Shown: in pieces, positions 1 through 64,000 of the stretch | Layout: every line of letters starts with the position of its first letter | Position numbering within the stretch: position 1 is the first letter of the stretch | From: Bacteroidota bacterium | Lineage (GTDB): Bacteria > Bacteroidota > Bacteroidia > JAHEXY01 | Assembly: GCA_023251875.1 (NCBI GenBank) | Contig: JAHEXY010000006.1 | Span: 1 to 64,000 of the forward strand | DNA: 64,000 nt | Direction of reading: 5' to 3' | Made by a program: the position numbers and the translations under genes | The notes under the pieces: generated by a model | Databases searched by the model: none | Told to the model about the DNA's origin: nothing | Seen by the model: only the letters and a program-made list of their open reading frames with translations

Positions 1-67
1 AACGTAAATGTCCGTTGCATTTCGGGCAATATTTAAAATTCAATATTTTATTTTCTGTTTCGTTCAT
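1..67 (-). CDS. Partial CDS, N-terminus of a zinc-ribbon-like protein
   Basis: On the minus strand an ATG at 67 opens a frame running off the window edge. The 22 visible residues include F-K-Y-C-P-K-C-N-G-H, a CxxC zinc-ribbon-like motif often found at the N-terminus of Nudix hydrolases and other small zinc proteins. It begins 47 bp inside a cassette start (GTTATCGGC, minus strand of 109-117), where first genes sit in this array. Too little is visible to name a family. Confidence 0.45.
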   Translation of the reverse strand, partial: MNETENKILNFKYCPKCNGHLR

Positions 68-108
68 TTCTGTCTGTCAGTTTTCTGTTGGCACTGTCGT
101 CTAAGGTT

Positions 109-243
109 GCCGATAACGTTTTGCAAGTTTGCGATGTGCGGGATTTTGGAATACAAAATTGTCTGCCATTACAAACATAAACCGAAGATACAATTTTTCA
201 AACTTAACGTCAGCCCGCATAGCGCAAACTTGCTGTTAGCCAC
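109..243 (-). repeat. attC-like site 1
   Basis: Outer boxes are GCCGATAAC (109-117) and GTTAGCCAC (235-243). Stem arms are 123-142 and 214-233, pairing with two mismatches. On the minus strand the site opens with GTGGCTAAC, the exact complement of the start of the same cassette at 1442-1450. The loop holds the shared ACAAAnnTGTCTGCC-type motif at about 153-167. Confidence 0.85.
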
Positions 244-359
244 AGGTTTTTCTGTCGTGACCGTCCGCGTGCATGGCTGTCCGCGAGACCGTCACACGAA
301 AAACCTGTCTACGAAATGCAATGTTGTCTGCCGGGCTAATGCATACTTGAAAAACAATC

Positions 360-710
360 TTAATCTCTACAATCAATCATCACGGTTCCTGCGCCACATA
401 TGTATACTTTATTGACTTTGCTATTATCTTTGTAATGTTCTTCTAAATCTTTTCTTAATTCCTCGTATTCTTCACTACTCGCAACTTTTTGAATTTTGAC
501 ATTAATCAATCGCCCAACTGGATGGATTGAATATAATCCATCACTTGTTGTTTTTGAATGTTCAGAGCCTCCCAAAACCCCATAGCTTTCATAAGTAGTT
601 TGTAAGGATTCTACAAACGCATCAGTTTCCTTAAACAATTCACTTTTACTCGGAGAGGAGCATCCAATAACAAGGATCAAACTAATAATATGGATTAGTG
701 TTCTTTTCAT
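360..710 (-). CDS. Small lipoprotein, unknown function (second gene of the lipoprotein cassette)
   Basis: The 116-residue product begins with a basic, hydrophobic signal and a lipobox ending V-I-G-C at Cys17, so it is probably a lipoprotein anchored in the inner or outer membrane. The rest is soluble and ends in a Cys-containing tail (I-C-G-A-G...D-C-R-D). I do not recognise a family. It follows the 226-residue lipoprotein gene with a 23-bp gap, so the two are probably one transcript in a two-gene cassette. Its stop lies 117 bp from attC-like site 1. That tail (about 244-306) contains an inverted repeat around AGGTTTTTC that may fold as a 3' stem-loop. Confidence 0.75.
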   Translation of the reverse strand: MKRTLIHIISLILVIGCSSPSKSELFKETDAFVESLQTTYESYGVLGGSEHSKTTSDGLYSIHPVGRLINVKIQKVASSEEYEELRKDLEEHYKDNSKVNKVYICGAGTVMIDCRD

Positions 711-733
711 TTTAGATTTTGTTTATAGTAAAA

Positions 734-1414
734 TTAATTACCAACTTTTTTGATTAATTCTGAAAGTTCATAACCGTCCTTTATAGCTTGTTTGTCCTTT
801 TGGGAAAGTGTAAAGTCGGAGTAGTACTGCTTGCCGTTGAAACGAACTTTTATTTCTTTGTCTGCATTATCTGCAATTGCTTTTATTATTTTTTCATCTT
901 GGTCTTCCGTGTAAGTGATATTTTCCCATACGCTTCCTCCACTGTTTTCTGTCTTGTTCTGGTCGCTGTATGTTTCAACAACTGAACTTTTGTAAATATT
1001 GTCGCCAATTTTTACTTGCATTGATGTGTGAAAAATCCAGTCGTCTGCGTAGTATTGGTCTTCAAGATAGATGTAGCCATTTGAATTGATATGTGTCTTC
1101 AAGCACTTTCTATTGTAAGAATTGTCTACTGTCTGAAATTTGTGAATGTAAAAGCCGACATCTTTAAATTCGTCTTTCTTGTAATTAAAATTCTTTTTTA
1201 AAGCGTCTCGCCTTTTTATGTTGTCTGCCCGTTGCGCTTCGTTTACCTTGGCGATGCTGTCCGCCTGCACTTTTTTAATGCTGTCTGCTTTTGCTTTTTG
1301 AACTAAGTCAACGGTGTCCTTTTTTGTGTCCGCTGTCTGTTTGTCGGTACTTGTCTTGTTGTTGCACCCGATTGTCGCGACCGTTACTGTCAAAACGAAG
1401 AGAAATTTTTTCAT
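734..1414 (-). CDS. Lipoprotein with Lys/Ala/Asp-rich helical segment, unknown function
   Basis: I chose the ATG at 1414 because it directly precedes a clean lipoprotein signal with lipobox T-I-G-C at Cys17. A longer frame upstream would run through the attC-like site. The mature protein starts with a charged repetitive stretch of about 60 residues, with recurring K-A-D-S-I-K-K-V and A-D-S-I-A-K-V, probably helical. A beta-rich domain of about 140 residues follows. I do not recognise the family. The start codon lies 28 bp inside the cassette boundary, so transcription must come from upstream cassettes or from a very short leader. Confidence 0.75.
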   Translation of the reverse strand: MKKFLFVLTVTVATIGCNNKTSTDKQTADTKKDTVDLVQKAKADSIKKVQADSIAKVNEAQRADNIKRRDALKKNFNYKKDEFKDVGFYIHKFQTVDNSYNRKCLKTHINSNGYIYLEDQYYADDWIFHTSMQVKIGDNIYKSSVVETYSDQNKTENSGGSVWENITYTEDQDEKIIKAIADNADKEIKVRFNGKQYYSDFTLSQKDKQAIKDGYELSELIKKVGN

Positions 1415-1441
1415 GTTTCTGTTTTTTGTCTTTTGAAACTT

Positions 1442-1577
1442 GTGGCTAACGGTTTCGGGCTTTGCGTTCGGGCGGGTTTCGGGGCACAAAACTGTCTGCC
1501 AGCACGGAACTTGAATAGAAGCACAAAGCTCCAAGTTTGCACGTCAGCCCGCCTGACGCAAAACCCGTGTTAGCGGT
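1442..1577 (-). repeat. attC-like site 2
   Basis: Outer boxes are GTGGCTAAC (1442-1450) and GTTAGCGGT (1569-1577). Arms are about 1456-1476 and 1548-1567, with CGGGnTTTGCGT shared and pairing. The loop carries GCACAAAACTGTCTGCC. On the minus strand it opens ACCGCTAAC, complementary to the start of the ClC cassette at 3009-3017. Confidence 0.85.
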
Positions 1578-1626
1578 ATGTGCTTTTCTGTCTGTGTTGT
1601 CGTAACATTAGTTTTGTCAATTTTGT

Positions 1627-2964
1627 TTATGCTCTCATTTCAAGTTCTTTTGTGTAAATTGATTTGTTTTCAAAATACGATGATATGAAAAACGAAGTTG
1701 CCGAAACAATCATTAAAGGAATAAACAAAGCGTAACCACCCGTAATTTCTGCAATCAAGAAAACCGCTGTCAGCGGTATTTTTATTACACCTGCCAAAAC
1801 TCCTGCCATCCCTGCAACGGTAAAATTAACTATATTCAATTCCATTATTCCAAATTTACTCAATGCACCTGCGATTAAAAAACCAAGAAAACCGCCCATA
1901 AAAAGAGAAGGTGCAAAAACTCCACCGTTGCCACCTGCTGAAATGGTTATGCTTGTTGCATATACTTTAACGAACAACAAAACTATGATTGCAGCAAATA
2001 AAAAATTGTCATTAGATGAAAACAAAGTCTTGTTAAGTATGTGTATTTTTTCGTTATTGAAAATAGATTGAATTGAAAAATAGCCTTCGCCATAAAGAGA
2101 AGGGAAAATAAAAATCAGCGTTGATAATATTATTCCGCCTGTTCCTGCACGCAACCACTTGTTTTTAAACTTGCTGAAAAGTTTGTTTACTTTGATAGAT
2201 TGTCGGATAATAAAAACAGAGTAAAGTCCCGCAATACTACCTAACACGATATAAACAGGTATCGCTTTCAGTTCCCATTCGTTAGTAATCAGAACAAATA
2301 GTTTCTCTTGAAATAAAATTTTTGAAACAATAGCACCTGTCGCACTTGACAAAAGCAACGGAATAAAAGCGGAAACAGAAATACCAACCAAAAGAACTTC
2401 AATAGCAAATAAAACTCCTGCAATTGGTGCATTGAAAATAGCCGAAATACCTGCTGCTGCACCACTTGCCAATAACAAAGCTCTGTCTTCACTTGTAAAT
2501 TTAAAATAACGGGCAATATCTGAACCGATTGCTGAACCTGTCGCCACAATTGGTGCTTCAAAACCTGCTGAACCACCAAAACCTATTGTAAGAGCACTTG
2601 AAAAAATATGTCCGTAAGTATGACTGCGTTCAATATGTGATGATTTGTTATTGATAGCATAAAGTATTGGGCTTATTCCTTTTTTCAGCCCTTTTTTATG
2701 AAAAATGTTTATGTACAGTACGGTTAAAAATAGTCCGATAATTGGAAGCACGAAAAGTAACAAGTTGAATATGTTTCTGTCGGTAACAATTTGGATAAAT
2801 TGATGAACATATTGTAGCACACTTTTCAAGAGAAAAGCCGAAAATCCCGCACTTATTCCAATTAAAATACAAGTTAGTATAAGTAGAGTTCGTTTTGGTA
2901 TTCGTAATACATTTCGTCTGAATTGTATTGTCAAGTAGGCGATGTGTCGTTGTCCTGTTGTCAA
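1627..2964 (-). CDS. ClC-family chloride channel or H+/Cl- antiporter
   Basis: This 445-residue integral membrane protein shows the three ClC selectivity regions: G-F-G-G-S-A-G-F-E-A-P at 128-138 (matching the GxxGxEGP loop that carries the gating glutamate), A-I-F-N-A-P-I-A-G-V-L-F-A-I-E at about 175-189, and G-G-N-G-G-V-F-A-P-S-L-F at 344-355. There are no C-terminal CBS domains, so it is the short prokaryotic form. The family moves chloride, often in exchange for protons. The only in-frame start found is TTG at 2964. Just upstream at about 3002 an ATGACGACAGAGCAGTAA mini-ORF lies in another frame, matching a leader found in other cassettes. It is the sole gene of its cassette. Confidence 0.9.
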   Translation of the reverse strand: MTTGQRHIAYLTIQFRRNVLRIPKRTLLILTCILIGISAGFSAFLLKSVLQYVHQFIQIVTDRNIFNLLLFVLPIIGLFLTVLYINIFHKKGLKKGISPILYAINNKSSHIERSHTYGHIFSSALTIGFGGSAGFEAPIVATGSAIGSDIARYFKFTSEDRALLLASGAAAGISAIFNAPIAGVLFAIEVLLVGISVSAFIPLLLSSATGAIVSKILFQEKLFVLITNEWELKAIPVYIVLGSIAGLYSVFIIRQSIKVNKLFSKFKNKWLRAGTGGIILSTLIFIFPSLYGEGYFSIQSIFNNEKIHILNKTLFSSNDNFLFAAIIVLLFVKVYATSITISAGGNGGVFAPSLFMGGFLGFLIAGALSKFGIMELNIVNFTVAGMAGVLAGVIKIPLTAVFLIAEITGGYALFIPLMIVSATSFFISSYFENKSIYTKELEMRA

Positions 2965-3008
2965 TTTTTTTAAGTTATGTCTGTTTACTGCTCTGTCGTC
3001 ATAGCATT

Positions 3009-3142
3009 ACCGCTAACGTTCCGCGGCCTGCCGCAGTGCGGGGTTTCGGAGCACAAGGCTGTCCGCTGGAACAAAGATAATTAAATGCGGGATCTTTATT
3101 TTACCGATGATGCCCGCATTGAGGCAGACCGCTGTTACCACC
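3009..3142 (-). repeat. attC-like site 3 (identical to site 7 except the outer box)
   Basis: Outer boxes are ACCGCTAAC (3009-3017) and GTTACCACC (3134-3142). Arms 3023-3043 and 3113-3132 pair as GCGGyCTGCC...TGCGGG. The minus strand opens GGTGGTAAC, the complement of the cassette start at 4080-4088. Confidence 0.85.
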
Positions 3143-3465
3143 AGTGCAGTTTTGTCGTGTGACCGTCCTCATGCAATAAACTTGAAGTCGAAGAAAAATA
3201 CTGTCGGGGTACAGATCACCGTCCACGCAATAGTCTACGGGAGGACTGTCATACGATAAAACTGTCTGCGTAGCGGTTTGCCGAGCCGAAGCGGAAAATA
3301 AAAACGAAGGGCGAGCCGATTTGCAACCCATAAAAAAGCGTCTACCGCTAAACGGAAGGTTGCAAATGGGCTTGCCCTGAGAATCCAATTATTATTAGAA
3401 GCGGAGTCAGCCGGTTTGCTCTTTTGCTTGCGCAGCTTGCAAAAGTGCAAAGCCGGAACGCATGC
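3143..3465. other. Non-coding cassette tail with two strong stem-loops
   Basis: No convincing gene lies between attC-like site 3 and the TPR gene. Two inverted repeats stand out: 3309-3328 with 3358-3377 (GGGCnAGCCnATTTGCAACC, two mismatches) and 3411-3431 with 3435-3456 (CCGG...TTTTGC...GC). Possible frames here have no recognisable protein features. The stem-loops could protect the 3' end of the mRNA or be remnants of older recombination sites. The same sequence recurs at 13208-13530. Confidence 0.6.
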
Positions 3466-3945
3466 TTATTTGTCTGCCGAATCAAGCATTTTTAGCGAAG
3501 CTAATGCTAAACCGTTTTCAGGATATTCTTTTAGTGTCTGCTTGTAGTATTCTTTTGCTTTTAGTCCGTCACCTGTCTGACTGTAACAAAATGCAATGTT
3601 ACACAATGCAGATTCTCGATAACCCATTTTTGAAATGCTTAAAAGTGTTAGAAAACGATACTTGTCAACCCACTTGTTTTTTGTAAAGTATTCAAAACTC
3701 TTTTCAAAAAACGGAATTGCTTCTGTAAATTTTTGTTGCTTAACAAGTTTTATTCCTTGTCTATGTTTTTTCGCAATTAAATTTCTAAGTCCAATTGCAA
3801 AGACAGCCCAAGTCAATGCACCCAGAATTAATGGGTCGCCAAGGTCAGCTAAATGATAAGTGTAGATCAATATCCCAATTATAACAAGTTGCGGAATGAT
3901 TGAAAGCCATGAAATCTGTCTAATAGTCGGTACATTAGAAGCCAT
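3466..3945 (-). CDS. Membrane-anchored TPR-like protein (copy 1)
   Basis: The 159-residue product has two adjacent hydrophobic segments at about 13-30 and 38-55, then a cytosolic-type helical region with TPR-like repeats. The clearest runs are Q-Q-K-F-T-E-A-I-P-F-F-E-K-S-F-E-Y and A-F-C-Y-S-Q-T-G-D-G-L-K-A-K-E-Y-Y-K-Q-T-L-K-E-Y-P-E-N. TPRs bind protein partners; nothing indicates which. It is the only gene of its cassette and is duplicated without change at 13531-14010. Function unknown. Confidence 0.75.
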   Translation of the reverse strand: MASNVPTIRQISWLSIIPQLVIIGILIYTYHLADLGDPLILGALTWAVFAIGLRNLIAKKHRQGIKLVKQQKFTEAIPFFEKSFEYFTKNKWVDKYRFLTLLSISKMGYRESALCNIAFCYSQTGDGLKAKEYYKQTLKEYPENGLALASLKMLDSADK

Positions 3946-4079
3946 AATTTTATAGTTGATTTTTTATGAATTTTATTTTTTTAAAGTGGGCAGAACTACT
4001 GTCTTTTGCATTGTCAAGGTGAAGTAAACTTGTCTGTCCAAGAGTAACTGTCCACCGTGTCATTGTCTTTTTTTGCATT

Positions 4080-4214
4080 GGTGGTAACGGTTTGCGGCTT
4101 GGCGAAGGTGGCGATTTAACCACAAATGTTCATACGAAGCACACACTTCAAATTTACGAAAAACTGTCATACGAAGCACTGAACCGCCACTTTTGCCAAA
4201 CCGCTGTTAGTGGC
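4080..4214 (-). repeat. attC-like site 4
   Basis: Outer boxes are GGTGGTAAC (4080-4088) and GTTAGTGGC (4206-4214). Arms are 4094-4113 and 4185-4204 (GCGGnTTGGC...GTGGCG). The loop repeats CATACGAAGCAC twice. The minus strand opens GCCACTAAC, the complement of the mercury cassette start at 5516-5524. Confidence 0.85.
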
Positions 4215-4237
4215 TGGGCTTCTTTGTTTTCCGTCTG

Positions 4238-4444
4238 TCAGCAACATTTTTTGTCCTGCTGAATTGGTGGACAAGCAACACTTCCGTAGCTACAATAAAC
4301 ACAGCAGTCGCCTTGTTTTGGTTTTAGAACTTGTTTGCATTTTTCACATTCGTAAAAATATTGGCAAGCGTCTGTCGGCATTGTTTCTTCTTTCTTATGT
4401 CCGCAGTTGGGGCAAGTTATTGTTGATTGTAATTTGATTTCCAT
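4238..4444 (-). CDS. GDCCxYCSYG small cysteine-rich protein of mercury loci
   Basis: The 68-residue protein has a CxxC zinc ribbon (C11-P-N-C14), a second pair E-C-E-K-C at about 33-36, then G-D-C-C-V-Y-C-S-Y-G-S-V-A-C-P-P at 45-60 and a terminal C-C. The GDCCxxCSYG signature belongs to a small family that I know from Bacteroidota mercury or heavy-metal operons, probably involved in metal binding. It starts 1 bp after the MerTP stop codon, so the genes are co-translated or tightly coupled. Its stop is 24 bp from attC-like site 4. Confidence 0.8.
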   Translation of the reverse strand: MEIKLQSTITCPNCGHKKEETMPTDACQYFYECEKCKQVLKPKQGDCCVYCSYGSVACPPIQQDKKCC

Positions 4445-4445
4445 T

Positions 4446-5045
4446 TTAATTTTCTTTTTTGTCGGTTACAGAATATCCTGTTGAGTTTATTGCTTTTTCG
4501 ATTTCAGAAATATTTGTTTTTGAGTTGTCAAATTCTATGATTGCATTTCCATTTTCATATGAAGCGTTTGAACTTATTATTCCTGTCAATTTATTTACTT
4601 CGTGATTTACGTGTTCTTCGCAACTCGCACAAGTCATTCCGCTAATCGTAAATTTTACTTTTTGAATATTGGATTTGTCCACTACTATGATTTGCTTTTC
4701 TTTCTTTGGGTAGAAAATGCTTGAATAGTATGGAAAGGCAAGCATAACGATTGCAAATGCTGTTACAATTCCTAAAAACATTTTTGACTGAATGAATTTT
4801 GGTTTTTCTTCTGTCTCACAGTTGCAGTCAATTTGCTTTTTAGGTTTCAACTTTTGATACCAAGCAAAACCAAGAACCAAAATTGTCAAACCGATAAAAT
4901 ACGGTCTGAAAGGTTCGAGCCAAGAAAAAGTAGAAGCAAGTCCGCTTGTTCCTGCAATGAGAGCCAAGACAGGTGTAATGCAACACAATGAAGCTGCAAT
5001 TGCTGTTAAAAGTCCTGCTCCGATTAGTTTGTTGTCTGTTTTCAT
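4446..5045 (-). CDS. merTP: MerTP-type mercuric transport fusion protein
   Basis: The 199-residue protein fuses a MerT-like membrane part to a MerP-like metal-binding domain. The first helix carries the vicinal pair C21-C22 (S-L-C-C-I-T-P-V-L), the second helix spans about 47-65, C74-N-C76 lies in the loop, and a third helix spans about 90-108. A C-terminal HMA domain follows with G-M-T-C-A-S-C at 136-142. In the family, Hg(II) passes from the HMA cysteines to the membrane pair and into the cytoplasm. The start ATG overlaps the stop of the upstream regulator (ATGA). No merA reductase lies in this cassette or window, which is odd for a detoxification locus. Another soft metal is possible. Confidence 0.85.
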   Translation of the reverse strand: MKTDNKLIGAGLLTAIAASLCCITPVLALIAGTSGLASTFSWLEPFRPYFIGLTILVLGFAWYQKLKPKKQIDCNCETEEKPKFIQSKMFLGIVTAFAIVMLAFPYYSSIFYPKKEKQIIVVDKSNIQKVKFTISGMTCASCEEHVNHEVNKLTGIISSNASYENGNAIIEFDNSKTNISEIEKAINSTGYSVTDKKEN

Positions 5046-5416
5046 AATGTTTCTAATATTTTGTTTTCGTCAAGTATTTTGAAAAACGGTTTCAGCATTT
5101 TTTCATACTCTTTTGTCAACGAGTAAAAAATGGTTTGTGCTTCTCGTTCGGTTTCAATAAGTTTTCTGTCTTTGAGTTTTCTCAAGTGTTGTGAAACTGC
5201 TGAAATTGTCATACCGAGAATGTCGCTTATATCACAAACACAAAGTCGTTTTTCTTCATAGAGCAGAAATAGAATTTTCAGTCTTACGTTGTTTCCTGCC
5301 AATTCAAGTCCGTTCGATAAATAGTCAAACGAGCCGTTGAGTTCTGAAACTCGGTCTTTACAGCGGTTTATTTGTTTAATGTCCGCTTGTTGTCTTATAC
5401 AAGAATTGTTGTCCAT
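5042..5416 (-). CDS. ArsR/SmtB-family metal-responsive repressor
   Basis: I chose the ATG at 5416 (124 residues). A longer frame starts at 5509, but that ATG lies in the ATGACGACA leader seen at several unrelated cassette starts. The product is a winged-helix ArsR protein: L-K-I-L-F-L-L at about 47-52, then the metal-site signature L-C59-V-C61-D, then the recognition helix M-T-I-S-A-V-S-Q-H-L-R-K-L. N-terminal cysteines at 6 and 19 could complete a thiolate site. Family members repress their own operon until metal binds. It is first in a three-gene operon with MerTP and the GDCC protein, so Hg(II) is the likely inducer (inference). Confidence 0.85.
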   Translation of the reverse strand: MDNNSCIRQQADIKQINRCKDRVSELNGSFDYLSNGLELAGNNVRLKILFLLYEEKRLCVCDISDILGMTISAVSQHLRKLKDRKLIETEREAQTIFYSLTKEYEKMLKPFFKILDENKILETL

Positions 5417-5515
5417 AGCACAAAGGTAGTCAATTTGTTTATTTAAGCAACTGCTAAAATATAAAATGTCAAAAAGAACCCGATTTTGTCTGACGGGTTG
5501 TGTCGTCATAGCCTT

Positions 5516-5654
5516 GCCACTAACGTTTTTGGGCTTGGCGTTCGTGCGGGATTTCAGGGCACAAAACTGTCAACCCAGCACTAAAGTTGATTTGAAAAAC
5601 TGAACTTGAATTTAAGCACATCACCCCGCATGACGCCAAACCCATGTTACCGGC
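5516..5654 (-). repeat. attC-like site 5
   Basis: Outer boxes are GCCACTAAC (5516-5524) and GTTACCGGC (5646-5654). Arms are 5531-5550 and 5625-5643 (GGGnTTGGCGT...TGCGGG). The loop has GCACAAAACTGTCAACCCAGCAC. The minus strand opens GCCGGTAAC, the complement of the defence cassette start at 12328-12336. Confidence 0.85.
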
Positions 5655-5741
5655 TGGTGTTCTGTCTGTCCGTCCTTGCAAACCATTGTCAATATTGAGT
5701 TTCACCGTCATTGTCTGTGTCGTGTTGGTCTGTGCGGTTGC

Positions 5742-5789
5742 GTATTTTTTATTTTCAGAAGGGGAGGAGATTTTTTTTAATTCAATTTT
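5742..5789 (+). repeat. Inverted-repeat partner A inside the defence cassette
   Basis: Two blocks, GTATTTTTTATTTTC (5742-5756) and ATTTTTTTTAATTCAATTTT (5770-5789), recur in opposite orientation at 12168-12182 and 12139-12158, separated by a different short spacer. The surrounding 5655-5884 is non-coding and includes a stem GCTCTTTTGCAAGC / GCTTGCAAATGTGC at about 5811-5864. Confidence 0.6.
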
Positions 5790-5884
5790 GTCTGCGTGGG
5801 AAAGGTGGAAGCTCTTTTGCAAGCTTTGGTCTGTGCTCGGGCTTGTGCGGCTTGCAAATGTGCTTACACCTGTGCGTTGGCTTC

Positions 5885-7078
5885 TCATCTTGTTACTATT
5901 TCTTCGTTTTTTGAATCGTATTTATATTTCACTATGTCGCCTGAAATAATTAAGTGAATTGCTTGGTCAATTATTCCAACTGGTGCAATAAACCATTCTC
6001 TCGGTGTATGTCTGTTGCCCTCTTTGTCAAACACGTCAATGTTTAAGCATGAGTTGCCAAAGAAATTATGAATTAGTTGCTCAAACTTTTGAGGATTCAT
6101 GTTATAGCATTTGTAAGTCATTAGTATTCTCACATCAGCCATCAAATAAGTCGGCTCTTGAATTGCGTATTTTACTCTGTCCTCAACATTTGTTGTCGAA
6201 AATCCAATTTTATAAAGGTTTTGAATTTCTCTAATTTCTTGTTTGTCGCTTTTTGATTTGAGAATGTAGATATAACCTGCTTCTTCGTCATGTTCTGTTA
6301 TGTTGCTGAATGTTTCTAAAAAACTTTCATTTACATCATCTACATTTTCACTTACTGCCTTTCCATTTGCTAAAAGTGCTTTGTATAAAGAACGAAACAA
6401 CATATTTGATTCAGTTCCATTTTCAAAAAGAACTCTTGTTCGTCCGTCTTTTCTTTCTCTGCTACCGCTTTTATATTCCTGAACTTCTTTCTTTTCGTCA
6501 ACGCTTTCTAAATATAGCAAAATGCCATTGTGAACATAAAAATCACCTGCTCTCAAATTCTCTTCTTTAAATGTAACTAACCTACGTTTGCCATTTTTTA
6601 AATCTTTCTGAACATCTTTAAACTGTTGCTCGTATTTAGAAAAATCTTTGCAAGGTTTTCTTCTTGCAACAAAGTCAGAACTTGCTCTTTCATCAATTTT
6701 TTTGATGTGTTTAAACTCAAATAATCCTTCTGAATCATCTGCTAAAAGTCCTAAATCATCATCATTAAAAATGTCGTCAAAAGATTGGATAATTTTAATT
6801 TCAAAGTTGAGTAAACCAAATTTGTCATGTGGTTTAAGTATTTCAATTTTAGCTGGATTTTCTCTTAATGATTTTAGTCTTGCATACAATTGATGTTCTT
6901 GAATGCCACCGCCTTGTTCGGGTTCTCGGTTATTCTTTTCGTAGAACTCATTTATTTCTTGAAACGATGCAACAAGCCTTTCATCTTCATTTCTTGCAGG
7001 TGAAGTTGCCGGCTTTACATTTAATAAGCCCAACGGGTCGTCATCAAAAATATTTTTAAGTATTTTATCCTTGTCCAT
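5885..7078 (-). CDS. GIY-YIG / T5orf172-domain protein, YeeC-like
   Basis: This 397-residue protein carries a C-terminal GIY-YIG-fold domain of the T5orf172 type: G-Y-I-Y-I-L at 268-273, Y-K-I-G at 289-292, Arg301 and a late Glu at 333, which match the nuclease core residues. The N-terminal half is acidic and holds two copies of a short motif, F-D-D-D-P-L-G-L-L at 11-19 and F-N-D-D-D-L-G-L-L at 104-112. It is the last gene of a three-gene operon and overlaps the helicase by 14 bp. In B. subtilis, YeeC has the same domain beside a helicase and a methyltransferase. The likely role is DNA cleavage or recognition in a defence system; activity is inferred. Confidence 0.85.
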   Translation of the reverse strand: MDKDKILKNIFDDDPLGLLNVKPATSPARNEDERLVASFQEINEFYEKNNREPEQGGGIQEHQLYARLKSLRENPAKIEILKPHDKFGLLNFEIKIIQSFDDIFNDDDLGLLADDSEGLFEFKHIKKIDERASSDFVARRKPCKDFSKYEQQFKDVQKDLKNGKRRLVTFKEENLRAGDFYVHNGILLYLESVDEKKEVQEYKSGSRERKDGRTRVLFENGTESNMLFRSLYKALLANGKAVSENVDDVNESFLETFSNITEHDEEAGYIYILKSKSDKQEIREIQNLYKIGFSTTNVEDRVKYAIQEPTYLMADVRILMTYKCYNMNPQKFEQLIHNFFGNSCLNIDVFDKEGNRHTPREWFIAPVGIIDQAIHLIISGDIVKYKYDSKNEEIVTR

Positions 7079-9197
7079 TGTTCGCTTTTCTTTTTTGTTC
7101 TTTCAAAAAGATAATTGCTTCTGCCATTCTTCGTTCCAAAGGGTCGGTTGAATTAAGACTTGGCTCACGTTTAAAAGTATTTGCAAAGGCTTTTATCTTA
7201 TCCCAAAGCAATGCAGCTTCCTCCAATGTCATTGTAATTCGTGTTGCTTCAATTACATCTTGAATTACTTTCAAAACTTTTGGCGTTACATCTTTTGATA
7301 AAATTTCAAATGCTTTTTGAAAAGGATTTATGCGGTCTATCAAATCAATGTGTAAATCATCAATGTTTACAAACTGTCCTGCCATTCTTATAAATCGCTT
7401 GTCTGCCTGTGTATCGTCATTGTTGCCTGTCGGCAAGGTTACATTTAACTTACTGAATGAACTTGCTTCGTCTGCTGTCAAATCTGGATAAACGGTTTGA
7501 ACAATTTTCGGAATTAATTCTTTTTCAATTATTTGATTTGGATTAGCTTCTGCAATTGCTTTTTTAATTCCTTCATCTTCTCGTATTGCCTTTTTAATAG
7601 TGGCAACATCAATCATCAAATTGTTTTTGACTACCGAATCTAAAACTACATACTGCCTTACTTCTTCAACTTGTTCTTCGGATAGCTCAGGATATTTTTT
7701 GGCAATTATGTTTGGTATTAAAACCTTGTTGATTACTTCAGGGTCAATCGTTCCGGGCAATGCTTTCAGCATGGTGTCATTTTGCAGAATAGTTGCCTTC
7801 AAATCGTTTAGGTCCGATTCAATAATTTCTTTGGTGCGTTGCGAACTTGGTTTTTTCAATCCGTGAACTTTTATTTCTCCTTCCTCTGCTTTGTCATCAT
7901 CAGAAACTTTTGGCTTGAATTTGAAATTTGGTGCAAGCACTTGTTCCATTAGCAAGGATGCAGTAATTGCTTTCAACATATTGTTTACGGAAAGTCTTAC
8001 CAATTCGTCTGCTGCATCGGGTTGTGCAATTAGGTTTGTAAACTGTGCATGAGATTTATTGCTACTGTCTCTTGTGCATCGCCCAATAATTTGAATGATT
8101 TCTGTTAGCGAACCTCTGTAACCTATCGTTAAAGCATGTTCACAAAATGGCCAGTCAAAACCTTCTTTTGCCATACCTAATGCAATTATCAAATCCATGT
8201 CGTCAACGGTTTTGATTTCTCTTAAGTAAGCAACCACTTTATCTCTGTCTTTCGGATTATCGTTTACCAAATCAGCAATTTTCAAAATTTTGCCGTCTGA
8301 TTTTCTTTTTAAATGAATTATTCCTGTTGCACTATCTACTTTTTGAATATCACCAATGGAATCTAAAATCATTCCTACTTCATTGTGTTTGTCCTTGGTA
8401 GATTCGCCTGAATTTACATTTGGAATGTGTAGAATCGTTTTCTTGTCAGTGTCTAATATTTCAAGAATAGCAGAAGTATATTTTCCTTGATAAAAATGAT
8501 AGCCAATTCCCAAAGATTTTAAGTAGGTATAGCCGTTTAGCTGCTGATAATAGTTGTATGTTACTTTGGTAAACTTGGCTTCGTCTTGTGGCACTAATAC
8601 TGGAACAGTATCGCCTCTAAAATATGAACCAGTCATTGCCATAATATGAACATTTGACTTTGCCATTAAGCTACGCAACAATTCTCCTAAACGGCTGTCG
8701 CCATCGGCTGAAACGTGGTGAAATTCGTCAATAGCTAAAAGAGTGTTGTCAAATTTTGATTCGTCTAATTCTTCAAATGCAAAGCGAAGTGTAGCATGGG
8801 TGCAAATCAATATTTTTTCATCATTGTCTAAAAAGTTTTTGAACGCCTGCACTTTGCTTTTGCTTCCATCCATTCCTGGCGTGCAAAGGTTGTATTCATC
8901 GTTTGGCTCCCAATCAGCAAAAAATCCAAAGTCTTTTAATTTGGTTTTGCCAAATGAACCGCCAATAGATTTTTCGGGAACAGCTACAATTACTTTTTTC
9001 AAACCTTGATGCACCAATTTGTCTAAGGCGATAAACATTAATGCACGACTCTTGCCTGATGCAGGTGGTGCTTTCAATAAAAGATATTGTGCATCTCTTG
9101 CCTGATACACCTTTTCTTGCATTTCTCTCATTCCAAGAGCATTTAACTTGGAGCTTTGCCCTGTTTGGGCGTAGGTTACGTTTACTATATCAGGCAT
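7065..9197 (-). CDS. Superfamily 2 DEAD/DEAH-type helicase, YeeB-like
   Basis: The 710-residue protein has a complete SF2 core: Walker A P-P-A-S-G-K-S (44-50), motif II D-E-F-H (157-160), motif III T-G-S (189-191) and motif VI Q-I-I-G-R-C-T-R (369-376). The last 300 residues are helical and of unknown role. It overlaps the methyltransferase gene by 8 bp and the GIY-YIG gene by 14 bp, so the three proteins are probably made in fixed proportion. As in type I, type III and related restriction systems, an ATP-driven translocase between a methyltransferase and a nuclease would move or unwind unmodified DNA. The order and sizes match B. subtilis yeeABC. Confidence 0.88.
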   Translation of the reverse strand: MPDIVNVTYAQTGQSSKLNALGMREMQEKVYQARDAQYLLLKAPPASGKSRALMFIALDKLVHQGLKKVIVAVPEKSIGGSFGKTKLKDFGFFADWEPNDEYNLCTPGMDGSKSKVQAFKNFLDNDEKILICTHATLRFAFEELDESKFDNTLLAIDEFHHVSADGDSRLGELLRSLMAKSNVHIMAMTGSYFRGDTVPVLVPQDEAKFTKVTYNYYQQLNGYTYLKSLGIGYHFYQGKYTSAILEILDTDKKTILHIPNVNSGESTKDKHNEVGMILDSIGDIQKVDSATGIIHLKRKSDGKILKIADLVNDNPKDRDKVVAYLREIKTVDDMDLIIALGMAKEGFDWPFCEHALTIGYRGSLTEIIQIIGRCTRDSSNKSHAQFTNLIAQPDAADELVRLSVNNMLKAITASLLMEQVLAPNFKFKPKVSDDDKAEEGEIKVHGLKKPSSQRTKEIIESDLNDLKATILQNDTMLKALPGTIDPEVINKVLIPNIIAKKYPELSEEQVEEVRQYVVLDSVVKNNLMIDVATIKKAIREDEGIKKAIAEANPNQIIEKELIPKIVQTVYPDLTADEASSFSKLNVTLPTGNNDDTQADKRFIRMAGQFVNIDDLHIDLIDRINPFQKAFEILSKDVTPKVLKVIQDVIEATRITMTLEEAALLWDKIKAFANTFKREPSLNSTDPLERRMAEAIIFLKEQKRKANNGQG

Positions 9198-11976
9198 TTT
9201 TCTTTTTTTTCGTTTTAATTTTTACTGGTTCAAAATTCAATTCACCGATATTTTCCTTTTCTTCGGCTATCATTTGTTCATAGAGTTTGAACAAATATTC
9301 TAAGCGTTCTTCATCGTTTGAAAACGGTTTACTTCGATAGCAGCGTTCTACTGCATGGTCAAGTTGATTATGTGCTTCACGCAAACCATCGGGCATCTTA
9401 TCAGGGTCGTAAAGTTGAGCTAGTGTTTTTTCTGAATGATTTTCTCTTTCTCCTAAAACAGCATAAGCATGTCTTTCTAACTCTTGCTTTTGTTCTTGAT
9501 TTATTTCGGGAAATGGAAATGTATTCCAAGATAGGGCAGATAAATACCTAATCCTACTGTCTAATTTTCCTGAAGTAAGTCGCAACCAGCAATTATGAAT
9601 TTTTGAACTGATAATAGAAAATATGTAAAGTTCAGGGTCATAAATTGCAGCCGCTGAACTTATAACTACTGAGTTATTGTCTGTGAACCCAATAGGGATA
9701 TATTCTCTTCTTTCTGATGATACAATAGGAATAATGATTTGATGCTTTTTTGCTGTGTGAGTATACCTAAATTGGTGAGAACGGTTTGCAATACCTCTGG
9801 CAACATCACCACCATCAATTCTAAATGCTCTTGTTTTTTCAATCCTTTCTTTTATTTCAGGTATTGATTCGGCTAAATCTAATTGTTCATTTGTAATCCA
9901 AAAACAATATTTATAAATGTCATTCAATAACTCATCAGCACCTATTGTTCTTTTTATTAAAGGCTTAACTTGTGGATATTTATTTTCAATGAATGATTTA
10001 AAATCTTCATCAAATCGCAAATTGTTGTTGTCATAAGGACTGTTACCCGTTATCATCTGAGGCAGATTAGATAGTAAATTCAATCTTTGTGATATGATAA
10101 CATCTCTAGCAGGTAAAATATATGAATTAATATTTTCGACAGTGTATTTATGAGAGCCACTGTAAATTATTTTTTTATTCAAAGACTTATGATCAATACC
10201 AATAATTGAAACAGAAACCCCAGCATTACTTTTGGCATTGTTTGACCATGGAAATGGGTGATATGCAAAACTGATTTGCAAATTCCTTGAATAAATAAGA
10301 GGCCATAATTGATTAACTTGAGCTCCTTGATTGATTGAGCTAGTAGTTACAAAAGCAAACCTTGCTGAATTTAATTCTTTAGTAAAATTTGCTGCCAATA
10401 AAAACCAAGATGCTATATAATCAAGTTCTTTATAATTTTGAATGCCTTTAAACACAATTTCCATATCCTCTTTCTGAATTTTAGATTGAGATTTGCCTCC
10501 TAAATATGGTGGATTGCCTAAAATGTAAATTTCATCGTCTGTCTTTTTAGGACAAACCTTTTCCCAATCAATTCTTGTGGCGTTGCCGTGAGTAATGTGT
10601 CCGCCTTCTTTCAAAGGAAGTGTTGGGTTGCCTGTTCCAAATGCTTCTTTAAACTTCATATTCATTTGGTGCTGTGCTAACCAAAGTGAGAGAATTGCAA
10701 CTTCATGAGCAAAATCGTCTAACTCAATGCCATAAAAATTCTCTAACTCAATTCTTGTAAACATGGTTGTTTGGTAAGAAGCCGCCAAAGTCAATTGTGC
10801 TTTTGGAATCAACTCTAATTGATGTGGTTCAAAACCTGTTGCCACTTTTTGCAAGGTTTGAAGTTGTTTTAAAATTTTAATTTCCAGTAAACGCAACTCC
10901 TTGTAAGCAATAATTAAAAAATTGCCGCTGCCGCAGGCAGGGTCAAATATTTTAATCTTTCCAATTCTTTCAAGGAGTTTGTTTAATCTTCTTGGGTCGT
11001 ATTTGGCTGCTTCAAATTCTTCATAGAGTTCAGTTAAAAATAGCGGCTCAATTACTTTCATTATGTTTGGCACACTGGTATAGTGCATACCCAAACCACC
11101 ACGATGTTCAGGAGAAATAACTGCCTGAATCATTGAACCAAAAATGTCGGGATTAATTTCACTCCAATCTAACTCGCCACTTTCAATTACAACTTGTCGG
11201 CTTCGTCTTGTAAAAATGGGTGCAGTGTGTGGTTTGCTGAATAAGCCACCATTTACATAAGGAAAAGCATTAAGGTAAGCAGGTAAGTTTTTGCGTTTTG
11301 GGTAATCTGTATTCATTACCACAAACAACTTGTCAAGATAGTCGTGTAAATCGCTGCCGTCTTGCTGGGTGTGGCTGCTTATTCCTGTTGTAAATTGTCC
11401 TTTACTGAATATGTCTGTGTCTTCGGCAAAAAAGCAAAAAAGTAAACGGCTCAAAAAAACATTGAGATTGTGAACTTGCTCTGGTGTTTTGGTTGGGTTG
11501 TCTTTCTTTATTTCGTCATACAATTTTGCCATTCTTTCTGCCGCTTTTACATCGGCAGGGTTTTCCATTTGGGCTTGTGCTTTTTCCATGCCAGCCCAAG
11601 GCAAAAAGAAATCAAAGTGTTTGGCAATGTCAAGAATTGGAATGTCTAAAGTGTCTTGTGTTTTGGTGTCAAACGCCAAAAGGGTTTTGTAGTCGGTAAC
11701 GATTATAAAACGTGGATTGTGTTTATTGGCTCGGTCGTTTTTCTTTACAAGGTCAAAAAGCGTTTGCGGATTTTCGTCAAAAGCAGATTTGAAAAACAAT
11801 TTTTTCTTCCAAGCAATTTCTCCTTCTATTTTAGATAAGTTCAGTCCGCCTTTTTGTAGTCGTGTAATAGTGCTTTTAGGCGTGTCATACGCCAAAAGCA
11901 AGTCATAAATGAAAGTCTCCTTTTTGAAAGACTTTATTAGCTGCTGTAAATTATTTTCTATTTGGGCTATGTTCAT
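9190..11976 (-). CDS. Class I SAM-dependent DNA adenine methyltransferase, YeeA/MmeI-like
   Basis: The 928-residue protein has SAM-binding motif I F-D-P-A-C-G-S-G-N-F at 344-353, catalytic motif IV N-P-P-Y at 488-491 (amino-methyltransferase, probably N6-adenine) and H-Y-T-S at about 298-301 ahead of the SAM domain. The N-terminal 170 residues resemble the MmeI-like N-domain (L-N-L-S...E-I-A-W-K-K-K-L-F-F-K). I could not identify a convincing PD-(D/E)xK nuclease site there. The C-terminal 350 residues are probably the target-recognition domain. It is the first gene of the operon in the 6.8-kb cassette and would protect self DNA. Confidence 0.88.
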   Translation of the reverse strand: MNIAQIENNLQQLIKSFKKETFIYDLLLAYDTPKSTITRLQKGGLNLSKIEGEIAWKKKLFFKSAFDENPQTLFDLVKKNDRANKHNPRFIIVTDYKTLLAFDTKTQDTLDIPILDIAKHFDFFLPWAGMEKAQAQMENPADVKAAERMAKLYDEIKKDNPTKTPEQVHNLNVFLSRLLFCFFAEDTDIFSKGQFTTGISSHTQQDGSDLHDYLDKLFVVMNTDYPKRKNLPAYLNAFPYVNGGLFSKPHTAPIFTRRSRQVVIESGELDWSEINPDIFGSMIQAVISPEHRGGLGMHYTSVPNIMKVIEPLFLTELYEEFEAAKYDPRRLNKLLERIGKIKIFDPACGSGNFLIIAYKELRLLEIKILKQLQTLQKVATGFEPHQLELIPKAQLTLAASYQTTMFTRIELENFYGIELDDFAHEVAILSLWLAQHQMNMKFKEAFGTGNPTLPLKEGGHITHGNATRIDWEKVCPKKTDDEIYILGNPPYLGGKSQSKIQKEDMEIVFKGIQNYKELDYIASWFLLAANFTKELNSARFAFVTTSSINQGAQVNQLWPLIYSRNLQISFAYHPFPWSNNAKSNAGVSVSIIGIDHKSLNKKIIYSGSHKYTVENINSYILPARDVIISQRLNLLSNLPQMITGNSPYDNNNLRFDEDFKSFIENKYPQVKPLIKRTIGADELLNDIYKYCFWITNEQLDLAESIPEIKERIEKTRAFRIDGGDVARGIANRSHQFRYTHTAKKHQIIIPIVSSERREYIPIGFTDNNSVVISSAAAIYDPELYIFSIISSKIHNCWLRLTSGKLDSRIRYLSALSWNTFPFPEINQEQKQELERHAYAVLGERENHSEKTLAQLYDPDKMPDGLREAHNQLDHAVERCYRSKPFSNDEERLEYLFKLYEQMIAEEKENIGELNFEPVKIKTKKKKNA

Positions 11977-12327
11977 TTATATCTCTGTCGTTTGGCTAAA
12001 CAATATAGCTCGTAAAGTTAATATTTATATAACCGTAGCTTGTCGGTGCGTTGGCAAAAAACGGCTCTTTGGCTTTTGCCTGTGGGTTGGCTTGTGCGGT
12101 TGGGGCAAAAGCCAATGTGCCGTTTGTGCGGCTGCCATAAAATTGAATTAAAAAAAATGCGGGTGGGGAAAATAAAAAATACAGAAGGGTTGGCAATGAG
12201 TGTCGGCTTACTCGTTGTCCGTGTGAAATATGGTCTGTATGTTGGTCACCTGTCAAAATGGTTTGTCTTTGTGTTAATGTTCAATTTTTAGTCGTCTGTG
12301 TCAATGTTGCAGTGTCGTCATACACTT
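11977..12327. other. Leader of the defence cassette, non-coding
   Basis: About 350 bp between the cassette start and the methyltransferase hold no plausible gene. A strong stem-loop spans 12059-12125: AAACGGC..TTTGGCTTTTGCC pairs with GGCAAAAGCCAA..GCCGTTT. The first bases of the cassette contain ATGACGACACTGCAACATTGA, a seven-codon mini-ORF like those in two other cassettes. A promoter for the operon probably lies here, but I see only a weak TATATTG at about 12001-12007 on the minus strand. Confidence 0.5.
12139..12182 (-). repeat. Inverted-repeat partner B inside the defence cassette
   Basis: This is the minus-strand counterpart of 5742-5789, with identical 20-bp and 15-bp blocks and a different spacer. 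The two copies bracket the three-gene defence operon within one cassette. Confidence 0.6.
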
Positions 12328-12510
12328 GCCGGTAACGTTTGGCAGCTTTGCGATGTGCTGGTATTACTTGCACAAAACTGTCTGCCTGCACAAAGTTAAA
12401 TTAAAAGCACAACTGCTCATTGCAAATGTTTAAGAAAAAATTTATACCGCTAAAAAAAACATTTGCGACTTGCACAAACCCCAGCATATTGCAAAGGTGT
12501 TGTTAGTGGC
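12328..12510 (-). repeat. attC-like site 6 (long form with nested hairpin)
   Basis: Outer boxes are GCCGGTAAC (12328-12336) and GTTAGTGGC (12502-12510). Arms are 12341-12361 and 12481-12501. A second stem inside the loop pairs GCAAATGTTT (12422-12431) with AAACATTTGC (12457-12466). The loop has GCACAAAACTGTCTGCCTGCAC. Confidence 0.85.
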
Positions 12511-12539
12511 AGTTTTTCTGTCCGTTATAAAATGTGCTT

Positions 12540-13046
12540 TCATAATTTTTTATTAAGTTCTTCAAGCATTGCAGTCAATTTTTGCAAGTCAGTCCATTCG
12601 TTTGGAAGATAGTGCCATTTAAAAGTTGTCTGTGTGCTTTCAACTCCAATATTTAAAGTATAAGAAATTCCATCAAGAATTATTCCGCCACATTTATCAA
12701 GTCGTGGCTTAACAGAAATTGTCTTAGCAAAATCAATAATGTCATTTAGTCCATTCTTGTCTGTCGTGCCACTTTCATATTTAATGGTCGGTTTAATTGT
12801 TTGCCCTAAATACTTTAAACTTTCAAGTGGGTCGTAAAATTTTGGTGCGTCAACAAGTCGAAACCAAGTCGTTCTATACCATTTAACTATTTTTTCATTT
12901 ATTTCAAGTTGTAAGTGAAAACTACTGTCAAATGAAGGTTCAATAGCAATTTGAATGTTTGGCTTATACCTATCTATATTTTGTCCGAGCAACAAAGAAG
13001 TCTGCGCTTCGTTCATAAAGTCAAACCATTTTTTGCTATTGTCCAT
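12540..13046 (-). CDS. Hypothetical cytosolic protein, cassette gene
   Basis: I set the start at the ATG at 13046 (168 residues), 36 bp inside the cassette boundary. A longer frame would cross the recombination site. The protein lacks a signal peptide or membrane segments and mixes alpha and beta stretches with many aromatic residues (W-Y-R-T-T-W-F-R-L, F-K-W-H-Y-L-P-N-E-W). It ends in an acidic helix. I do not recognise the family. It is the only gene of its cassette, with its stop 30 bp from attC-like site 6. Confidence 0.7.
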   Translation of the reverse strand: MDNSKKWFDFMNEAQTSLLLGQNIDRYKPNIQIAIEPSFDSSFHLQLEINEKIVKWYRTTWFRLVDAPKFYDPLESLKYLGQTIKPTIKYESGTTDKNGLNDIIDFAKTISVKPRLDKCGGIILDGISYTLNIGVESTQTTFKWHYLPNEWTDLQKLTAMLEELNKKL

Positions 13047-13073
13047 TGATAATTTGGTGTGTTTCCTAAAATT

Positions 13074-13207
13074 GCCACTAACGTTCCGCGGCCTGCCGCA
13101 GTGCGGGGTTTCGGAGCACAAGGCTGTCCGCTGGAACAAAGATAATTAAATGCGGGATCTTTATTTTACCGATGATGCCCGCATTGAGGCAGACCGCTGT
13201 TACCACC
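13074..13207 (-). repeat. attC-like site 7
   Basis: Outer boxes are GCCACTAAC (13074-13082) and GTTACCACC (13199-13207). Arms are 13088-13108 and 13178-13197. The body is identical to site 3. Only the outer left box differs, because that box belongs to the neighbouring cassette. Confidence 0.85.
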
Positions 13208-14152
13208 AGTGCAGTTTTGTCGTGTGACCGTCCTCATGCAATAAACTTGAAGTCGAAGAAAAATACTGTCGGGGTACAGATCACCGTCCACGCAATAGTC
13301 TACGGGAGGACTGTCATACGATAAAACTGTCTGCGTAGCGGTTTGCCGAGCCGAAGCGGAAAATAAAAACGAAGGGCGAGCCGATTTGCAACCCATAAAA
13401 AAGCGTCTACCGCTAAACGGAAGGTTGCAAATGGGCTTGCCCTGAGAATCCAATTATTATTAGAAGCGGAGTCAGCCGGTTTGCTCTTTTGCTTGCGCAG
13501 CTTGCAAAAGTGCAAAGCCGGAACGCATGCTTATTTGTCTGCCGAATCAAGCATTTTTAGCGAAGCTAATGCTAAACCGTTTTCAGGATATTCTTTTAGT
13601 GTCTGCTTGTAGTATTCTTTTGCTTTTAGTCCGTCACCTGTCTGACTGTAACAAAATGCAATGTTACACAATGCAGATTCTCGATAACCCATTTTTGAAA
13701 TGCTTAAAAGTGTTAGAAAACGATACTTGTCAACCCACTTGTTTTTTGTAAAGTATTCAAAACTCTTTTCAAAAAACGGAATTGCTTCTGTAAATTTTTG
13801 TTGCTTAACAAGTTTTATTCCTTGTCTATGTTTTTTCGCAATTAAATTTCTAAGTCCAATTGCAAAGACAGCCCAAGTCAATGCACCCAGAATTAATGGG
13901 TCGCCAAGGTCAGCTAAATGATAAGTGTAGATCAATATCCCAATTATAACAAGTTGCGGAATGATTGAAAGCCATGAAATCTGTCTAATAGTCGGTACAT
14001 TAGAAGCCATAATTTTATAGTTGATTTTTTATGAATTTTATTTTTTTAAAGTGGGCAGAACTACTGTCTTTTGCATTGTCAAGGTGAAGTAAACTTGTCT
14101 GTCCAAGAGTAACTGTCCACCGTGTCATTGTCTTTTTTTGCATTGGTGGTAA
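13082..14152 (-). repeat. Duplicated cassette, copy 2 (1071 bp)
   Basis: Second copy of 3017-4087, same orientation, 10,065 bp away. Its ends coincide with the TAA/C junctions that bound every other cassette. Confidence 0.9.
13531..14010 (-). CDS. Membrane-anchored TPR-like protein (copy 2)
   Basis: Identical in sequence and setting to the gene at 3466-3945: two N-terminal hydrophobic segments followed by TPR-like helices, sole gene of its cassette. The absence of any change between the copies suggests a recent duplication or ongoing homogenisation. The preceding 13208-13530 is the same non-coding, stem-loop-rich tail as in copy 1. Confidence 0.75.
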   Translation of the reverse strand: MASNVPTIRQISWLSIIPQLVIIGILIYTYHLADLGDPLILGALTWAVFAIGLRNLIAKKHRQGIKLVKQQKFTEAIPFFEKSFEYFTKNKWVDKYRFLTLLSISKMGYRESALCNIAFCYSQTGDGLKAKEYYKQTLKEYPENGLALASLKMLDSADK

Positions 14153-14327
14153 CGTTTGGCAGCCTTGCGATGTGCTGGTTTAGAAAGCACTTCACTGTCT
14201 GCTACCACAAATATAAATTAAAAGCTCCACAGGTTATGGCAAGCGCCAACAAAATGTTTACACCACTGAAAAAATGCGCTTGCAGCTTGCACGAACCCCA
14301 GCATATTGCAAGGGTGCTGTTATAGCC
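14145..14327 (-). repeat. attC-like site 8 (long form with nested hairpin)
   Basis: Outer boxes are GGTGGTAAC (14145-14153) and GTTATAGCC (14319-14327). Arms are 14158-14178 and 14298-14317. The nested stem is GCAAGCGC (14239-14246) with GCGCTTGC (14276-14283). Sequence differs from sites 6 and 9 while pairing is kept. Confidence 0.85.
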
Positions 14328-14741
14328 AGTTGTTTTTTCTGTTTGGGTTAAAAATATATTTTCTAAAAGTCTCTCGGGTCAATGATTACAAGCACTTACT
14401 TGTCGTTTACTACTAACCGTTATTAAATAATTGTCAACCAAATTTTTGCGTGTCGGTTTACAATGGTCTTAAAAGTCTTGCAAACACAGGTCTTACGAGC
14501 AACAAACGTTTAAGTGTCTGCCGTAAAATTCTACAAATGTCTGCAAACGTTATTGTCTGTTGTATTTAAACACTTGTCAAACCACGCTATTAAACCCCTT
14601 CGGCTTTGTTTTAATGTCCGCCGCGGCAAATACGAAGAACTAAACTGAATTATAAAAGTCAAAAAAAATGTCGAAGAACGGGCATTAAAAAAAAGTCGAA
14701 AAAAGTCCTACTGTCTGTTTGCGTAAATGTCTAATACAATT
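14328..14741 (-). other. ORF-less cassette body
   Basis: Between sites 8 and 9 there are 414 bp with no plausible reading frame on either strand. The longest minus-strand ATG frame near the cassette start gives an eight-residue peptide. The cassette is bounded normally by GTTATAGCC and GGCTATAAC. It may encode a small RNA, carry a promoter for downstream cassettes, or be a decayed gene. A GC-rich patch (GCCGCGGCGG, minus strand) sits near 14621-14630. Confidence 0.6.
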
Positions 14742-14925
14742 GGCTATAACGGTTCGCAGCCTTGCGATGTGCTGGTATTACTTGCACTTCACTGTCTGCT
14801 ACCACAAATATAAATTAAATGCTCAACAGGTTATGGCAAATGTTTAGAAATAAATTTATACCGCTTTAATAAACATTTGCATCTTGCACGAACCCCAGCA
14901 TATTCGCAAGGGTGCTGTTACCAGT
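14742..14925 (-). repeat. attC-like site 9 (long form with nested hairpin)
   Basis: Outer boxes are GGCTATAAC (14742-14750) and GTTACCAGT (14917-14925). Arms are about 14756-14775 and 14895-14915, with one extra base in the right arm. The nested stem pairs 14836-14846 with 14870-14880 (GCAAATGTTTA). The loop has CACTTCACTGTCTGC as in site 8. Confidence 0.85.
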
Positions 14926-14933
14926 AGTTGTTT

Positions 14934-15509
14934 TTATCCATATTCGTCAACAAGTTGTCGTAAGTGTTTAAACAAATATGTCCGAGTTTCCTGATCCTTT
15001 TCGGTTTGAAGTCTTTTATTAATGTCAATAAACTTAGAACTTAAAAGTTTAAAGCTTTCCGTCTGCAAATAATTGTCCAACCATTCAGAAAAGCCTTGCA
15101 AGTCTGGAAGCTCGCTTAAATATTTACAATAGTCAGCGAACTCTATTGTTTCCCAATTTGAATGTTCAAATTTGTCTATGCGCTGAATAGGTCTGGAAAA
15201 ATAAATGTCGAAAAGGTAAGTGTTTGAACAAAACGTTTTAAATGCTTTTTTCTCAGCGTCTTTTAACTTTCCATTCTTGAAAAGTATAATTGTCCATTCA
15301 AATAAAAAGTCTGGCCGACCTATGTCGTCAGGGAAATTTTTATCAAACCACCTTAAATAAGTTAATCCACCAGAAAAGTCTGCAATTTTAATATACAAAC
15401 CGGTCGGTTCGTATCTAAGTCCGCGACTGTCGTCATAGCAACCAAACCTGCGTTTTTCAGAAGCAAGTGTCGCACGTATATTCTTAATTCTTGTTAACTC
15501 TCTTTTCAA
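14934..15509 (-). CDS. Hypothetical protein, cassette gene with TTG start or frameshifted 5' end
   Basis: A 191-residue frame opens with TTG at 15509; an in-frame stop lies just upstream. The nearby ATG at about 15524 opens a different frame that ends after 13 codons (M-T-E-N-N-F-E-K-R...). A one-base indel would join it to this gene. The product has no signal peptide or membrane segment and is aromatic-rich (Y-L-R-W-F-D-K-N-F-P-D-D, N-W-E-T-I-E-F-A-D-Y). I do not recognise a family. Its stop is 9 bp from the end of attC-like site 9. Confidence 0.65.
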   Translation of the reverse strand: MKRELTRIKNIRATLASEKRRFGCYDDSRGLRYEPTGLYIKIADFSGGLTYLRWFDKNFPDDIGRPDFLFEWTIILFKNGKLKDAEKKAFKTFCSNTYLFDIYFSRPIQRIDKFEHSNWETIEFADYCKYLSELPDLQGFSEWLDNYLQTESFKLLSSKFIDINKRLQTEKDQETRTYLFKHLRQLVDEYG

Positions 15510-15543
15510 AGTTATTCTCGGTCATAGTTGTCTACTTACAATT

Positions 15544-15679
15544 ACTGGTAACGTTTCGCAGCTACCCGAAGGGCGGGTCTTTTACCACAAAACTTGATTT
15601 GAAAAACTAAACTTCCATTAACCACAAAACTGTCTTTGGAACATGAAACCCCGCCTTTTGGGTAGCTGCTGTTATGTGC
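15544..15679 (-). repeat. attC-like site 10
   Basis: Outer boxes are ACTGGTAAC (15544-15552) and GTTATGTGC (15671-15679). Arms are 15558-15577 and 15650-15669 (GCAGCTACCC...GGCGGG). The arm sequence is unrelated to the GCGGG/TTGCG arms of its neighbours while pairing is kept. Confidence 0.85.
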
Positions 15680-15695
15680 TGCCCTATTTGTCATG

Positions 15696-16436
15696 CTATC
15701 CATGTCCGTTCAATTTATGTTGTCGGTGTGCTATGAAAATTAAAATAGTCATTACGCCAACGGAAACGAGTGAAGAATATAATGTGCCAAGATTAAGTCC
15801 ACCTTTGTCAAGTGGTTTAGTCAGAAAGTCACCAAAGGTTGCTCCGAATGGTCGGGTGAAAATAAAAGCAACCCAAAACAAAATGATGTGATTGATTTTA
15901 GTGAGATAGTGTAGAAGCACAACAACAAGAATTACTCCGCCTGTTACAATGGCACCTTGCAGATAACTTATTTCGAAATAGTCGCCAAGAAAATCTCCGA
16001 ATGCAGTTCCTAAACTATTGGAGAAAAGAATTGCTGTCCAATAGTAAATTTCTTTTTGCTTGTCAGTGATTGGAAATACTTCAAGATTCTGGTATTTGCG
16101 AAACCATAAAAACAAAGTGAGTAATAAGCAACTTACAAGTAAAATGCTTCCTGTGGTATAACCAAGATGTAGTGTTCTGTCAATGTAGTCGGAAATTTCT
16201 GTGCCTAAAGTTGTCGTGGCGATAATGACTAACCAATAAATAACTGGAACATATTTCTTTACTGCAAGTTGTGTGAATAATACGACAATAAAAAATACAA
16301 GGGTAATCACAATGCCAACTGTGTAACCCAAGTTTAAAGTCATGGAAATAAAATCGCCAAGGGTCGTGGCGACAATTTTCATAAGCCAAAATATCAAAGT
16401 GATTTTGGCAACCTTGTTCATTAGTTTTGTTGTCAT
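15696..16436 (-). CDS. COG4705-like multi-pass membrane protein
   Basis: The 246-residue protein has about eight hydrophobic segments and four internal repeats built on T-x-G-x-x-x-x-D-x-x...G-Y-x-x-G (A-T-T-L-G-D-F-I-S, T-T-L-G-T-E-I-S-D-Y, N-S-L-G-T-A-F-G-D-F and R-P-F-G-A-T-F-G-D-F). This repeat architecture fits the COG4705 membrane proteins, whose function is not established. It is third in its cassette, separated from the two upstream genes by an intrinsic terminator, so it may need its own promoter. Confidence 0.75.
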   Translation of the reverse strand: MTTKLMNKVAKITLIFWLMKIVATTLGDFISMTLNLGYTVGIVITLVFFIVVLFTQLAVKKYVPVIYWLVIIATTTLGTEISDYIDRTLHLGYTTGSILLVSCLLLTLFLWFRKYQNLEVFPITDKQKEIYYWTAILFSNSLGTAFGDFLGDYFEISYLQGAIVTGGVILVVVLLHYLTKINHIILFWVAFIFTRPFGATFGDFLTKPLDKGGLNLGTLYSSLVSVGVMTILIFIAHRQHKLNGHG

Positions 16437-16460
16437 ATGTGCTTGTCTTTTTGAATGGAT

Positions 16461-16495
16461 AAAAAAGCGAATACCGGCTTGCCGGTATTCGCTTT
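16461..16495 (-). terminator. Rho-independent terminator after the PepSY-like gene
   Basis: Perfect 15-bp arms (16464-16478 and 16481-16495, AAAGCGAATACCGGC) with a TT loop. On the minus strand the stem runs into TTTTTTA. It starts 12 bp after the PepSY-like stop codon. Confidence 0.9.
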
Positions 16496-16506
16496 AATTT
16501 TGTTAT

Positions 16507-16971
16507 TTAATCTTTCTTCTCTTTCCCTTCTACTTTTGTTTTGCTTAAAACTTTTCCGTCTGCTGAATACAGGACATCAAAAGTTTCTTCGCCTTTCTCA
16601 ACTTCGGCTTCATAACAGTTGCCGTTTTTCACACTTTCAATTTTACTGGCTTCGTTTATTTTGTAGCCCTCAAAATCTTTTTTGAGCGATGACTGTATTG
16701 CAGTAGGTAAGGCAGAAACTTTAATTTCAGTTTCTGTTTCCATCCACTTTCCTATATTGTCAAAGTTTGCAGAAACTTCTTCACTGTTCAGCTTGAAGTT
16801 AGCTTCATACTCTGTTTTTTCCATTTCCCAACTCACTTTTGTAGCAGTCGGAAATTTCGCCTTAAACGCTGATGTAACAGAAGCAGGAACTTTGTCGGCA
16901 GATATTTTTTGAGCATTAGCGACATTGCTCATCGTTGCTGCAACAAGCAGCATAAAAATTATTTTTCTCAT
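16507..16971 (-). CDS. Secreted PepSY-like (BLIP-type) protein
   Basis: This 154-residue protein has a signal peptide ending A-N-A-Q at residue 21. The mature part holds two PepSY-like repeats, marked by V-P-A-S-V-T-S-A-F-K-A-K-F-P-T-A...V-S-W-E and L-P-T-A-I-Q-S-S-L-K-K-D-F-E-G-Y. Such tandem repeats are common in small periplasmic proteins of Bacteroidota; the role is not firmly known, with metal stress or envelope sensing suggested. It follows the 130-residue gene with a 77-bp gap and ends at a strong terminator. Confidence 0.82.
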   Translation of the reverse strand: MRKIIFMLLVAATMSNVANAQKISADKVPASVTSAFKAKFPTATKVSWEMEKTEYEANFKLNSEEVSANFDNIGKWMETETEIKVSALPTAIQSSLKKDFEGYKINEASKIESVKNGNCYEAEVEKGEETFDVLYSADGKVLSKTKVEGKEKKD

Positions 16972-17048
16972 TTTCTTTATTATTAATTGTTTGAAATAAT
17001 GTTACTGTCAAATCCAAGATGGACTTGATAAAACTAAAAGTAAAAACA

Positions 17049-17441
17049 TTAACCTATCGGAGGGCGGAATACAAAAGGAGTGAAGTCTGAAAAATAAAAA
17101 CCCTCTGTGTAAATTGGGAAGTCGCTTTTTTTGGGTAACGGCTTTTGAAATGCAATTTTAAATCGTTGTGTTATAAAAATTGTCTGTGCAAGTGTGTGAT
17201 GAAGTTGAATAGGCGTATGCGGCTTTTGCTCATCTCCATTGTCGTGCTTGTCAAAAATGCCGTCAATATTTATGAGATGGTCTGTAATGAAGTCAAGTGG
17301 TGTCATATCCTTGTCCTCTGTCGCCTTGCAATGCTGATACATTACAGGCATGTCGCCAATTACTGAAAAGTCTCCCTGCGGTAAACAAAAAGTCCCGAAG
17401 AAGTAATATGTCAAAAGCAATATAGATGTCAGTCGTATCAA
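17049..17441 (-). CDS. Small protein with N-terminal hydrophobic segment, unknown function
   Basis: The frame opens with TTG at 17441; no in-frame ATG precedes it before a stop. The N-terminus is a hydrophobic helix (I-L-L-L-T-Y-Y-F-F-G-T-F-C), so the 130-residue protein is probably exported or anchored. The rest contains D-F-I-T-D-H-L-I-N-I-D-G-I-F-D and ends F-V-F-R-P-P-I-G. I recall similar short proteins near Bacteroidota metal-efflux genes, but cannot name the family with confidence. It is the first gene of a three-gene cassette. Confidence 0.65.
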   Translation of the reverse strand: MIRLTSILLLTYYFFGTFCLPQGDFSVIGDMPVMYQHCKATEDKDMTPLDFITDHLINIDGIFDKHDNGDEQKPHTPIQLHHTLAQTIFITQRFKIAFQKPLPKKSDFPIYTEGFYFSDFTPFVFRPPIG

Positions 17442-17511
17442 ATGTTTTTTATAACGGTAAAGTTATGTTTTTATTTCTGTCGGGTGATGATTGCACTGTC
17501 TTTTTAGGGTT

Positions 17512-17647
17512 GCACATAACGGTTCGGGGGTTTGCGAAGTGGCGGATTAAAACGCACATCACTGTCCCACAGCACAAAGATATTTAATTGCACGAAACTT
17601 TCTACTCGCAATGAAACCGCCATTTTCGCAAACGCCTTGTTAGCGCC
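17512..17647 (-). repeat. attC-like site 11 (nearest to the recombinase)
   Basis: Outer boxes are GCACATAAC (17512-17520) and GTTAGCGCC (17639-17647). Arms are 17526-17545 and 17617-17636. The minus strand opens GGCGCTAACAAGGCGTTTGCG, close to the start of classical attC sites, and its first nine bases complement the first cassette start at 18380-18388. Confidence 0.87.
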
Positions 17648-17649
17648 AG

Positions 17650-18369
17650 TTATTTTTCTATGAATTTATTTCCGTCAAAGTAGTATTGACCTTTTGTCCG
17701 CTTGTTCATATTGTCGTGAGTGTAGTCATATATTAATGTTTTAGTTGTCTTGTCGAATTTGAAAATTATATTTTCATAGGTGTCCGTGTCTATGGTAAAG
17801 AAAGATTTCTCGCCAAATGCAGAGTAGTCCAGTAAGTTGTCGCCTTGTATTTGAAAAACTCTTGCTCCATAGAAAAAACAAGAATTGCAACCCGTCCCGT
17901 TGCCAACAATTAAAAACAAATTTGTCTTGAGTTTGTAAATATTGGAATACCACAAGTTGTCTTCTGTTGCGCCTGATGCTTCACCGTCTATGGTTTTTAA
18001 AATTATTTTTCCTGTCGCTCCTTTACATTGAATAAAAGTTTTTGTCATGTGAAATGAACCGCCATTCCTTGCGTCAACTGTCAGTACGCGAAGTTGTCCA
18101 GCAGTGAGAAAAGAATAATTGTCCAGTATTTTAAACGAATAATTAAAAGTTGTCGGGGTTTTGAAAAAATTAATTACAACGCTGTCTAATGTATGGAATA
18201 AGGAATCCCGCAAGTCGGTGTCCGCAAGAGTAGTGTCAATTTGCCATTTTAATTTTAAATATGATTTTTCAAACAACAAAGTGTCCGCTGTCTTGGTTTG
18301 TCCTGCTGTCAAAAAAGGAAGAGCGAATAAAAACAAAAACGGAATTGTCTTAATGGACTGTCGTGTCAT
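17650..18369 (-). CDS. Secreted hypothetical protein, first cassette of the array
   Basis: I chose the ATG at 18369, which begins a good signal peptide (F-L-F-L-F-A-L-P-F-L-T-A-G-Q). The alternative ATG at 18405 lies on the recombinase side of the attI-like junction and cannot belong to the cassette. The mature protein of about 217 residues is beta-rich, with a G-C-N-S-C-F-F-Y-G motif near the middle and repeated Y/F-rich strands towards the end. I do not recognise the family. As the cassette closest to the promoter candidate it should be the best expressed. Confidence 0.75.
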   Translation of the reverse strand: MTRQSIKTIPFLFLFALPFLTAGQTKTADTLLFEKSYLKLKWQIDTTLADTDLRDSLFHTLDSVVINFFKTPTTFNYSFKILDNYSFLTAGQLRVLTVDARNGGSFHMTKTFIQCKGATGKIILKTIDGEASGATEDNLWYSNIYKLKTNLFLIVGNGTGCNSCFFYGARVFQIQGDNLLDYSAFGEKSFFTIDTDTYENIIFKFDKTTKTLIYDYTHDNMNKRTKGQYYFDGNKFIEK

Positions 18370-18379
18370 TTTTATAATT

Positions 18380-18400
18380 GGCGCTAACTTGTTTATACCC
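18380..18400 (-). other. attI-like half-site at the recombinase end of the array
   Basis: On the minus strand the sequence reads TATAAACAA followed by GTTAGCGCC, the start of the first cassette. The AAACAA-GTTA junction resembles the end of the classical attI1 site (AAACAAAGTTA). No second inverted arm lies on the recombinase side, as expected for attI rather than attC. A short stem ACGCCAT/ATGGCGT (18441-18447 with 18451-18457) lies between this site and the recombinase stop and may be a terminator or a binding site. Confidence 0.7.
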
Positions 18401-18468
18401 GCCAATTTATTTCGTTTATCTTTCTATTTTGGGCAGATAAACGCCATAAGATGGCGTATATTTAGGTG

Positions 18469-18500
18469 CAAATATAGTGTCTTTATTATAGATAATCGAA
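18469..18500 (-). promoter_or_regulatory. Candidate cassette promoter (Pc-like)
   Basis: On the minus strand TATATTTG (18476-18469) matches the Bacteroidota -7 consensus TAnnTTTG exactly. A TTCG at 18500-18497 lies 20 bp upstream in the -33 place (consensus TTTG). It points into the first cassette from about 80 bp away and starts inside the recombinase 3' end. Confidence 0.5.
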
Positions 18501-19604
18501 GGGAGAGGTAATGTTTTGAATGCTTTTTGTGCTAACATGTGTGTAAATTTCAGTAGTTCTACTGCTACTATGCCCTAATATTTCTTGTATGTATCTTAGG
18601 TCTGTTCCGCTTTCAAGCAAATGTGTTGCATAGCTATGTCTAAGCCAATGCAGCGTTACAGGTTTTTTAATACCAGCTTTTAATACACTTTGCTTAATCA
18701 CATTTTGTAAACTCCTTTCGTCATAAGGATTATTAGCAATTGCTCCTTCAAATAAATAAATTTTAGGCTTAAATGAAATATAATATGAACGAAGTAAATC
18801 AATAATCTTATTACTGAGTGGGGCTATTCTATCTTTTCTACCCTTTGCTTGTTTAATAATTAAAACGTTTCGTTTAGAATCTACATGTTCTGGCTTTAAT
18901 TTTAATATTTCACCACAACGTAAACCGCAAGCATATACTAATGATAACATGGCTTTATGTTTCAAATTTTGTGGCGCATCTAAAATTTTTTTGACTTCTT
19001 CTTTGCTCAAAACATTGGGTAATAATTTAGAACGTTTAGGCCGGTGAATAACTTCAATATTGATGGTAGTATCTTTTATTGTTGTAAAAAATAATTTAAT
19101 GGCATTTACTACTTGGTTTTGATAAGAGGCTGATAATTTGTGTTTCAAAATAAATTCATTGTTAAATACAATAACATCATTATTATTAATTTCAGTAATA
19201 GGTTTTTGCCAAAAAAATTTTAAAAATGATTGTAGTGCATTGGTATAGGTTTCAATAGTACTATCGCTATATCTTTTTGAACGCATCCAATGTTTATACT
19301 TTTCAATTTTATCTATTGCTTCTATTGTTAAATGATTATGGTTTGAGTGAGTTTTGATATACTTTTCCTTTGCTAATTTCTCTTTTAAAATACTGGCATC
19401 AATTTTTGCATATCCATTAAATATGTCTTTTATCTGGTATAATGCTTGATTCGAATATACAGTATACCAAGCTCTTTGGGTGTTACTCCATTCAATATTT
19501 TCTATTCGTTTAACTTTTTCTATTAAATACTTATCATACGGAAATTTTAAAAGCAAAATTTCTTTTCCCTTGTGGCTCGTTTTATCAAGTATAAGATTTA
19601 TCAT
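18486..19604 (-). CDS. Tyrosine recombinase, Xer-like, probable cassette integrase
   Basis: The 372-residue protein has an extra N-terminal domain of about 85 residues (H-K-G-K...W-S-N-T-Q-R-A-W-Y), a SAM-like core-binding domain at about 95-180 and a C-terminal catalytic domain. Catalytic residues are Arg229, Lys254, His319, Arg322, His345 and Tyr354. Only 65 residues separate the Lys from the first His, against about 72 in XerD and about 106 in IntI1 (from memory), so the IntI-specific insertion is absent. The end I-T-S-P-F-D-Y-L resembles Xer/IntI tails. It reads towards the array, the reverse of classical intI. Adjacency to the attI-like end is the basis for calling it the integrase. Confidence 0.85.
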   Translation of the reverse strand: MINLILDKTSHKGKEILLLKFPYDKYLIEKVKRIENIEWSNTQRAWYTVYSNQALYQIKDIFNGYAKIDASILKEKLAKEKYIKTHSNHNHLTIEAIDKIEKYKHWMRSKRYSDSTIETYTNALQSFLKFFWQKPITEINNNDVIVFNNEFILKHKLSASYQNQVVNAIKLFFTTIKDTTINIEVIHRPKRSKLLPNVLSKEEVKKILDAPQNLKHKAMLSLVYACGLRCGEILKLKPEHVDSKRNVLIIKQAKGRKDRIAPLSNKIIDLLRSYYISFKPKIYLFEGAIANNPYDERSLQNVIKQSVLKAGIKKPVTLHWLRHSYATHLLESGTDLRYIQEILGHSSSRTTEIYTHVSTKSIQNITSPFDYL

Positions 19605-19638
19605 TATAATGATTTGTTTATTGAATTGGCGTTAAAAG

Positions 19639-19646
19639 CAAAATTA
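19639..19646 (-). promoter_or_regulatory. Candidate promoter -7 box of the recombinase gene
   Basis: TAATTTTG on the minus strand fits TAnnTTTG and lies 34 bp upstream of the recombinase ATG. No clear -33 box is visible. Confidence 0.4.
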
Positions 19647-19687
19647 ATGATATTATGGCTTTCTAAAAAGAAAATGTTTTTTCTTTG

Positions 19688-19695
19688 TAGGTTTG
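19688..19695 (+). promoter_or_regulatory. Candidate promoter -7 box of the acetyltransferase gene
   Basis: TAGGTTTG fits TAnnTTTG and lies 22 bp before the ATG at 19718. It is divergent from the recombinase promoter. Confidence 0.4.
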
Positions 19696-19717
19696 TATAC
19701 GCAAATTAAAATCTCTT

Positions 19718-20257
19718 ATGTTAGAAACATCTCGACTTATAATTGCTCCACTTAAAATTGAAGAAGCTGAAGCATTTTACGAAATGCTTACTAATAATTT
19801 TAATCGTATAAAAGAAAGCTTTCCTAAAACAAGTTCTGCAAATACATCATTAGCAGATTCAAGAAAGTATATTCAAGAAAAAATTGTTGAATTTGAAAAT
19901 AAAACCTTCTTTTCTTTCGGAATTTGTTTAAAAGAAGAGAATAAGCTCATTGGTCAGCTTGCCATTAAAAATATTGATTGGTCTATCCCTAAAGGAGAGC
20001 TGGGTTATTTTATTGATCAAACTTATGAAGGAAAAGGTATCGTTACAGAAGCTTTGCAAAAAGTAATTCATTACGCTTTTACTGATTTAAAAATGAATAA
20101 ACTTTTTCTCAGAACTTTACTTGATAATGTAGCCAGCCAAAAAGTAGCAGAGAAAAATGGATTTATAAAAGAAGGCATTTTGCGTAAAGAATTTAAAAGT
20201 GGTAATAATAAGTTGGAAGATGTAATTTATTATGCACGGTTAAATCCAAATATATAA
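19718..20257 (+). CDS. GNAT acetyltransferase, RimJ/RimL-like
   Basis: The 179-residue protein begins L-E-T-S-R-L-I-I-A-P-L, the usual opening of RimJ/RimL-type N-acetyltransferases. It carries the acetyl-CoA region G-E-L-G-Y-F-I-D-Q-T-Y-E-G-K-G-I-V-T-E-A at about 92-111, and ends with N-V-A-S-Q-K-V-A-E-K-N-G-F, a hallmark of the fold. The family acetylates protein N-termini, amino acids or drugs; the substrate cannot be read here. It is the first gene outside the array and marks the return to chromosomal backbone. Confidence 0.88.
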   Translation: MLETSRLIIAPLKIEEAEAFYEMLTNNFNRIKESFPKTSSANTSLADSRKYIQEKIVEFENKTFFSFGICLKEENKLIGQLAIKNIDWSIPKGELGYFIDQTYEGKGIVTEALQKVIHYAFTDLKMNKLFLRTLLDNVASQKVAEKNGFIKEGILRKEFKSGNNKLEDVIYYARLNPNI

Positions 20258-20295
20258 TCTCTGCGTCTTTGCGCCTCTTCGGTAAAAAACTTATG

Positions 20296-20303
20296 TATCT
20301 TTG
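20296..20303 (+). promoter_or_regulatory. Candidate promoter -7 box of the radical SAM gene
   Basis: TATCTTTG fits TAnnTTTG and sits 32 bp before the TTG start at 20336. Confidence 0.4.
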
Positions 20304-20335
20304 ATTGTAATTATTAATTCATAATTAGTGTAAGA

Positions 20336-22285
20336 TTGAATCCATCTATCCTTTTAATAACTCCTCCCTTAACTCAACTCAATACCCCTTATCCTGCAAC
20401 AACCTATCTTAAAGGATTTTTAAATACAAAAAATATTGAGTCTCATCAGGCCGATTTAGGAATAGAATTAATCCTCGCTTTATTTTCAAAAAAAGGCTTA
20501 GAAGAAATTTTTGAAAATCTTTCTAAAAATTATCCTTTGCCCCTCTATCCTTTGGGAGCACCAGTCCCGATTTTTCGGGAGGGTAGGGATGAGGGCAACA
20601 AAAAAATAATTTTGAGAACGATTCAGTCTTTTTCTCAAAACAGTATACATATTTTATCTCATAAAAATCAATACATTCAAACCATTGATGCTACAATTCG
20701 TTTTCTGCAAAATAAAGATGCAACACTGGCTCATTTAATTTCGAATAGACGGTTTTTACCCGAAGCCTCTCGCTTTAATCAATTGGTAGATTTGGAATGG
20801 GCTTTTGGTACCATGGGTATTCAAGATAATGCAAAATATTTGGCTACACTTTATATAGAAGATATTGGCGATTTAATTATTGAAACCATTAATCCACATT
20901 TTGGGTTTTCTCGTTATGCTGAAAAAATTGCAATGTCAGCAACAACGTTTGATAAAATAGATCGTGCATTAAAGGCAAAAACAAATTATACAGATAAGGT
21001 TTTATTAGAACTGCTTGATAAACATCTTCAAAAAACAAAACCTCATATAGTAGGTTTTTCAGTTCCCTTTCCTGGAAATTTATACGGAGCTTTAAAATGT
21101 GGCCAATACATCAAACAAAATTATCCCCATATAAAAGTTGTAATGGGTGGTGGTTACCCTAATACAGAGCTACGAGAATTAAGTGATACAAGGGTTTTTA
21201 ATTATGTCGATTTTATTACGCTTGATGATGGAGAAGGTCCTATTTTAAAACTTCTTGAATATGTTTCAGGAAAAAGAAATATGGAGCAATTGCAAAGAAC
21301 TTTTGCATTGCGAGATAATCAAGTCGTTTTTTTTAATAGTTGTGCTGATGTAGATATTTCTCATTCAAAAGTGGGAACACCTGATTATGCTGATTTACCA
21401 CTTGATCAATATTTGTCAACCCTAGATATGGTAAATCCCATGCACCGTTTATGGAGTGACGGCAGTTGGAATAAACTTACCATTGCACACGGTTGTTATT
21501 GGAAAAAATGTTCTTTTTGTGATATTACGTTGGATTATATCAGAAGATACGATCAAACCTCTGCAAGTATTTTAGTAGATAGAATTGAAACAATAATAAA
21601 GCAAACCGGTGAAACCGGATTTCATTTTGTTGATGAAGCAGCCCCTCCTGCTGCTTTAAAAAGTTTAGCCATAGAGCTAATTAAAAGAGGAACAAAAATT
21701 TCTTGGTGGACCAACATTCGTTTCGAAAAAACATTTACAAAAGAACTTTGTGATGTAATGGCAGCTTCTGGCTGTATTGCGGTAACGGGAGGTTTAGAAG
21801 TTGCTTCTGATCGATTATTGAAATTAATGGAAAAAGGAGTTTCTATTGAACAAGTAACAAAAGTTACACAAGCTTTTACTGATGCTGGAATAATGGTACA
21901 TGCTTATTTGATGTATGGCTTCCCTACCCAAACAGCTCAAGAAACAATAGATTCATTAGAGGTAGTTCGTCAATTATTTGAAAATGGGCTATTGCAATCG
22001 GCATTTTGGCATAGATTTACTATGACTGCTCACAGCCCTGTTGGAAAAAATCCGGAAAAGTATAAAGTAATTAGAGTTGGACCGGAGAAAGGAAGCTTTG
22101 CCAATAATGATTTCATTCATGAAGATACTACAGGGTGTGATCATGATTTATTTTCTGAAGGCTTAAAAATTGCCCTTTACAATTATATGCAGGGTTTAGG
22201 CTTTGAATTACCTTTACAAAAATGGTTTGAATTTAAAGTGCCTAAAACATCTCATTCAAAAAATTTGATTATTGGTTATCTTTAA
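20336..22285 (+). CDS. B12-binding-domain radical SAM protein
   Basis: The 649-residue enzyme opens with I-L-L-I-T-P-P, typical of B12-binding radical SAM proteins. The Rossmann-like domain includes K-P-H-I-V-G-F-S-V-P-F-P-G-N and V-V-M-G-G-G-Y-P-N. The cluster motif H-G-C-Y-W-K-K-C-S-F-C (Cx4Cx2C) follows at about 386-396, and the TIM barrel ends with A-Y-L-M-Y-G-F-P-T. Reaction and substrate are unknown. The start is TTG at 20336; a stop lies upstream in frame with no ATG. Residues about 68-88 come from a palindromic repeat inserted in frame (20538-20594). Confidence 0.87.
   Translation: MNPSILLITPPLTQLNTPYPATTYLKGFLNTKNIESHQADLGIELILALFSKKGLEEIFENLSKNYPLPLYPLGAPVPIFREGRDEGNKKIILRTIQSFSQNSIHILSHKNQYIQTIDATIRFLQNKDATLAHLISNRRFLPEASRFNQLVDLEWAFGTMGIQDNAKYLATLYIEDIGDLIIETINPHFGFSRYAEKIAMSATTFDKIDRALKAKTNYTDKVLLELLDKHLQKTKPHIVGFSVPFPGNLYGALKCGQYIKQNYPHIKVVMGGGYPNTELRELSDTRVFNYVDFITLDDGEGPILKLLEYVSGKRNMEQLQRTFALRDNQVVFFNSCADVDISHSKVGTPDYADLPLDQYLSTLDMVNPMHRLWSDGSWNKLTIAHGCYWKKCSFCDITLDYIRRYDQTSASILVDRIETIIKQTGETGFHFVDEAAPPAALKSLAIELIKRGTKISWWTNIRFEKTFTKELCDVMAASGCIAVTGGLEVASDRLLKLMEKGVSIEQVTKVTQAFTDAGIMVHAYLMYGFPTQTAQETIDSLEVVRQLFENGLLQSAFWHRFTMTAHSPVGKNPEKYKVIRVGPEKGSFANNDFIHEDTTGCDHDLFSEGLKIALYNYMQGLGFELPLQKWFEFKVPKTSHSKNLIIGYL
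20538..20594 (+). repeat. Palindromic repeat inserted in frame in the radical SAM gene
   Basis: Outer arms CCCCTCTATCC and GGGTAGGGATGAGGG flank an inner stem CCCGATTTTTCGGG. The same inner stem and flanks (GTCCCGATTTTTCGGGA) occur in the intergenic copy at 33943-33997. It encodes about 20 residues (L-Y-P-L-G-A-P-V-P-I-F-R-E-G-R-D-E) without breaking the frame. Confidence 0.75.
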
Positions 22286-22407
22286 TAATGATCCACTTTG
22301 TTCAAAAGAAAAATTTTAATTTTGCAAATAACTTATGACATCTTAGTGTCCAATAATTTAATTAGCTAATCAGCTAATTATCACATTAGCTAATTATTTA
22401 TTCTGTC

Positions 22408-23625
22408 ATGGATAAAAACCGCATCATATACATCACTATTCTTGTTGCCGCACTTGGCTACTTCGTAGATATTTATGATCTCATACTTTTTAGTATTGTT
22501 CGCATAAAAAGTCTAAAAGGACTTGGCATTACAGATGCACATTTATTAGAAACGCAAGGGCAATTTTTACTCAACATGCAAATGATTGGCATGTTAACCG
22601 GTGGTATTTTATGGGGAATATTAGGAGATAAAAAAGGGAGACTTTCAGTTTTGTTCGGATCAATTATTATGTATTCATTGGCAAATATTGCCAATGGTTT
22701 TGTACAAACGGTAGATCAATATGCCGTTCTCCGTTTTATTGCAGGAATTGGTTTAGCCGGTGAATTAGGAGCGGGCATTACTTTAGTAAGCGAAATTATG
22801 CCTAAAGAAACCCGTGGTTATGGAACTATGGTTGTTGCTACCATTGGCTTATTGGGTGCAATTGTAGCCGGGCTTATTGCTGAAACTTTTGACTGGCGGC
22901 AAACCTATTTTATTGGAGGTGGAATGGGAATTGCGTTACTCGCACTAAGAATTGGAGTAGCCGAATCAGGTATGTATGCTGCTTTAAAAGAAGAAAAAAC
23001 AAACAAAGGTAATTTCTTTATCCTTTTTAAGAATAAAAAAAATACACTTAAGTATTTAAAAGGAATTTTTATTGCATTACCAATATGGTATTGTATTGGT
23101 ATTTTAATTACGTTGGCTCCTGAATTTAGCAAAGAGAAGTCTTTTACAGATTCTATACAAGTCTCAAAAGCGGTGATGTTTACTTATGCCGGTACGGCCA
23201 TTGGTGATTTACTTTGTGGCTTACTCAGCCAAATGATGAAAAGTAGAAAAAAAGTATTACTCTATTATCTATTGTTTGCTGTTGTTTGTGTAATAGCATA
23301 TTTGTTTAATCCATTTTCTTCGCTCAGTATTTATTATTCCTTATGTTTCTTTTTGGGAATTGGCATTGGCTATTGGGCTGTTTTCGTAACAGTAGCAGCA
23401 GAACAATTTGGCACAAACATACGTGCTACCGTAACAACAACTGCCCCTAATTTTGTTCGCGGTTCATTGGTGCCTATGAGTTTGTTGTTTAAATTTTTTC
23501 GTTCTTCTAACATCAGCTTTATAGAAAGTGCGGTTATTGTTGGAATACTAGCCTTTTCAATTGCTTTTATTTCCTGGTATTATTTAGATGAAACTTTTGG
23601 CAAGGATTTGAATTATACCGAGTAA
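22408..23625 (+). CDS. Major facilitator superfamily transporter
   Basis: The 405-residue protein has about 12 hydrophobic segments. The loop after helix 2 is G-D-K-K-G-R (MFS motif A), and the fourth/fifth-helix region G-I-G-L-A-G-E-L-G-A-G-I-T-L-V-S-E-I-M-P-K resembles the metabolite/H+ symporter group of sugar and aromatic-acid carriers. Asp21 and Asp24 in helix 1 (F-V-D-I-Y-D) could couple protons. Substrate unknown. It has no operon partner on the same strand within 100 bp. Confidence 0.88.
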   Translation: MDKNRIIYITILVAALGYFVDIYDLILFSIVRIKSLKGLGITDAHLLETQGQFLLNMQMIGMLTGGILWGILGDKKGRLSVLFGSIIMYSLANIANGFVQTVDQYAVLRFIAGIGLAGELGAGITLVSEIMPKETRGYGTMVVATIGLLGAIVAGLIAETFDWRQTYFIGGGMGIALLALRIGVAESGMYAALKEEKTNKGNFFILFKNKKNTLKYLKGIFIALPIWYCIGILITLAPEFSKEKSFTDSIQVSKAVMFTYAGTAIGDLLCGLLSQMMKSRKKVLLYYLLFAVVCVIAYLFNPFSSLSIYYSLCFFLGIGIGYWAVFVTVAAEQFGTNIRATVTTTAPNFVRGSLVPMSLLFKFFRSSNISFIESAVIVGILAFSIAFISWYYLDETFGKDLNYTE

Positions 23626-23701
23626 TTTTTCTGATTATTTCTTAAAAACGTTTCTTATTTTTTTATTTAAGAAAGCTATCTTGCAATTATTTAGTCCTTA
23701 C

Positions 23702-23735
23702 TACTCCCGCTCCTTTGAAGAGGGAGTAGGTGAGG
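23702..23735. repeat. Palindromic intergenic repeat (CTCCC..GGGAG family)
   Basis: ACTCCCGCTCCTTTGAAGAGGGAGT forms a hairpin followed by GGTGAGG. One of a dispersed family in this window. Confidence 0.6.
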
Positions 23736-23759
23736 TTATAACCTATAAACCCTGATTAA

Positions 23760-25199
23760 ATGAAAAAATTAATTACCTATTTATTGAGTTGTTACATTGT
23801 TTTTTCAATTCAATTTTCTTATGCTCAATTTGGTAATCTTCAAAATCAAATTAAAGGAGCTGTAAAACCAACGTCAACTAATAAGGCTTCTTCAAGTTCC
23901 GGAAGCACAAATTCAAACTCATCTTCAAATAATAATTCTTCAAGTACATCATCCTCTAATTCTTCTGTACCAGCAGCACAGGGCAAAGATTATTATGTAA
24001 GTATTACGCGAGGAAAAGGAAAAGTAGCCAGCAAAGAAGAACCGGCAAAAGATTTAGGAAATATTATTGCGCAACTTTTACCTGGTGATGTTATTCATAT
24101 TGCTGAAGGAACCTACCTTTCAAGAGGTGAAGCCGGAGCTGATGAAATTGGCGTTCCTGTTACTATTATTGGTGGCTATGATGATAATTTTACATCAAGA
24201 GATCCTTGGGGATCGCATAAAACAATATTTACTGGCACTAATGCAATAAGTGGTTCTACACAATGCCGATTAAAAATTACTGCAAACACTGATAATAGCA
24301 ACGTAACAGTTGATGGAATTGTATTTGATAATGGTCCACGTAATAGATACAAAGATGCTAATAAACCTTATTTAATTTTAAGAACTGCCGATCCTAATAC
24401 CGGCATTAATGCTACGCCAGAATCAGGTGCGTTATACATTACTTGTGGCAAGTATTGCAATATTGTGGTAAAAAACTGCGTGGCTATTAATACGGCTCCT
24501 ACAGGTGGTGTAATTTCAACAATGCCCGGTGAAGCTGGAAAAGTTACCATCGAAAATAATTTGGTTGTGAACAATACAGGCGAAGGCATTTTTGCCATGA
24601 GTGGTTGGCATCCTCGTGATAATGCTAATCTTCCTGAATACACCATTAAAAACAATACTGTTTTATTTTGCTGGAAACACGATGCCATTGCTACTTATGG
24701 TGGTAACGGATTAAAACTAGATACAGATGTAAAAATTGACGCAGAAAACAATGTATTTGGCTTTGGCGATTATGGAGGTATTGATAATATTAAACTCTGT
24801 AAATCAGTTACATTAAAAAATAATTTAGTGTTGGGAAACCGCCAATATGATTATAGAGAATATAACACTGCTATGAAAATTGATCAAATTGAAGACGAAG
24901 CTGATCAAATTCAACCTACAAGTACAGGAAACATAAGCAAAATGGTGACTATTCCAGTTTCAAAAGAATGGTCCACATTATATGCAAATCGCAAAGAAGT
25001 AAGCCGTGCACAGGTGGATGCTGCTGCAAAAGTGAGTAATTCCGATGCCAATGCCGTAAGAAGTATTTTGGGCCTACCACTTCAAGCAGGTTCTGTTGCT
25101 ATGGATGCAGATGTATGGCTTCATAAAATAGCTATTGAGGATGCTTTAAAAGCAGGTATGCAAAAGTATGATGGTAAGTTTGGTTGTTCTAAACCATAA
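23760..25199 (+). CDS. Secreted right-handed beta-helix protein with Ser/Asn-rich linker
   Basis: The 479-residue protein has a signal peptide (cleavage near S-Y-A-Q at about 23) and a low-complexity Ser/Asn/Thr stretch at about 43-72. A parallel beta-helix domain follows, recognisable by L-L-P-G-D-V-I-H-I-A-E-G-T-Y and repeated strands such as V-T-I-E-N-N-L-V-V-N-N and Y-T-I-K-N-N-T-V-L-F-C. This fold occurs in pectate lyase-like enzymes and adhesins. No T9SS sorting domain is visible, so it is probably periplasmic or exported by another route. Substrate unknown. Confidence 0.82.
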   Translation: MKKLITYLLSCYIVFSIQFSYAQFGNLQNQIKGAVKPTSTNKASSSSGSTNSNSSSNNNSSSTSSSNSSVPAAQGKDYYVSITRGKGKVASKEEPAKDLGNIIAQLLPGDVIHIAEGTYLSRGEAGADEIGVPVTIIGGYDDNFTSRDPWGSHKTIFTGTNAISGSTQCRLKITANTDNSNVTVDGIVFDNGPRNRYKDANKPYLILRTADPNTGINATPESGALYITCGKYCNIVVKNCVAINTAPTGGVISTMPGEAGKVTIENNLVVNNTGEGIFAMSGWHPRDNANLPEYTIKNNTVLFCWKHDAIATYGGNGLKLDTDVKIDAENNVFGFGDYGGIDNIKLCKSVTLKNNLVLGNRQYDYREYNTAMKIDQIEDEADQIQPTSTGNISKMVTIPVSKEWSTLYANRKEVSRAQVDAAAKVSNSDANAVRSILGLPLQAGSVAMDADVWLHKIAIEDALKAGMQKYDGKFGCSKP

Positions 25200-25207
25200 T
25201 AATTCCA

Positions 25208-25246
25208 AGCTCCCATCTCCATTTGGGAGAGGGGCAGGGTGAGGGC
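25208..25246. repeat. Palindromic intergenic repeat
   Basis: CTCCCATCTCCATTTGGGAG hairpin followed by AGGGGCAGGGTGAGGGC. Same family as 33011-33047 and 61251-61288. Confidence 0.65.
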
Positions 25247-25349
25247 CTAAGGCATTTATGGAAATTTTCTCATAAGTACTTGTCTTATATCTTAATAAAT
25301 TATAAATTTGTATTCTTAAAATTATTAGAAACAAGTGTAATTTGAAAAA

Positions 25350-25739
25350 ATGATGGAAACAGAAGAAAGAGAGACAAGAGAAAATACAAGTACAGAAAAC
25401 AGACCCGAAATTTTTTCTAGGGCAGTACGTGCAGGCAAACGCACTTACTTTTTTGATGTGAAGTCTACCAAAGCAGAAGATTACTATCTGACCGTTACCG
25501 AGAGTAAAAAACGTTTCCGAAACGATGGAAGTTTTTACTATGAAAAACACAAATTATTTCTTTACAAAGAAGATTTTGAAAAATTTACCGATGCATTAAC
25601 GGAATCTCTTGGATTTATTAATGATCCTAACAGACCTGCACCGGTAAAAGTTACTGAAACAGTTGTAACATCTAATGGTGATGCAGAACATAATAAATTT
25701 ACTGACGTAAGTTTTGAAGACCTCGAAGAAAGAGCCTAA
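25350..25739 (+). CDS. DUF3276 / PUR-alpha-like nucleic-acid-binding protein
   Basis: The 129-residue protein matches the Bacteroidota DUF3276 family, related to PUR-alpha single-stranded nucleic-acid-binding proteins. Its core is I-F-S-R-A-V-R-A-G-K-R-T-Y-F-F-D-V-K at about 21-38, then D-Y-Y-L-T-V-T-E-S-K-K-R-F and an L-F-L-Y-K-E-D-F-E-K-F strand-helix pair. Both tails are acidic. The family is thought to bind ssDNA or RNA; a precise role is not known to me. ATGs at 25350 and 25353 are equally possible starts. Confidence 0.85.
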   Translation: MMETEERETRENTSTENRPEIFSRAVRAGKRTYFFDVKSTKAEDYYLTVTESKKRFRNDGSFYYEKHKLFLYKEDFEKFTDALTESLGFINDPNRPAPVKVTETVVTSNGDAEHNKFTDVSFEDLEERA

Positions 25740-25892
25740 GAATTTATTTGTCTATTAGTCAATATACAAGAGCATACCTGATAAAGGGTGCTCTTGTTTT
25801 GTTAATGCCACTTCGTTGGCTTCGAGAACCTCAGCCAACGAGTATGGTGGCTGAGGCTCCCGAAGCCACACGATTAAAAAAAGAAATATTTT

Positions 25893-26138
25893 GTGAAAAT
25901 AGTAAACATAAAATACGTAAAAGATTATCTCTTAAATGTTGAATTAAATGGAGGTAAATTTAAAATGATTAATCTCCAATTTTTTCTTGAAAATAGTAAA
26001 CATCCATTAATTAGAAAATACCTTAAAAAGACACTTTTTTAAAAAGTTTATATAGATGAGCTTGGAGTTTTATGTTGGGGCGATAATGAAATGGATATTA
26101 ATCCAGAGAGTATAATTAATGGGGAATTTGATGTATAA
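25893..26138 (+). pseudogene. DUF2442-like small protein, interrupted by an in-frame stop
   Basis: From GTG at 25893 the frame reads M-K-I-V-N-I-K-Y-V-K-D-Y-L-L-N-V-E-L-N-G-G..., hits TAA at 26040-26042, then continues in the same frame with K-V-Y-I-D-E-L-G-V-L-C-W-G-D-N-E-M-D-I-N-P and stops at 26136. The two halves together give about 80 residues, the normal length for DUF2442 proteins with their G-D-N-x-D-I-N-P box. The gene is probably dead through a nonsense change, unless the stop is a sequencing error. It fills most of the 25740-26156 gap, whose first part holds palindromes around CCTCAGCC/GGCTGAGG. Confidence 0.65.
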
Positions 26139-26156
26139 ATTTAATCTGTCACTACA

Positions 26157-27143
26157 ATGCAAAACGCACTAACCCAAACCAACTTTAAATTTCCCAACCA
26201 AAAAAGCTTTTACAAAGGCAAAGTAAGAGATGTTTATAATATTGATAACACCTATTTGGTAATGGTAGTAAGCGATCGCATCTCGGCATTTGATGTAGTA
26301 CTTCCTAAAGGTATTCCTTACAAAGGCCAAGTGCTAAATCAAATTGCATATAAATTTATGCAAGCTACTGCTGATATAGTTCCTAATTGGGTTGTTTCTG
26401 TTCCTGACCCCATGGTTACTATAGGCCATGTTTGCGAACCCTTTAAAGTTGAAATGGTAATTCGTGGTTATCTATCGGGCCATGCATGGAGAGAATACAA
26501 AGCGGGCAAAAGAACTTTATGCGGTGTAACAATGCCAGAGGGAATGAAAGAAAACGATAAATTCCCTCAGCCTATTATTACGCCAACTACAAAAGCACAC
26601 GAAGGCCATGATGAAGATATTTCAAGAGAAGAAATCATTAAATCGGGTTTGGTTTCTGAAAGTGATTATGTACAACTAGAAAAATATACAAGAGCCGTAT
26701 TTCAAAGAGGTACTGAAATAGCTGCTAAAATGGGCTTAATATTAGTAGATACCAAATACGAATTTGGAAAAAAAGACGGCAAAATTTATTTGATTGATGA
26801 AATCCATACACCTGATTCTTCTCGTTATTTTTATTTAGATGCTTATCAAGAAAGACAAAATAGGGGAGAAGCTCAAAAACAACTTTCAAAAGAATTTGTT
26901 CGCCAATGGTTAATCGAAAACGAATTTCAAGGCAAAGATGGGCAAATAGTACCCAACATGCCTGATGCGTTTGTAAATTCTACATCTGAAAGATATATTG
27001 AGTTGTATGAAAAAATTACGGGTGAAAAGTTTGTAAAGTCAGATGTGTCAAATGTTTTAACTAGGGTAGAAAAAAATATTAATGCCTTTCTTTCTAAAAC
27101 TAAAGACCTCTCCCTAGCCCTCTCCAAAGGAGAGGGAAATTAA
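26157..27143 (+). CDS. purC: SAICAR synthase
   Basis: Phosphoribosylaminoimidazole-succinocarboxamide synthase joins CAIR and aspartate using ATP in purine synthesis. Visible signatures are Y-K-G-K-V-R-D-V-Y at about 19-27, S-D-R-I-S-A-F-D-V near 41-49, [12 protein letters not shown] and [13 protein letters not shown]. At 328 residues it is the longer form usual in Bacteroidota. The last ten codons ([11 protein letters not shown]) come from a palindromic repeat that overruns the gene end. It stands alone; purS lies 35 kb away. Confidence 0.97.
27108..27137. repeat. Palindromic repeat overlapping the purC 3' end
   Basis: CTCTCCCTAGCCCTCTCCAAAGGAGAGGG supplies the last codons of purC just before its stop. 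Member of the family at 25208, 33011 and 61251. Confidence 0.7.
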
Positions 27144-27229
27144 ATTGAGCAAAGCTCATAGCTAATAAAATAACGAGAATCGATTTTAAAAACCTTGTAG
27201 CTTTTATATTGAGGTTAGAATAAAAAAAC

Positions 27230-27237
27230 TAAATTTG
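27230..27237 (+). promoter_or_regulatory. Candidate promoter -7 box of the TPR gene
   Basis: TAAATTTG fits TAnnTTTG, 28 bp before the ATG at 27266. Confidence 0.45.
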
Positions 27238-27265
27238 CAAACCTAAAAATTGAAAACACAAAATC

Positions 27266-27970
27266 ATGGCAGACGAAAAATTTGAAGAACAAGAGTTACC
27301 CGTTGTTGAAACAAAAGGAACATCGATTGAAAAAGCTGAAGACTTTTTTGAAAAAAATAAGAATGTATTGGCTTATGTTTTAGTGGGTGTATTGGCCATT
27401 GTTGCCGGATATCTTGGTTGGACAAAATTCATTATAGAACCACGTGAAAAAGATGCTCAAGCAAAAATGTGGATGGCCGAACGCTATTTCGAAAAAGACT
27501 CTCTCGATAAAGCAATCAATGGAGATGGTAATTATCCTGGTTTTGAAGAAATAGCCACTGGTTATGGAATGACTAAATCTGCAAATCTTGCTCAATATTA
27601 TTGGGGCATTGCATTGCTAAAAAAAGGACAGTTTGAAGAAGCCATTGAACACTTGAAAAAATTTGATTCAGAGGATCAAATGGTAGGTGCAGTTGCTTTG
27701 GGTGCTATTGGCGATGCTAATATGGAACTCGGTAAAAATGATGAAGCACTTGATTATTATTTAAAAGCCGCTAATAAAGTAACCAACGATTTTACAACTC
27801 CGGTATATTTAATGAAAGCAGCTGTTGCCTATGAAGGAGCCGGTAATTATGATGGAGCTGTGGCAATCTATCAACAAATAAAAGATAAGTTTCCCAAAAC
27901 ACGCGAAGCGCAAGATGCACCAAAATATATGGCTAGAGCAAAAGCCATGGCAGAGAATACAAAAAAATAG
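27266..27970 (+). CDS. Membrane-anchored TPR protein, YfgM/Tol-Pal-type
   Basis: The 234-residue protein has an acidic cytosolic N-terminus, one transmembrane segment at about 33-54 (V-L-A-Y-V-L-V-G-V-L-A-I-V-A-G-Y-L-G-W) and a periplasmic TPR domain with repeats around K-K-G-Q-F-E-E-A-I-E-H-L-K-K-F and L-G-K-N-D-E-A-L-D-Y-Y-L-K-A-A. The topology matches YfgM-like proteins, which assist periplasmic chaperones or BamB-linked assembly. In Bacteroidota such a gene is often near ribH, as here. Confidence 0.82.
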   Translation: MADEKFEEQELPVVETKGTSIEKAEDFFEKNKNVLAYVLVGVLAIVAGYLGWTKFIIEPREKDAQAKMWMAERYFEKDSLDKAINGDGNYPGFEEIATGYGMTKSANLAQYYWGIALLKKGQFEEAIEHLKKFDSEDQMVGAVALGAIGDANMELGKNDEALDYYLKAANKVTNDFTTPVYLMKAAVAYEGAGNYDGAVAIYQQIKDKFPKTREAQDAPKYMARAKAMAENTKK

Positions 27971-28185
27971 GTTCTATAACGAACACTATGGGTTAATTAA
28001 TTTGGTTCTTCGTCAAAAACTGTAGATTTCTTTTATGACGCTTCGGCTGAGCGAAGTCGAAGACTCTGAAAAAAGGGATCTAAAATAGTTTTTTAATAAA
28101 ATTTATACAGGCTCTAAAAGGGTAGCAGCAATGTTGCCCTTTTTTATTTTACGCGAATTAGTTTTAGATTCGTTTAAAGTAAATT

Positions 28186-29388
28186 TTGAATATGCAAAGA
28201 AACTACCAATATTATAAGCAAGCCCTTAGAGGAAATCAATTTCCATTGTGTTTTTTAGATGTGGATCTATTGAAAGAAAACTGCAAACAAATTAAAACAA
28301 GAATTTCGCATTCAAAAAAAATTAGAATAGCATCTAAATCTATAAGAAGTGTTGAAGTATTAAAAATGATTACAGATTTTGATAAAGACTTGTTTTCCGG
28401 CATCATGTGTTTTTCAATGGCTGAAGCCGTATTTCTTAGCCAAAAAGGATTTGACAATTTATTGGTAGCCTATCCCTGCATGCAAGAAAAATTAATGGAA
28501 GAGCTTTGTGTAGAAATTAAAAAAGGAAAGACTATTATATTAATGGTTGATTGTAAAAAACATGTTGATGCAATACAAGCTGTAGCGAAAAAAAATAATA
28601 TTGTAGTGTCAATTTGTTTAGATATTGATATGTCTACTGATTTTCCTGGTTTGCATTTTGGTGTTTGGCGTTCTTCTTTATTTAATAAAAATCAGGTATT
28701 GGAATTAGTAGCACACATTCAAAAAAATAATCATGTTCGTTTAGATGGTTTAATGGGTTATGAAGCTCAAATAGCAGGTGTGGGAGATAATGCTCCCGGG
28801 CAAATATTAAAAAATAAAGCCATTCAATTATTAAAAAAAATATCGCAAAAAGAAATTAGCAAGAGGCGTAAAGAAATTGTAGAAGCCATTCAAGCCAAAG
28901 GAATAAAATTAAAATTTGTAAATGGAGGTGGAACAGGAAGTATTGAACAAACGTGCACAGAAGAAGTAGTTACTGAAATTGCTGTGGGTTCAGGGTTTTA
29001 TTCACCATCCCTTTTTGATTATTATAACAGTTTTAAACACCAAGCAGCTTTAGCTTTTGCTGTAGAAATTGTTCGGAACCCCAAACCGAATGTTTATACA
29101 TGCCATGGGGGAGGCTATATTGCATCGGGTTCTGTTGGTAAAGAAAAACTTCCGATACCTTATTTACCTAATGGAATTAAGTTGTTTGAAAATGAAGGAG
29201 TAGGAGAGGTGCAAACACCATTTATTTATTCAGGAAATGAAAAACTTGAAATGGGTGATCCTATATTAATGAGACACGCAAAAGCCGGAGAAGTTTGTGA
29301 ACGCTTTAATGAAATTATATTAATAGCAGATGGAAAAGTAATGGGCAAAGTGCCAACCTATAGGGGAGAAGGGAAATGTTTTTTATAA
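28186..29388 (+). CDS. Fold-type III PLP enzyme (amino acid deaminase/aldolase, alanine racemase-like)
   Basis: The 400-residue protein has the N-terminal alanine-racemase-like barrel: C-F-L-D-V-D-L-L-K-E-N near 22-32, then I-R-I-A-S-K-S-I-R-S at about 45-54, whose Lys is the expected Schiff-base residue. Also visible are G-L-M-G-Y-E-A-Q-I-A-G and the phosphate-binding V-N-G-G-G-T-G-S. A C-terminal beta-domain with a C-H-G-G-G-Y motif follows. D-threonine aldolase-like members use this layout. Substrate unknown. Its stop overlaps the convergent ribH gene by 6 bp. Confidence 0.85.
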   Translation: MNMQRNYQYYKQALRGNQFPLCFLDVDLLKENCKQIKTRISHSKKIRIASKSIRSVEVLKMITDFDKDLFSGIMCFSMAEAVFLSQKGFDNLLVAYPCMQEKLMEELCVEIKKGKTIILMVDCKKHVDAIQAVAKKNNIVVSICLDIDMSTDFPGLHFGVWRSSLFNKNQVLELVAHIQKNNHVRLDGLMGYEAQIAGVGDNAPGQILKNKAIQLLKKISQKEISKRRKEIVEAIQAKGIKLKFVNGGGTGSIEQTCTEEVVTEIAVGSGFYSPSLFDYYNSFKHQAALAFAVEIVRNPKPNVYTCHGGGYIASGSVGKEKLPIPYLPNGIKLFENEGVGEVQTPFIYSGNEKLEMGDPILMRHAKAGEVCERFNEIILIADGKVMGKVPTYRGEGKCFL

Positions 29389-29901
29389 AAACCCTATTCC
29401 ACCCTTTTTAGGTTTAAAGCTTTTTTTGAGAGCAATCATTTTAATTGCAGTAATAGCAGCTTCATCACCTTTATTGCCATGTTTGCCACCGGCACGATCT
29501 TTTGCTTGTTGAAGATTATTGGTGGTAAGAACGCCAAATACAAATGGTTTGTTAAAGCGACCTCCTAATAACATTAATCCTTGTGCAACCGACTGGCAAA
29601 TAAAATCGAAGTGTTTTGTTTCGCCTTGTATCACACAGCCAATACACAATATCGCATCTGCATCTGTATATTCAGCGGCATATTGCGCACCTAATGGAAG
29701 TTCAAAACTCCCCGGGACATAATTTATAGTGATGTTTTCTTTTTTTGCCCCATTGTCAAGTAATGTTTTTTTGGCCCCATCTCGTAATGCATAGGTAATA
29801 TCACTATTCCAATCGGCTACTACAATAGCAAACTTCATTTCAGCAGCATTGGGAATGCTTGCAGAATTGTAATCAGAAAGATTTTTTAACTCAGTTGCCA
29901 A
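29383..29901 (-). CDS. ribH: 6,7-dimethyl-8-ribityllumazine synthase
   Basis: RibH condenses a ribityl-aminouracil with dihydroxybutanone phosphate to give lumazine, the penultimate step of riboflavin synthesis. The 172-residue protein shows V-P-G-S-F-E-L-P-L-G-A-Q at about 64-75, I-G-C-V-I-Q-G-E-T-K-H-F-D-F at 87-100 (with catalytic His) and F-G-V-L-T-T-N-N-L-Q-Q-A near 121-132, the standard signatures. The C-terminus G-N-K-G-D-E-A-A is typical. Convergent with the PLP enzyme. Confidence 0.97.
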   Translation of the reverse strand: MATELKNLSDYNSASIPNAAEMKFAIVVADWNSDITYALRDGAKKTLLDNGAKKENITINYVPGSFELPLGAQYAAEYTDADAILCIGCVIQGETKHFDFICQSVAQGLMLLGGRFNKPFVFGVLTTNNLQQAKDRAGGKHGNKGDEAAITAIKMIALKKSFKPKKGGIGFL

Positions 29902-29982
29902 TTTTGTTATTTGTTATTCGTTATTCGTTATTCGTTAATTGTATTATTCTAACAACCAATAACGAACAACTAACAACTAAAT

Positions 29983-31647
29983 TTAGCTATTCATGGTTAT
30001 CATAAACTCTTCATTGGTTTGGGTATGCTTAATTCTATCAAGCAAAAACTGCATAGCTTCTTGCGAGTTCATATCTGCAAGGTGATTACGCAATATCCAA
30101 ATTTTACGAAGCATGTTTTCTTCAATTAATAAGTCTTCTCTTCTTGTACTTGAAGCAAGAATATCAATAGCCGGATAAACACGTTTGTTAGATAATTTAC
30201 GATCTAATTGCAATTCCATATTACCGGTTCCTTTGAATTCTTCAAAAATAACTTCATCCATTTTAGAACCTGTTTCAATAAGAGCGGTAGCAATAATGGT
30301 TAGTGAGCCACCGTGTTCAATTTTACGGGCCGATCCAAAAAAGCGTTTTGGTTTGTGTAATGCATTAGCATCAACACCTCCGGAAAGTACTTTACCTGAT
30401 GCAGGAGATACGGTATTGTAAGCACGAGCTAAACGAGTAATAGAATCAAGTAGAATTACAACATCATGTCCGCACTCAACCAAGCGTTTTGCTTTTTCAA
30501 GTACAATGTTTGCAATTTTTACATGGCGATCGGCAGGTTCATCAAAGGTAGAAGATACCACCTCAGCTTTTACGCTACGAGCCATATCTGTAACCTCTTC
30601 TGGTCTTTCATCAACCAATAAAATAATTAAATAAGCTTCCGGATGGTTAGCTGCAATTGCATTCGCAATTTCTTTTAATAAAACGGTTTTACCGGTTTTA
30701 GGCTGAGCAACAATTAATCCTCTTTGTCCTTTACCTATTGGCGCAAACATATCAATAATACGAGGAGAGAGTGTTGCATCTTTATGTCCCGAAATATTAA
30801 ATTTTTCGTAAGGAAATAAAGGGGTTAAATGTTCGAAAGAAACTCGATCACGCACATAAGCAGGTTCGCGTCCGTTTATTTTTTCTACTTTAATTAAAGG
30901 AAAATATTTTTCACCTTCTTTAGGTGGGCGAATGCTTCCATAAACAGTATCACCTGTTTTTAATCCAAATAATTTTATTTGTGATTGAGATACATAAATA
31001 TCATCAGGAGAAGTTAAATAATTATAATCGGATGAACGTAAAAATCCATATCCATCAGGCATAATTTCAAGAACTCCTTCACTGGAAATAATTCCGTCAA
31101 ATTCAAAACCTCCTTCTGTTTTTCTGCCCTGCTGTTTGTATCCTCCTTGTTCTCTAGTATTGTTATATGAATTTTGTTCTCTGTTATTGTTTTGTTGTTC
31201 TCTATATTCAGTTTGACTTTTTTCTTCTTTAGTATCGGTATTGTCTTTTTGATCTTGTTGAAAAGATACAGCAATTTCCTGCTCTACAGGTTGCTGAACA
31301 TGCTCATGATGTTCTTCAACTTGAATGGGAGCCTCTTCTGTTTGATGAAAAAGATGGTCAGCTGTAGTATCTTTTACTTCTTTTATTACTGCTTCGGCAG
31401 GAATACGAGGTCTTTTTTTATGCGTTTCTTTATGGCTATGTTCTTTATGAGAGGGAGTATGGCTATGAGATGAATCGCTACTTTCGGCTTTCGTTTTTTT
31501 TGCAGTTACTGCCAGTGCCTGATGGTCGAGAATTTTATAAATCAGATCTTGTTTTTTCATTGATTCGTAATCGGGAACATTAAGCTTTTGAGCAACATCT
31601 TTAAGCTCAGAAACCAACATGCTGTTAAGTTCTAGAATGTCGTACAT
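29983..31647 (-). CDS. rho: Transcription termination factor Rho, with long disordered insert
   Basis: Rho is the hexameric RNA translocase that ends transcription. The 554-residue protein has a Rho N-terminal helical domain (1-48) and a His/Gln/Glu-rich low-complexity insert at about 55-180. An RNA-binding cold-shock-like domain follows (about 185-265, with [12 protein letters not shown]), then the ATPase core with Walker A P-K-T-G-K-T near 318-323 and [13 protein letters not shown]. coli Rho is 419 residues; the excess lies in the insert, common in Bacteroidota. Confidence 0.97.
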
Positions 31648-31987
31648 GTGAATGGATAAAATAAATTAAGGAAATAAATAAATTAAAATTTGGGTTAATA
31701 AATGCAGATTTTATAATTAATAAAATACAATTGACAAATAATAAGAAAAATACTATGATCTATAATGAAATAATGCTTTTGTTGGGCTAAACTCTCAGTT
31801 CTTAAAAAAAATTGAACTTATTAATACCAAGGCAATGGTATTTGAGAATTGCGCCACAATATTACGGAACAATTTTATACCTACAATGCTTTTTGCATTA
31901 TTTTTTTAGTAAACAGAACGAAAAGTTTCAAACAATGGAATGTTAATTTCTAAAAAGACTGTACTTTTGTAACCTAAAATTTTAAAT
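31648..31987. other. Divergent intergenic region between rho and the DUF4293 gene
   Basis: The 340 bp hold no gene. A -7 box TACTTTTG at 31962-31969 lies 18 bp before the DUF4293 start. Near 31820-31853, AATACCAAGGCAATGGTATT forms a small palindrome that could act on either gene. No clear rho promoter was seen. Confidence 0.5.
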
Positions 31988-32464
31988 ATGATTCAGAGAA
32001 TACAATCCGTTTACTTTGCTCTTTCGGGAGTAATTATTTTATTATTGTTTGTTGTAAATATTGCTGTTTTTTCTGTTGCAACTGGATATAATGTTTCATT
32101 AAATGCCTTGGGAATAAGTCCGGCTGATGCAATTGAAAAATTATCTATTAATGTTAAAACGCTTTCATTAACAATTACCACAATTTTTTCCGGAACACTT
32201 TCTCTTGTTGCTTTGTTCTTATACAAAAACAGGTCTGTTCAAATGAGATTGGCTAGAATAAACATAGTATTAATAGGAACAATCATTGCCCAAAGTGTTT
32301 TAATTTCAGAAGACATTTACAAGCAAATAGCAGCTTTAGGGTATGAGAAGGGGTATTTTATAGGATTTGTTTTGCCCGTAATAGCCATTATTTTAACTGC
32401 ACTTGCCTTGCGTGGGGTAAAAAAAGATGAAGATTTAGTGAAATCGATGGATAGGATAAGGTAG
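31988..32464 (+). CDS. DUF4293 membrane protein
   Basis: This 158-residue protein starts M-I-Q-R-I-Q-S-V-Y-F, the conserved opening of the Bacteroidota DUF4293 family. It has four hydrophobic segments, at about 10-30, 52-72, 84-104 and 120-140. Its function is unknown. It is often found beside rho, as here, on the opposite strand. Confidence 0.85.
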   Translation: MIQRIQSVYFALSGVIILLLFVVNIAVFSVATGYNVSLNALGISPADAIEKLSINVKTLSLTITTIFSGTLSLVALFLYKNRSVQMRLARINIVLIGTIIAQSVLISEDIYKQIAALGYEKGYFIGFVLPVIAIILTALALRGVKKDEDLVKSMDRIR

Positions 32465-32469
32465 AAGTA

Positions 32470-32556
32470 ACCACAGAGACACAAAGACACAGGGGAAATA
32501 TCTTGATTGTTTTTTCTCGTTTATAATTATTCTCTGCGCCTCCGTGTCTCTGTGGT
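32470..32556. repeat. Long inverted repeat between convergent genes
   Basis: ACCACAGAGACAC (32470-32482) pairs perfectly with GTGTCTCTGTGGT (32544-32556), with further partial pairing inside. It lies between the ends of the DUF4293 and thioesterase genes and could terminate both. A half-related CTCTGCGTCTTTGCGCCTC occurs at about 20257-20275. Confidence 0.6.
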
Positions 32557-32563
32557 GAAAAAC

Positions 32564-32965
32564 TTAAAAATACTTCCTCAATTTCTCCAAAATATTTTCT
32601 GGACAACGAACAGGTTTATACTCTTTATTTAAAAAAGCCAATATTGTACTGGCTTTTGAAATCAATACTTGATTTTGATTGATCACTTCATAATCAAATC
32701 TAATTTTTACCTGTGGTATTTCGGTAATAGAAGATTTAATTGTAAACTCATCGTCATAGTTACCGGGTTTTAAATATTGAATGTTGTATTCTAATACGGG
32801 TAAAAAAATGCCATTGTCTTCCATTTCTTTATAGCTAACACCCAATGTTCTTAATGCTTCAACTCTGGCTACTTCAAAATATTGAGCATAGTTACCGTAA
32901 TACACAAAACCCATACGGTCGGTTTCTGAATAGCGTACTCTAATTTTAATTTCTGATTTGAACAT
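32564..32965 (-). CDS. Acyl-CoA thioesterase, YbgC/4HBT family
   Basis: I chose the ATG at 32965 (133 residues); the longer frame to 33013 adds 16 atypical residues that begin in a palindromic repeat. The protein has the hotdog-fold 4HBT signature R-Y-S-E-T-D-R-M-G-F-V-Y-Y-G-N-Y at about 11-26, with Asp as the catalytic residue of YbgC-type thioesterases, then F-E-V-A-R-V-E. These enzymes hydrolyse acyl-CoA thioesters; in other bacteria YbgC sits in the Tol-Pal cluster. Confidence 0.88.
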   Translation of the reverse strand: MFKSEIKIRVRYSETDRMGFVYYGNYAQYFEVARVEALRTLGVSYKEMEDNGIFLPVLEYNIQYLKPGNYDDEFTIKSSITEIPQVKIRFDYEVINQNQVLISKASTILAFLNKEYKPVRCPENILEKLRKYF

Positions 32966-33010
32966 TTCTCTGCATTTTTTTATAAAGCGATTAACCTTAA
33001 ATAGAACATT

Positions 33011-33047
33011 CACCCTCTCCTTTTGGGAGAGGGCTAGGGTGAGGGCT
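33011..33047. repeat. Palindromic intergenic repeat
   Basis: ACCCTCTCCTTTTGGGAGAGGG hairpin followed by CTAGGGTGAGGGC. It overlaps the first codons of the rejected longer thioesterase frame. Confidence 0.65.
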
Positions 33048-33156
33048 ACTAAATTAATCTATTTTTAATAAGATTATACAGCAATTTTTCGGAACTTTGC
33101 AGCCCATTAAAGCTTGCCTTTAGTAATTAGACATTAGTAATTAGTTTTTTCGAACC

Positions 33157-33933
33157 ATGGCTTTTCTTCTTAGAACTTATAATTATGCTTTTATTTTATT
33201 GCTAACATTAGTGGTTGGCTGTTATCCATACGCAAAAATAAAAAGCGTTGATACAAAAGTAATCCCTTTTGATTCTACCTATGCAAAGGCTGATGAAGAT
33301 GCTCAAATAAATGCCATGGTATTGCCATACAAACTTAAAAAAGATTCTGTGATGCATTCAGAATTGGGTACTTCTGAAATGGCTATGGTTAAAGGATTGC
33401 CCGAAGGTTTATTGGGCGATTTTGTTTCTGATCTTGTTTTGCAAGAAGCTCGATTGCATTATAAACCTAAAGATGGTAAACAGGTTGATATTTGTTTGCT
33501 GAATAATGGAGGTTTACGTACTTCTCTTCCTAAAGGAGTTATTACCCGTGAAAAAGCTTTTGAATTGATGCCTTTTGATAACATGACAGTTGTTGTTACT
33601 TTATCTGGAGAGGAAACCAAATCACTTTTTGATTTTGTTGCCAGAATGGGAGGCATGCCAATGGCAGGCGCCAAACTTGGTGTAAAAGATTCCGTAGCAT
33701 CCGTTATTGAAATAGGAGGAAAACCATTTGATATCAATCAATCTTATAAAGTAGCTACTTCTGATTATTTATCTAATGGAGGTGATAAAATGAATTTTTT
33801 TAAAAATCCTTTAGAGACAGAAGTATTAGGAATTTTATTGCGTGATGCCATTATTGAATATATGACTAATGAAACCAAACAAGGAAGAAAATTGAGTGCT
33901 AAATTAGATGGAAGAATATATAAAATCAATTGA
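33157..33933 (+). CDS. 5'-nucleotidase C-terminal-domain lipoprotein
   Basis: The 258-residue protein has a lipoprotein-type signal with V-V-G-C at Cys22, then a stand-alone 5'-nucleotidase C-terminal domain: N-N-G-G-L-R-T near 112-118, E-L-M-P-F-D-N-M at about 132-139 and Y-K-V-A-T-S-D-Y-L-S-N-G-G-D near 194-207. In full-length enzymes this domain binds the nucleotide base, while the metallophosphatase domain, here in the next gene, does the chemistry. The two genes lie 124 bp apart on the same strand, so they probably make one functional enzyme. Confidence 0.88.
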   Translation: MAFLLRTYNYAFILLLTLVVGCYPYAKIKSVDTKVIPFDSTYAKADEDAQINAMVLPYKLKKDSVMHSELGTSEMAMVKGLPEGLLGDFVSDLVLQEARLHYKPKDGKQVDICLLNNGGLRTSLPKGVITREKAFELMPFDNMTVVVTLSGEETKSLFDFVARMGGMPMAGAKLGVKDSVASVIEIGGKPFDINQSYKVATSDYLSNGGDKMNFFKNPLETEVLGILLRDAIIEYMTNETKQGRKLSAKLDGRIYKIN

Positions 33934-33942
33934 GCATTAATA

Positions 33943-33997
33943 CCTCTCCCTAATCCTCCCGAAAAATCGGGACAGGTACTCCGAAGGAGAGGGAGGG
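33943..33997. repeat. Composite palindromic repeat
   Basis: CCTCTCCCTAATCCTCC and GGAGAGGGAGGG flank an inner CCCGAAAAATCGGG stem. It is the same element, inverted, as the one inside the radical SAM gene. Confidence 0.7.
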
Positions 33998-34057
33998 TTT
34001 GGAATATTTTATTTTAAAAACTTTGAACATTGAACGTTCAAACTTTGAACTAACAGT

Positions 34058-34993
34058 ATGGAAAGACGACATTTTTTAAAATCAATTTCAGCAGGGGCAG
34101 CTTTTGTAGGTTTGAGTTCTATTCCATTTGAAACATTTGCTGCTAATGAAATGGTAAAACTTACCATTCTTCATACCAATGATGTTCATAGTCATATTGA
34201 ACCATTTCCATTAAACGACCCTAAATTTCCGGGATTGGGTGGTGTTGCACGCAGGGCGGCATTGATTAAAAAAATTCGTCAGCAAGAAAAAAATGTATTG
34301 CTTTTAGATGTGGGAGATATTTTTCAAGGTACAGCTTACTTTAATATGTATGGTGGTGAATTGGAAATAAAATTAATGAGCCAAATGGGCTATGATGCTT
34401 CTACTGTTGGTAATCACGATTTTGATAATGGATTAGAGGGTTTGGCCAAACAATTACCCAATGCCACCTTTCCCTTGATAACTTGTAATTATGATTTTTC
34501 TGATACCGTAATGAATGGAAAAACCATTCCCTATAAAATAATTATTAAAGACGGAGTGAAAATTGGCTTGTTTGGAATAGGAATAGAATTGGATGGTTTA
34601 GTAGATAAAAAAATGTATGGTAAAACAAGGTATTTAGATCCTATTGAAGAATCGGCTAAAATGGCTCATTTCTTAAAGAAAGATCAAAAATGCGACTTGG
34701 TTATTTGTCTCTCCCATCTTGGTTTTAAATACGAAAATGATAAAATGTGTGATGCAACTTTAGCTCGCCACTCAAAAAATATTGATATTATTCTTGGCGG
34801 CCATACCCATACTTTTTTAGATATCCCCATGAAATACCGCAACTCTGATGGTGAAGAAGTGATTGTTGCACAAGTAGGTTGGGCAGGAATTAAATTAGGA
34901 AGAATTGACTATGTTTTCTCCCGAAAATCAAAACGAAAAATGGTGGATAGTGCGGCACTTACTATTGGTAAGCATTTAGATAATTTGGGATAG
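34058..34993 (+). CDS. 5'-nucleotidase metallophosphatase-domain protein (Tat-exported)
   Basis: The 311-residue protein begins M-E-R-R-H-F-L-K, a twin-arginine signal, with a hydrophobic stretch to about 30. The calcineurin-like metallophosphatase domain shows L-H-T-N-D-V-H-S-H at 38-46, L-D-V-G-D-I-F-Q-G near 79-87, G-N-H-D-F-D at about 116-121 and G-G-H-T-H-T near 247-252, which together bind two metals. It lacks the C-terminal substrate domain supplied by the gene upstream. Probable role: periplasmic hydrolysis of nucleotides or related phosphates. Confidence 0.92.
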   Translation: MERRHFLKSISAGAAFVGLSSIPFETFAANEMVKLTILHTNDVHSHIEPFPLNDPKFPGLGGVARRAALIKKIRQQEKNVLLLDVGDIFQGTAYFNMYGGELEIKLMSQMGYDASTVGNHDFDNGLEGLAKQLPNATFPLITCNYDFSDTVMNGKTIPYKIIIKDGVKIGLFGIGIELDGLVDKKMYGKTRYLDPIEESAKMAHFLKKDQKCDLVICLSHLGFKYENDKMCDATLARHSKNIDIILGGHTHTFLDIPMKYRNSDGEEVIVAQVGWAGIKLGRIDYVFSRKSKRKMVDSAALTIGKHLDNLG

Positions 34994-35042
34994 AAATAAT
35001 TTATTTCAAATGTAGATTTCTTATATTCGTAAAAACTGAATT

Positions 35043-35246
35043 ATGACAAACCTTCAACTATATACTCAAATTTCTTCATTGCCATTAGAATTAAAAAATG
35101 AAGTTTCAAATTTTGTTGAATTTTTAAAGAGTAAATCAAAATCAAAGAAAAAAATTAAAGAAAGAAAATTTGGTTGTGCCAAAGGCTTTTTTAAAATGGC
35201 TGCCGATTTTGATGAACCATTAGAAGATTTTAAAGACTATATGTAA
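35043..35246 (+). CDS. DUF2281-like antitoxin-type small protein
   Basis: This 67-residue protein matches the DUF2281 pattern: an N-terminal helix Y-T-Q-I-S-S-L-P-L-E-L-K-N-E-V-S-N-F-V-E-F-L, a lysine-rich middle and a C-terminal tail K-F-G-C-A-K-G-F-F-K-M...F-D-E-P-L-E-D-F. Many DUF2281 proteins are antitoxins of PIN-domain toxins, with the acidic tail blocking the toxin. No PIN gene follows here, so it is an orphan, solitary regulator or remnant. Confidence 0.75.
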   Translation: MTNLQLYTQISSLPLELKNEVSNFVEFLKSKSKSKKKIKERKFGCAKGFFKMAADFDEPLEDFKDYM

Positions 35247-35390
35247 TGCTGTTGCTATAATATACTGTATTTTAATTGTTTAAAATTACATTTCTTATTT
35301 ATTTAGTCTTTAAAATTACCTGATTTCTTCTCCAATTTGTCTTTCAAAGCCTTTAAGAGTAATGATACATTAATATTCCATACCAAAATA

Positions 35391-36296
35391 ATGAACAAAA
35401 CTTTTACTACAATATTTTTACTATTATCAGTATCATTAACAAGTAAATCACAAATTAATGTGAGTAGAAATTTTATTGCTACTCCAATGGATGATACAAC
35501 TTCTGAAGCTACTTTTTTAGGTCATGCAGAATATGCTTCTGAAGCAGCGGTAGGTTATGGGTCTACCGATAATGAACAAGCCCGTAATTTTAAATTTAAC
35601 GGTTTGTTAGAAATTTACCGTTACAGAAAGTCTTCAATAAGTTTTATTCAATCTAGCGAATTAATTGCCAATCCTTATAATGAAATTAAGTACAATCCTC
35701 GTGGGGTAATTTTTTGTGAGAGTATTACCTATTTTAACAAGCAAAAATTATTCACTTTTGAAATTGGTATAGATCAGCGTTGTAAACATGAAATTGATAA
35801 TTCAGATCAGCCTAATGAATTTTTATCAACAGATGGATATGTTCCCACTAAACGTGATATTATTCTTACAGGTGGGCATGTTGGAATAGTTTCAAATGAA
35901 ATAAAATTAAATCCTAGAATTTTTTTAAGAGCATTTGCTAAAGCAGATTTATATGCTTCAAGTAGCGATTCTAGGGTGCCCCAAAAAGATGCCTCTCAAT
36001 CTTTTGCCAATGCATGGGGGGCTGCATTAATGGGAACAAAAATTAGTATTCAATTAAGAAAGAATATTTCAGCTTATAATAGAAATTGGATAAGTCCGGT
36101 TTTTTTTACTCAACAAGAAAAAAGTATGCAATCGAATTATAGAAATGAAGTGGGCATGCATATCAATGGAAAAAAGGCTGGAATGGACGTATTCTCTTCG
36201 TACGAACATTTTTTTGATGATTTATCTCATCCTTCTCCTCAATCTTCAAATGTAGTTTCTTTTGGTTTGCGAATTAGCAGTAAATTATTTTTCTAA
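35391..36296 (+). CDS. Secreted beta-rich (barrel-like) protein, unknown
   Basis: I chose the ATG at 35391, which starts a clear signal peptide (F-T-T-I-F-L-L-L-S-V-S-L-T-S-K-S-Q). The 301-residue protein is rich in amphipathic strands and ends with Phe (S-S-K-L-F-F), as outer-membrane barrels often do. Alternating patterns such as F-S-I-Q-L-R-K-N-I-S-A-Y appear. I do not recognise a family. It stands alone. Confidence 0.65.
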   Translation: MNKTFTTIFLLLSVSLTSKSQINVSRNFIATPMDDTTSEATFLGHAEYASEAAVGYGSTDNEQARNFKFNGLLEIYRYRKSSISFIQSSELIANPYNEIKYNPRGVIFCESITYFNKQKLFTFEIGIDQRCKHEIDNSDQPNEFLSTDGYVPTKRDIILTGGHVGIVSNEIKLNPRIFLRAFAKADLYASSSDSRVPQKDASQSFANAWGAALMGTKISIQLRKNISAYNRNWISPVFFTQQEKSMQSNYRNEVGMHINGKKAGMDVFSSYEHFFDDLSHPSPQSSNVVSFGLRISSKLFF

Positions 36297-36343
36297 AATA
36301 AATACCCAAAACCATCTACTTCCATTTCTTCCTTAAAAGTTCT

Positions 36344-36351
36344 TACCTTTG
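36344..36351 (+). promoter_or_regulatory. Candidate promoter -7 box of the DedA gene
   Basis: TACCTTTG fits TAnnTTTG, 23 bp before the DedA ATG; it would also serve the pyrophosphatase 4 bp downstream of dedA. Confidence 0.4.
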
Positions 36352-36374
36352 TATTATAATTTAAAATACTCGGT

Positions 36375-37010
36375 ATGACAGAAATAATACATCATCTCAA
36401 ACAGTTTATTGACCCTGAATTTCTTATTCAGTATGGAGGATTAACATTATTGGCTTTTATTATTTTTGCAGAAACCGGATTGTTTTTTGGTTTCTTTTTT
36501 CCCGGAGATTCATTGTTGTTTATTGCGGGCTTAATGAGCGGTACTACTTATCTTCCTACCCATATAGCCGTATTGGTGTTAACATTGTGTGTAGCAGCTT
36601 TTTTGGGAAATACGGTTGGTTACCTTTTTGGAAAAAAAATAGGAGAAGCCTTGTACGATAAGCCCGATTCATTATTATTTAAGAAAAAATACATTACCAT
36701 GACTAGAGATTTTTATGCAAGACATGGTGGAAAAGCTGTTATTTTAGGTCGTTTTGCACCTTTTGTTAGAACATTTGCTCCAATATTAGCCGGCACAGCC
36801 GGAATAGACTTTAAAAAATTTATGCTCTATAATTTGATTGGAGCATTACTTTGGGTTCCTTCTTTTTTATTGGCAGGTTTTTTACTGGGTAGTACCTTTC
36901 CGCAAGTAAAAGATTATTTACATTATATAACTGCAGGAATTATTCTTGTAAGTTTAGTGCCTATTATTATTACATTTATTAATGAAAAAAGACTGAATCA
37001 AAATAAATAA
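36375..37010 (+). CDS. DedA-family membrane protein
   Basis: The 211-residue protein is a typical DedA member: F-A-E-T-G-L-F-F-G-F-F-F-P-G-D-S-L-L-F near 31-49, then R-H-G-G-K-A-V-I-L-G-R-F-A-P-F-V-R-T-F-A-P at about 115-135, the conserved membrane re-entrant segment, and a final helix. DedA proteins flip or carry lipids such as undecaprenyl phosphate or phosphatidylethanolamine across the inner membrane. It is followed after 3 bp by inorganic pyrophosphatase. Confidence 0.95.
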   Translation: MTEIIHHLKQFIDPEFLIQYGGLTLLAFIIFAETGLFFGFFFPGDSLLFIAGLMSGTTYLPTHIAVLVLTLCVAAFLGNTVGYLFGKKIGEALYDKPDSLLFKKKYITMTRDFYARHGGKAVILGRFAPFVRTFAPILAGTAGIDFKKFMLYNLIGALLWVPSFLLAGFLLGSTFPQVKDYLHYITAGIILVSLVPIIITFINEKRLNQNK

Positions 37011-37013
37011 ATT

Positions 37014-37559
37014 ATGATTAACCTTAGTAATCCATGGCATGTTGTGCCTTATGGCGATCAATCGCCACAAATAGTAAATGCAATTATTGAGATTGCTAAA
37101 GGCTCAAAAGTGAAATATGAACTGGATAAAGAAACCGGATTGCTGAGAATGGATAGAGTTTTGTTTTCTTCAGTACATTATCCAACCAATTATGGATTTA
37201 TTCCTAAAACATATTGTGGAGATAAAGATCCATTAGATATTTTGGTTATTAGTTCAGAAGTTTTTGAACCCTTTTGTTTGGCTAAAGCTAAAGTAATTGG
37301 TGTAATGCGCATGCTTGATAACAATGAGCAGGACGATAAAATAATAGCCGTAGCCTATAATGATATTTCAGTAAATCATATTAATGATGTAAGTGAACTC
37401 CCTCCCCATACAGAAAAAGAAATTATTCGCTTTTTTGAAGATTATAAAATTTTAGAAAACAGAAAAATTGAAGTAAGCCAGTTTTTTGGAAGAGAAGTTG
37501 CTTATAAAATTATTGAAGAAAATATTGAAATGTATAAAAATACCTTTTTGAAGAAATAG
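37014..37559 (+). CDS. ppa: Inorganic pyrophosphatase (family I)
   Basis: The 181-residue enzyme hydrolyses pyrophosphate from biosynthetic reactions. It shows the family signature C-G-D-K-D-P-L-D-I-L-V at about 69-79, whose aspartates bind Mg2+, plus Y-P-T-N-Y-G-F-I-P-K near 56-65 and the late K-I-I-E-E-N. It lies 3 bp after dedA and is probably co-transcribed. Confidence 0.95.
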   Translation: MINLSNPWHVVPYGDQSPQIVNAIIEIAKGSKVKYELDKETGLLRMDRVLFSSVHYPTNYGFIPKTYCGDKDPLDILVISSEVFEPFCLAKAKVIGVMRMLDNNEQDDKIIAVAYNDISVNHINDVSELPPHTEKEIIRFFEDYKILENRKIEVSQFFGREVAYKIIEENIEMYKNTFLKK

Positions 37560-37580
37560 AAATTTTTAAAATATTATTCT

Positions 37581-37675
37581 TAAGGGCAGTTGTAAAATTG
37601 ACTTTTCTAGCCCTCATCCTGACCTTCTCCCTTGGGAGAAGGAAACTTAAATGATAATTTTTAGAACTGCCCTTT
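37581..37675. repeat. Nested inverted repeat reaching the 3' end of a T9SS gene
   Basis: TAAGGGCAGTT (37581-37591) pairs with AACTGCCCTTTA (37665-37676). Inside lies the CCTTCTCCCTTGGGAGAAGG hairpin (37623-37642) of the dispersed family. The right arm covers the last codons of the gene ending at 37661 (K-G-Q-F). It could serve as a two-way terminator between convergent genes. Confidence 0.65.
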
Positions 37676-39001
37676 AATGAATTTCTTATATACAAATGCA
37701 TTGTTATTAAGAGAAATAATTTTAATAAAATAAACTCCCTTAGTAAGGTTTGAAATGTCAATGGTATTTAATTTTGAATTTAAAATGTATTTTCCCATCA
37801 GGTCCATTATTTCATACTGATAAATAGTATTACTATTGTCTATAACATTAATTTTATCACTTGCCGGATTTGGAGAAATAGTAAATTGACTTTCTGAGCT
37901 AATTTCTTTTATATTAGCTGACGAATTAATTTGATATACTTTTACGTTTGCTTGCCAGTCTTTTTTAGTATCAGGGTAATCTATAGAAGCCACGTCATAA
38001 GAAATATAAATTTTGTCTCCTACTTTTTGAATAAAAGGTCTATTGGCATTAAAGCTTGTTCCATAACTTGTTAATATGGGATAGTTGGTAACATTGATTG
38101 TAAAAACCTGACTCCAATTCTCATCATAAATATCTAATACAACATTACCTCTATTATGATCACCTGTGTGATGTGCTACGTAATAATATCCGGCATCAAA
38201 CAATAAGCCTTGCGACCATTGGCCATCGTTGCTTAATAGGGTTGATTTTATAAAATTGAAATTGGTATCGTATCGAAAAGCATACAAATCCATATTGTTA
38301 AAATGATCCATGGTAACTTCGTAATAAGCACTATCATTATAAATCATGCTTGAACCCCACGTAACTTTACTTGGAGAAGTTAGTTTGGGTTTTGTTAATG
38401 GATTTAAATTTAAATCGTATTGAAATATTTGCGAATAAGGTTTAAAATTTTGATCAGGCGGATTAATGGGTGGGCAAAAAACTGAATCATACATAGCTCC
38501 AATTATTAAACGACCATTGGTATAATTCATCAATTGATCAATATTGGATGAGCACGAATCTATTTTAATAATGGTATTATCTAGTAAGTTAAAATCATCA
38601 TCAAATTTAGATAGCTTATAATCTGAACTTGAATTGGCAAAGGTTAAATGATAATAATTACTATCAACCATCTGCATGGCAAAATCACCGGCATTTGAAA
38701 ATCCTGTTAAAGATCCTTTTTTGCCTGTGAAGTTCATATCAGCATCGTATTCTCTCCAAGCAAAATTTGATAAAGTACCTTCAGGATCTTTACTGCCTTC
38801 TTGCCTTGCAGCATATATTAAATAAAATTTATTTCGCGATGAATGGTAAAATATTCTGTCAAATGCTCCAATGGTATCCGTTTCATTGGGTGTAAGTGTG
38901 TATGAATTTAATAATATTAAACTAACTTGAGCAACAGATATATTTATAAAAAAAATACATACGATAATTATCTTAAGTATTACTTTTTGTAAATGCAGCA
39001 T
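37661..39001 (-). CDS. T9SS-sorted secreted protein, unknown function
   Basis: The 446-residue protein has a signal peptide (I-I-V-C-I-F-F-I-N-I-S-V-A-Q) and a C-terminal type A sorting domain: F-T-I-S-P-N-P-A-S-D-K-I-N-V at about 372-385, L-T-K-G-V-Y-F-I-K-I and a basic end Y-K-K-F-I-K-G-Q-F. The T9SS removes this domain and secretes the protein or attaches it to the surface. The middle is beta-rich, possibly a propeller, without a family I can name. Confidence 0.8.
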   Translation of the reverse strand: MLHLQKVILKIIIVCIFFINISVAQVSLILLNSYTLTPNETDTIGAFDRIFYHSSRNKFYLIYAARQEGSKDPEGTLSNFAWREYDADMNFTGKKGSLTGFSNAGDFAMQMVDSNYYHLTFANSSSDYKLSKFDDDFNLLDNTIIKIDSCSSNIDQLMNYTNGRLIIGAMYDSVFCPPINPPDQNFKPYSQIFQYDLNLNPLTKPKLTSPSKVTWGSSMIYNDSAYYEVTMDHFNNMDLYAFRYDTNFNFIKSTLLSNDGQWSQGLLFDAGYYYVAHHTGDHNRGNVVLDIYDENWSQVFTINVTNYPILTSYGTSFNANRPFIQKVGDKIYISYDVASIDYPDTKKDWQANVKVYQINSSANIKEISSESQFTISPNPASDKINVIDNSNTIYQYEIMDLMGKYILNSKLNTIDISNLTKGVYFIKIISLNNNAFVYKKFIKGQF

Positions 39002-39054
39002 TACTAAGTTTGGATATAATTTATTTCAATTTGACTCAACATTTATTCAAAAGT

Positions 39055-42000
39055 TTAATTGTTTTTTGAAATTATTAATTTCTTTTGATAAACAGAAGAA
39101 GGTGTTTTACAGACTACAAAATAAATTCCGTTCGAAAATGCATTTACATTTATATTAAACGAATGTTTTCCAACTTCAAGCTCTCCTGAATATATTTGAT
39201 CAATAATTTTTCCTGTAATACTAACAAGCAATATTTCTGTTTGAAATGCTTTGTTATTTAATTCAAGATCAATAGTTGCATTTGAACTGGCAGGATTGGG
39301 ATATATTTTAATTTCTGAAAAATCCTCAATTGCTATTGAGGCAATGCTTGCTAAATTGTTTTTAGCAGATGGTGTAAATTCATCTGCTCCAATATCGGGA
39401 GTAGTTGCGCTTCTTGTTGTTCCATCAATATCTGTTGTAACATCACTTAAATAATAACCTACATTATTGAGAGCCGAAGCGGAAGCGTGCAAATCAGTTG
39501 AAGAGGTAAAATTAGGATTAGATGAAATAGAATGACTATCAAAAGCAGTTGCGGTTTGCCATGCAGCAAGATTTGTAACCGCTGCACCTTTCCAAAAAGC
39601 TAGATTAGTTCCACTGGTATAATAATCATTATAATCAAATGTTGAGGAAGTAATGGATACAGTACTTGATGAGTACATTGTATATCCACCGGCAGTGTTC
39701 GAAAATATATTATTATATACTTTTAAATTTGAAGCACTTGACCCAAAATAAAAAGGAATATAACTATTACTTGATATTCCGGTAAGCGAAACAGAATTAT
39801 AATAAAACTTAATATAGGAACATGAACTTGAAAGATATATCCCTCTGCCTCTTGAAACTTGAATAAAGTTATTATCAATTAATGCATAATCTGATGAAGT
39901 GCCACTTGAAGTTGTTATATAAATACCATAGCTATAACCTCCGGTAATTTTATTTTTTTCAATCTTAGTGCCATTCTTATCGTTAGAAATAAAAATTCCG
40001 CAATAATAAGATGTAGATGCTTTTGCATTAATTATATTCTGAGACACTATCGCTGCATTTGCATATTTTACATATACTGAGTTATACGCAATATTTGAAA
40101 ATGTATTGCCTGTAATCGATATTCCTGAAGCTAAAGATGAAGAACTTTTTCCGGAATAGTAAATTCCATAAGTACCATATTGAAATGTATTATTGGTGAA
40201 TTGATTGTATTGATTTAATGAAGCTGTTGAACTATAAACAAGTGCGGCATAGAATGAGCTTCCCGAACTTACATTTCCTGTAATTATACAATTATTTATA
40301 GTAATATAGTTAGCTGAATTTTTATAATTTAATACTGTGGAATATGTTGTTCCATTATTTTTTAGGCTTATATTTTTTATAGTTATATAATTAGTAGCAT
40401 CAAACTGAATCACATAATTATTATCGATTGAGGTGCCTGAATAAGAATAAACAACATCTGTGTTTACCCCAGTTTCTGATTGTATTGTTAGTGTATTTGT
40501 TGATGTTAAACTTGAAATTACGGGTATATTAATTTGCTCACTATAGGTTGCAGATTTAATATTTAAAGTAACTGCGCCTAAAACTCCATAAGTTTGTAAA
40601 TAAGATATTGCTGTACTTAATGAGGAAAAGTCGGCAGAACTACCAACGGTATAAGTTCCATTACAACTTGGGTAAAGGGTTGATGACGTAATTGTGTTAT
40701 TTGAACTTTTTGAATCTGTATGGCCATTTGTTGTGCTGATACTTGCCTGAACAATATAACCGGTAACAACATTAAATGTGTAGTTACCTATACTAACTGA
40801 TGTTGAACTACCTGAACTTAATGAACCACTCCAATTGTAATCCGTTTGAGCTACTCCATTTACAGACCAACTTATTTTTGCTGCTGTAATAGTATTTACA
40901 CCATTATTCATAAGTGTAACTTTTACGGTTTGTGATCCACTTGAAAATGGCGAAACCGGATTTGCAATACTTACCAATGCCCCATCATCAGTATTAACAG
41001 CAAATTCATCAACTCCTATATCAGGCAGATAAGCATTTCTAACTTCTCCATCTATATCAGTTGTAACATCACTTACAGGAGTTGCTGATCCATCTAGTGA
41101 AGTAGATGCTGTATGTAAATCTGATGAAGAAGTAAATGAGGGATTAACTGAAACGGAATGTAAATCATAACCGGTAGCTTGCCAGTCTGAAAGGTTGGTA
41201 TAATTTGAATTACTTTCCCAATAAACAAGCTCTGGCCCATTTGCATAAATATCATTATAATCAAATTTTGTACTTGTTAATAGATAGGAAGAACTTAAAA
41301 ATACGGCATGGCCGCTGCCAGTATTGCAGAGTACATTGTTATAAACATAAGATTTTATAAGGTAATATGTAGACAAGGCACTTGCATATGGATCTGTTAC
41401 AAGAACGCTATTGTGGTAAACTTTTAAGTTTGAAGCAGAAATATACAATCCGGAATTTAAATAGGCTAATGCGCTATAAGCAGGTGTTGAAACAATAATG
41501 CAATTATTGGCAACTAATCCATTTAAAGCAGATGAGCCTGTATAACTTAAATTAATCCCATAGGCCGATGATGTAATTTTATTTTTTTCAATAGTTACGG
41601 CATTTTTTGAAGAACCAATATAGATACCAACAGAAGAAGTAGTAAGAGTTGATGTTACATCTATAGTATTTTGTTTAATGCTTAAACCTTCTATGTATTG
41701 TGTTGATATTCCCTGATATAGGATTGATGTGAATGTATTGTTGGTTATTGTTAAACTTTGTGCATAAGACGTATAGCTATTTCCGTAAAACAGTATACCA
41801 TAAGTTCCATATAAAAAAGTATTATTTGTGAACTGATTATATTGATTCAGTGAAGCAGAATATATGCTATATACCAAGGCTCTTTTATCATAATCAGTAG
41901 TATAAGTTGCTGATGAGCCAATCAATTTACAATTATCAATCAAATTATAATCTGCAGCATTTTTAAAATTTACACCTAAAGCCCAGGTGGTAAGACCACT

Positions 42001-42405
42001 TGCTTGTATTGTAATTTTTTTAATTTGAATATAATCTGCTCCATCCAGCTGAATCACATAATTATTTGCATCAGCCGTTGAAGCGTAATTAATGGTTACA
42101 TCTGTGTTTACTCCACTTTCAGATTGAAAAGTAATAGTATTAGTTGCAGAAGCTCCAGTAATTGCAGTAATGCTGATTTGTTCACTATAGGTTCCTGTTC
42201 TTACATTAAATGTTACAGGCCCTGACACACCTTTTGATACAAGGTCGCTTACCGCTAAAGTAAAAGTTGTATAATTGGGAGAAGTACCACCAATGGTATA
42301 GGTACCATTTAATGCTGTTCCAAAGGAAAGTGAATGAGTAAACGTACTGCTAATTAAAACAACGAAAATAATTATAGTTTTTCTTAAACGTAGAATTGTT
42401 TGCAT
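39055..42405 (-). CDS. Giant T9SS-sorted parallel beta-helix protein (1,116 aa)
   Basis: The protein has a signal peptide, then two tandem units, each a right-handed beta-helix (repeated N-N-T-F, I-S-I-T-G-N-T-F, I-D-N-C-K strands) ending in I-D-G-x-x-R-x...P-D-I-G-x-D-E-F. Between them is a CARDB-like beta-sandwich (V-K-V-T-L-M-N-N-G-V-N-T-I-T-A-A-K-I-S-W-S-V-N-G). The C-terminal T9SS domain shows I-K-I-Y-P-N-P-A-S-S near 1034-1043 and ends K-K-L-I-I-S-K-N-N. Its N-terminal 100 residues nearly match those of the 3,169-residue neighbour. Likely an adhesin or surface carbohydrate-binding protein. Confidence 0.88.
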   Translation of the reverse strand: MQTILRLRKTIIIFVVLISSTFTHSLSFGTALNGTYTIGGTSPNYTTFTLAVSDLVSKGVSGPVTFNVRTGTYSEQISITAITGASATNTITFQSESGVNTDVTINYASTADANNYVIQLDGADYIQIKKITIQASGLTTWALGVNFKNAADYNLIDNCKLIGSSATYTTDYDKRALVYSIYSASLNQYNQFTNNTFLYGTYGILFYGNSYTSYAQSLTITNNTFTSILYQGISTQYIEGLSIKQNTIDVTSTLTTSSVGIYIGSSKNAVTIEKNKITSSAYGINLSYTGSSALNGLVANNCIIVSTPAYSALAYLNSGLYISASNLKVYHNSVLVTDPYASALSTYYLIKSYVYNNVLCNTGSGHAVFLSSSYLLTSTKFDYNDIYANGPELVYWESNSNYTNLSDWQATGYDLHSVSVNPSFTSSSDLHTASTSLDGSATPVSDVTTDIDGEVRNAYLPDIGVDEFAVNTDDGALVSIANPVSPFSSGSQTVKVTLMNNGVNTITAAKISWSVNGVAQTDYNWSGSLSSGSSTSVSIGNYTFNVVTGYIVQASISTTNGHTDSKSSNNTITSSTLYPSCNGTYTVGSSADFSSLSTAISYLQTYGVLGAVTLNIKSATYSEQINIPVISSLTSTNTLTIQSETGVNTDVVYSYSGTSIDNNYVIQFDATNYITIKNISLKNNGTTYSTVLNYKNSANYITINNCIITGNVSSGSSFYAALVYSSTASLNQYNQFTNNTFQYGTYGIYYSGKSSSSLASGISITGNTFSNIAYNSVYVKYANAAIVSQNIINAKASTSYYCGIFISNDKNGTKIEKNKITGGYSYGIYITTSSGTSSDYALIDNNFIQVSRGRGIYLSSSCSYIKFYYNSVSLTGISSNSYIPFYFGSSASNLKVYNNIFSNTAGGYTMYSSSTVSITSSTFDYNDYYTSGTNLAFWKGAAVTNLAAWQTATAFDSHSISSNPNFTSSTDLHASASALNNVGYYLSDVTTDIDGTTRSATTPDIGADEFTPSAKNNLASIASIAIEDFSEIKIYPNPASSNATIDLELNNKAFQTEILLVSITGKIIDQIYSGELEVGKHSFNINVNAFSNGIYFVVCKTPSSVYQKKLIISKNN

Positions 42406-42556
42406 GGGATAAAATTTAGAGATTAAGTTTTTTTAGAATATCCAAAATTTAAATTTCGATTTCAATCACAATTTTGTTAAACCGGTTAAGTTAATTATTA
42501 GGTATTCACCATTAAATATTTGTAAAAAGCATAATGATCAAGTGATTGCTAAACAC

Positions 42557-42621
42557 AAAAAGGGGAACCAATAACTACAAGCATATTACCTGTAGGTATT
42601 GGTAAATTCATTCCCCCTTTT
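42557..42621 (-). terminator. Terminator-like stem-loop after the 3,169-residue gene
   Basis: AAAAAGGGGAACCAATA.CTACA pairs with TGTAG.TATTGG...TCCCCCTTTT around a short AT-rich loop. On the minus strand it ends in a run of T. It lies 11 bp after the giant gene's stop and before the 1,116-residue gene. Confidence 0.65.
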
Positions 42622-42631
42622 AAAGATCGAA

Positions 42632-45600
42632 TTAGTTTTTAATCACAGTTAAGCGTTTTTGATAGAGCTGCTCATCTTCTCGTAGCATGATTATATACAT
42701 ACCACTATTAAATTGACTGGCATCCCAATTAAAAGTGTGTGATCCGCTTTCAAGTTTTCCGGAATAAATTTTTTGCACAATTTCTCCTGTGAGATTAATT
42801 ATTTTTATTTCCACATCGCTCTCTTCGTTTTCTACATACACATCAATATTGGTTAAACCGGATGATGGATTTGGATACGGCCATAATACTTCATCAGAAT
42901 TTATTCCCATTTCATTAATAGTTGATAAATCAGTTTTTGTAGAACTTACAGTTACCGATTTTGTTTTTGTACTGCTTCCACAAGTATTAGTTGCGGTGAG
43001 TACCACACTGTATGTTCCACCTGCCGTATAGGTTTTTGATGGTGATGTGCTAGTACTGGTAGTTCCATCACCAAAGTTCCAACTATAAGAAGAAGCTCCC
43101 GATGATGTATTGGTAAATACTGCTTTTTTTGCTGAAGGAGTAGTATATGAATAATTAGCGGTTGGTTTCGACTTTTTTGTCATGCTCTTACTGGCGTTAG
43201 CAGAACATCCATTAGAATTTGTTACAGTTACACTATAAGTACCTGTTGCGGTAATGCTAATAGAAGAAGCTGTACTACCTGTTGACCAACTATAGCTTGA
43301 TGCGGAGCTTGCAGTTAAAGTTGCCGATGTGCAAAATGTAGTTGTTGAGCCTGTACTTGAAGTAATCGAAGCCGTAGGTAATGCATTAATTGTAAATGTA
43401 GCATTTGAAACATCATACATAGCTGTGTTAGCCGCATTAGCCACTTTTACTAAATAAGTTCCGGCAGTTGCAGGTAATGTCCAGCTGTAAGAACTTCCTG
43501 TAACACCGGATGCAATGCTAGTATAAGTTGTACCTCCATTACTTGAGTAATACAAATTAAAACTGCTCACATTACTTGACGTCCATGTAATGGTTCTGCT
43601 ACTCGATGCGCAAGAAGATTCTCCTCCATTAGGCGAAGTAACGGTAATACTTCCTATAGAAGTACTAACATCGGAAACTGATTTTGTTTCTTGGTTTCCT
43701 ACACTGTCTATTGCTACAACATAAAAAGATAAACTAACATCATCAGCATTTCCAATGAAAGCTACAGAAGTTGCCGTAGTATTTTCAGTATACAATTCAA
43801 ATGCTTCCCCATTATGCGAAACATATACATCATAATTATATATGCCTGATCCATTGCCATCATCATCAACTCCGTTCCATGCTAAAGTAAAAGAAGGAGA
43901 AGTATAGCTTGCTGCTAATGGGCTCATAGTAGTTACCGGAGCATGAGCATCAACTGTATTAAAAATTGTTTCAGTTAGTACAGCTTCATTAACACCAAAA
44001 ATAATATCAGCGTATGCGTAAATACTATCTCCTGTATTGCAACCTGATGAAGGAGAAATTGTATACATAGCAAAACCTTCTCCTATACCTGTTGAATCAT
44101 TTGCTTGTAAAATTCCTTTCGTTGGATCAACAGGAGCTTTTCCTGTGTTAGGGTCAATGGCATTGAATATCCAAAATATTCTATTGTTCGTAATATCTAA
44201 ACCGGCTGTTACTTCAACATCAACACCTAAAGTATCTTCTAAGTCAAGTGTTGTGGAATAGGTAAGACTATTTTCAGGTATATCAAAACTCATATTTGCA
44301 AAACCATATTTACCTAATTTTAAACTATAAGGGTCAACATGTTCATCTAGTTGTTGAGTAATTTCAATATACTGTGCAGGTGCTGTAGCTAAAGAATCAT
44401 TTTCAGTATATATAGTATAATATAACTCATCATTTATTGAAATCCATTTTTTTTCAGCAATCCCTTCTGATCCAACAATTTCATTTGGATCTCCATAATT
44501 GCCAGTTGGTGCATCATCTTCATCTCCTCCACTTGGGCTTGGGGAGGATGGGCTTCCAATTAATCTACCAGTACTACCAGTACCTCCATCATTATATGGA
44601 TTATTATTTATATTGTTACCACAAGGCATTAAATCCTTTTGTATTGAATACAAACCAAGTCCTGCAATTCCAACTCCAACAAAAACAATACCTGCACAAA
44701 CAATTGCAGGCGCATCAACTATAGTAGCAACAATTCCTGCTGCAGTAAGGGCTGTGCCTGTAACAGCCTCTGTTGCATCATCAGAAAGCGCAATGGCAAT
44801 AGCGGGATTTGTATCTGCCAAGCCTGCTTTCCATGCATCCCATAGCTCTGCATTGGTAGTATTTACAAATTCTTGTAAAACATCAGCAAAATCACAATCA
44901 CTAAGAGCTTGTGAAGATTTTAATTTAGAAGCTAAAAATGCTGAGGTGCTTGAAATATAAGAATAATCAATTCCTACAGTATCTTCTGGAGATAAATCTT
45001 TTATATCAACAAGGGCAGCAATAACAAACTTTCTAAAATTAACTTGATCATAAAAAAAGTTAATTAAATCACTTCCAAGTATAGGTTCAAAATAGGATAA
45101 ATTATTAAAAATTCTTTCTTGCATTACATCGGCATCAGTAAGAATATTATTTATCATGGTTTCTTTACTGAAAGTAGTGTATGCAAAAAGGATGTTAAAT
45201 GTATCCATTTCAAAATTTTTAAAAGTAAAATCAATTTTCACTTTCTCATTTGGTTGTAAATCTTTTAAATGAACAGGAATATATTTTTCTCCTTTAATTT
45301 CTGCCCAATATCTTTGCTCGCCTGTTTGTGTATCTATTATAGATGTAACAAAAACATTTCCATTTATTTTTGTTTCTGTAATTTCTACTGTTGAATCAAT
45401 TTTGAAATAACCACTAAAATAAGGTATATCAATATTAGATGCATTGGTAATTTCATAAGTATAAAATGCCGAACCTCCTTTTTTAATTAATTCAGGAGCG
45501 TATTTTGTGTAACTAATATTATATTCTTCAGCAGGTTCAACAGTTAAGCCATGCGTAAGTGTGGTAGTTGACAAATCAGTATTTACTGCTACTACATTAT

Positions 45601-48600
45601 ACGTGCCAAGAGCAACATTATCTAACGACCAGCGAATATCCATTGCCATACTGTTCGTATGGTTTTTTATGTAGGCTGTGTCTAATCTGTTATGGCTATC
45701 ATCTTCTAAATAAATTTGTATGCCATCTTTAAACCCTGCTCCTTCAATGGTGCATGTCACCTTTCCTTGTCCTACAACGTTTGGACTAATATTTAATATT
45801 GAAAAAGGAAGAGCTTCAGCTAAAACAGAAATAGTTTGGGCTGTTGAAAACATCGAAAGCGTTTTTATAAATATATAATATGTACCTGCTTGCGTTGTTG
45901 GAATAAGTACTTGTTGGTTAAGAGAGGCTTCGTTTTCAAAAATAAAATCATAATCTGTTGCTGATGGCATTCTATTGTATCCAACATATATTTCGTTATA
46001 GCCTGTTGCACTTAAATTACTTGTTAAGCTTAGTAATAAATCGAGGTTTGCGCTTACACTAACCTGATAATATACATTATCGTCATAATCAAGCGAGTGA
46101 GTTGAAATAACATCTAACGTTAATGGACTTACACTTACCGTAGTTGTGCCTGCAGTAGTAAATTCATTGTTATCTATATCACTTTCTAGAATATTATTTA
46201 ATGCATTTGTTTTTGTGATACCGTAATAATTTCCCGGCATAATATCTTTAACTGTACCACTCATGCTACAGCTAATTGATTGCCCCGGATCAATAGCAAC
46301 TGAACTATCTTTATATTGAACCATTAAATCTTCAGTTGTACTTAATAAATTATTTGATGATAAATAAGCAATATCTCTTAAATCGCCTACAGCAACATTG
46401 TCTCCACTATTTGTAATTGTATATGCAATACTCGCTTCAGTACCTAATGTAATAGCCGAAGGAATTGTCATGGCAGTTACAGTTAAATCAGTTGAGGGAA
46501 CAAGAATATTGCTTAATCCTGCATTTAGATTATTATCCTCATGTAAATATTCATATAATTTATCGTTGTAATCTGCATAAGCAACTATGTAATAATTTCC
46601 TGATAGATAAGAAGGGATGCTTACTAAAACACTATCTGTATAGGTAATACCTGCATCTAAAATTAAATTAGCTGATTTGTTTTTTAAATTTATTTCATAG
46701 TCAGATAGATCTGTTGTGTTACTAACATAAATACCAACATACCAATTGCTTTTTTCTGTTGCATAACTTCCTTGATTTTTTACAGTATATGGAACATATA
46801 CTTGCTGACCGGCATAAACAGAAGTTGGTACTGTGATAGTGCTTACAACTAAATCTGAAGACGGTGATAGTGTAATAGAAATAGCTTGTGCAGAAAAATT
46901 ATTGCTGTAATCAGACTCGTTAGTAACTTTTGATTTTGCATCAACATCAAGTAATAAATAATAACTGCCCACAACTCCATCAGGTATATCTACATCAATA
47001 GTTTTACTATAAGTTGAAGATGCATCTAAACTACCGGATCTATTTTCATATTCTAGTTTTATATCAGTAGCATCATATACATTATCTGTTGAAAGATATA
47101 TATAATCATACCAACTGCTACTATAAGTAATGCCTGTTCCAATATTCTGAACTTGCCATGAAGTGCTTATTGTAGTTCCTGAATTTGCACTTGAAGGAAT
47201 TGTAAAACTTGTAATACTTAAATTAGCATACTTCCAATTAATAGTTACTGAATCAACAAATGTATTATTGCTTTCTCCGTTATATTCATAATATAAATCA
47301 GAGTTATCTGTATTAATAATAATATAATACTTACCACTTAGTTTACAATCACTAAAAGTAACTGTATTGTTTATTGTGGTTGTTTGTCCTGAACTTAGTG
47401 CTACTGAATTAGCAATGGTATCTAGTAAAACATCATCACTACTTAAAGTTTTATCTGATGAAAGATATATTCCATCTATCCATAAAGAAAGAGATGTAGT
47501 TCCCTGATTTTTTACAGACCATGAAATAGTACTTGAATAGCCTGCATATACAATATCATCAATGGTAGAGCTGTTTACAATTAAATCAGGATAGGGTGAT
47601 AAAGATATTGTTATTGCACTTGAACTTTTAATAGTATTGTTGTTATCCTTATCATATTCAAATACCATACTATCAGCATCTGCAAACACATATATATAGT
47701 AACTTCCACTTATTCCATTTGGCAGTGTATAGGTTTCAGTAGCTGTATATGATGAGCCAACCGATAATGAAGAGCCACTTAATTTATAGTAAGTACCAAT
47801 AAGTGTTGCTGAGTTTATATTAAAACTGCTTGATGTTGAAATATAAACTTTGTCTTTCCATAGAGATTCATAAGGAGCATTAGCACCTGAATTAGTTACT
47901 GTCCAACTAACAGAAATTGGTTGCCCTGAATTTCCGGTTGAAGCAGATGAAACAGATGAAGGTACAAGATCAGCGGGAGGAGTAAGAACCATATTAATTG
48001 CTGCATCGCTTTTCGAAATATTACTATAGGTATTTTCATATTCTTTTACTCCTTTATTTTCATTGGTGTAAACATATATATAGTAATCGCCATAAATGGC
48101 ATTAGGTAACTTAACTTTTTTGCTAATAGAGTATGAAGCATCTACAGCCAAACTTAAAGAATTTGATACACTACCAATTAATGTAGCTGCGCTTGCATCA
48201 AAGCTTATGCATGAGCATATATAAATATCATCTGTCCATGTTTGACTACTTACATCAAATGTTCCGCTATTTTTTACAGCATAAGTAACAGTTGCACTAT
48301 CACCGCTATATGCTGAAGTTTGTATTCCAATAGAGGTTACCTTAAGATCAGCTGAAGGTGGATTTTCTAAAAATATTGAATCATAGGCAAAATTATTATC
48401 GTAATAAATTTCATCTATGTTTCCAACCATTAAATGAGAAGCTCTTTCTACCCCATCGTAACATACATTTCCCACACAATAAGCATCATAAACATTTGTT
48501 GTTACAAAAAGAAGATAATTACCTGCAGAAGTACCCTCCGGTATTTTAACCGATAGATTTTGAATATAGCTCTGATTAGTGTGCAAATAAGTTAAATTGC

Positions 48601-51600
48601 TAACAGTTGTTAACAATATATCATCTGCCATTCTTAAATCTTCATCTTTAGATAACCACACATGGTCATGCCAACTTTCAGATCCCGTACTTCCATTTCC
48701 TTTATTAGTAACAGTCCATGAAAGATCAATTGTATTGTCAATATAAAATGAGTTTGCTACTGTAATATTTGTTACTTGCAGATCAGGTAGCCATTGTAAA
48801 GTGCTTGATAAGGTATCATTCGTTGAATTGGTTTCGCTACCCAAAAGAGTAAAGACTTTTATTGGCAATGATTTTAATGCAGCTAATCCGGTAAGTACTG
48901 TATTAAAAGTATAATCTACCCTTTCTCCCGGATCAATAGTGACTGAACCAATATTTTCCGTTACCTGTATTCCTGAATTAGCGATATAAGCTACATCAAA
49001 TCCTGAAATAACCGTATTACCATAATTTTCAATTTGTATTTTAACTGTATCGTTTTCTCCCAATCCATTTGTTTCGTTGGGAGATAGTAAGGCATTAATT
49101 CCTGCATCGATTAAAGTTGGGAAAACATCTTTTTCATCGGCTCCAATATCAGGTGTGCTCGTGCTTCTTGTTTCACCATCAATATCAGTTGTAACTTCTG
49201 AAACTTTTATTCCGCTATTATTCAATAATGAATGTTGTATATGTAAATCACTATTAGAAACATATAAAGGGTTTATTTGAAGCGAGTGAACATCAAATCC
49301 ACTTCCTGCTTGCCAATTACCAAGGTTGGTGTATGTAGTACTGTTTAAAAACGCAATTGAGTTTCCTCTTGAATATAAGTCATTATAGTCGCAAGCACTA
49401 ATTGAAGAAGAAGAATTACAATAAAGAGAATAGCCGCTGGTTTCGTTTAATAATATATTATTTTTAATAGCTGTATTACTTCCATTTTTAATGTATAAAG
49501 CATAGGTATTATTTTCTGATTCATTACCGATTACATTTACATTATTATTATATATTTTTAGATAATTACAATTATCAAGGCCTATTCCATAGGCATCCCA
49601 AATGGTAGAACCTGAAGAATAACTTGCTGTTTCAATAAAGTTGTTTGCAATAAGTCCATATTGTAAGGTCGTTCCATCTGATACAGATATTTGTATACCA
49701 TATCCGGTACCACCTGCTATTTTATTACTTGTAATTTGCAATCCATTTTTACAATAAGTTAATGCAATGCCTTCATAATTAAAATAATTACTATTAGTAC
49801 TGATTGTATTTCCTGAAATAGATGGAGCATCTAAATATGCGCCATAAATACCTGTCGTATATTGGTATTCACAGGTATTAGATGAAATACTAATTCCTTT
49901 AGCTTGTGATGAACCTGATTGTCCATAGTAATAAATACCATATTTACCATACTGAATGCTATTATTTTTAAATTCATTGTACTCATTTAAAGTGCCATAA
50001 TCACAATAGACTACAGCATCATAATTTTCTACACCTGTTAATTTATTTCCTTCAAATAAATTATGGTTTGCACCATTTGAAATAGTAATGACCTTTCCGT
50101 TTGAAGTGCTAGCACTTTTAATAGTTAAGTTTTTGAAAGAAATATAATCCGTGCCATCTAACTTAATTACATAATTGTTTGAACTTGTATTTGGGTAAGA
50201 AATAATTACAGATGTATTATTACTAGAAGCAGATTGTAAAGTAAACATATTTGCAGATGAAGCTCCTGGAATTTCACCAATATTTAATTGTTCAATATAA
50301 GATCCATCTTGAATATTTAAAGTTACGGAGGCTAACATCCCGCCTAGCTGAATTTTAGTTATAGCATCGTTTAGGCTATTGAAATCATAACCTGAACTTC
50401 CAACTGTGTAGGTTCCACTATATGATGTATAAAAGGTTGATAAAGAAATTTCATCATTTGAATTATCAATATCGTCACTACCATTGGGCATGCTTACACT
50501 TGCATTTAAAGTATATGGCGTTCCTGAAACAAATGTATAAGTTCCTATATTTATTGAACTGCTGCTGCCTGCATTAATTGATCCAGTCCAATTGTAATTA
50601 GTTTGTGCAATTCCGTTTACCGACCACGCAATGGTGGCAGAAGTAAGTGTTGCTGCGCTGTTATTTAAAAGCGTTACTGAAATTGTTTTTGATCCTGCTG
50701 CAAATGGAACAACTGGAGACGTAAAGGCCGTAAGACCTGCATCACTCGCACTTAATGGCATTTCATCTGCGCCAATATCAGGAGTAGTTACACTTCTTGT
50801 TTCACCATCAATATCAGTTGTAACTTCACTTACTCCGGTTCCCATGCTGTTTAATGCTGTAGCAGATGCATGCAAATCAGTTGAAGATGTAAAAGTTGGA
50901 TTAGTAGAAATAGAATGTAAGTCGTAACCAGTTAATGTTTGCCAGGCTGCTAAATTGCTTACACTTGTTCCAGCCCATTTCATTAAACTACTTCCTGTGG
51001 TATAATAATCATTATAGTCAAATGATGATGATGTAATGGAAGTGCTGCTTCCTGAGTATATCGCATAGCCACCTCCAGTTGTATTAGCAATTATGTTATT
51101 TTTCACTTCTAAATTAGAAGCACTTGAGGCAAAATAAAAAGCATAATAACCACTTATAGTCGCTGTAATATTAATTGTATTATAATAGAATTTAATATAT
51201 GAACAGGAGCTTGAAACATAAATTCCTGTATTGTTTGTTACCTGAATAAAGTTGTTATCAACTAAGGCATAATTACTAGCTGTACCTGCTGTAGTTGTTA
51301 TATAAATTCCATATCCTTTGCCTCCTGTTATTTTATTTTTCTCCACCCTTAGCGCATTTATATCTGTATGTAAGTAAATACCCCAAGTATTTGAGGAAGA
51401 TGCTAAAACATTAATAGTATTTTGTGATATTACCGGAGCATCAGCATATTTTACATAGATATTGTATGATGAAATATTAGAAATGGTATTATTAGAAATT
51501 ATTATCCCAGCTGCTAATGAGGATGAACTTTTGCCATTGTAATAAATACCATAAACTCCATTTTGAATGATATTATTAGTAATTTGATTGTACTGATTTA

Positions 51601-52141
51601 AATATGAAGTACTACTGACAATAAGAGCTCCACTCGTTAAACTTCCTGTACCACCACTTATTACACAATTAGTAAGAGTATTGTAATTAGCTCCATTTGT
51701 ATAATTCACAACGGTACAATAAGTAGCGCCATTATTTTGAAGGCTCATGTTTTTTACTGTAATATAATTTGCAGCATTCAATTTAATCACATAATTAGTA
51801 GAGCTAGTACTTGCCGTATATGATAAAACCACATCAGTATTCGTTCCACTTTCAGATTGAAACGTAATTGTATTTGTTGCAGATGCTCCTGTAATAGCTG
51901 TAATATTTATTTGCTCTGAATATGTTCCACTTCTTATTTTAAAAATTACGGGGCCTGATACTCCTTTTGAAACTAAATCGCTTACTGCAGATGTACACGT
52001 GGCATAATTAGGAGAGGTTCCGCCAATGGTATAGTTGCCATTTAATGCTGCTCCCCATGAAAAATTATTAAAAACATATATACTCATTACAAGTAAGAAC
52101 ATAAAAAATTTCTTGTTGTTCATGTAAATAAAATTTTTCAT
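42632..52141 (-). CDS. Giant T9SS-sorted multidomain surface protein (3,169 aa)
   Basis: Order from the N-terminus: signal peptide (about 1-30); beta-helix unit (30-470); CARDB-like sandwich; second beta-helix unit (about 580-1000); a run of seven CARDB domains, each beginning D-L-x-V-x-x-x-x and carrying W-x-V-x-N-x-G; an IPT/TIG-like domain (I-S-P-N-V-V-G-Q-G); an Ala/Gly/Val hydrophobic stretch near 2520-2560; Ig/FN3-like domains; a PKD domain (W-N-F-G-D-G-T); and a T9SS domain (W-P-Y-P-N-P-S-S-G) ending K-R-L-T-V-I-K-N. CARDB and PKD modules are adhesive or carbohydrate-contacting. Probably a fibrous surface adhesin. ATG at 52123 is an alternative start. Confidence 0.9.
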   Translation of the reverse strand: MKNFIYMNNKKFFMFLLVMSIYVFNNFSWGAALNGNYTIGGTSPNYATCTSAVSDLVSKGVSGPVIFKIRSGTYSEQINITAITGASATNTITFQSESGTNTDVVLSYTASTSSTNYVIKLNAANYITVKNMSLQNNGATYCTVVNYTNGANYNTLTNCVISGGTGSLTSGALIVSSTSYLNQYNQITNNIIQNGVYGIYYNGKSSSSLAAGIIISNNTISNISSYNIYVKYADAPVISQNTINVLASSSNTWGIYLHTDINALRVEKNKITGGKGYGIYITTTAGTASNYALVDNNFIQVTNNTGIYVSSSCSYIKFYYNTINITATISGYYAFYFASSASNLEVKNNIIANTTGGGYAIYSGSSTSITSSSFDYNDYYTTGSSLMKWAGTSVSNLAAWQTLTGYDLHSISTNPTFTSSTDLHASATALNSMGTGVSEVTTDIDGETRSVTTPDIGADEMPLSASDAGLTAFTSPVVPFAAGSKTISVTLLNNSAATLTSATIAWSVNGIAQTNYNWTGSINAGSSSSINIGTYTFVSGTPYTLNASVSMPNGSDDIDNSNDEISLSTFYTSYSGTYTVGSSGYDFNSLNDAITKIQLGGMLASVTLNIQDGSYIEQLNIGEIPGASSANMFTLQSASSNNTSVIISYPNTSSNNYVIKLDGTDYISFKNLTIKSASTSNGKVITISNGANHNLFEGNKLTGVENYDAVVYCDYGTLNEYNEFKNNSIQYGKYGIYYYGQSGSSQAKGISISSNTCEYQYTTGIYGAYLDAPSISGNTISTNSNYFNYEGIALTYCKNGLQITSNKIAGGTGYGIQISVSDGTTLQYGLIANNFIETASYSSGSTIWDAYGIGLDNCNYLKIYNNNVNVIGNESENNTYALYIKNGSNTAIKNNILLNETSGYSLYCNSSSSISACDYNDLYSRGNSIAFLNSTTYTNLGNWQAGSGFDVHSLQINPLYVSNSDLHIQHSLLNNSGIKVSEVTTDIDGETRSTSTPDIGADEKDVFPTLIDAGINALLSPNETNGLGENDTVKIQIENYGNTVISGFDVAYIANSGIQVTENIGSVTIDPGERVDYTFNTVLTGLAALKSLPIKVFTLLGSETNSTNDTLSSTLQWLPDLQVTNITVANSFYIDNTIDLSWTVTNKGNGSTGSESWHDHVWLSKDEDLRMADDILLTTVSNLTYLHTNQSYIQNLSVKIPEGTSAGNYLLFVTTNVYDAYCVGNVCYDGVERASHLMVGNIDEIYYDNNFAYDSIFLENPPSADLKVTSIGIQTSAYSGDSATVTYAVKNSGTFDVSSQTWTDDIYICSCISFDASAATLIGSVSNSLSLAVDASYSISKKVKLPNAIYGDYYIYVYTNENKGVKEYENTYSNISKSDAAINMVLTPPADLVPSSVSSASTGNSGQPISVSWTVTNSGANAPYESLWKDKVYISTSSSFNINSATLIGTYYKLSGSSLSVGSSYTATETYTLPNGISGSYYIYVFADADSMVFEYDKDNNNTIKSSSAITISLSPYPDLIVNSSTIDDIVYAGYSSTISWSVKNQGTTSLSLWIDGIYLSSDKTLSSDDVLLDTIANSVALSSGQTTTINNTVTFSDCKLSGKYYIIINTDNSDLYYEYNGESNNTFVDSVTINWKYANLSITSFTIPSSANSGTTISTSWQVQNIGTGITYSSSWYDYIYLSTDNVYDATDIKLEYENRSGSLDASSTYSKTIDVDIPDGVVGSYYLLLDVDAKSKVTNESDYSNNFSAQAISITLSPSSDLVVSTITVPTSVYAGQQVYVPYTVKNQGSYATEKSNWYVGIYVSNTTDLSDYEINLKNKSANLILDAGITYTDSVLVSIPSYLSGNYYIVAYADYNDKLYEYLHEDNNLNAGLSNILVPSTDLTVTAMTIPSAITLGTEASIAYTITNSGDNVAVGDLRDIAYLSSNNLLSTTEDLMVQYKDSSVAIDPGQSISCSMSGTVKDIMPGNYYGITKTNALNNILESDIDNNEFTTAGTTTVSVSPLTLDVISTHSLDYDDNVYYQVSVSANLDLLLSLTSNLSATGYNEIYVGYNRMPSATDYDFIFENEASLNQQVLIPTTQAGTYYIFIKTLSMFSTAQTISVLAEALPFSILNISPNVVGQGKVTCTIEGAGFKDGIQIYLEDDSHNRLDTAYIKNHTNSMAMDIRWSLDNVALGTYNVVAVNTDLSTTTLTHGLTVEPAEEYNISYTKYAPELIKKGGSAFYTYEITNASNIDIPYFSGYFKIDSTVEITETKINGNVFVTSIIDTQTGEQRYWAEIKGEKYIPVHLKDLQPNEKVKIDFTFKNFEMDTFNILFAYTTFSKETMINNILTDADVMQERIFNNLSYFEPILGSDLINFFYDQVNFRKFVIAALVDIKDLSPEDTVGIDYSYISSTSAFLASKLKSSQALSDCDFADVLQEFVNTTNAELWDAWKAGLADTNPAIAIALSDDATEAVTGTALTAAGIVATIVDAPAIVCAGIVFVGVGIAGLGLYSIQKDLMPCGNNINNNPYNDGGTGSTGRLIGSPSSPSPSGGDEDDAPTGNYGDPNEIVGSEGIAEKKWISINDELYYTIYTENDSLATAPAQYIEITQQLDEHVDPYSLKLGKYGFANMSFDIPENSLTYSTTLDLEDTLGVDVEVTAGLDITNNRIFWIFNAIDPNTGKAPVDPTKGILQANDSTGIGEGFAMYTISPSSGCNTGDSIYAYADIIFGVNEAVLTETIFNTVDAHAPVTTMSPLAASYTSPSFTLAWNGVDDDGNGSGIYNYDVYVSHNGEAFELYTENTTATSVAFIGNADDVSLSFYVVAIDSVGNQETKSVSDVSTSIGSITVTSPNGGESSCASSSRTITWTSSNVSSFNLYYSSNGGTTYTSIASGVTGSSYSWTLPATAGTYLVKVANAANTAMYDVSNATFTINALPTASITSSTGSTTTFCTSATLTASSASSYSWSTGSTASSISITATGTYSVTVTNSNGCSANASKSMTKKSKPTANYSYTTPSAKKAVFTNTSSGASSYSWNFGDGTTSTSTSPSKTYTAGGTYSVVLTATNTCGSSTKTKSVTVSSTKTDLSTINEMGINSDEVLWPYPNPSSGLTNIDVYVENEESDVEIKIINLTGEIVQKIYSGKLESGSHTFNWDASQFNSGMYIIMLREDEQLYQKRLTVIKN

Positions 52142-53041
52142 AAGAGTTGAAGTATTAAGAGTGAAAAGGTTTAGTAATGTTGTGTCGTAAAACTTATGAT
52201 GCCATTTTTAAGGATTGAATTTTTTTAAAATAAGTTTTATAAATGCGTTTTAATTTTGTTTGAACTTTTGAGTAAACAGGTGTAGTATTCAGTCGTTTTT
52301 CTTTCATTGTATTTGAGGCCTTTTTATAATTAAATAATTGCATTAATTAAAAATGTATTAATTGTTGTTTTATAGTTACATATTGTAAATGTATTGTAAG
52401 AATGTTTTGTGATCAAACTCAAAAAAATGGAATTGAATCTTTTTTTTGTTGTAATGGATCGTTAATGGTGGTGTATTTTATTGAAAATAAGTGTTATGCA
52501 AAATTCAATTGAGAATAATTTATTCAAGCTTAGTTTAACTTTCTTATTATGTTGCTTTCAAATAGCATAAAAAATAAATGCCCATGAGCATTGTACTCAC
52601 AGGCATTGGCGATAAAGAAACCCCTGAATCCTTACCCTTTATTATTAAATCTAAGGTATAGTCTTAAATAAAATTATTCAAACTCAAATTTTCCGAAATA
52701 GCTTTGGTTTTTACTAGTTAAATGTAATAGACAATTTTGTTATTAGTTGATAATAAATAATATATAAAATACATTTATCAGCTTGAATTTAATAGCTATC
52801 AGTCAAATTTTAGACTAGAGCCCACTTTTTTAATGCTTACTCAAATACTTTTTTTACTATTTGTTTTTAAGCGGCATGATGCTTTCATATATGAGGCACA
52901 AGACACCTCTTGCTTTAATACAGCCTTTCTCTGTGAGAAAAACAGTAATATTTAATTTTTAAAACGTTTAAATTATAGGAAGAATAAAAAAGAAGCTCTA
53001 ATTATTAATTATAATCACGTATATTTTCGAAAATTATTTTC
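52142..53041. other. Intergenic region of 900 bp, no gene seen
   Basis: This AT-rich stretch separates the divergent 3,169-residue and 510-residue genes. I found no credible reading frame or RNA gene. A weak stem TGCC..TGAG/CTCA..GGCA lies at about 52580-52606. The length suggests regulatory sequence for the giant gene. Confidence 0.55.
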
Positions 53042-54574
53042 ATGAAAACTCTAGAGAAAACTTTCTTATTAATTAAGAGCTTATCTGATTTTGAAAAAAA
53101 GCAATTCAAAAAGCAATTTAAAAATGTTAAAGATGAAAGTGTATTTAAAGATTTGTTTGAAAAATTAGATGTTAATGTTGAATTGAATGAAAATAAAATA
53201 AGTGTTGATGAAAATGATAAAATTATCCGTCAATTTTATGATTTTTTGCTTGAGTTTTTAGAGAAATACAGAGCTTGTGATCCTATTGAAGAAAGAGTAG
53301 ATAAAGTAATAGCACAAGCCAAAGTATTATTCGAACGTGGCTTATATGACGAAAGTTTCAATATTTTAAATGATGCTTATAATACGGCTAATAAATATGA
53401 AATGTATTTGAAAATTGCTGAAATATGCGATTTGGAATTATTGCTTATTCCTAAAATTTATACCAAAGATTTGCAGCACAATTATGACTTAAGTGTTTCA
53501 AAGAAAAAAGACGCATTAGAAAAAGATATAAGCCAAACCAATTATTATAAGCTCGGTTATCAAATCAGTAATTTTTATACTCAAAACCTTACATTAAAAA
53601 ACGAACAATATATAAAAGAGATTGATGCGTTGATGCATGTAGATATTCTTAAGAATAAAGACTTCGCTACAACTTTTTACTCGCGTTTTTATTATTATGT
53701 ATGCCATCAATTGTATGCTATTTTAAAAGGAAAAGATTCTTCTCAAATAAAAGAAGAACACATTCAACATTGGGAATCGCATCCCTTTATGATAGAAAAA
53801 AATCAAGCTCAGTATTTTAATATATTATCTACTTATATGTATTCATGCCTTGATAAAAATGAGTATGAAACTTATTTAAGCTGTTTGCAAAAGGCAAGTA
53901 AAATTAACATGTATTCAGAAAGTGATAAGATTAATTTTATATTCCGATTCTATAAAAACAAATACATATTTCTATTAAAACAAGGCAATGTTACTAGGCT
54001 TATTCAAGAGAGTGAAGATGCCGTTAAAAAACTAAATTTGGTGTATAAATATCCTTATAACTATGCTAGAATTTATACCGGAATGGAATTTTCGCTTTGT
54101 TTAGCTTATTTTTTAGCAGGAGAAAACAAAAAGGTTAGAAAATATATTTCAAAAATTATTAATAATGTACAAGGCAAAAATGAGCAATTTCAGTTTTTGA
54201 TTTATTCTTTACGTCTGTTACAATTAATGGTTGCTTATGAAGCTAAAGACTTTACGTTTTTAGCCGATTTAATAAAAACAAATAGGCAATATTTAGAGCG
54301 GCATGATGCGCTTTCTCATCTTACAGTCATTTTTATAAATTATTTAAAGAAAATTCTTGCAGCCTATGAAGAAAAAGAAAAAATAAATTATTTCATTGAC
54401 TTAAAAAAAGAATTGAATGAAAAAGCAAAACCGGTAGATATATTTTCTGTTTTTGGTTTTGATGTGATAACTTGGCTTGATAGTAAAATTGAAAATAAAT
54501 CAATGGAAGAAATAATTAAAAATAAAGCAATGTTAGAATACCCTCAAATTTTAACCATTGAACTTCCTGTATGA
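53042..54574 (+). CDS. Helical-repeat protein, unknown function
   Basis: The 510-residue protein is almost wholly helical, with no signal peptide or membrane segment. It opens with a charged segment (L-S-D-F-E-K-K-Q-F-K-K-Q-F-K-N) and continues with paired helices that look like degenerate TPR/SEL-type repeats, such as A-K-V-L-F-E-R-G-L-Y-D-E-S-F-N-I-L-N-D-A-Y. I recognise no named family, though similar large cytosolic proteins are common in Bacteroidota. Its stop codon abuts the convergent gene at 54575 with no gap. Confidence 0.7.
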   Translation: MKTLEKTFLLIKSLSDFEKKQFKKQFKNVKDESVFKDLFEKLDVNVELNENKISVDENDKIIRQFYDFLLEFLEKYRACDPIEERVDKVIAQAKVLFERGLYDESFNILNDAYNTANKYEMYLKIAEICDLELLLIPKIYTKDLQHNYDLSVSKKKDALEKDISQTNYYKLGYQISNFYTQNLTLKNEQYIKEIDALMHVDILKNKDFATTFYSRFYYYVCHQLYAILKGKDSSQIKEEHIQHWESHPFMIEKNQAQYFNILSTYMYSCLDKNEYETYLSCLQKASKINMYSESDKINFIFRFYKNKYIFLLKQGNVTRLIQESEDAVKKLNLVYKYPYNYARIYTGMEFSLCLAYFLAGENKKVRKYISKIINNVQGKNEQFQFLIYSLRLLQLMVAYEAKDFTFLADLIKTNRQYLERHDALSHLTVIFINYLKKILAAYEEKEKINYFIDLKKELNEKAKPVDIFSVFGFDVITWLDSKIENKSMEEIIKNKAMLEYPQILTIELPV

Positions 54575-56956
54575 TTACTTTACAAGTAATTTAAAGCTGC
54601 TCGTTGTTGTGGCAGACTTAATTTTTAGTAAATAAACTCCAGAAGAAAGACTACTTAAATTCGTTTCAATTGTTTCATCTCTTTTTATATTTTCTCTTTT
54701 TAGTTGCAATATTTCTTTTCCGATTGAATTATAGAAATTAATAGAAATATTTTTATTTTCCGATAAAGCTTTAATGGAAAGATTATCTGTAATTGGGTTG
54801 GGATATAAGACAAATTTTTCATTTTCTAAAATGGGTAATTGGTTTTTTGTAATAATATTATCAAGGCCTTCCATATCAAAACTATAAAAACTAGTAGTAG
54901 AACCAACCAAAATGGAGCCATATTCAATGGCTTTCATTTTTTCGTTAACCAATCCAATATGCCCTACATATAAATCTGTAGAGTCTTTGTCATATCGCAA
55001 AATGGTATTGCCTGCTCCTATATAAACTGTATCAGGATTAGAATTATTATAGGCTATTTTATACGGGGTATGTTCTCCTGTTGATTTTATATCAGAGAAA
55101 CTAAGCCCTCCATCATCTGATACTAAAAAATAACCTTCTTGCCAATTATTAGAATCACAACCTGCAATTAAGTATACTTGCTTAGCATTATCCGGATCTA
55201 CCATTACATCTTTAAACGGAACAGATGCGTATGTTCCATTTGATGGTCCAAAATTAATTTGTTTCCAGGTATTCCCTAAATCAATAGATTTCCATAAAAA
55301 ACCGGAATCTGCACAGGAGCCACTAACTGCATAAATAATTGTATCCGTTACATTACAAAAACCCGAAATTCCATTAAAAATGGTTGTGTTTGTAGCTATA
55401 TAACTTTTAGCCCAGTTTATACCCCCATCATCTGATTTCCAAATTATCCCATTTGTATCAGTTGCAAAAACTAAATTATCTGTTATAAATTCAATATCAT
55501 TTATGTATGTATGATTTAATATAAAGCCAGGGTCAACAATGTTAAAATTGTTAGGGCCTGTTTTAGTAACAGCAAATCCTTTAACTCCACCGGCAATTAC
55601 ATGCAATGAATCAAATGGTGAAACTTCTACTGATTTAAAAACTTTAAATATTGCCAATGAAATTGAAATAGGAAATTCGCCATAAGGGCTTTTCCATTTG
55701 TTTTCCGGTAACACAGAGGCATTTTTATACACATTTGTATAACCAATACCAAGGTCTGTAGCAATGTAAACAAGCTTTTTTGACTGGCTAATGCAATTAA
55801 TATTTAACGCTTTTAAATTTTTGTTTTCTTTAGAAGAAATAGTAGCATTATTATAAAAGCTATTTGCTATATAAATGCCTGTTTCATCAATATTAGATAA
55901 AAATATTTGACTGGTATCATTATATGACATTGCACTGGGCAAAGCTCTTGATTTACTTAAAATCCAAGTATTGCCTAAATCATTTGAAAAATGATAGGTT
56001 GTAAAAATTAATTGTCCATTACTTTTAGTGAAATCATTTTTCCAACTATCGCTATATTCAATTTTACTGGATGTTATATCCAATGATTGAGAAGTTAAAT
56101 TATTATTTGAAATAGTATCCCAATTTGTGCCACCATCAAAAGTTCTATAAATTAAGGTTTTGTTATTGCTAGTTTTTTTACCGAAAATAAAAATGGTGTC
56201 GGTTGTTAATGTAAACTGAGGTAATAATATCTTTGAAATTTGCATAGTTGTATCAGGCACTTTCAATATTGAATAATTATTACTGTCAATTTTTAAAATA
56301 ATATTTCCATATAATTTTGACCCACTTGTATCTACTAAAACGAGAAAAGGAAATCCGGAAGAATTATTGGTAGCTGCAATTGAATTAACAAATATGTTTT
56401 CTTTTTTTACAGAAGTAAAATAATTTTCAATATTTATTAAACATTTTGTTGAATCAAAATTTAAGGTATCTATTCTTATGATATAATGCGATAAACAGGT
56501 AAATAAAAAATAATCTGTTAACTCAATTTGAGGGGAAGTTCCATTGGTGTAGTTAATCATTGAAGGATCAAACGCTGTTTTAAATGATCCAGAATCTCCA
56601 TTTAAATAGCTTATTTGAATGGATGAAAATTTTGAATATACAGTTCTATTAGCAACCCAAGCAAAATGATTTGTTTTTGTTTCCATTAAATTACCAGCCC
56701 AACCTCTTTCTCCACATTCATAAAACATGGAGTCAAACGGATAGGCTTGTTTCCATGACTTCGCTGAATCGTCACTATAAAAAAAATTGTTTGGGGTATA
56801 TGTTCCACAAAATAATCTATTCGTAGTTCTCGATAATGTTAATTGAGAACCAATTCCACCATATAAACCTAAATTATATTCTTTGCCTTCCAACGAATCG
56901 CATTGGCAATAGGCAAAAACAGGAAATAACATTAGAAAAAACAAAAACCTACTCAT
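54575..56956 (-). CDS. T9SS-sorted BNR/VPS10-like propeller protein
   Basis: The 793-residue protein has a signal peptide (L-F-F-L-M-L-F-P-V-F-A-Y-C-Q) and repeated BNR-type strands: S-D-D-S-A-K-S-W-K, F-D-G-G-T-N-W-D, K-S-D-D-G-G-I-N-W, K-S-I-D-L-G-N-T-W-K and S-D-D-G-G-L-S-F-S. These match the Asp-box (S/T-x-D-x-G-x-T-W) of sialidase/VPS10 propellers. A T9SS domain closes it (L-Y-P-N-P-I-T-D-N-L-S-I; L-S-S-G-V-Y-L-L-K-I). No sialidase catalytic arginine triad is evident, so a binding role is likelier. Confidence 0.85.
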   Translation of the reverse strand: MSRFLFFLMLFPVFAYCQCDSLEGKEYNLGLYGGIGSQLTLSRTTNRLFCGTYTPNNFFYSDDSAKSWKQAYPFDSMFYECGERGWAGNLMETKTNHFAWVANRTVYSKFSSIQISYLNGDSGSFKTAFDPSMINYTNGTSPQIELTDYFLFTCLSHYIIRIDTLNFDSTKCLINIENYFTSVKKENIFVNSIAATNNSSGFPFLVLVDTSGSKLYGNIILKIDSNNYSILKVPDTTMQISKILLPQFTLTTDTIFIFGKKTSNNKTLIYRTFDGGTNWDTISNNNLTSQSLDITSSKIEYSDSWKNDFTKSNGQLIFTTYHFSNDLGNTWILSKSRALPSAMSYNDTSQIFLSNIDETGIYIANSFYNNATISSKENKNLKALNINCISQSKKLVYIATDLGIGYTNVYKNASVLPENKWKSPYGEFPISISLAIFKVFKSVEVSPFDSLHVIAGGVKGFAVTKTGPNNFNIVDPGFILNHTYINDIEFITDNLVFATDTNGIIWKSDDGGINWAKSYIATNTTIFNGISGFCNVTDTIIYAVSGSCADSGFLWKSIDLGNTWKQINFGPSNGTYASVPFKDVMVDPDNAKQVYLIAGCDSNNWQEGYFLVSDDGGLSFSDIKSTGEHTPYKIAYNNSNPDTVYIGAGNTILRYDKDSTDLYVGHIGLVNEKMKAIEYGSILVGSTTSFYSFDMEGLDNIITKNQLPILENEKFVLYPNPITDNLSIKALSENKNISINFYNSIGKEILQLKRENIKRDETIETNLSSLSSGVYLLKIKSATTTSSFKLLVK

Positions 56957-57224
56957 CGAGTTAAAGATTATTTTAACTTATACTCACTAATTTATAAAAG
57001 GTTACAAGAAAACGATTCTAATGTAAGCTATTAATTTTTATTGTTAATTAATACTGATAGGAAGATATAATAAATCTCAAAAAGTAAAAAAATAGACTTT
57101 GTTTTTATGAAATAAATAACATTTTAAAGTAGTATGTTGTTTATAAATAAGTATTTATGAAACTCAATTTTAAAATTTTAAGATGTGTTTTTAGGATAAA
57201 AGAATTAAAATAATGAGAGCTTGT

Positions 57225-57374
57225 TTAAATTTTATTTTTTATACGGGTCTTTCTTATTGAGTTTCCATCACTGGTGGTTAAGCGATAAAAATAGATTCCG
57301 GCCGGCAATGAAGAGGTTTCTAGTTCATAATTATATTTTCTAGGAATTATATATTCATCCAAAGAATAATGGAA
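57225..57374 (-). pseudogene. Remnant of a T9SS C-terminal sorting domain
   Basis: On the minus strand an open stretch of 49 codons reads ...L-E-T-S-S-L-P-A-G-I-Y-F-Y-R-L-T-T-S-D-G..., ending K-T-R-I-K-N-K-I and a stop. This is the end of a type A sorting domain. A stop lies directly upstream and there is no start. It lies 33 bp downstream of another T9SS gene, whose tail is similar but not identical. Confidence 0.7.
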
Positions 57375-57407
57375 ACACTACACTTTCATACTCTAATTAA
57401 AATCGCC

Positions 57408-58634
57408 TTACTTTTGAATTAAAATATATTTTTGAGCATTTTCATTTAATTGGAAATAATAAATGCCTTCTGGAAGAAATGAGCAATCAATATATTTATA
57501 TTCTGAGAAAATTTCTTTTCTAAATATGCACTGTCCAACTTGATTATAAATGCGCAGATGATTTAAGCCACTTTGGAGATTATTAAAATAAAGTAAACCA
57601 TTACCTGGATTGGGATAAATAAGAGGTAAATTTTTTGTTTGATTATTTTCTTTAATATCAGTTACAGATGGTAAAATTGGATTATAAGAGCAATCTATAG
57701 CAAATGCATTTTCCCCATTAGCCTTCCATTCAGTCACAATGTCTGAAATGGTTTCCCATTCTACTTTCCCTTCTTTTACAAGTGTATTAATGGAATCAGT
57801 TAGTTGATCTATCAATGGATAAAACCAAGTATATGTCATATCCCCTTCGCTAAAAAATATTTCTTGCGTATAAATGCCATTTGCCGGAAGCGTTCCGTTT
57901 TGAATATCATTCACCAATTTTTTTATTTGCGCAAATTTTGCTGCAACTGTTGTAGTGTCTTCTAATTTTAATTCGCAACCTGTTCCACAAAGTATAAGAT
58001 TGTTACTTGGTTCATGCACGGTAAATTCCGCCATTGATTTGGGTTTATAAACACCTGAATATTGAGGATCATCAAAATGTTGCAGATTGGCAGCTCCCCA
58101 TAAAATTTCAGGATACCAGGTAAAATTTGGAAAAGAATCACCCGTAACTCCGTTTTGATATTTCTCCCAACTTACTCCATTTAACAAAACAGTATCGTAC
58201 AAGAAGCCGCTCATTACATTGGTAGGTGTAATTCCAAGTTGCGACATCAAATAAGCTACATCTGCATAATTATATGCGCTTTCATGCGCATGTGGGTCAC
58301 ATTCAATACCCTTATCTTCCTTCATCCATTTCACCAAATTTTTATTATTGGTTAAGGTTATTACACTTCCTGTATCAAATTTAGCAATGGCTTGCAAGGC
58401 AATATAATCAGCTCCATAATCATACGCCAGCTTTTTACTTTGAACCATATCACACAAACTAATTAAAGCAGAACGTGATTTTAAATAACGATTATAACCA
58501 CCAATACCATTTAAATACCCAATATTGTCTTCGTTGTGGCTAACAATATAGATTTTGAGTTTTGGCTGTGCTTGAATAAAAAATGAAAAACATAAAATGA
58601 AGAATAGAATAAGAACTTGTAGAAGTTTTTTCAT
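57408..58634 (-). CDS. T9SS-sorted secreted protein, deacetylase-like
   Basis: The 408-residue protein has a signal peptide (L-F-F-I-L-C-F-S-F-F-I-Q-A-Q), a catalytic-looking region and a T9SS domain (I-Y-P-N-P-G-N-G-L-L-Y; F-L-P-E-G-I-Y-Y-F-Q-L; end Y-I-L-I-Q-K). The early V-S-H-N-E-D-N and C-D-P-H-A-H-E-S motifs with late glutamates recall metal-binding polysaccharide deacetylase-type folds, but I cannot confirm the family. Likely secreted or surface attached. Confidence 0.7.
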   Translation of the reverse strand: MKKLLQVLILFFILCFSFFIQAQPKLKIYIVSHNEDNIGYLNGIGGYNRYLKSRSALISLCDMVQSKKLAYDYGADYIALQAIAKFDTGSVITLTNNKNLVKWMKEDKGIECDPHAHESAYNYADVAYLMSQLGITPTNVMSGFLYDTVLLNGVSWEKYQNGVTGDSFPNFTWYPEILWGAANLQHFDDPQYSGVYKPKSMAEFTVHEPSNNLILCGTGCELKLEDTTTVAAKFAQIKKLVNDIQNGTLPANGIYTQEIFFSEGDMTYTWFYPLIDQLTDSINTLVKEGKVEWETISDIVTEWKANGENAFAIDCSYNPILPSVTDIKENNQTKNLPLIYPNPGNGLLYFNNLQSGLNHLRIYNQVGQCIFRKEIFSEYKYIDCSFLPEGIYYFQLNENAQKYILIQK

Positions 58635-59030
58635 CAGCCAATTATTTTAATAATTCGATAATAATTACAAAACAGTTTAAAAGCGTTTTGGTTGTAATTT
58701 AGAGGGAAATGAATAGATTTTAAAACAAACTTTCAGTAGATTTTTACTAGTCTAGCTTTATTATGGATTTACATTAACATTAATTTTTACTATACATTTA
58801 ATGTCTAATAAATTGAAATAAAGTGTTTTGCAAAGCTATTTGCAAATATTATGGCTTTCCATTCATTAATGATTCATCAAAAATGGATAATGCGAATGAT
58901 CCTTAAAAAAGATAATTTATTTCTTAATCAATAAATTTTAAACGAATCAAAAAAATGAAGAAGAAAATTTATTCAAAAGCTAAATTGCTTGAGCGTAACC
59001 TGAGATATGTATTGCTAAAAACAGCCATTT
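58635..59030. other. Intergenic region of 396 bp
   Basis: Between the T9SS protein gene and pyrD. It is AT-rich with no convincing gene; a 32-codon plus-strand frame at 58954-59052 overlaps the pyrD end and is probably chance. No terminator or promoter was recognised with confidence. Confidence 0.5.
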
Positions 59031-60059
59031 TTATTTTAGCAAAGCCTCATTAATTTGTTGGATTAATATTGGGCCTTCATATATAAAACCCGTATACAAT
59101 TGAATTAAATCAGCTCCGGCTTTTATTTTTTCAATGGCATCTTCAGGAGAATGAATGCCTCCAACTCCAATTATAGGAAAAGCCTTACCTGATTTTTCAG
59201 ATAAATACCGTATTACTTCAGTCGATCTGTTTTTTAAAGGTTTACCACTTAAGCCTCCAGCTCCTATTTTTGATACATTTTCTGCATCTGTTTTTAAGCC
59301 TTGCCTTGATATAGTAGTATTGGTAGCAATAACGCCTGCTATTTTAGTTTCCTTTACTATCTCAATAATATCATTCAATTGTTCATTACTGAGATCAGGG
59401 GCAATTTTTAATAAAATAGGTTTAGGTTTTTTGTAAGATTGATTGTGTTGACTTAAACTTGATAAAATATCTGTCAAAGGTTTTTTATCTTGTAATTCAC
59501 GTAAATTGGGCGTGTTGGGCGAACTCACATTTACCACAAAATAATCTACACAGTCGTGTAGTTCTTTAAAACATGCCATATAATCTACAATGGCATTTTC
59601 ATTCGTAGTTAATTTGTTTTTTCCAATATTACCACCGATAATTACCTTGTGATTTTTTCTGCGTAAACGATTTGCTACTTTTTTTACACCACTGTTATTA
59701 AAGCCCATTCTGTTTATTAAAGCTTCGTCTTTTAATAATCTAAATAATCTGGGATGCGGATTTCCACTTTGGCATTTAGGGGTAACAGTACCAATTTCTA
59801 TAAAACCAAATCCAAAACTAGATAGTTCATTATAAAGCCATGCATCTTTATCTAAGCCCGCAGCCAAACCAACCGGGTTTTTAAAGGTGAGTCCAAATAA
59901 ATTACGTTCTAATTTTTTGTTTTCTACTGAATACATTTTTCTGATGATCCAAGAAAAACCGGGAATCATCAACCAAAATTTAAGTTTTATGAAAACAAGA
60001 TAGTGAACTACTTCCGGAGGAAATAAATACAAAATGGGCCGTATTATTTTTTTATACAT
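59031..60059 (-). CDS. pyrD: Dihydroorotate dehydrogenase (quinone), class 2
   Basis: PyrD oxidises dihydroorotate to orotate and passes electrons to quinone, in pyrimidine synthesis. The 342-residue protein has the class 2 N-terminal membrane-associating helices (1-40), then [14 protein letters not shown] at about 58-71, E-I-G-T-V-T-P-K near 92-99, [12 protein letters not shown] at about 176-187 (catalytic Ser) and the FMN phosphate site I-G-A-G-G-L-S-G near 258-265. It is isolated and divergent from corA. Confidence 0.96.
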
Positions 60060-60109
60060 GGAACAAATGTAAAGTTCATCCTTGAAAGTTCAAAGTTTGA
60101 TAAGTTTTA

Positions 60110-60117
60110 TAACTTTG
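60110..60117 (+). promoter_or_regulatory. Candidate promoter -7 box of corA
   Basis: TAACTTTG fits TAnnTTTG, 7 bp before the corA ATG, implying a very short leader. Confidence 0.35.
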
Positions 60118-60124
60118 TAAAAGC

Positions 60125-61192
60125 ATGTCGCTAAAAAGAAAAAAATATACTCGAAAAACCGGACTTCCACCAGGTTCGCTTATTTACACGGGGGAAAGAA
60201 AATCTGAAAAGGTTATTATTGAACTTATTGATTATTCTGAAAGTTCTTATGAGGTAAAAAGCATTGAAAATATTGAAGATTGTGCTGTTTATAAAGATAA
60301 ACCTAGTGTTACTTGGATTAATATTGAAGGGATACACGATACCTCAATTATTGAAAAAACAGGAAAAATATTTGGTATACACCCACTTTTACTCGAAGAT
60401 ATTTTAAATACCAATCAAAGACCCAAAGCAGAAGACTTTGAAGATTATCTTTTCTTCACTCTTAAAATGTTGCACTTTGATGAAGCGAAAAAAGAAATTG
60501 GTTTTGAGCAAGTGAGTTTTATTTTAGGACAGAATTATATTATTTCTTTTCAAGAAGGTATAGCGGGTGATTTATTTGATTCTATTCGCGAGCGTTTAAA
60601 AAACAATAAAGGTACTACCAGAAAAAAAGGAGCAGATTATTTAGTGTACCTACTCATTGATGCCGTAGTTGATAATTATTACCAAACTATAGAACGTTTA
60701 GATGCAACCATTGAACAAATTGAAGAGGCTGTAATGACAGATAAAGCTGATCATTGTGTTGCCAGTATTCAAAAAATAAAAAAAGATTTGATTTATTTAA
60801 GAAAGTCAATTTATCCTCTCAGAGAAGCTATAAGTTACATTTTAAAAGGAGAATCAAAATTAATTGACCATAATACTCTAAAGTATTTTAGAGATGTGTA
60901 TGATCACACCATTTATATTTTTGAAAATATTGAAACCTATCGTGATATTCTTACAGGCTTGTTAGATGTGCATTTATCGAGTTTAAGTAACAGAATGAAT
61001 GTAGTTATGAAAATGCTAACCATTATTTCTACTATTTTTATTCCGCTTACTTTTATTGTGGGAGTGTATGGTATGAATTTCAAATTTATGCCTGAATTAG
61101 ATTGGCCCTATAGTTATCCCATTATTTGGGGAGTAATGATATTAATTTCTATTATAATGGTTATTTATTTTAGAAGAAAGAAATGGTTTTGA
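60125..61192 (+). CDS. corA: CorA-family magnesium/cobalt transporter
   Basis: The 355-residue protein has the long cytosolic N-terminal domain of CorA channels and ends in two membrane helices. The Y-G-M-N-F signature lies at the end of the first helix (T-F-I-V-G-V-Y-G-M-N-F-K-F-M-P-E-L). CorA forms a pentameric Mg2+ channel. The basic tail R-R-K-K-W-F after helix 2 is typical. Confidence 0.96.
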   Translation: MSLKRKKYTRKTGLPPGSLIYTGERKSEKVIIELIDYSESSYEVKSIENIEDCAVYKDKPSVTWINIEGIHDTSIIEKTGKIFGIHPLLLEDILNTNQRPKAEDFEDYLFFTLKMLHFDEAKKEIGFEQVSFILGQNYIISFQEGIAGDLFDSIRERLKNNKGTTRKKGADYLVYLLIDAVVDNYYQTIERLDATIEQIEEAVMTDKADHCVASIQKIKKDLIYLRKSIYPLREAISYILKGESKLIDHNTLKYFRDVYDHTIYIFENIETYRDILTGLLDVHLSSLSNRMNVVMKMLTIISTIFIPLTFIVGVYGMNFKFMPELDWPYSYPIIWGVMILISIIMVIYFRRKKWF

Positions 61193-61250
61193 GAAATTAA
61201 GAATTATAGACTTAGTTGAGTAGATGTAATAATTACAAAAATAATTCCAA

Positions 61251-61288
61251 GCCATCCCTCTCCAAAGGGAGAGGGGCAGGGTGAGGGC
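61251..61288. repeat. Palindromic intergenic repeat
   Basis: CCCTCTCCAAAGGGAGAGGGGCAGGGTGAGGGC-type hairpin between corA and pssA; same family as 25208-25246. Confidence 0.65.
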
Positions 61289-61300
61289 TTAAAAATAAAA

Positions 61301-62011
61301 ATGAAAAAACATATCCCCAATGCTCTTACCTGTGGCAATCTTTTTTGTGGTTGCATAGCGATAGTGTGCATCTTTAATCAACAACTTTCTTATGCTTCGT
61401 ATTTAATTGCCCTTGCTGCTGTATTTGATTTTTTTGATGGATTTGCAGCACGTATGTTAAATGTAAAATCAGCTATTGGCCTGCAATTAGATTCATTAGC
61501 TGATATGGTAACTTTTGGTGTGGTACCAGGGTCTATTATTTTCAAATTACTCTCAGATAATTTAGAAAAGTATAATTTACCCAATGAATTAGCTTTCTTA
61601 GCTTTTTTTATAAGTGTATTTTCTGCTTTGCGTTTAGCTAAATTTAATGTTGATACGCGACAAACAGAATCTTTTATTGGTTTGCCTACACCGGCTAATG
61701 CTATTTTAATTGGATCATTTCCTCTTATCTTAAAACAATTACCTATAGATTATTCAATATTACCGTATACACTTCTCAATCCGTATTTTTTATTAGCGTT
61801 AACGGCACTTATGTCGTTTTTATTGGTTTCAGAAATACCCATGTTTTCATTTAAGTTTAAAAATTTCTCTTGGCAGGATAATAAAATTCGTTTTATTTTT
61901 ATGGGGATAACAGTAGTGCTTTTGATACTTTTGCAGTTTGCAGCTATCCCATTTGTAATTGCAGGATATATTGCACTTTCAATATTTAATAATATGATGA
62001 TTAAGAAATAA
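61301..62011 (+). CDS. pssA: CDP-diacylglycerol-serine O-phosphatidyltransferase
   Basis: PssA makes phosphatidylserine, the precursor of phosphatidylethanolamine. The 236-residue membrane protein starts with H-I-P-N-A-L-T-C-G-N-L-F-C-G. It contains the CDP-alcohol transferase signature D-F-F-D-G-F-A-A-R...G-L-Q-L-D-S-L-A-D at about 43-68, whose aspartates bind metal. Seven or eight hydrophobic segments are visible. Confidence 0.95.
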   Translation: MKKHIPNALTCGNLFCGCIAIVCIFNQQLSYASYLIALAAVFDFFDGFAARMLNVKSAIGLQLDSLADMVTFGVVPGSIIFKLLSDNLEKYNLPNELAFLAFFISVFSALRLAKFNVDTRQTESFIGLPTPANAILIGSFPLILKQLPIDYSILPYTLLNPYFLLALTALMSFLLVSEIPMFSFKFKNFSWQDNKIRFIFMGITVVLLILLQFAAIPFVIAGYIALSIFNNMMIKK

Positions 62012-62062
62012 AAACTCAATAACATTGAACTTTAAACTATCAAACTTTGAACTTATATAATT

Positions 62063-62314
62063 ATGAAATACAAAGCTGAAATTAACGTAATGCCTTTAAA
62101 AGAATTACTCGATCCACAGGGAAAAGCAGTAACATCAAGCATGACAAATCTTGGATTACCAACTATTCAAAATGTGCGAGTTGGTAAACACATAAGCCTT
62201 GAAGTTGAAGCCGACTCAAAAGAAAAAGCCAATGAAATGGTTGAACAAGCTTGTAAAAAACTACTTGCTAATCTCATTATGGAAAGCTATGAGTTTGAAG
62301 TAAACCCCTCCTAG
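62063..62314 (+). CDS. purS: Phosphoribosylformylglycinamidine synthase subunit PurS
   Basis: PurS is the small bridging subunit of the PurLQS complex that makes FGAM in purine synthesis. The 83-residue protein shows the family pattern K-Y-K-A-E-I-N-V-M-P...L-D-P-Q-G-K-A-V near 2-24 and V-R-V-G-K-H-I-S-L at about 40-48. No purQ or purL is next to it. Its last few codons enter a palindromic repeat at 62305-62332. Confidence 0.95.
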   Translation: MKYKAEINVMPLKELLDPQGKAVTSSMTNLGLPTIQNVRVGKHISLEVEADSKEKANEMVEQACKKLLANLIMESYEFEVNPS

Positions 62315-62332
62315 CCTCCCCGAAGGGGAGGA
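62305..62332. repeat. Palindromic repeat overlapping the purS stop
   Basis: CCCCTCCTAGCCTCCCCGAAGGGGAGG includes the TAG stop of purS. Same kind of element as at the purC end. Confidence 0.65.
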
Positions 62333-62386
62333 ACGTTATTACATTTGCAAAGCAAAAGGAATATTATCAAAGGTTGAAATAATATA

Positions 62387-62986
62387 ATGCCAATACCTGA
62401 AGAAGAAATAATTTTAGGGCTTAAAAATAGCAATCAAAGTGTTTTTGACCACTTATTTCGTGAACAGTATGCTCCTTTATGTCGTTATGCATTAAAAATT
62501 GTTCGCAATAATGATATTGCCGAAGAAATAGTGCAGGATGTATTTGTTTCTATTTGGAATAGAAGAATTGAACTCAATATCGAAACTTCTCTTAATGCCT
62601 ACTTATTAAGTTCAGTAAAATATTCCTGTTATAATCATCTCCGTAAAAAGAATCTCACTATTGTAGATACAGATTTAACCAAAGAAAGTTTTACCGAACA
62701 GTTCATTTCAGATACCAAAGCCGATAGTCAAATAACACAAGAGGAGCTTCAGCAAATAATTCAAAATGGTATTCATGAGCTTCCTGAAAAATGTCAACAA
62801 ATATTTTCGTTAAGTAGAGAGATTGGATTAAGCAACAAGGAAATTGCTACAGAACTTGATATTTCTATTAAAACAGTAGAAAACCAAATGACCATTGCCT
62901 TGCAAAAATTACGTAAGCATGTAATCAAATATTGGGGGGCCTTTATTTTATTCATAAAAATTTTAGAAAGCTTTGGGGGTAAATAA
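62387..62986 (+). CDS. ECF-type RNA polymerase sigma-70 factor
   Basis: The 199-residue protein has sigma region 2 (V-F-D-H-L-F-R-E-Q-Y-A-P-L-C-R-Y-A, then D-I-A-E-E-I-V-Q-D-V-F-V-S-I-W) and region 4 (L-P-E-K-C-Q-Q-I-F-S-L-S-R-E-I-G-L-S-N-K-E-I-A-T-E-L-D-I-S-I-K-T-V-E), matching the Bacteroidota FecI-like group. It is 20 bp upstream of a FecR gene, so it is probably controlled by that anti-sigma factor in a TonB-dependent signalling unit. Confidence 0.95.
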   Translation: MPIPEEEIILGLKNSNQSVFDHLFREQYAPLCRYALKIVRNNDIAEEIVQDVFVSIWNRRIELNIETSLNAYLLSSVKYSCYNHLRKKNLTIVDTDLTKESFTEQFISDTKADSQITQEELQQIIQNGIHELPEKCQQIFSLSREIGLSNKEIATELDISIKTVENQMTIALQKLRKHVIKYWGAFILFIKILESFGGK

Positions 62987-63006
62987 AAATTTATGTTACA
63001 TATATA

Positions 63007-64000
63007 ATGATGGATACTGAATACCTACATCTTTTAATAACAAAATATCTGCAACAATCATGCAGTGCATCTGAGAAAAAAGAGTTAGAGCAATGGCTTT
63101 CACTTTCTCAAGATAATGTTGCGTATTTGAATCAGTTTAAAAAAGTGTGGGAGAATGCCAATTATAATACTGATAATTTTAACCCTGATGTAGAAAATGC
63201 ACTTAAAAAGGTTCATGCTAAAATGAATGCAGAACCTAAAATAATTGCAATCAATAGAAATAATGCAATTCCAACTTGGTTTAAAATAGCTGCTTCTGTT
63301 TTATTGATTATTGGCGTTTCAGCATTTTTATATTTTCAATTTTACTCAATGAATACTTCCATAGAAATGGCTGTGATATCTACCTCTAAAAATGAAACAA
63401 AGGAGATTAGTTTACCTGATGGCAGTAAAGTATGGCTTAATCAATCAAGTTCAATAGAATTTCCTAAAAAATTTGAAACCAATATTCGCTCATTAAAATT
63501 AATTGGTGAGGCCTTTTTTGAAATAGAGAAAAACCCGGCAAAACCATTTATAGTTGAATCAAATGGTTCGTATACGCGGGTATTGGGAACTAGCTTTAAT
63601 ATAAAAGCTTTAGAAAATGATACTATAGTTACAGTTGTTTTAGTAACAGGTAAAGTTAAATTTGGATTGGTAAGCGATACAGCACAATTTGTTTTACTTG
63701 CTCCCGGACATGAAGCTATTTTGAAAAAAGCAAACAATCAGCTCATCACCAATGAAACAGTAGATCCCAATTTTATGGCTTGGAAAACAGGCGTATTTAC
63801 TTTTTCGAATACCTCGTTACAAGATGTAACCAATACTATTTCTCCATATTACCACAAATCTTTTAAAATTAATGTAGATCAAAATAGCAGAATTACTACA
63901 ACCTTTACCCATCAATCTCTTGATGGTGTATTAAAAGAACTTGAATTGGTTCTTAATGTTAAGTGCCAAACTAATGGAGATACTGTTTTTATATCTAGTA
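63007..64000 (+). CDS. FecR-family anti-sigma factor, 3' end beyond the window
   Basis: From ATG at 63007 (or 63010) the frame stays open to the edge, 331 codons. It has a cytosolic N-terminal sigma-binding region (E-Y-L-H-L-L-I-T-K-Y-L), one transmembrane segment at about 98-114, then the periplasmic FecR domain with I-S-L-P-D-G-S-K-V-W-L-N, G-E-A-F-F-E-I and L-G-T-S-F-N-I, and the start of the DUF4974 C-domain. It should carry a surface-receptor signal to the sigma factor just upstream. A SusC/TonB receptor is expected next. Confidence 0.93.
   Translation, partial: MMDTEYLHLLITKYLQQSCSASEKKELEQWLSLSQDNVAYLNQFKKVWENANYNTDNFNPDVENALKKVHAKMNAEPKIIAINRNNAIPTWFKIAASVLLIIGVSAFLYFQFYSMNTSIEMAVISTSKNETKEISLPDGSKVWLNQSSSIEFPKKFETNIRSLKLIGEAFFEIEKNPAKPFIVESNGSYTRVLGTSFNIKALENDTIVTVVLVTGKVKFGLVSDTAQFVLLAPGHEAILKKANNQLITNETVDPNFMAWKTGVFTFSNTSLQDVTNTISPYYHKSFKINVDQNSRITTTFTHQSLDGVLKELELVLNVKCQTNGDTVFISS

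Follow-up and report, generated by a model that had tools for sequence, protein, structure and literature searches.

Related systems

Canonical integrons combine the recombinase IntI with an attI site and an array of cassettes bounded by attC sites, and the I2 helix of IntI is regarded as the novelty through which integron integrases became able to handle folded single-stranded attC sites, and as a requirement for cassette capture (PMC7790495). The locus described here lies at the start of the window, i.e. the whole stretch of DNA analysed (64,000 nucleotides from a Bacteroidota bacterium, contig JAHEXY010000006.1). It shares with canonical integrons tandem cassettes in one orientation, complementary cores of the GTTRRRY/RYYYAAC type, an attI site beside a tyrosine recombinase gene, and palindromic, foldable sites. 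Unlike them, it has a recombinase without I2 and sites without extrahelical bases, as well as spacers of 1 and 5 nt, a G·T pair at stem position 14 (bottom strand), a 15-nt R arm and a frequent promoter-like box in the loops. Since I2 and extrahelical bases are two defining marks of canonical integrons, we do not class the array as one; it appears to be integron-like in its working, yet a variant, in which arrays stand beside I2-less recombinases.

Other described systems resemble the locus in part. As in the inverted integrons of the Treponema type, the integrase gene and the cassettes read the same way (PMC3607928, PMC6557892), but no canonical IntI is present here, and both the sites and the recombinase differ. 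Like the VCR sites of V. cholerae, the long sites of the window have a large tip that folds into branches, with the difference that here the branch shows covariation and its loop is conserved, and that the spacers measure 1 and 5 nt instead of 5 and 5 (PMC2727003). An integron-like subgroup of simple tyrosine recombinases, made up of IntI-like proteins with an incompletely conserved specific insertion, has been reported (PMC8138268); the present recombinase resembles it, whereas the accessible part of that report assigns no cassette arrays to the insertion-less members. Finally, gene-less cassettes of Vibrio and oral Treponema carry promoters that drive the next cassette of the array (PMC11014356, PMC6557892); the promoter-like box seen here lies instead inside the recombination site, at a fixed position. 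In the searchable literature, whose coverage excludes most subscription journals, we found no report of cassette arrays beside insertion-less integron-like recombinases.

A cassette array with complementary ends

The cassette array spans positions 1–18.4 kb of the window, and a hairpin scan of 1–18 kb gave 11 attC-like sites of the form TAAC...GTTA, all on the minus strand. Three of the 11 measure 179–180 nt from R box to R box: sites 6 (12330–12508), 8 (14147–14325) and 9 (14744–14923). The others are short (130–135 nt): sites 1 (111–241), 2 (1444–1575), 3 (3011–3140), 4 (4082–4212), 5 (5518–5652), 7 (13076–13205), 10 (15546–15677) and 11 (17514–17645), the last of which closes the first cassette. 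The short sites fall inside the published attC range of 57–141 bp (PMC5371416) and the long ones outside it. The original prediction had put the long sites at 183–184 bp; the difference from the 179–180 nt counted here between the 7-nt core boxes is one of edge placement. As the cassette genes are on the minus strand, the plus strand is the bottom strand.

In all ten cassettes of the window, the sequence that follows one GTTA is complementary to the sequence that precedes the TAAC of the next site, which is the mark of a cassette closing into a circle; the complementarity of RYYYAAC and GTTRRRY across the circular junction, by which canonical integrons are recognized, is thus found here as well. 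Among 56 cassettes from 12 genomes, the 5' and 3' ends were complementary at positions 5–9 in 96–98% of cases, compared to 28–56% when the ends were re-dealt. In these 56 cassettes the arm formed by the cassette ends contains an invariant mismatch at position 11 (always A at the cassette start), is mostly paired at positions 12–15 and ends at nt 15.

A cassette encoding a TPR protein is present twice on the minus strand, as copies A (3013–4089) and B (13078–14154): the 1,077 nt are identical without a single mismatch, and the identity ends at both predicted GTTA crossovers. At the sequence level, this exact duplication is direct evidence of recent site-exact movement. Together, the complementary cassette ends and the mismatch-free duplicate ending at the crossovers indicate that cassettes move in this array in the manner of an integron.

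As regards cassette contents, the 6,677-nt cassette at 5653–12329 carries three genes, for an MmeI-type restriction-methylase, a DEAD-box helicase and a T5orf172 protein, which together resemble a defence set. Complementarity of its ends is retained, and it may be either one very large cassette or two cassettes minus a site. The cassette at 4213–5517 carries a MerT/HMA mercury-transport-like gene and a gene for an ArsR-family regulator.

A tyrosine recombinase lacking I2

Directly upstream of the array, and in the same direction, lies a gene (18489–19604, minus strand) for a tyrosine recombinase of 372 aa, which matches PF00589 and has the catalytic residues. On the integron integrase model TIGR02249 the protein scored 206.7 bits, short of the cut-off (265), and its alignment left out profile positions 177–237; the same stretch was skipped in the alignment to the solved IntI4, and the best match was XerA. 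Judged by its position and by the published description (PMC7790495), the missing stretch probably corresponds to the I2 region. This insertion, the additional domain that characterizes IntI, was missing in all 15 proteins aligned, whereas the catalytic R, K, H, R, H and Y were invariant in them. No canonical IntI above the cut-off was found in the 17 array-bearing genomes, and a survey of 395 genomes of the class gave an IntI-like match in 154 and a match above the cut-off in one.

An attI-like site (18376–18403, minus strand; crossover GTTAGCG at 18382–18388) adjoins the recombinase gene, as attI does in canonical integrons, and the first cassette begins at a conserved AAGTTA. This motif, or a close form of it, recurs about 100 nt past the recombinase stop in several orthologues, which diverge beyond it. 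Several contigs break off 0–250 nt past the recombinase, a pattern that the start of a repetitive or variable array would be expected to produce. One contig (G082:C19, locus L261) ends exactly at the attI-like GTTA, as if different first cassettes coexisted in the population.

Stem anatomy of the attC-like sites

The L stem is ungapped, with spacers of 1 nt on the 5' side and 5 nt on the 3' side, in 68 of 81 sites; pairing at these fixed offsets leaves them without the extrahelical bases found in the L'' arm of canonical attC sites. The central spacer between the R and L boxes is present but strongly asymmetric, the R arm is 15 nt long, and site 9 has a single 1-nt bulge. Among 50 distinct arm pairs, 41 have A·C at stem position 14 when read on the sense strand, which makes G·T on the bottom strand, and 3 have a Watson–Crick pair there; an enlarged set overlapping these 50 gave A·C in 42 of 48. 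The outer stem also covaries: its arms vary yet still pair, with 36 distinct 10-mers in 48 arm pairs. The bottom strand was predicted to be the more stable one in 60 of 68 sites, a figure that describes a folding bias only.

An Rfam search of 1–18.4 kb gave no match to a structured-RNA family, even at E=1. Sub-threshold matches to unrelated hairpin families revealed strong intergenic palindromes outside the array, at 29897–29986 and 32466–32560. A degenerate arm pattern run against viral and genome contigs was abandoned because nearly all its matches were due to chance (the true ones being L043, L140 and L150), and the plasmid sequences searched for sites gave no match. A lone site in genome G094 has no A·C at position 14, and its assignment is doubted.

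Association with I2-less recombinases across genomes

The association between sites and recombinases was assessed with 35 I2-less recombinases that had been chosen without regard to sites and whose downstream DNA was scanned over as much as 15 kb: the sense orientation yielded 29 sites with this architecture, at 8 loci, and the antisense orientation 3. The integrase gene and the cassettes have the same direction, as in inverted integrons, in the window and in most array-bearing relatives, the exception being genome G245, where the array is upstream and divergent instead of downstream. The assignment of a second recombinase in G029, which is accompanied by weak site matches only, is doubted.

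An array within 15 kb is lacking in many I2-less relatives, and the array-bearing recombinases are scattered on the recombinase tree; the proposal that they form one clade was rejected, the label not being monophyletic. Given the array-less relatives and this scattering, an enzyme acting in trans may be involved. No site of this architecture was found downstream of the single canonical IntI; the candidate attC in that genome is divergent and has a gapped stem, which is a single example.

The inner hairpin of the long sites

The original prediction held that the long sites contain a second stem inside the loop, and this stem was recovered in all three, with the arm sequences that had been quoted. 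The hairpin occupies 12422–12466 in site 6 (arms GCAAATGTTT, 12422–12431, and AAACATTTGC, 12457–12466), 14239–14283 in site 8 (arms GCAAGCGC, 14239–14246, and GCGCTTGC, 14276–14283) and 14836–14880 in site 9 (arms 14836–14845 and 14871–14880), and is not assigned to a strand. What separates long from short sites is an extra block of about 50 nt, which holds the inner stem and the loop AGCGGTATAAATTT. It is this block that defines the subclass and not, as had been proposed, the outer arms, which vary freely from genome to genome.

Relatives were located with site 9 as the query, their loci were fetched, and about 70 long sites were gathered by means of an iterated profile. From these we drew 17 distinct inner-arm pairs from about 14 genomes and compared them with controls in which the 3' arms were re-dealt in 5000 rounds. 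Positions 5–9 of the arms formed Watson–Crick pairs in 72 of 85 cases, against 44.8±4.4 after re-dealing (maximum 61 of 5000). The covariation test that had been called for was carried out on an alignment of 30 homologous sites from about 14 genomes: 94.4% of the cells pair, double changes number 26 compared to 6.0±1.8 in shuffled alignments, and the covariation score is 0.303 against 0.127±0.017, a value reached by none of 500 shuffles. The covariation was lost when the partner arm was slid out of register. Pair 5, for instance, is seen as A-T, G-C, C-G and T-A, and the wobbles in the arm pairs comprise five G-U and two A-C. The claim that bases changed together while pairing was kept is therefore confirmed well beyond the window, and no long site in the collection had the same outer arms together with unpaired inner arms; even the weakest members (L211, L204 and L203) retain most pairs. 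These comparisons support the view that selection keeps the pairing of the inner hairpin well beyond the three sites of the window. The inner loop, too, keeps its sequence (CAGCGGTATAAATTTAT); folding alone would not require this, and it suggests recognition by some factor.

The prediction had gone further and placed the whole branched fold under selection, and in this it holds only for the inner pairing. Indeed, when the two strands were folded, the inner hairpin was predicted about equally well on both (mean probability 0.87–0.90), and the outer, recombinogenic stem hardly depended on it: on the bottom strand, blocking the inner hairpin in silico changed the outer stem from 0.86 to 0.85. A requirement of the inner hairpin for outer-stem formation was not supported by this constrained folding.

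Other long sites, in G145 and G245, bear inner hairpins that are unrelated to this one but occupy the same region of the tip. A further small GC-rich hairpin lies within the inner loop of some long sites (L195, L212 and L227). Three contigs of G219 (C23, C80 and C84; L188–L191) contain dozens of near-identical, VCR-like long sites, in which the outer arms pair poorly and the end, TTCGTTCGTTA, is unusual.

A promoter-like box in the loops

The loops of the three long sites contain, on the minus strand, a box similar to the Bacteroidota -7 element: TAACTTTG in site 6 (12391–12398) and TATATTTG in sites 8 (14208–14215) and 9 (14805–14812). TAnnTTTG is the sigma-A -7 box of flavobacteria (PMC9723704). 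It occurs in sense in 39 of 66 distinct loops and in antisense in one of 66, compared to 5.5±2.2, and at most 12, in shuffles. The box faces the next cassette, and in 29 of 43 occurrences lies 65–68 nt from the cassette edge; the leaders of the cassettes are short, many of them below 60 nt. The box may act as a promoter. A -33 box was also considered and dropped, having no independent support.

Interpretation

We consider it likely that sites 6, 8 and 9 are attC-like sites of an integron-like array served by an I2-less recombinase, and that the hairpin is a conserved branch of their tip. Most likely, the XerA/IntI-like recombinase encoded at 18489–19604, which has no I2 helix, would recombine the folded bottom (plus) strand of these sites with the attI-like site, so that cassettes would enter just downstream of the recombinase gene. 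The place of the extrahelical bases read by IntI would be taken by an ungapped stem, the fixed G·T wobble, the 1/5 spacer and the long R arm. The nested hairpin would be a conserved branch within a variable tip, adjoining the promoter-like box that faces the next cassette, and might keep the long tip compact and apart from the recombining stem. The DNA itself shows the cassette structure, the recent precise duplication, the recombinase–site association, the lack of I2 and of extrahelical bases and the covariation of both stems, to which the proposal adds, by inference, the acting enzyme, the single-strand chemistry, the promoter activity and the role of the hairpin. Because blocking the hairpin barely alters the stem, and because deletion of the VTS of VCR has little effect (PMC2727003), a folding role for the hairpin is argued for only weakly; a DNA-level branch of the attC tip is the role that we favour, at slightly less than an even chance. 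The poor pairing of the outer arms in G219 counts against our explanation.

The main rival, which we regard as distinctly less probable than the proposal above, is that the inner hairpin acts on the RNA or promoter level, by ending or protecting the upstream transcript or by positioning the promoter, and plays no part in recombination. The hairpin does lie just upstream of the conserved, sense-only TAnnTTTG, its loop sequence is conserved, the leaders are short, and its 3' arm ends in TTG, mostly 24 nt from the box in long sites. This spacing reflects shared ancestry within the long subclass, however, and is absent from short sites; moreover, no U-run follows the hairpin, some long sites have no TAnnTTTG, and the wobble counts betray no clear preference for the sense strand. 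It is unlikely, in our judgement, that these are attC sites of the ordinary canonical kind, with a long VTS, whose true IntI has been lost or acts in trans (CALIN) and whose neighbouring recombinase is incidental. Large branched VTSs are known from VCR sites (PMC2727003), intI is commonly absent from arrays (PMC9668308) and the GTTA/TAAC cores are canonical, but a canonical IntI is missing from all 17 array-bearing genomes, the stems have no extrahelical bases and bear the nearly invariant mark at position 14, sites in the same orientation were found blind downstream of I2-less recombinases, and no such site turned up downstream of the only canonical IntI, which has a gapped candidate attC.

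Slightly less likely still is a hitch-hiking origin of the 50-nt block, as a functionless MITE- or REP-like insertion that spread with the sites. The block is indeed an add-on relative to short sites, and G219 carries it in very many near-copies; against this, compensatory changes arose in independent lineages, the loop is conserved, and the unrelated hairpins of G145 and G245 occupy the corresponding part of the tip. Double-stranded recombination of the Xer/dif type, with pdif-like modules instead of folded single strands, would suit a XerA-like enzyme devoid of I2, but we hold it to be very improbable: attI and attC share little beyond GTTA, which is too little for an exchange region of 6–8 bp, and the outer arms differ between sites yet stay paired.

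An active-looking array beside I2-less recombinases, with sites devoid of the bases read by I2, offers a natural test of the accepted view of I2 and of integron origins. Such arrays would help to explain why canonical searches have reported few integrons in Bacteroidetes (PMC9024848), and expression of the distal cassettes would be accounted for by promoter boxes that form part of the sites. More tentatively, and with the balance somewhat against it, the arrays could represent a separate branch of integron type, common in this class of Bacteroidota, in which cassettes are taken up by way of folded single strands without I2 or extrahelical bases, polarity is set by the wobble, many sites contain promoters, a strand-specific GAC mark is present (see below), and the hairpin with its conserved loop serves as a recognition element.

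Strand bias of GAC in the array

Counts of the trinucleotide GAC in the window array are 431 for the sense strand and 46 for the other strand (p about 1e-79), a difference of about ninefold in favour of the cassette-sense strand. The bias, which is best expressed by GACA, extends over 1–18380 and is seen in every cassette, in coding and noncoding sequence alike; it stops at the attI-like site, and outside the array GAC is symmetric overall. Among Asp codons, the GAC:GAT ratio is 158:93 in the cassettes versus 70:536 elsewhere. A simple T-to-C change was rejected as the source of the excess, since the loss of GAT is too small. Our guess is that the bias represents a GTC signal on the bottom strand, e.g. 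a priming site. Most arrays of other genomes display the same bias, with little or none in the DNA beside array-less recombinases, and it is also present at loci L189, L216, L217, L222, L223, L297 and L308.

Follow-up and report, generated by a model that had tools for sequence, protein, structure and literature searches.

Palindromic repeats that sit in frame inside protein-coding genes have been described in two systems. According to the accessible text of PMC2229807, Rickettsia palindromic elements (RPEs) lie in 19 reading frames and a guanylate kinase that carries one of them is active, and the accessible text of PMC10969869 gives 44 insertions in R. conorii. The second system consists of GTAG/CGTC REPs lying wholly inside open reading frames, which add about 20-30 residues in many species according to the available part of PMC3733652. 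With RPEs and intragenic REPs as precedents, the in-frame phenomenon is therefore already known. Among open-licence papers on in-frame or intragenic palindromes in Bacteroidetes, PMC3733652 was the only one relevant by its title. The peptide string PSPLGEG was not found in the open-licence literature. To our knowledge, the mobiliser of many in-frame palindromes is not known, and what is new here is a lead to such a mobiliser (DUF559) rather than the in-frame palindromes themselves.

The repeat analyzed here lies in a B12-binding/radical SAM gene within a 64,000-nucleotide stretch of Bacteroidota DNA (hereafter the window). Like the RPEs, its family comprises intergenic palindromes as well as palindromes placed in frame within conserved protein genes that are unrelated to one another. 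The two differ in size, build and phylum (105-146 bp in Rickettsia, as given in the accessible RPE text, against modular elements of 51-78 nt here), and their sequences are seemingly unrelated, RPEs being set apart by length and description rather than by sequence comparison. They also differ in the association with DUF559 genes found here, since none is reported for RPEs in the accessible text of PMC2229807 and PMC10969869. Unlike the intragenic REPs, the present family has no GTAG/CGTC tag in its consensus and its core is absent beside Y1 genes. The original prediction had called the repeat REP-like; the term remains apt as a description, but no link to REP (Y1) transposases was found. Cyanobacteria have very small repeats of about 20 nt with suspected mobility (Elhai 2008, as cited in PMC2884548 and in the reference list of PMC3116915); in a comparison based on the one-line citation in PMC2884548, they resemble the 21-nt inner hairpin of the present elements, which is shared by two palindrome families.

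The in-frame element of the radical SAM gene

The 649-aa host protein matches the Pfam families Radical_SAM (8.6e-13) and, below the curated cut-off, B12-binding (8.2e-7), and its closest folds in the PDB are TsrM and OxsB. The GC content of the insert is 0.58 compared with 0.34 for the gene. As a check on the predicted insertion, the protein was aligned with its homologues. The linker between F59 and Y113 measures 53 aa in the host; across the 86 Bacteroidota homologues that were aligned its median length is 23 aa, and the element peptide was found in none of these 86 sequences. Nine of them came from eight class-relative genomes (linker 20-23 aa, median 23) and 77 from named genomes (median 23); the latter represent the best 80 of more than 80 relatives, from which L159, L180 and L222 were dropped as their start motif was not found. 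The in-frame insertion is a direct outcome of computation: the observation of an in-frame palindromic repeat is confirmed, and its earlier reading as an inserted element is supported. The absence of a frameshift stood as predicted, while the gain of about 20 residues did not, the net gain over homologues being about 30. The claim that the insertion is recent was not borne out because the closest homologues are just ~55-68% identical. As a separate observation, the C-terminus of the radical SAM protein falls about 70-140 residues short of seven of the nine class-relative homologues; the other two, L028 and L029, are likewise short, though without the insert.

The linker site is an indel hotspot. 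Linkers longer than 50 aa with other residues occur in three of the 77 named-genome homologues (L177, L182 and L201). The insert of L182, from a Saprospiraceae MAG, is an unrelated long palindrome in the same linker with an RNA fold of -67 kcal/mol. A pattern search of the L182 genome with the 15-nt unit of this palindrome gave 57 matches (at most one mismatch, some overlapping), compared with none for the control. The loop has therefore taken up palindromes at least twice, and the unrelated palindrome of this other lineage serves as a natural replicate. A further insert at the same site, in L173, is palindromic as well; its sequence is single in its genome, where the base model described below gave one weak match. 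The inserts of L177 and L201 fold weakly. An AlphaFold model of the host protein, built with 40 of the 80 homologues, has a mean pLDDT of 84 and places residues 69-94, with pLDDT below 50, between two helices. The predicted low-confidence loop agrees with the suggestion that the insert forms a surface loop; the model is consistent with such a loop rather than proof of it, because gapped alignment columns by themselves depress confidence.

Within the window, the exact inner hairpin TCCCGATTTTTCGGGA of the genic copy recurs once, on the opposite strand at 33957-33972, and a search allowing three mismatches gave no further match (two in total against 0.24 expected; 2 of 100 shuffles reach two). 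The original prediction had matched the genic repeat to an intergenic copy at 33943-33997. The shared core was upheld, whereas the second copy proved to be inverted and the element to span 72 nt, not the 57 nt given for the genic repeat. The two copies form inverted repeats of 43 nt that are 81% complementary, and they are identical at 42 of 72 positions with a longest run of 19. Their scores with the covariance model R1 are not independent evidence, because both belong to the 12 sequences on which the model was trained. The inverted copy is intergenic, as the preceding reading frame ends at 33933, giving a 2-nt overlap with the first stop, and the next one starts at 34058. Imperfect AT-rich arms widen the genic palindrome to 20516-20623, and the DNA fold of 20510-20630 reaches -20.5 kcal/mol (z -3.2; 1 of 200 shuffles equally good). 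Rfam gave four matches in 20300-34300, all below the gathering score, and matched neither element copy.

Table 1 Element copies and related features in the 64-kb window
Feature	Position	Strand	Evidence
B12-binding/radical SAM gene, carrier of the insert	20336..22285	+	open reading frame, 649 aa, TTG start
Composite palindromic element, in frame	20534..20605	+	model R1 75.4 bits (training sequence); missing from 86 homologues
Inner hairpin TCCCGATTTTTCGGGA	20565..20580	+	exact; 15 identical sites in the genome
Left AT-rich arm, pairs with 20601-20623; may be part of the insert	20516..20538	+	83% complementary over 23 nt
Right AT-rich arm	20601..20623	+	complementary to 20516-20538
Inverted intergenic composite copy	33932..34003	-	model R1 78.2 bits; between reading frames
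Base copy without inner hairpin	25199..25261	+	model R2 46.9 bits; not in frame in a gene by the census rule
Base copy	27090..27148	-	model R2 42 bits
Base copy	32998..33061	+	model R2 45.7 bits
Base copy	37595..37658	-	model R2 52.2 bits
Base copy	61241..61303	+	model R2 66.9 bits

Modular anatomy, genome copies and host genes

Copy number and anatomy were likewise computed directly. A pattern search of the genome returned 27 matches at 21 places, compared with none for the reversed pattern. The exact core occurs at 15 places, 12 of them belonging to family A and three to a second palindrome family. The composite model R1 gave at least 104 matches with E of 10 or less among the best 150 of 1983 candidates; among those retrieved, 47 have a length of exactly 51 nt and therefore lack the 21-nt inner hairpin. 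With a base model (R2), at least 150 matches were obtained, and merging both models yielded at least 178 candidate elements, including 32 composite ones. Model R1 alone contributed 28 of the 178, four of them with E above 1, one of which is genic.

The elements are modular, with a base unit of 51 nt and an inner hairpin of 21-27 nt that is present or absent. The base consensus (AATTCCAAAC..CCCTCTCCCTTGGGAGAGGGTTAGGGTGAGGGC) is a GC-rich hairpin, formed by a left arm and a right arm (arm R1), after which the right arm is repeated once (arm R2). Over 47 base copies 91% of the stem cells are paired and 14 cells are altered on both sides; this covariation is not decisive, because a slide by +3 scores equally. 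The inner hairpin is of the type TCCCGATTTTTCGGGA or GTCCCGAACTTGNTTCGGGA. The second palindrome family has nine copies (L343-L351 of the same genome; at most one mismatch to a 17-nt probe), in which the outer arms are constant and the inner hairpin is exchanged between two modules, one resembling TCCCGATTTTTCGGGA and the other CCAATGAAATTGG. Exact inverted flanks of at least 9 nt place 18 of the 178 copies, none of them genic, inside larger palindromes. Direct flank matches over the 178 copies were in slight excess (5.25, compared with 5.06 when flanks were mispaired; the shuffle means had an sd of 0.08) and gave no clear target-site duplication of the kind that marks a MITE, and the genic copies had no excess (4.79 against 4.88).

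Within reading frames of at least 150 aa, 29 of the 178 candidates listed are in frame. Such frames cover 82% of the window, yet so few elements are in frame, and most copies are therefore extragenic, a class that would also take in copies that broke their gene. Folding is no weaker in genic than in extragenic copies, the energies being similar (-9.8 against -8.9 kcal/mol for base and -11.5 against -11.3 kcal/mol for composite copies). The genic share is higher for composite than for base elements (11/32 against 18/146, Fisher 0.006, from the best 150 candidates per model), a preference to be taken with caution because scoring the best 150 per model may miss diverged genic base copies. All 11 genic composite copies measure 72, 75 or 78 nt, every one a multiple of three. 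A strict choice of reading frame was considered and rejected: a frame could be assigned to 17 of the 18 genic base copies, and five of the six frames are represented among them, so no single-frame rule applies.

Hosts named through Pfam include TsaD, a RecQ-type helicase, an RsmF-type methyltransferase, UbiD, DUF2520 and DUF2851 proteins, a 4'-phosphopantetheinyl transferase, an NRPS, a PKS, an alpha-2-macroglobulin, a ComEC-type protein, RsmA, an ABC-F-type protein, MetH and a TRAM-domain methyltransferase. MiaB, carboxynorspermidine decarboxylase (NspC) and a KAPA-synthase-like enzyme were named through the PDB, and the remaining hosts were named from sequence or left nameless. Nine host genes were aligned to homologues or to PDB entries; the extra stretch was clear in seven and weak in one. 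Relative to solved structures, the residues added at the element number about 22 in TsaD, about 23 in RecQ (two best matches), about 13 in RsmF, 11 in MiaB, about 8 in NspC and about 7 in RsmA; the KAPA-synthase-like host has a weak excess of four, and the alignment of UbiD with its solved relative stops at the element. Three further element-like peptides in frame were noticed by eye outside the census, at the N-terminus of RsmA, in the TRAM-domain methyltransferase and in the DUF2851 protein.

Under stricter filters, base-model matches occurred in 17 of the 60 genomes searched, own genome included, that is, in 16 of 59 class relatives. At four of 27 distinct relative loci, a reading frame of 150 aa or more encloses the hairpin, with 25 codons preceding and 12 following it. 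In several hairpin-bearing reading frames, a DUF559 domain adjoins the element.

DUF559 genes and flanking hairpins

The association of hairpins with DUF559 (PF04480) is a direct result of the computations. The genome itself has three DUF559 stretches, each with GC hairpins nearby by eye. One of them lies in frame inside the activation domain of MetH, splitting PF02965 into two stretches. A family-A hairpin scoring 33.9 bits stands at the 3' end of this DUF559 domain, and a second, inverted hairpin with the lower score of 22.9 bits precedes the domain by about 140 nt, the interval being occupied by MetH residues. Among the DUF559 loci only this copy is directly beside a family-A hairpin, and the hairpins elsewhere differ in sequence. 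In the relatives, a DUF559 stretch occurs at six of the 27 loci picked for the hairpin alone, against none of 80 radical SAM loci. It is in frame within HsdR (L236) and LeuRS (L254), forms short reading frames at L238 and L257, is broken at L243 and is truncated by the locus end at L237. A tblastn search of plasmids with a DUF559 protein of this genome gave 41 records, all below 60% identity, from which 12 were taken (five Cyanobacteriota, three Deinococcota and four Alphaproteobacteria).

A strict left-arm/R1/R2 motif was then scored on the flanks of these loci. Both flanks carried the motif at 7/12 plasmid loci (11/12 on at least one flank) and at 2/3 loci of the genome itself, compared with 0/5 palindrome-selected loci (4/5 on one flank) and 0/14 viral loci on either flank. 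In the controls it occurred on both flanks of 0/48 and on one flank of 1/48 radical SAM genes, and in 5/480 shuffled plasmid flanks. For both flanks, own and plasmid loci together differ from the radical SAM genes (9/15 against 0/48, Fisher 2e-7), a control set that is not GC-matched. An inverted match between the two flanks exceeded the 99th percentile of mispaired flanks at 7/12 plasmid, 2/3 own, 1/5 palindrome-selected and 2/14 viral loci and at 1/48 control loci; a further palindrome-selected locus, L237, was left out of this comparison on account of its short flank. The own locus L369 lacks the strict motif, and its inverted-flank score is not above the control. Deinococcus loci have nearly identical inverted arms of ~70 nt (L372) and 56 nt (L394). 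In Pseudanabaena galeata, DUF559 lies in frame within a 4866-nt CDS that has an MmeI-type methyltransferase domain. It was also observed that DUF559 adjoins or lies within DUF1156, PglX or MmeI-type methyltransferase genes on four cyanobacterial plasmids (L373, L374, L375 and L376).

We take DUF559 to be akin to the Vsr/EDxHD-type homing endonucleases. Its profile matches the PDB entries 3r3p, a 'Mobile intron protein' (1.2e-6), a likeness to homing endonucleases, and 3hrl, an 'Endonuclease-Like Protein' (7e-31), and the residues E, D, H and D are invariant across seven aligned domains. Unlike homing endonuclease genes, the DUF559 gene can be bracketed by hairpins here and can sit in frame in a host gene; for four DUF559 host reading frames, the Pfam matches included neither an intein nor an intron. 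An initial viral scan with a single DUF559 protein query found no relative. In the open-licence literature, judged by titles and the beginnings of abstracts, no paper was found that joins DUF559 to palindromes.

Candidate mobilisers

With high confidence, we regard the genic element as a non-autonomous member of a family of palindromic mobile elements that a tolerant linker has accommodated without loss of frame. A permissive linker of the radical SAM protein would have received one copy of the modular palindrome, and this copy would have been retained in the gene because it is free of stops and its length is a multiple of three; for the enzyme, the insert was probably close to neutral. The element may be a non-autonomous relative of a larger one, in which hairpins bracket a homing-endonuclease-like DUF559 gene, and the solo hairpins would derive from this larger element. 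The endonuclease might move the hairpins through DNA breaks that trigger copying during repair. It is the best candidate for the mobiliser, as hairpins of this design often stand on both sides of its own gene, and we consider the chances of its being the mover to be evenly poised. The same even balance applies to the explanation taken whole, namely a multi-copy modular palindrome in a permissive linker that is related to a DUF559-hairpin element with the endonuclease as candidate mover. More tentatively, and on balance with some doubt, DUF559 could mobilise a widespread and unrecognised class of bacterial elements, in which an endonuclease gene lies between inverted left-arm/right-arm/right-arm hairpins. 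Such elements would insert between genes and, without splicing, in frame in host enzymes, and would seed solo hairpins as ready in-frame peptides, including the radical SAM insert. This class would extend over Bacteroidota, Cyanobacteriota, Deinococcota and Alphaproteobacteria, with MetH, HsdR, LeuRS and a methyltransferase-type protein among its hosts.

The main doubts about DUF559 as mobiliser are that it might be a passenger or a parasite homing into hairpins, that the viral genes are mostly free of hairpins, and that hairpin sequences differ between loci. In the strongest alternative, a MITE/REP-like palindrome is moved by another enzyme and DUF559 is only a frequent neighbour, for example through homing of the DUF559 genes into hairpins or through a shared preference for the same loci. 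This alternative is possible though rather doubtful. The imbalance between at least 150 family copies and three DUF559 genes in the genome argues for it, as does the absence of hairpins from most viral DUF559 genes, whereas the mutually inverted hairpins on both sides of the gene, found at 7/12 plasmid loci in three phyla, resemble the ends of an element.

Movement of the element as a REP by a RAYT (Y1) transposase is improbable. The pairing of RAYTs with REPs is the standard case in the accessible text of PMC3116915 and the genome has seven Y1 genes, but the core (CTCTCC...GG) was found at none of the seven Y1 loci within 1.5 kb on each side, and RAYT was rejected as the mobiliser. L083 has only a 9-nt match to the tail and L088 a match resembling the inner hairpin, and the GTAG and CGTC letters, missing as a tag from the consensus, occur in just 23 and 4 of the 178 copies on either strand. 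At several of the Y1 loci (L082-L088 of the same genome), the flanks carry short palindromes that differ in sequence from the element, such as the CCGCTACGCGG or CCCGAAGGG types. A parent transposon enclosed by close pairs of elements was also considered and rejected: of 19 pairs less than 2.6 kb apart, 13 fell within one locus, and 11 of these 13 had reading frames between them, which gave no BLAST match. An ordinary divergent linker with a chance palindrome, for which the variability of the linker and the three long linkers with other residues would speak, is so improbable as to be negligible given the recurrence of the exact 16-mer core against an empty reversed-pattern control, the absence of the insert from all 86 homologues and its GC content within an AT-rich gene.

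Should DUF559 prove to be the mobiliser, an unnamed common domain would gain a function and the origin of the palindromes would become testable. Proteins, probably including essential ones, would then have a route to gain loops of ~17-26 residues, and an endonuclease domain could ride within an enzyme gene without an intein.

Two other regions of the window deserve mention. The stretch 107-17657 together with 18486-19604 (-) looks like a chromosomal integron with spaced attC-like repeats (families D1, D3, D8, D9, D11 and D16); beside these repeats lies a tyrosine recombinase of 372 aa, for which NCBIfam gave integron/Xer integrases as the best matches, none of them reaching its curated cut-off. 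Diverged direct-repeat families (D4-D7, D10 and D12-D15), spaced by ~1.6 and 9.8 kb, occupy 39376-52349 and perhaps represent duplicated genes for large surface proteins.
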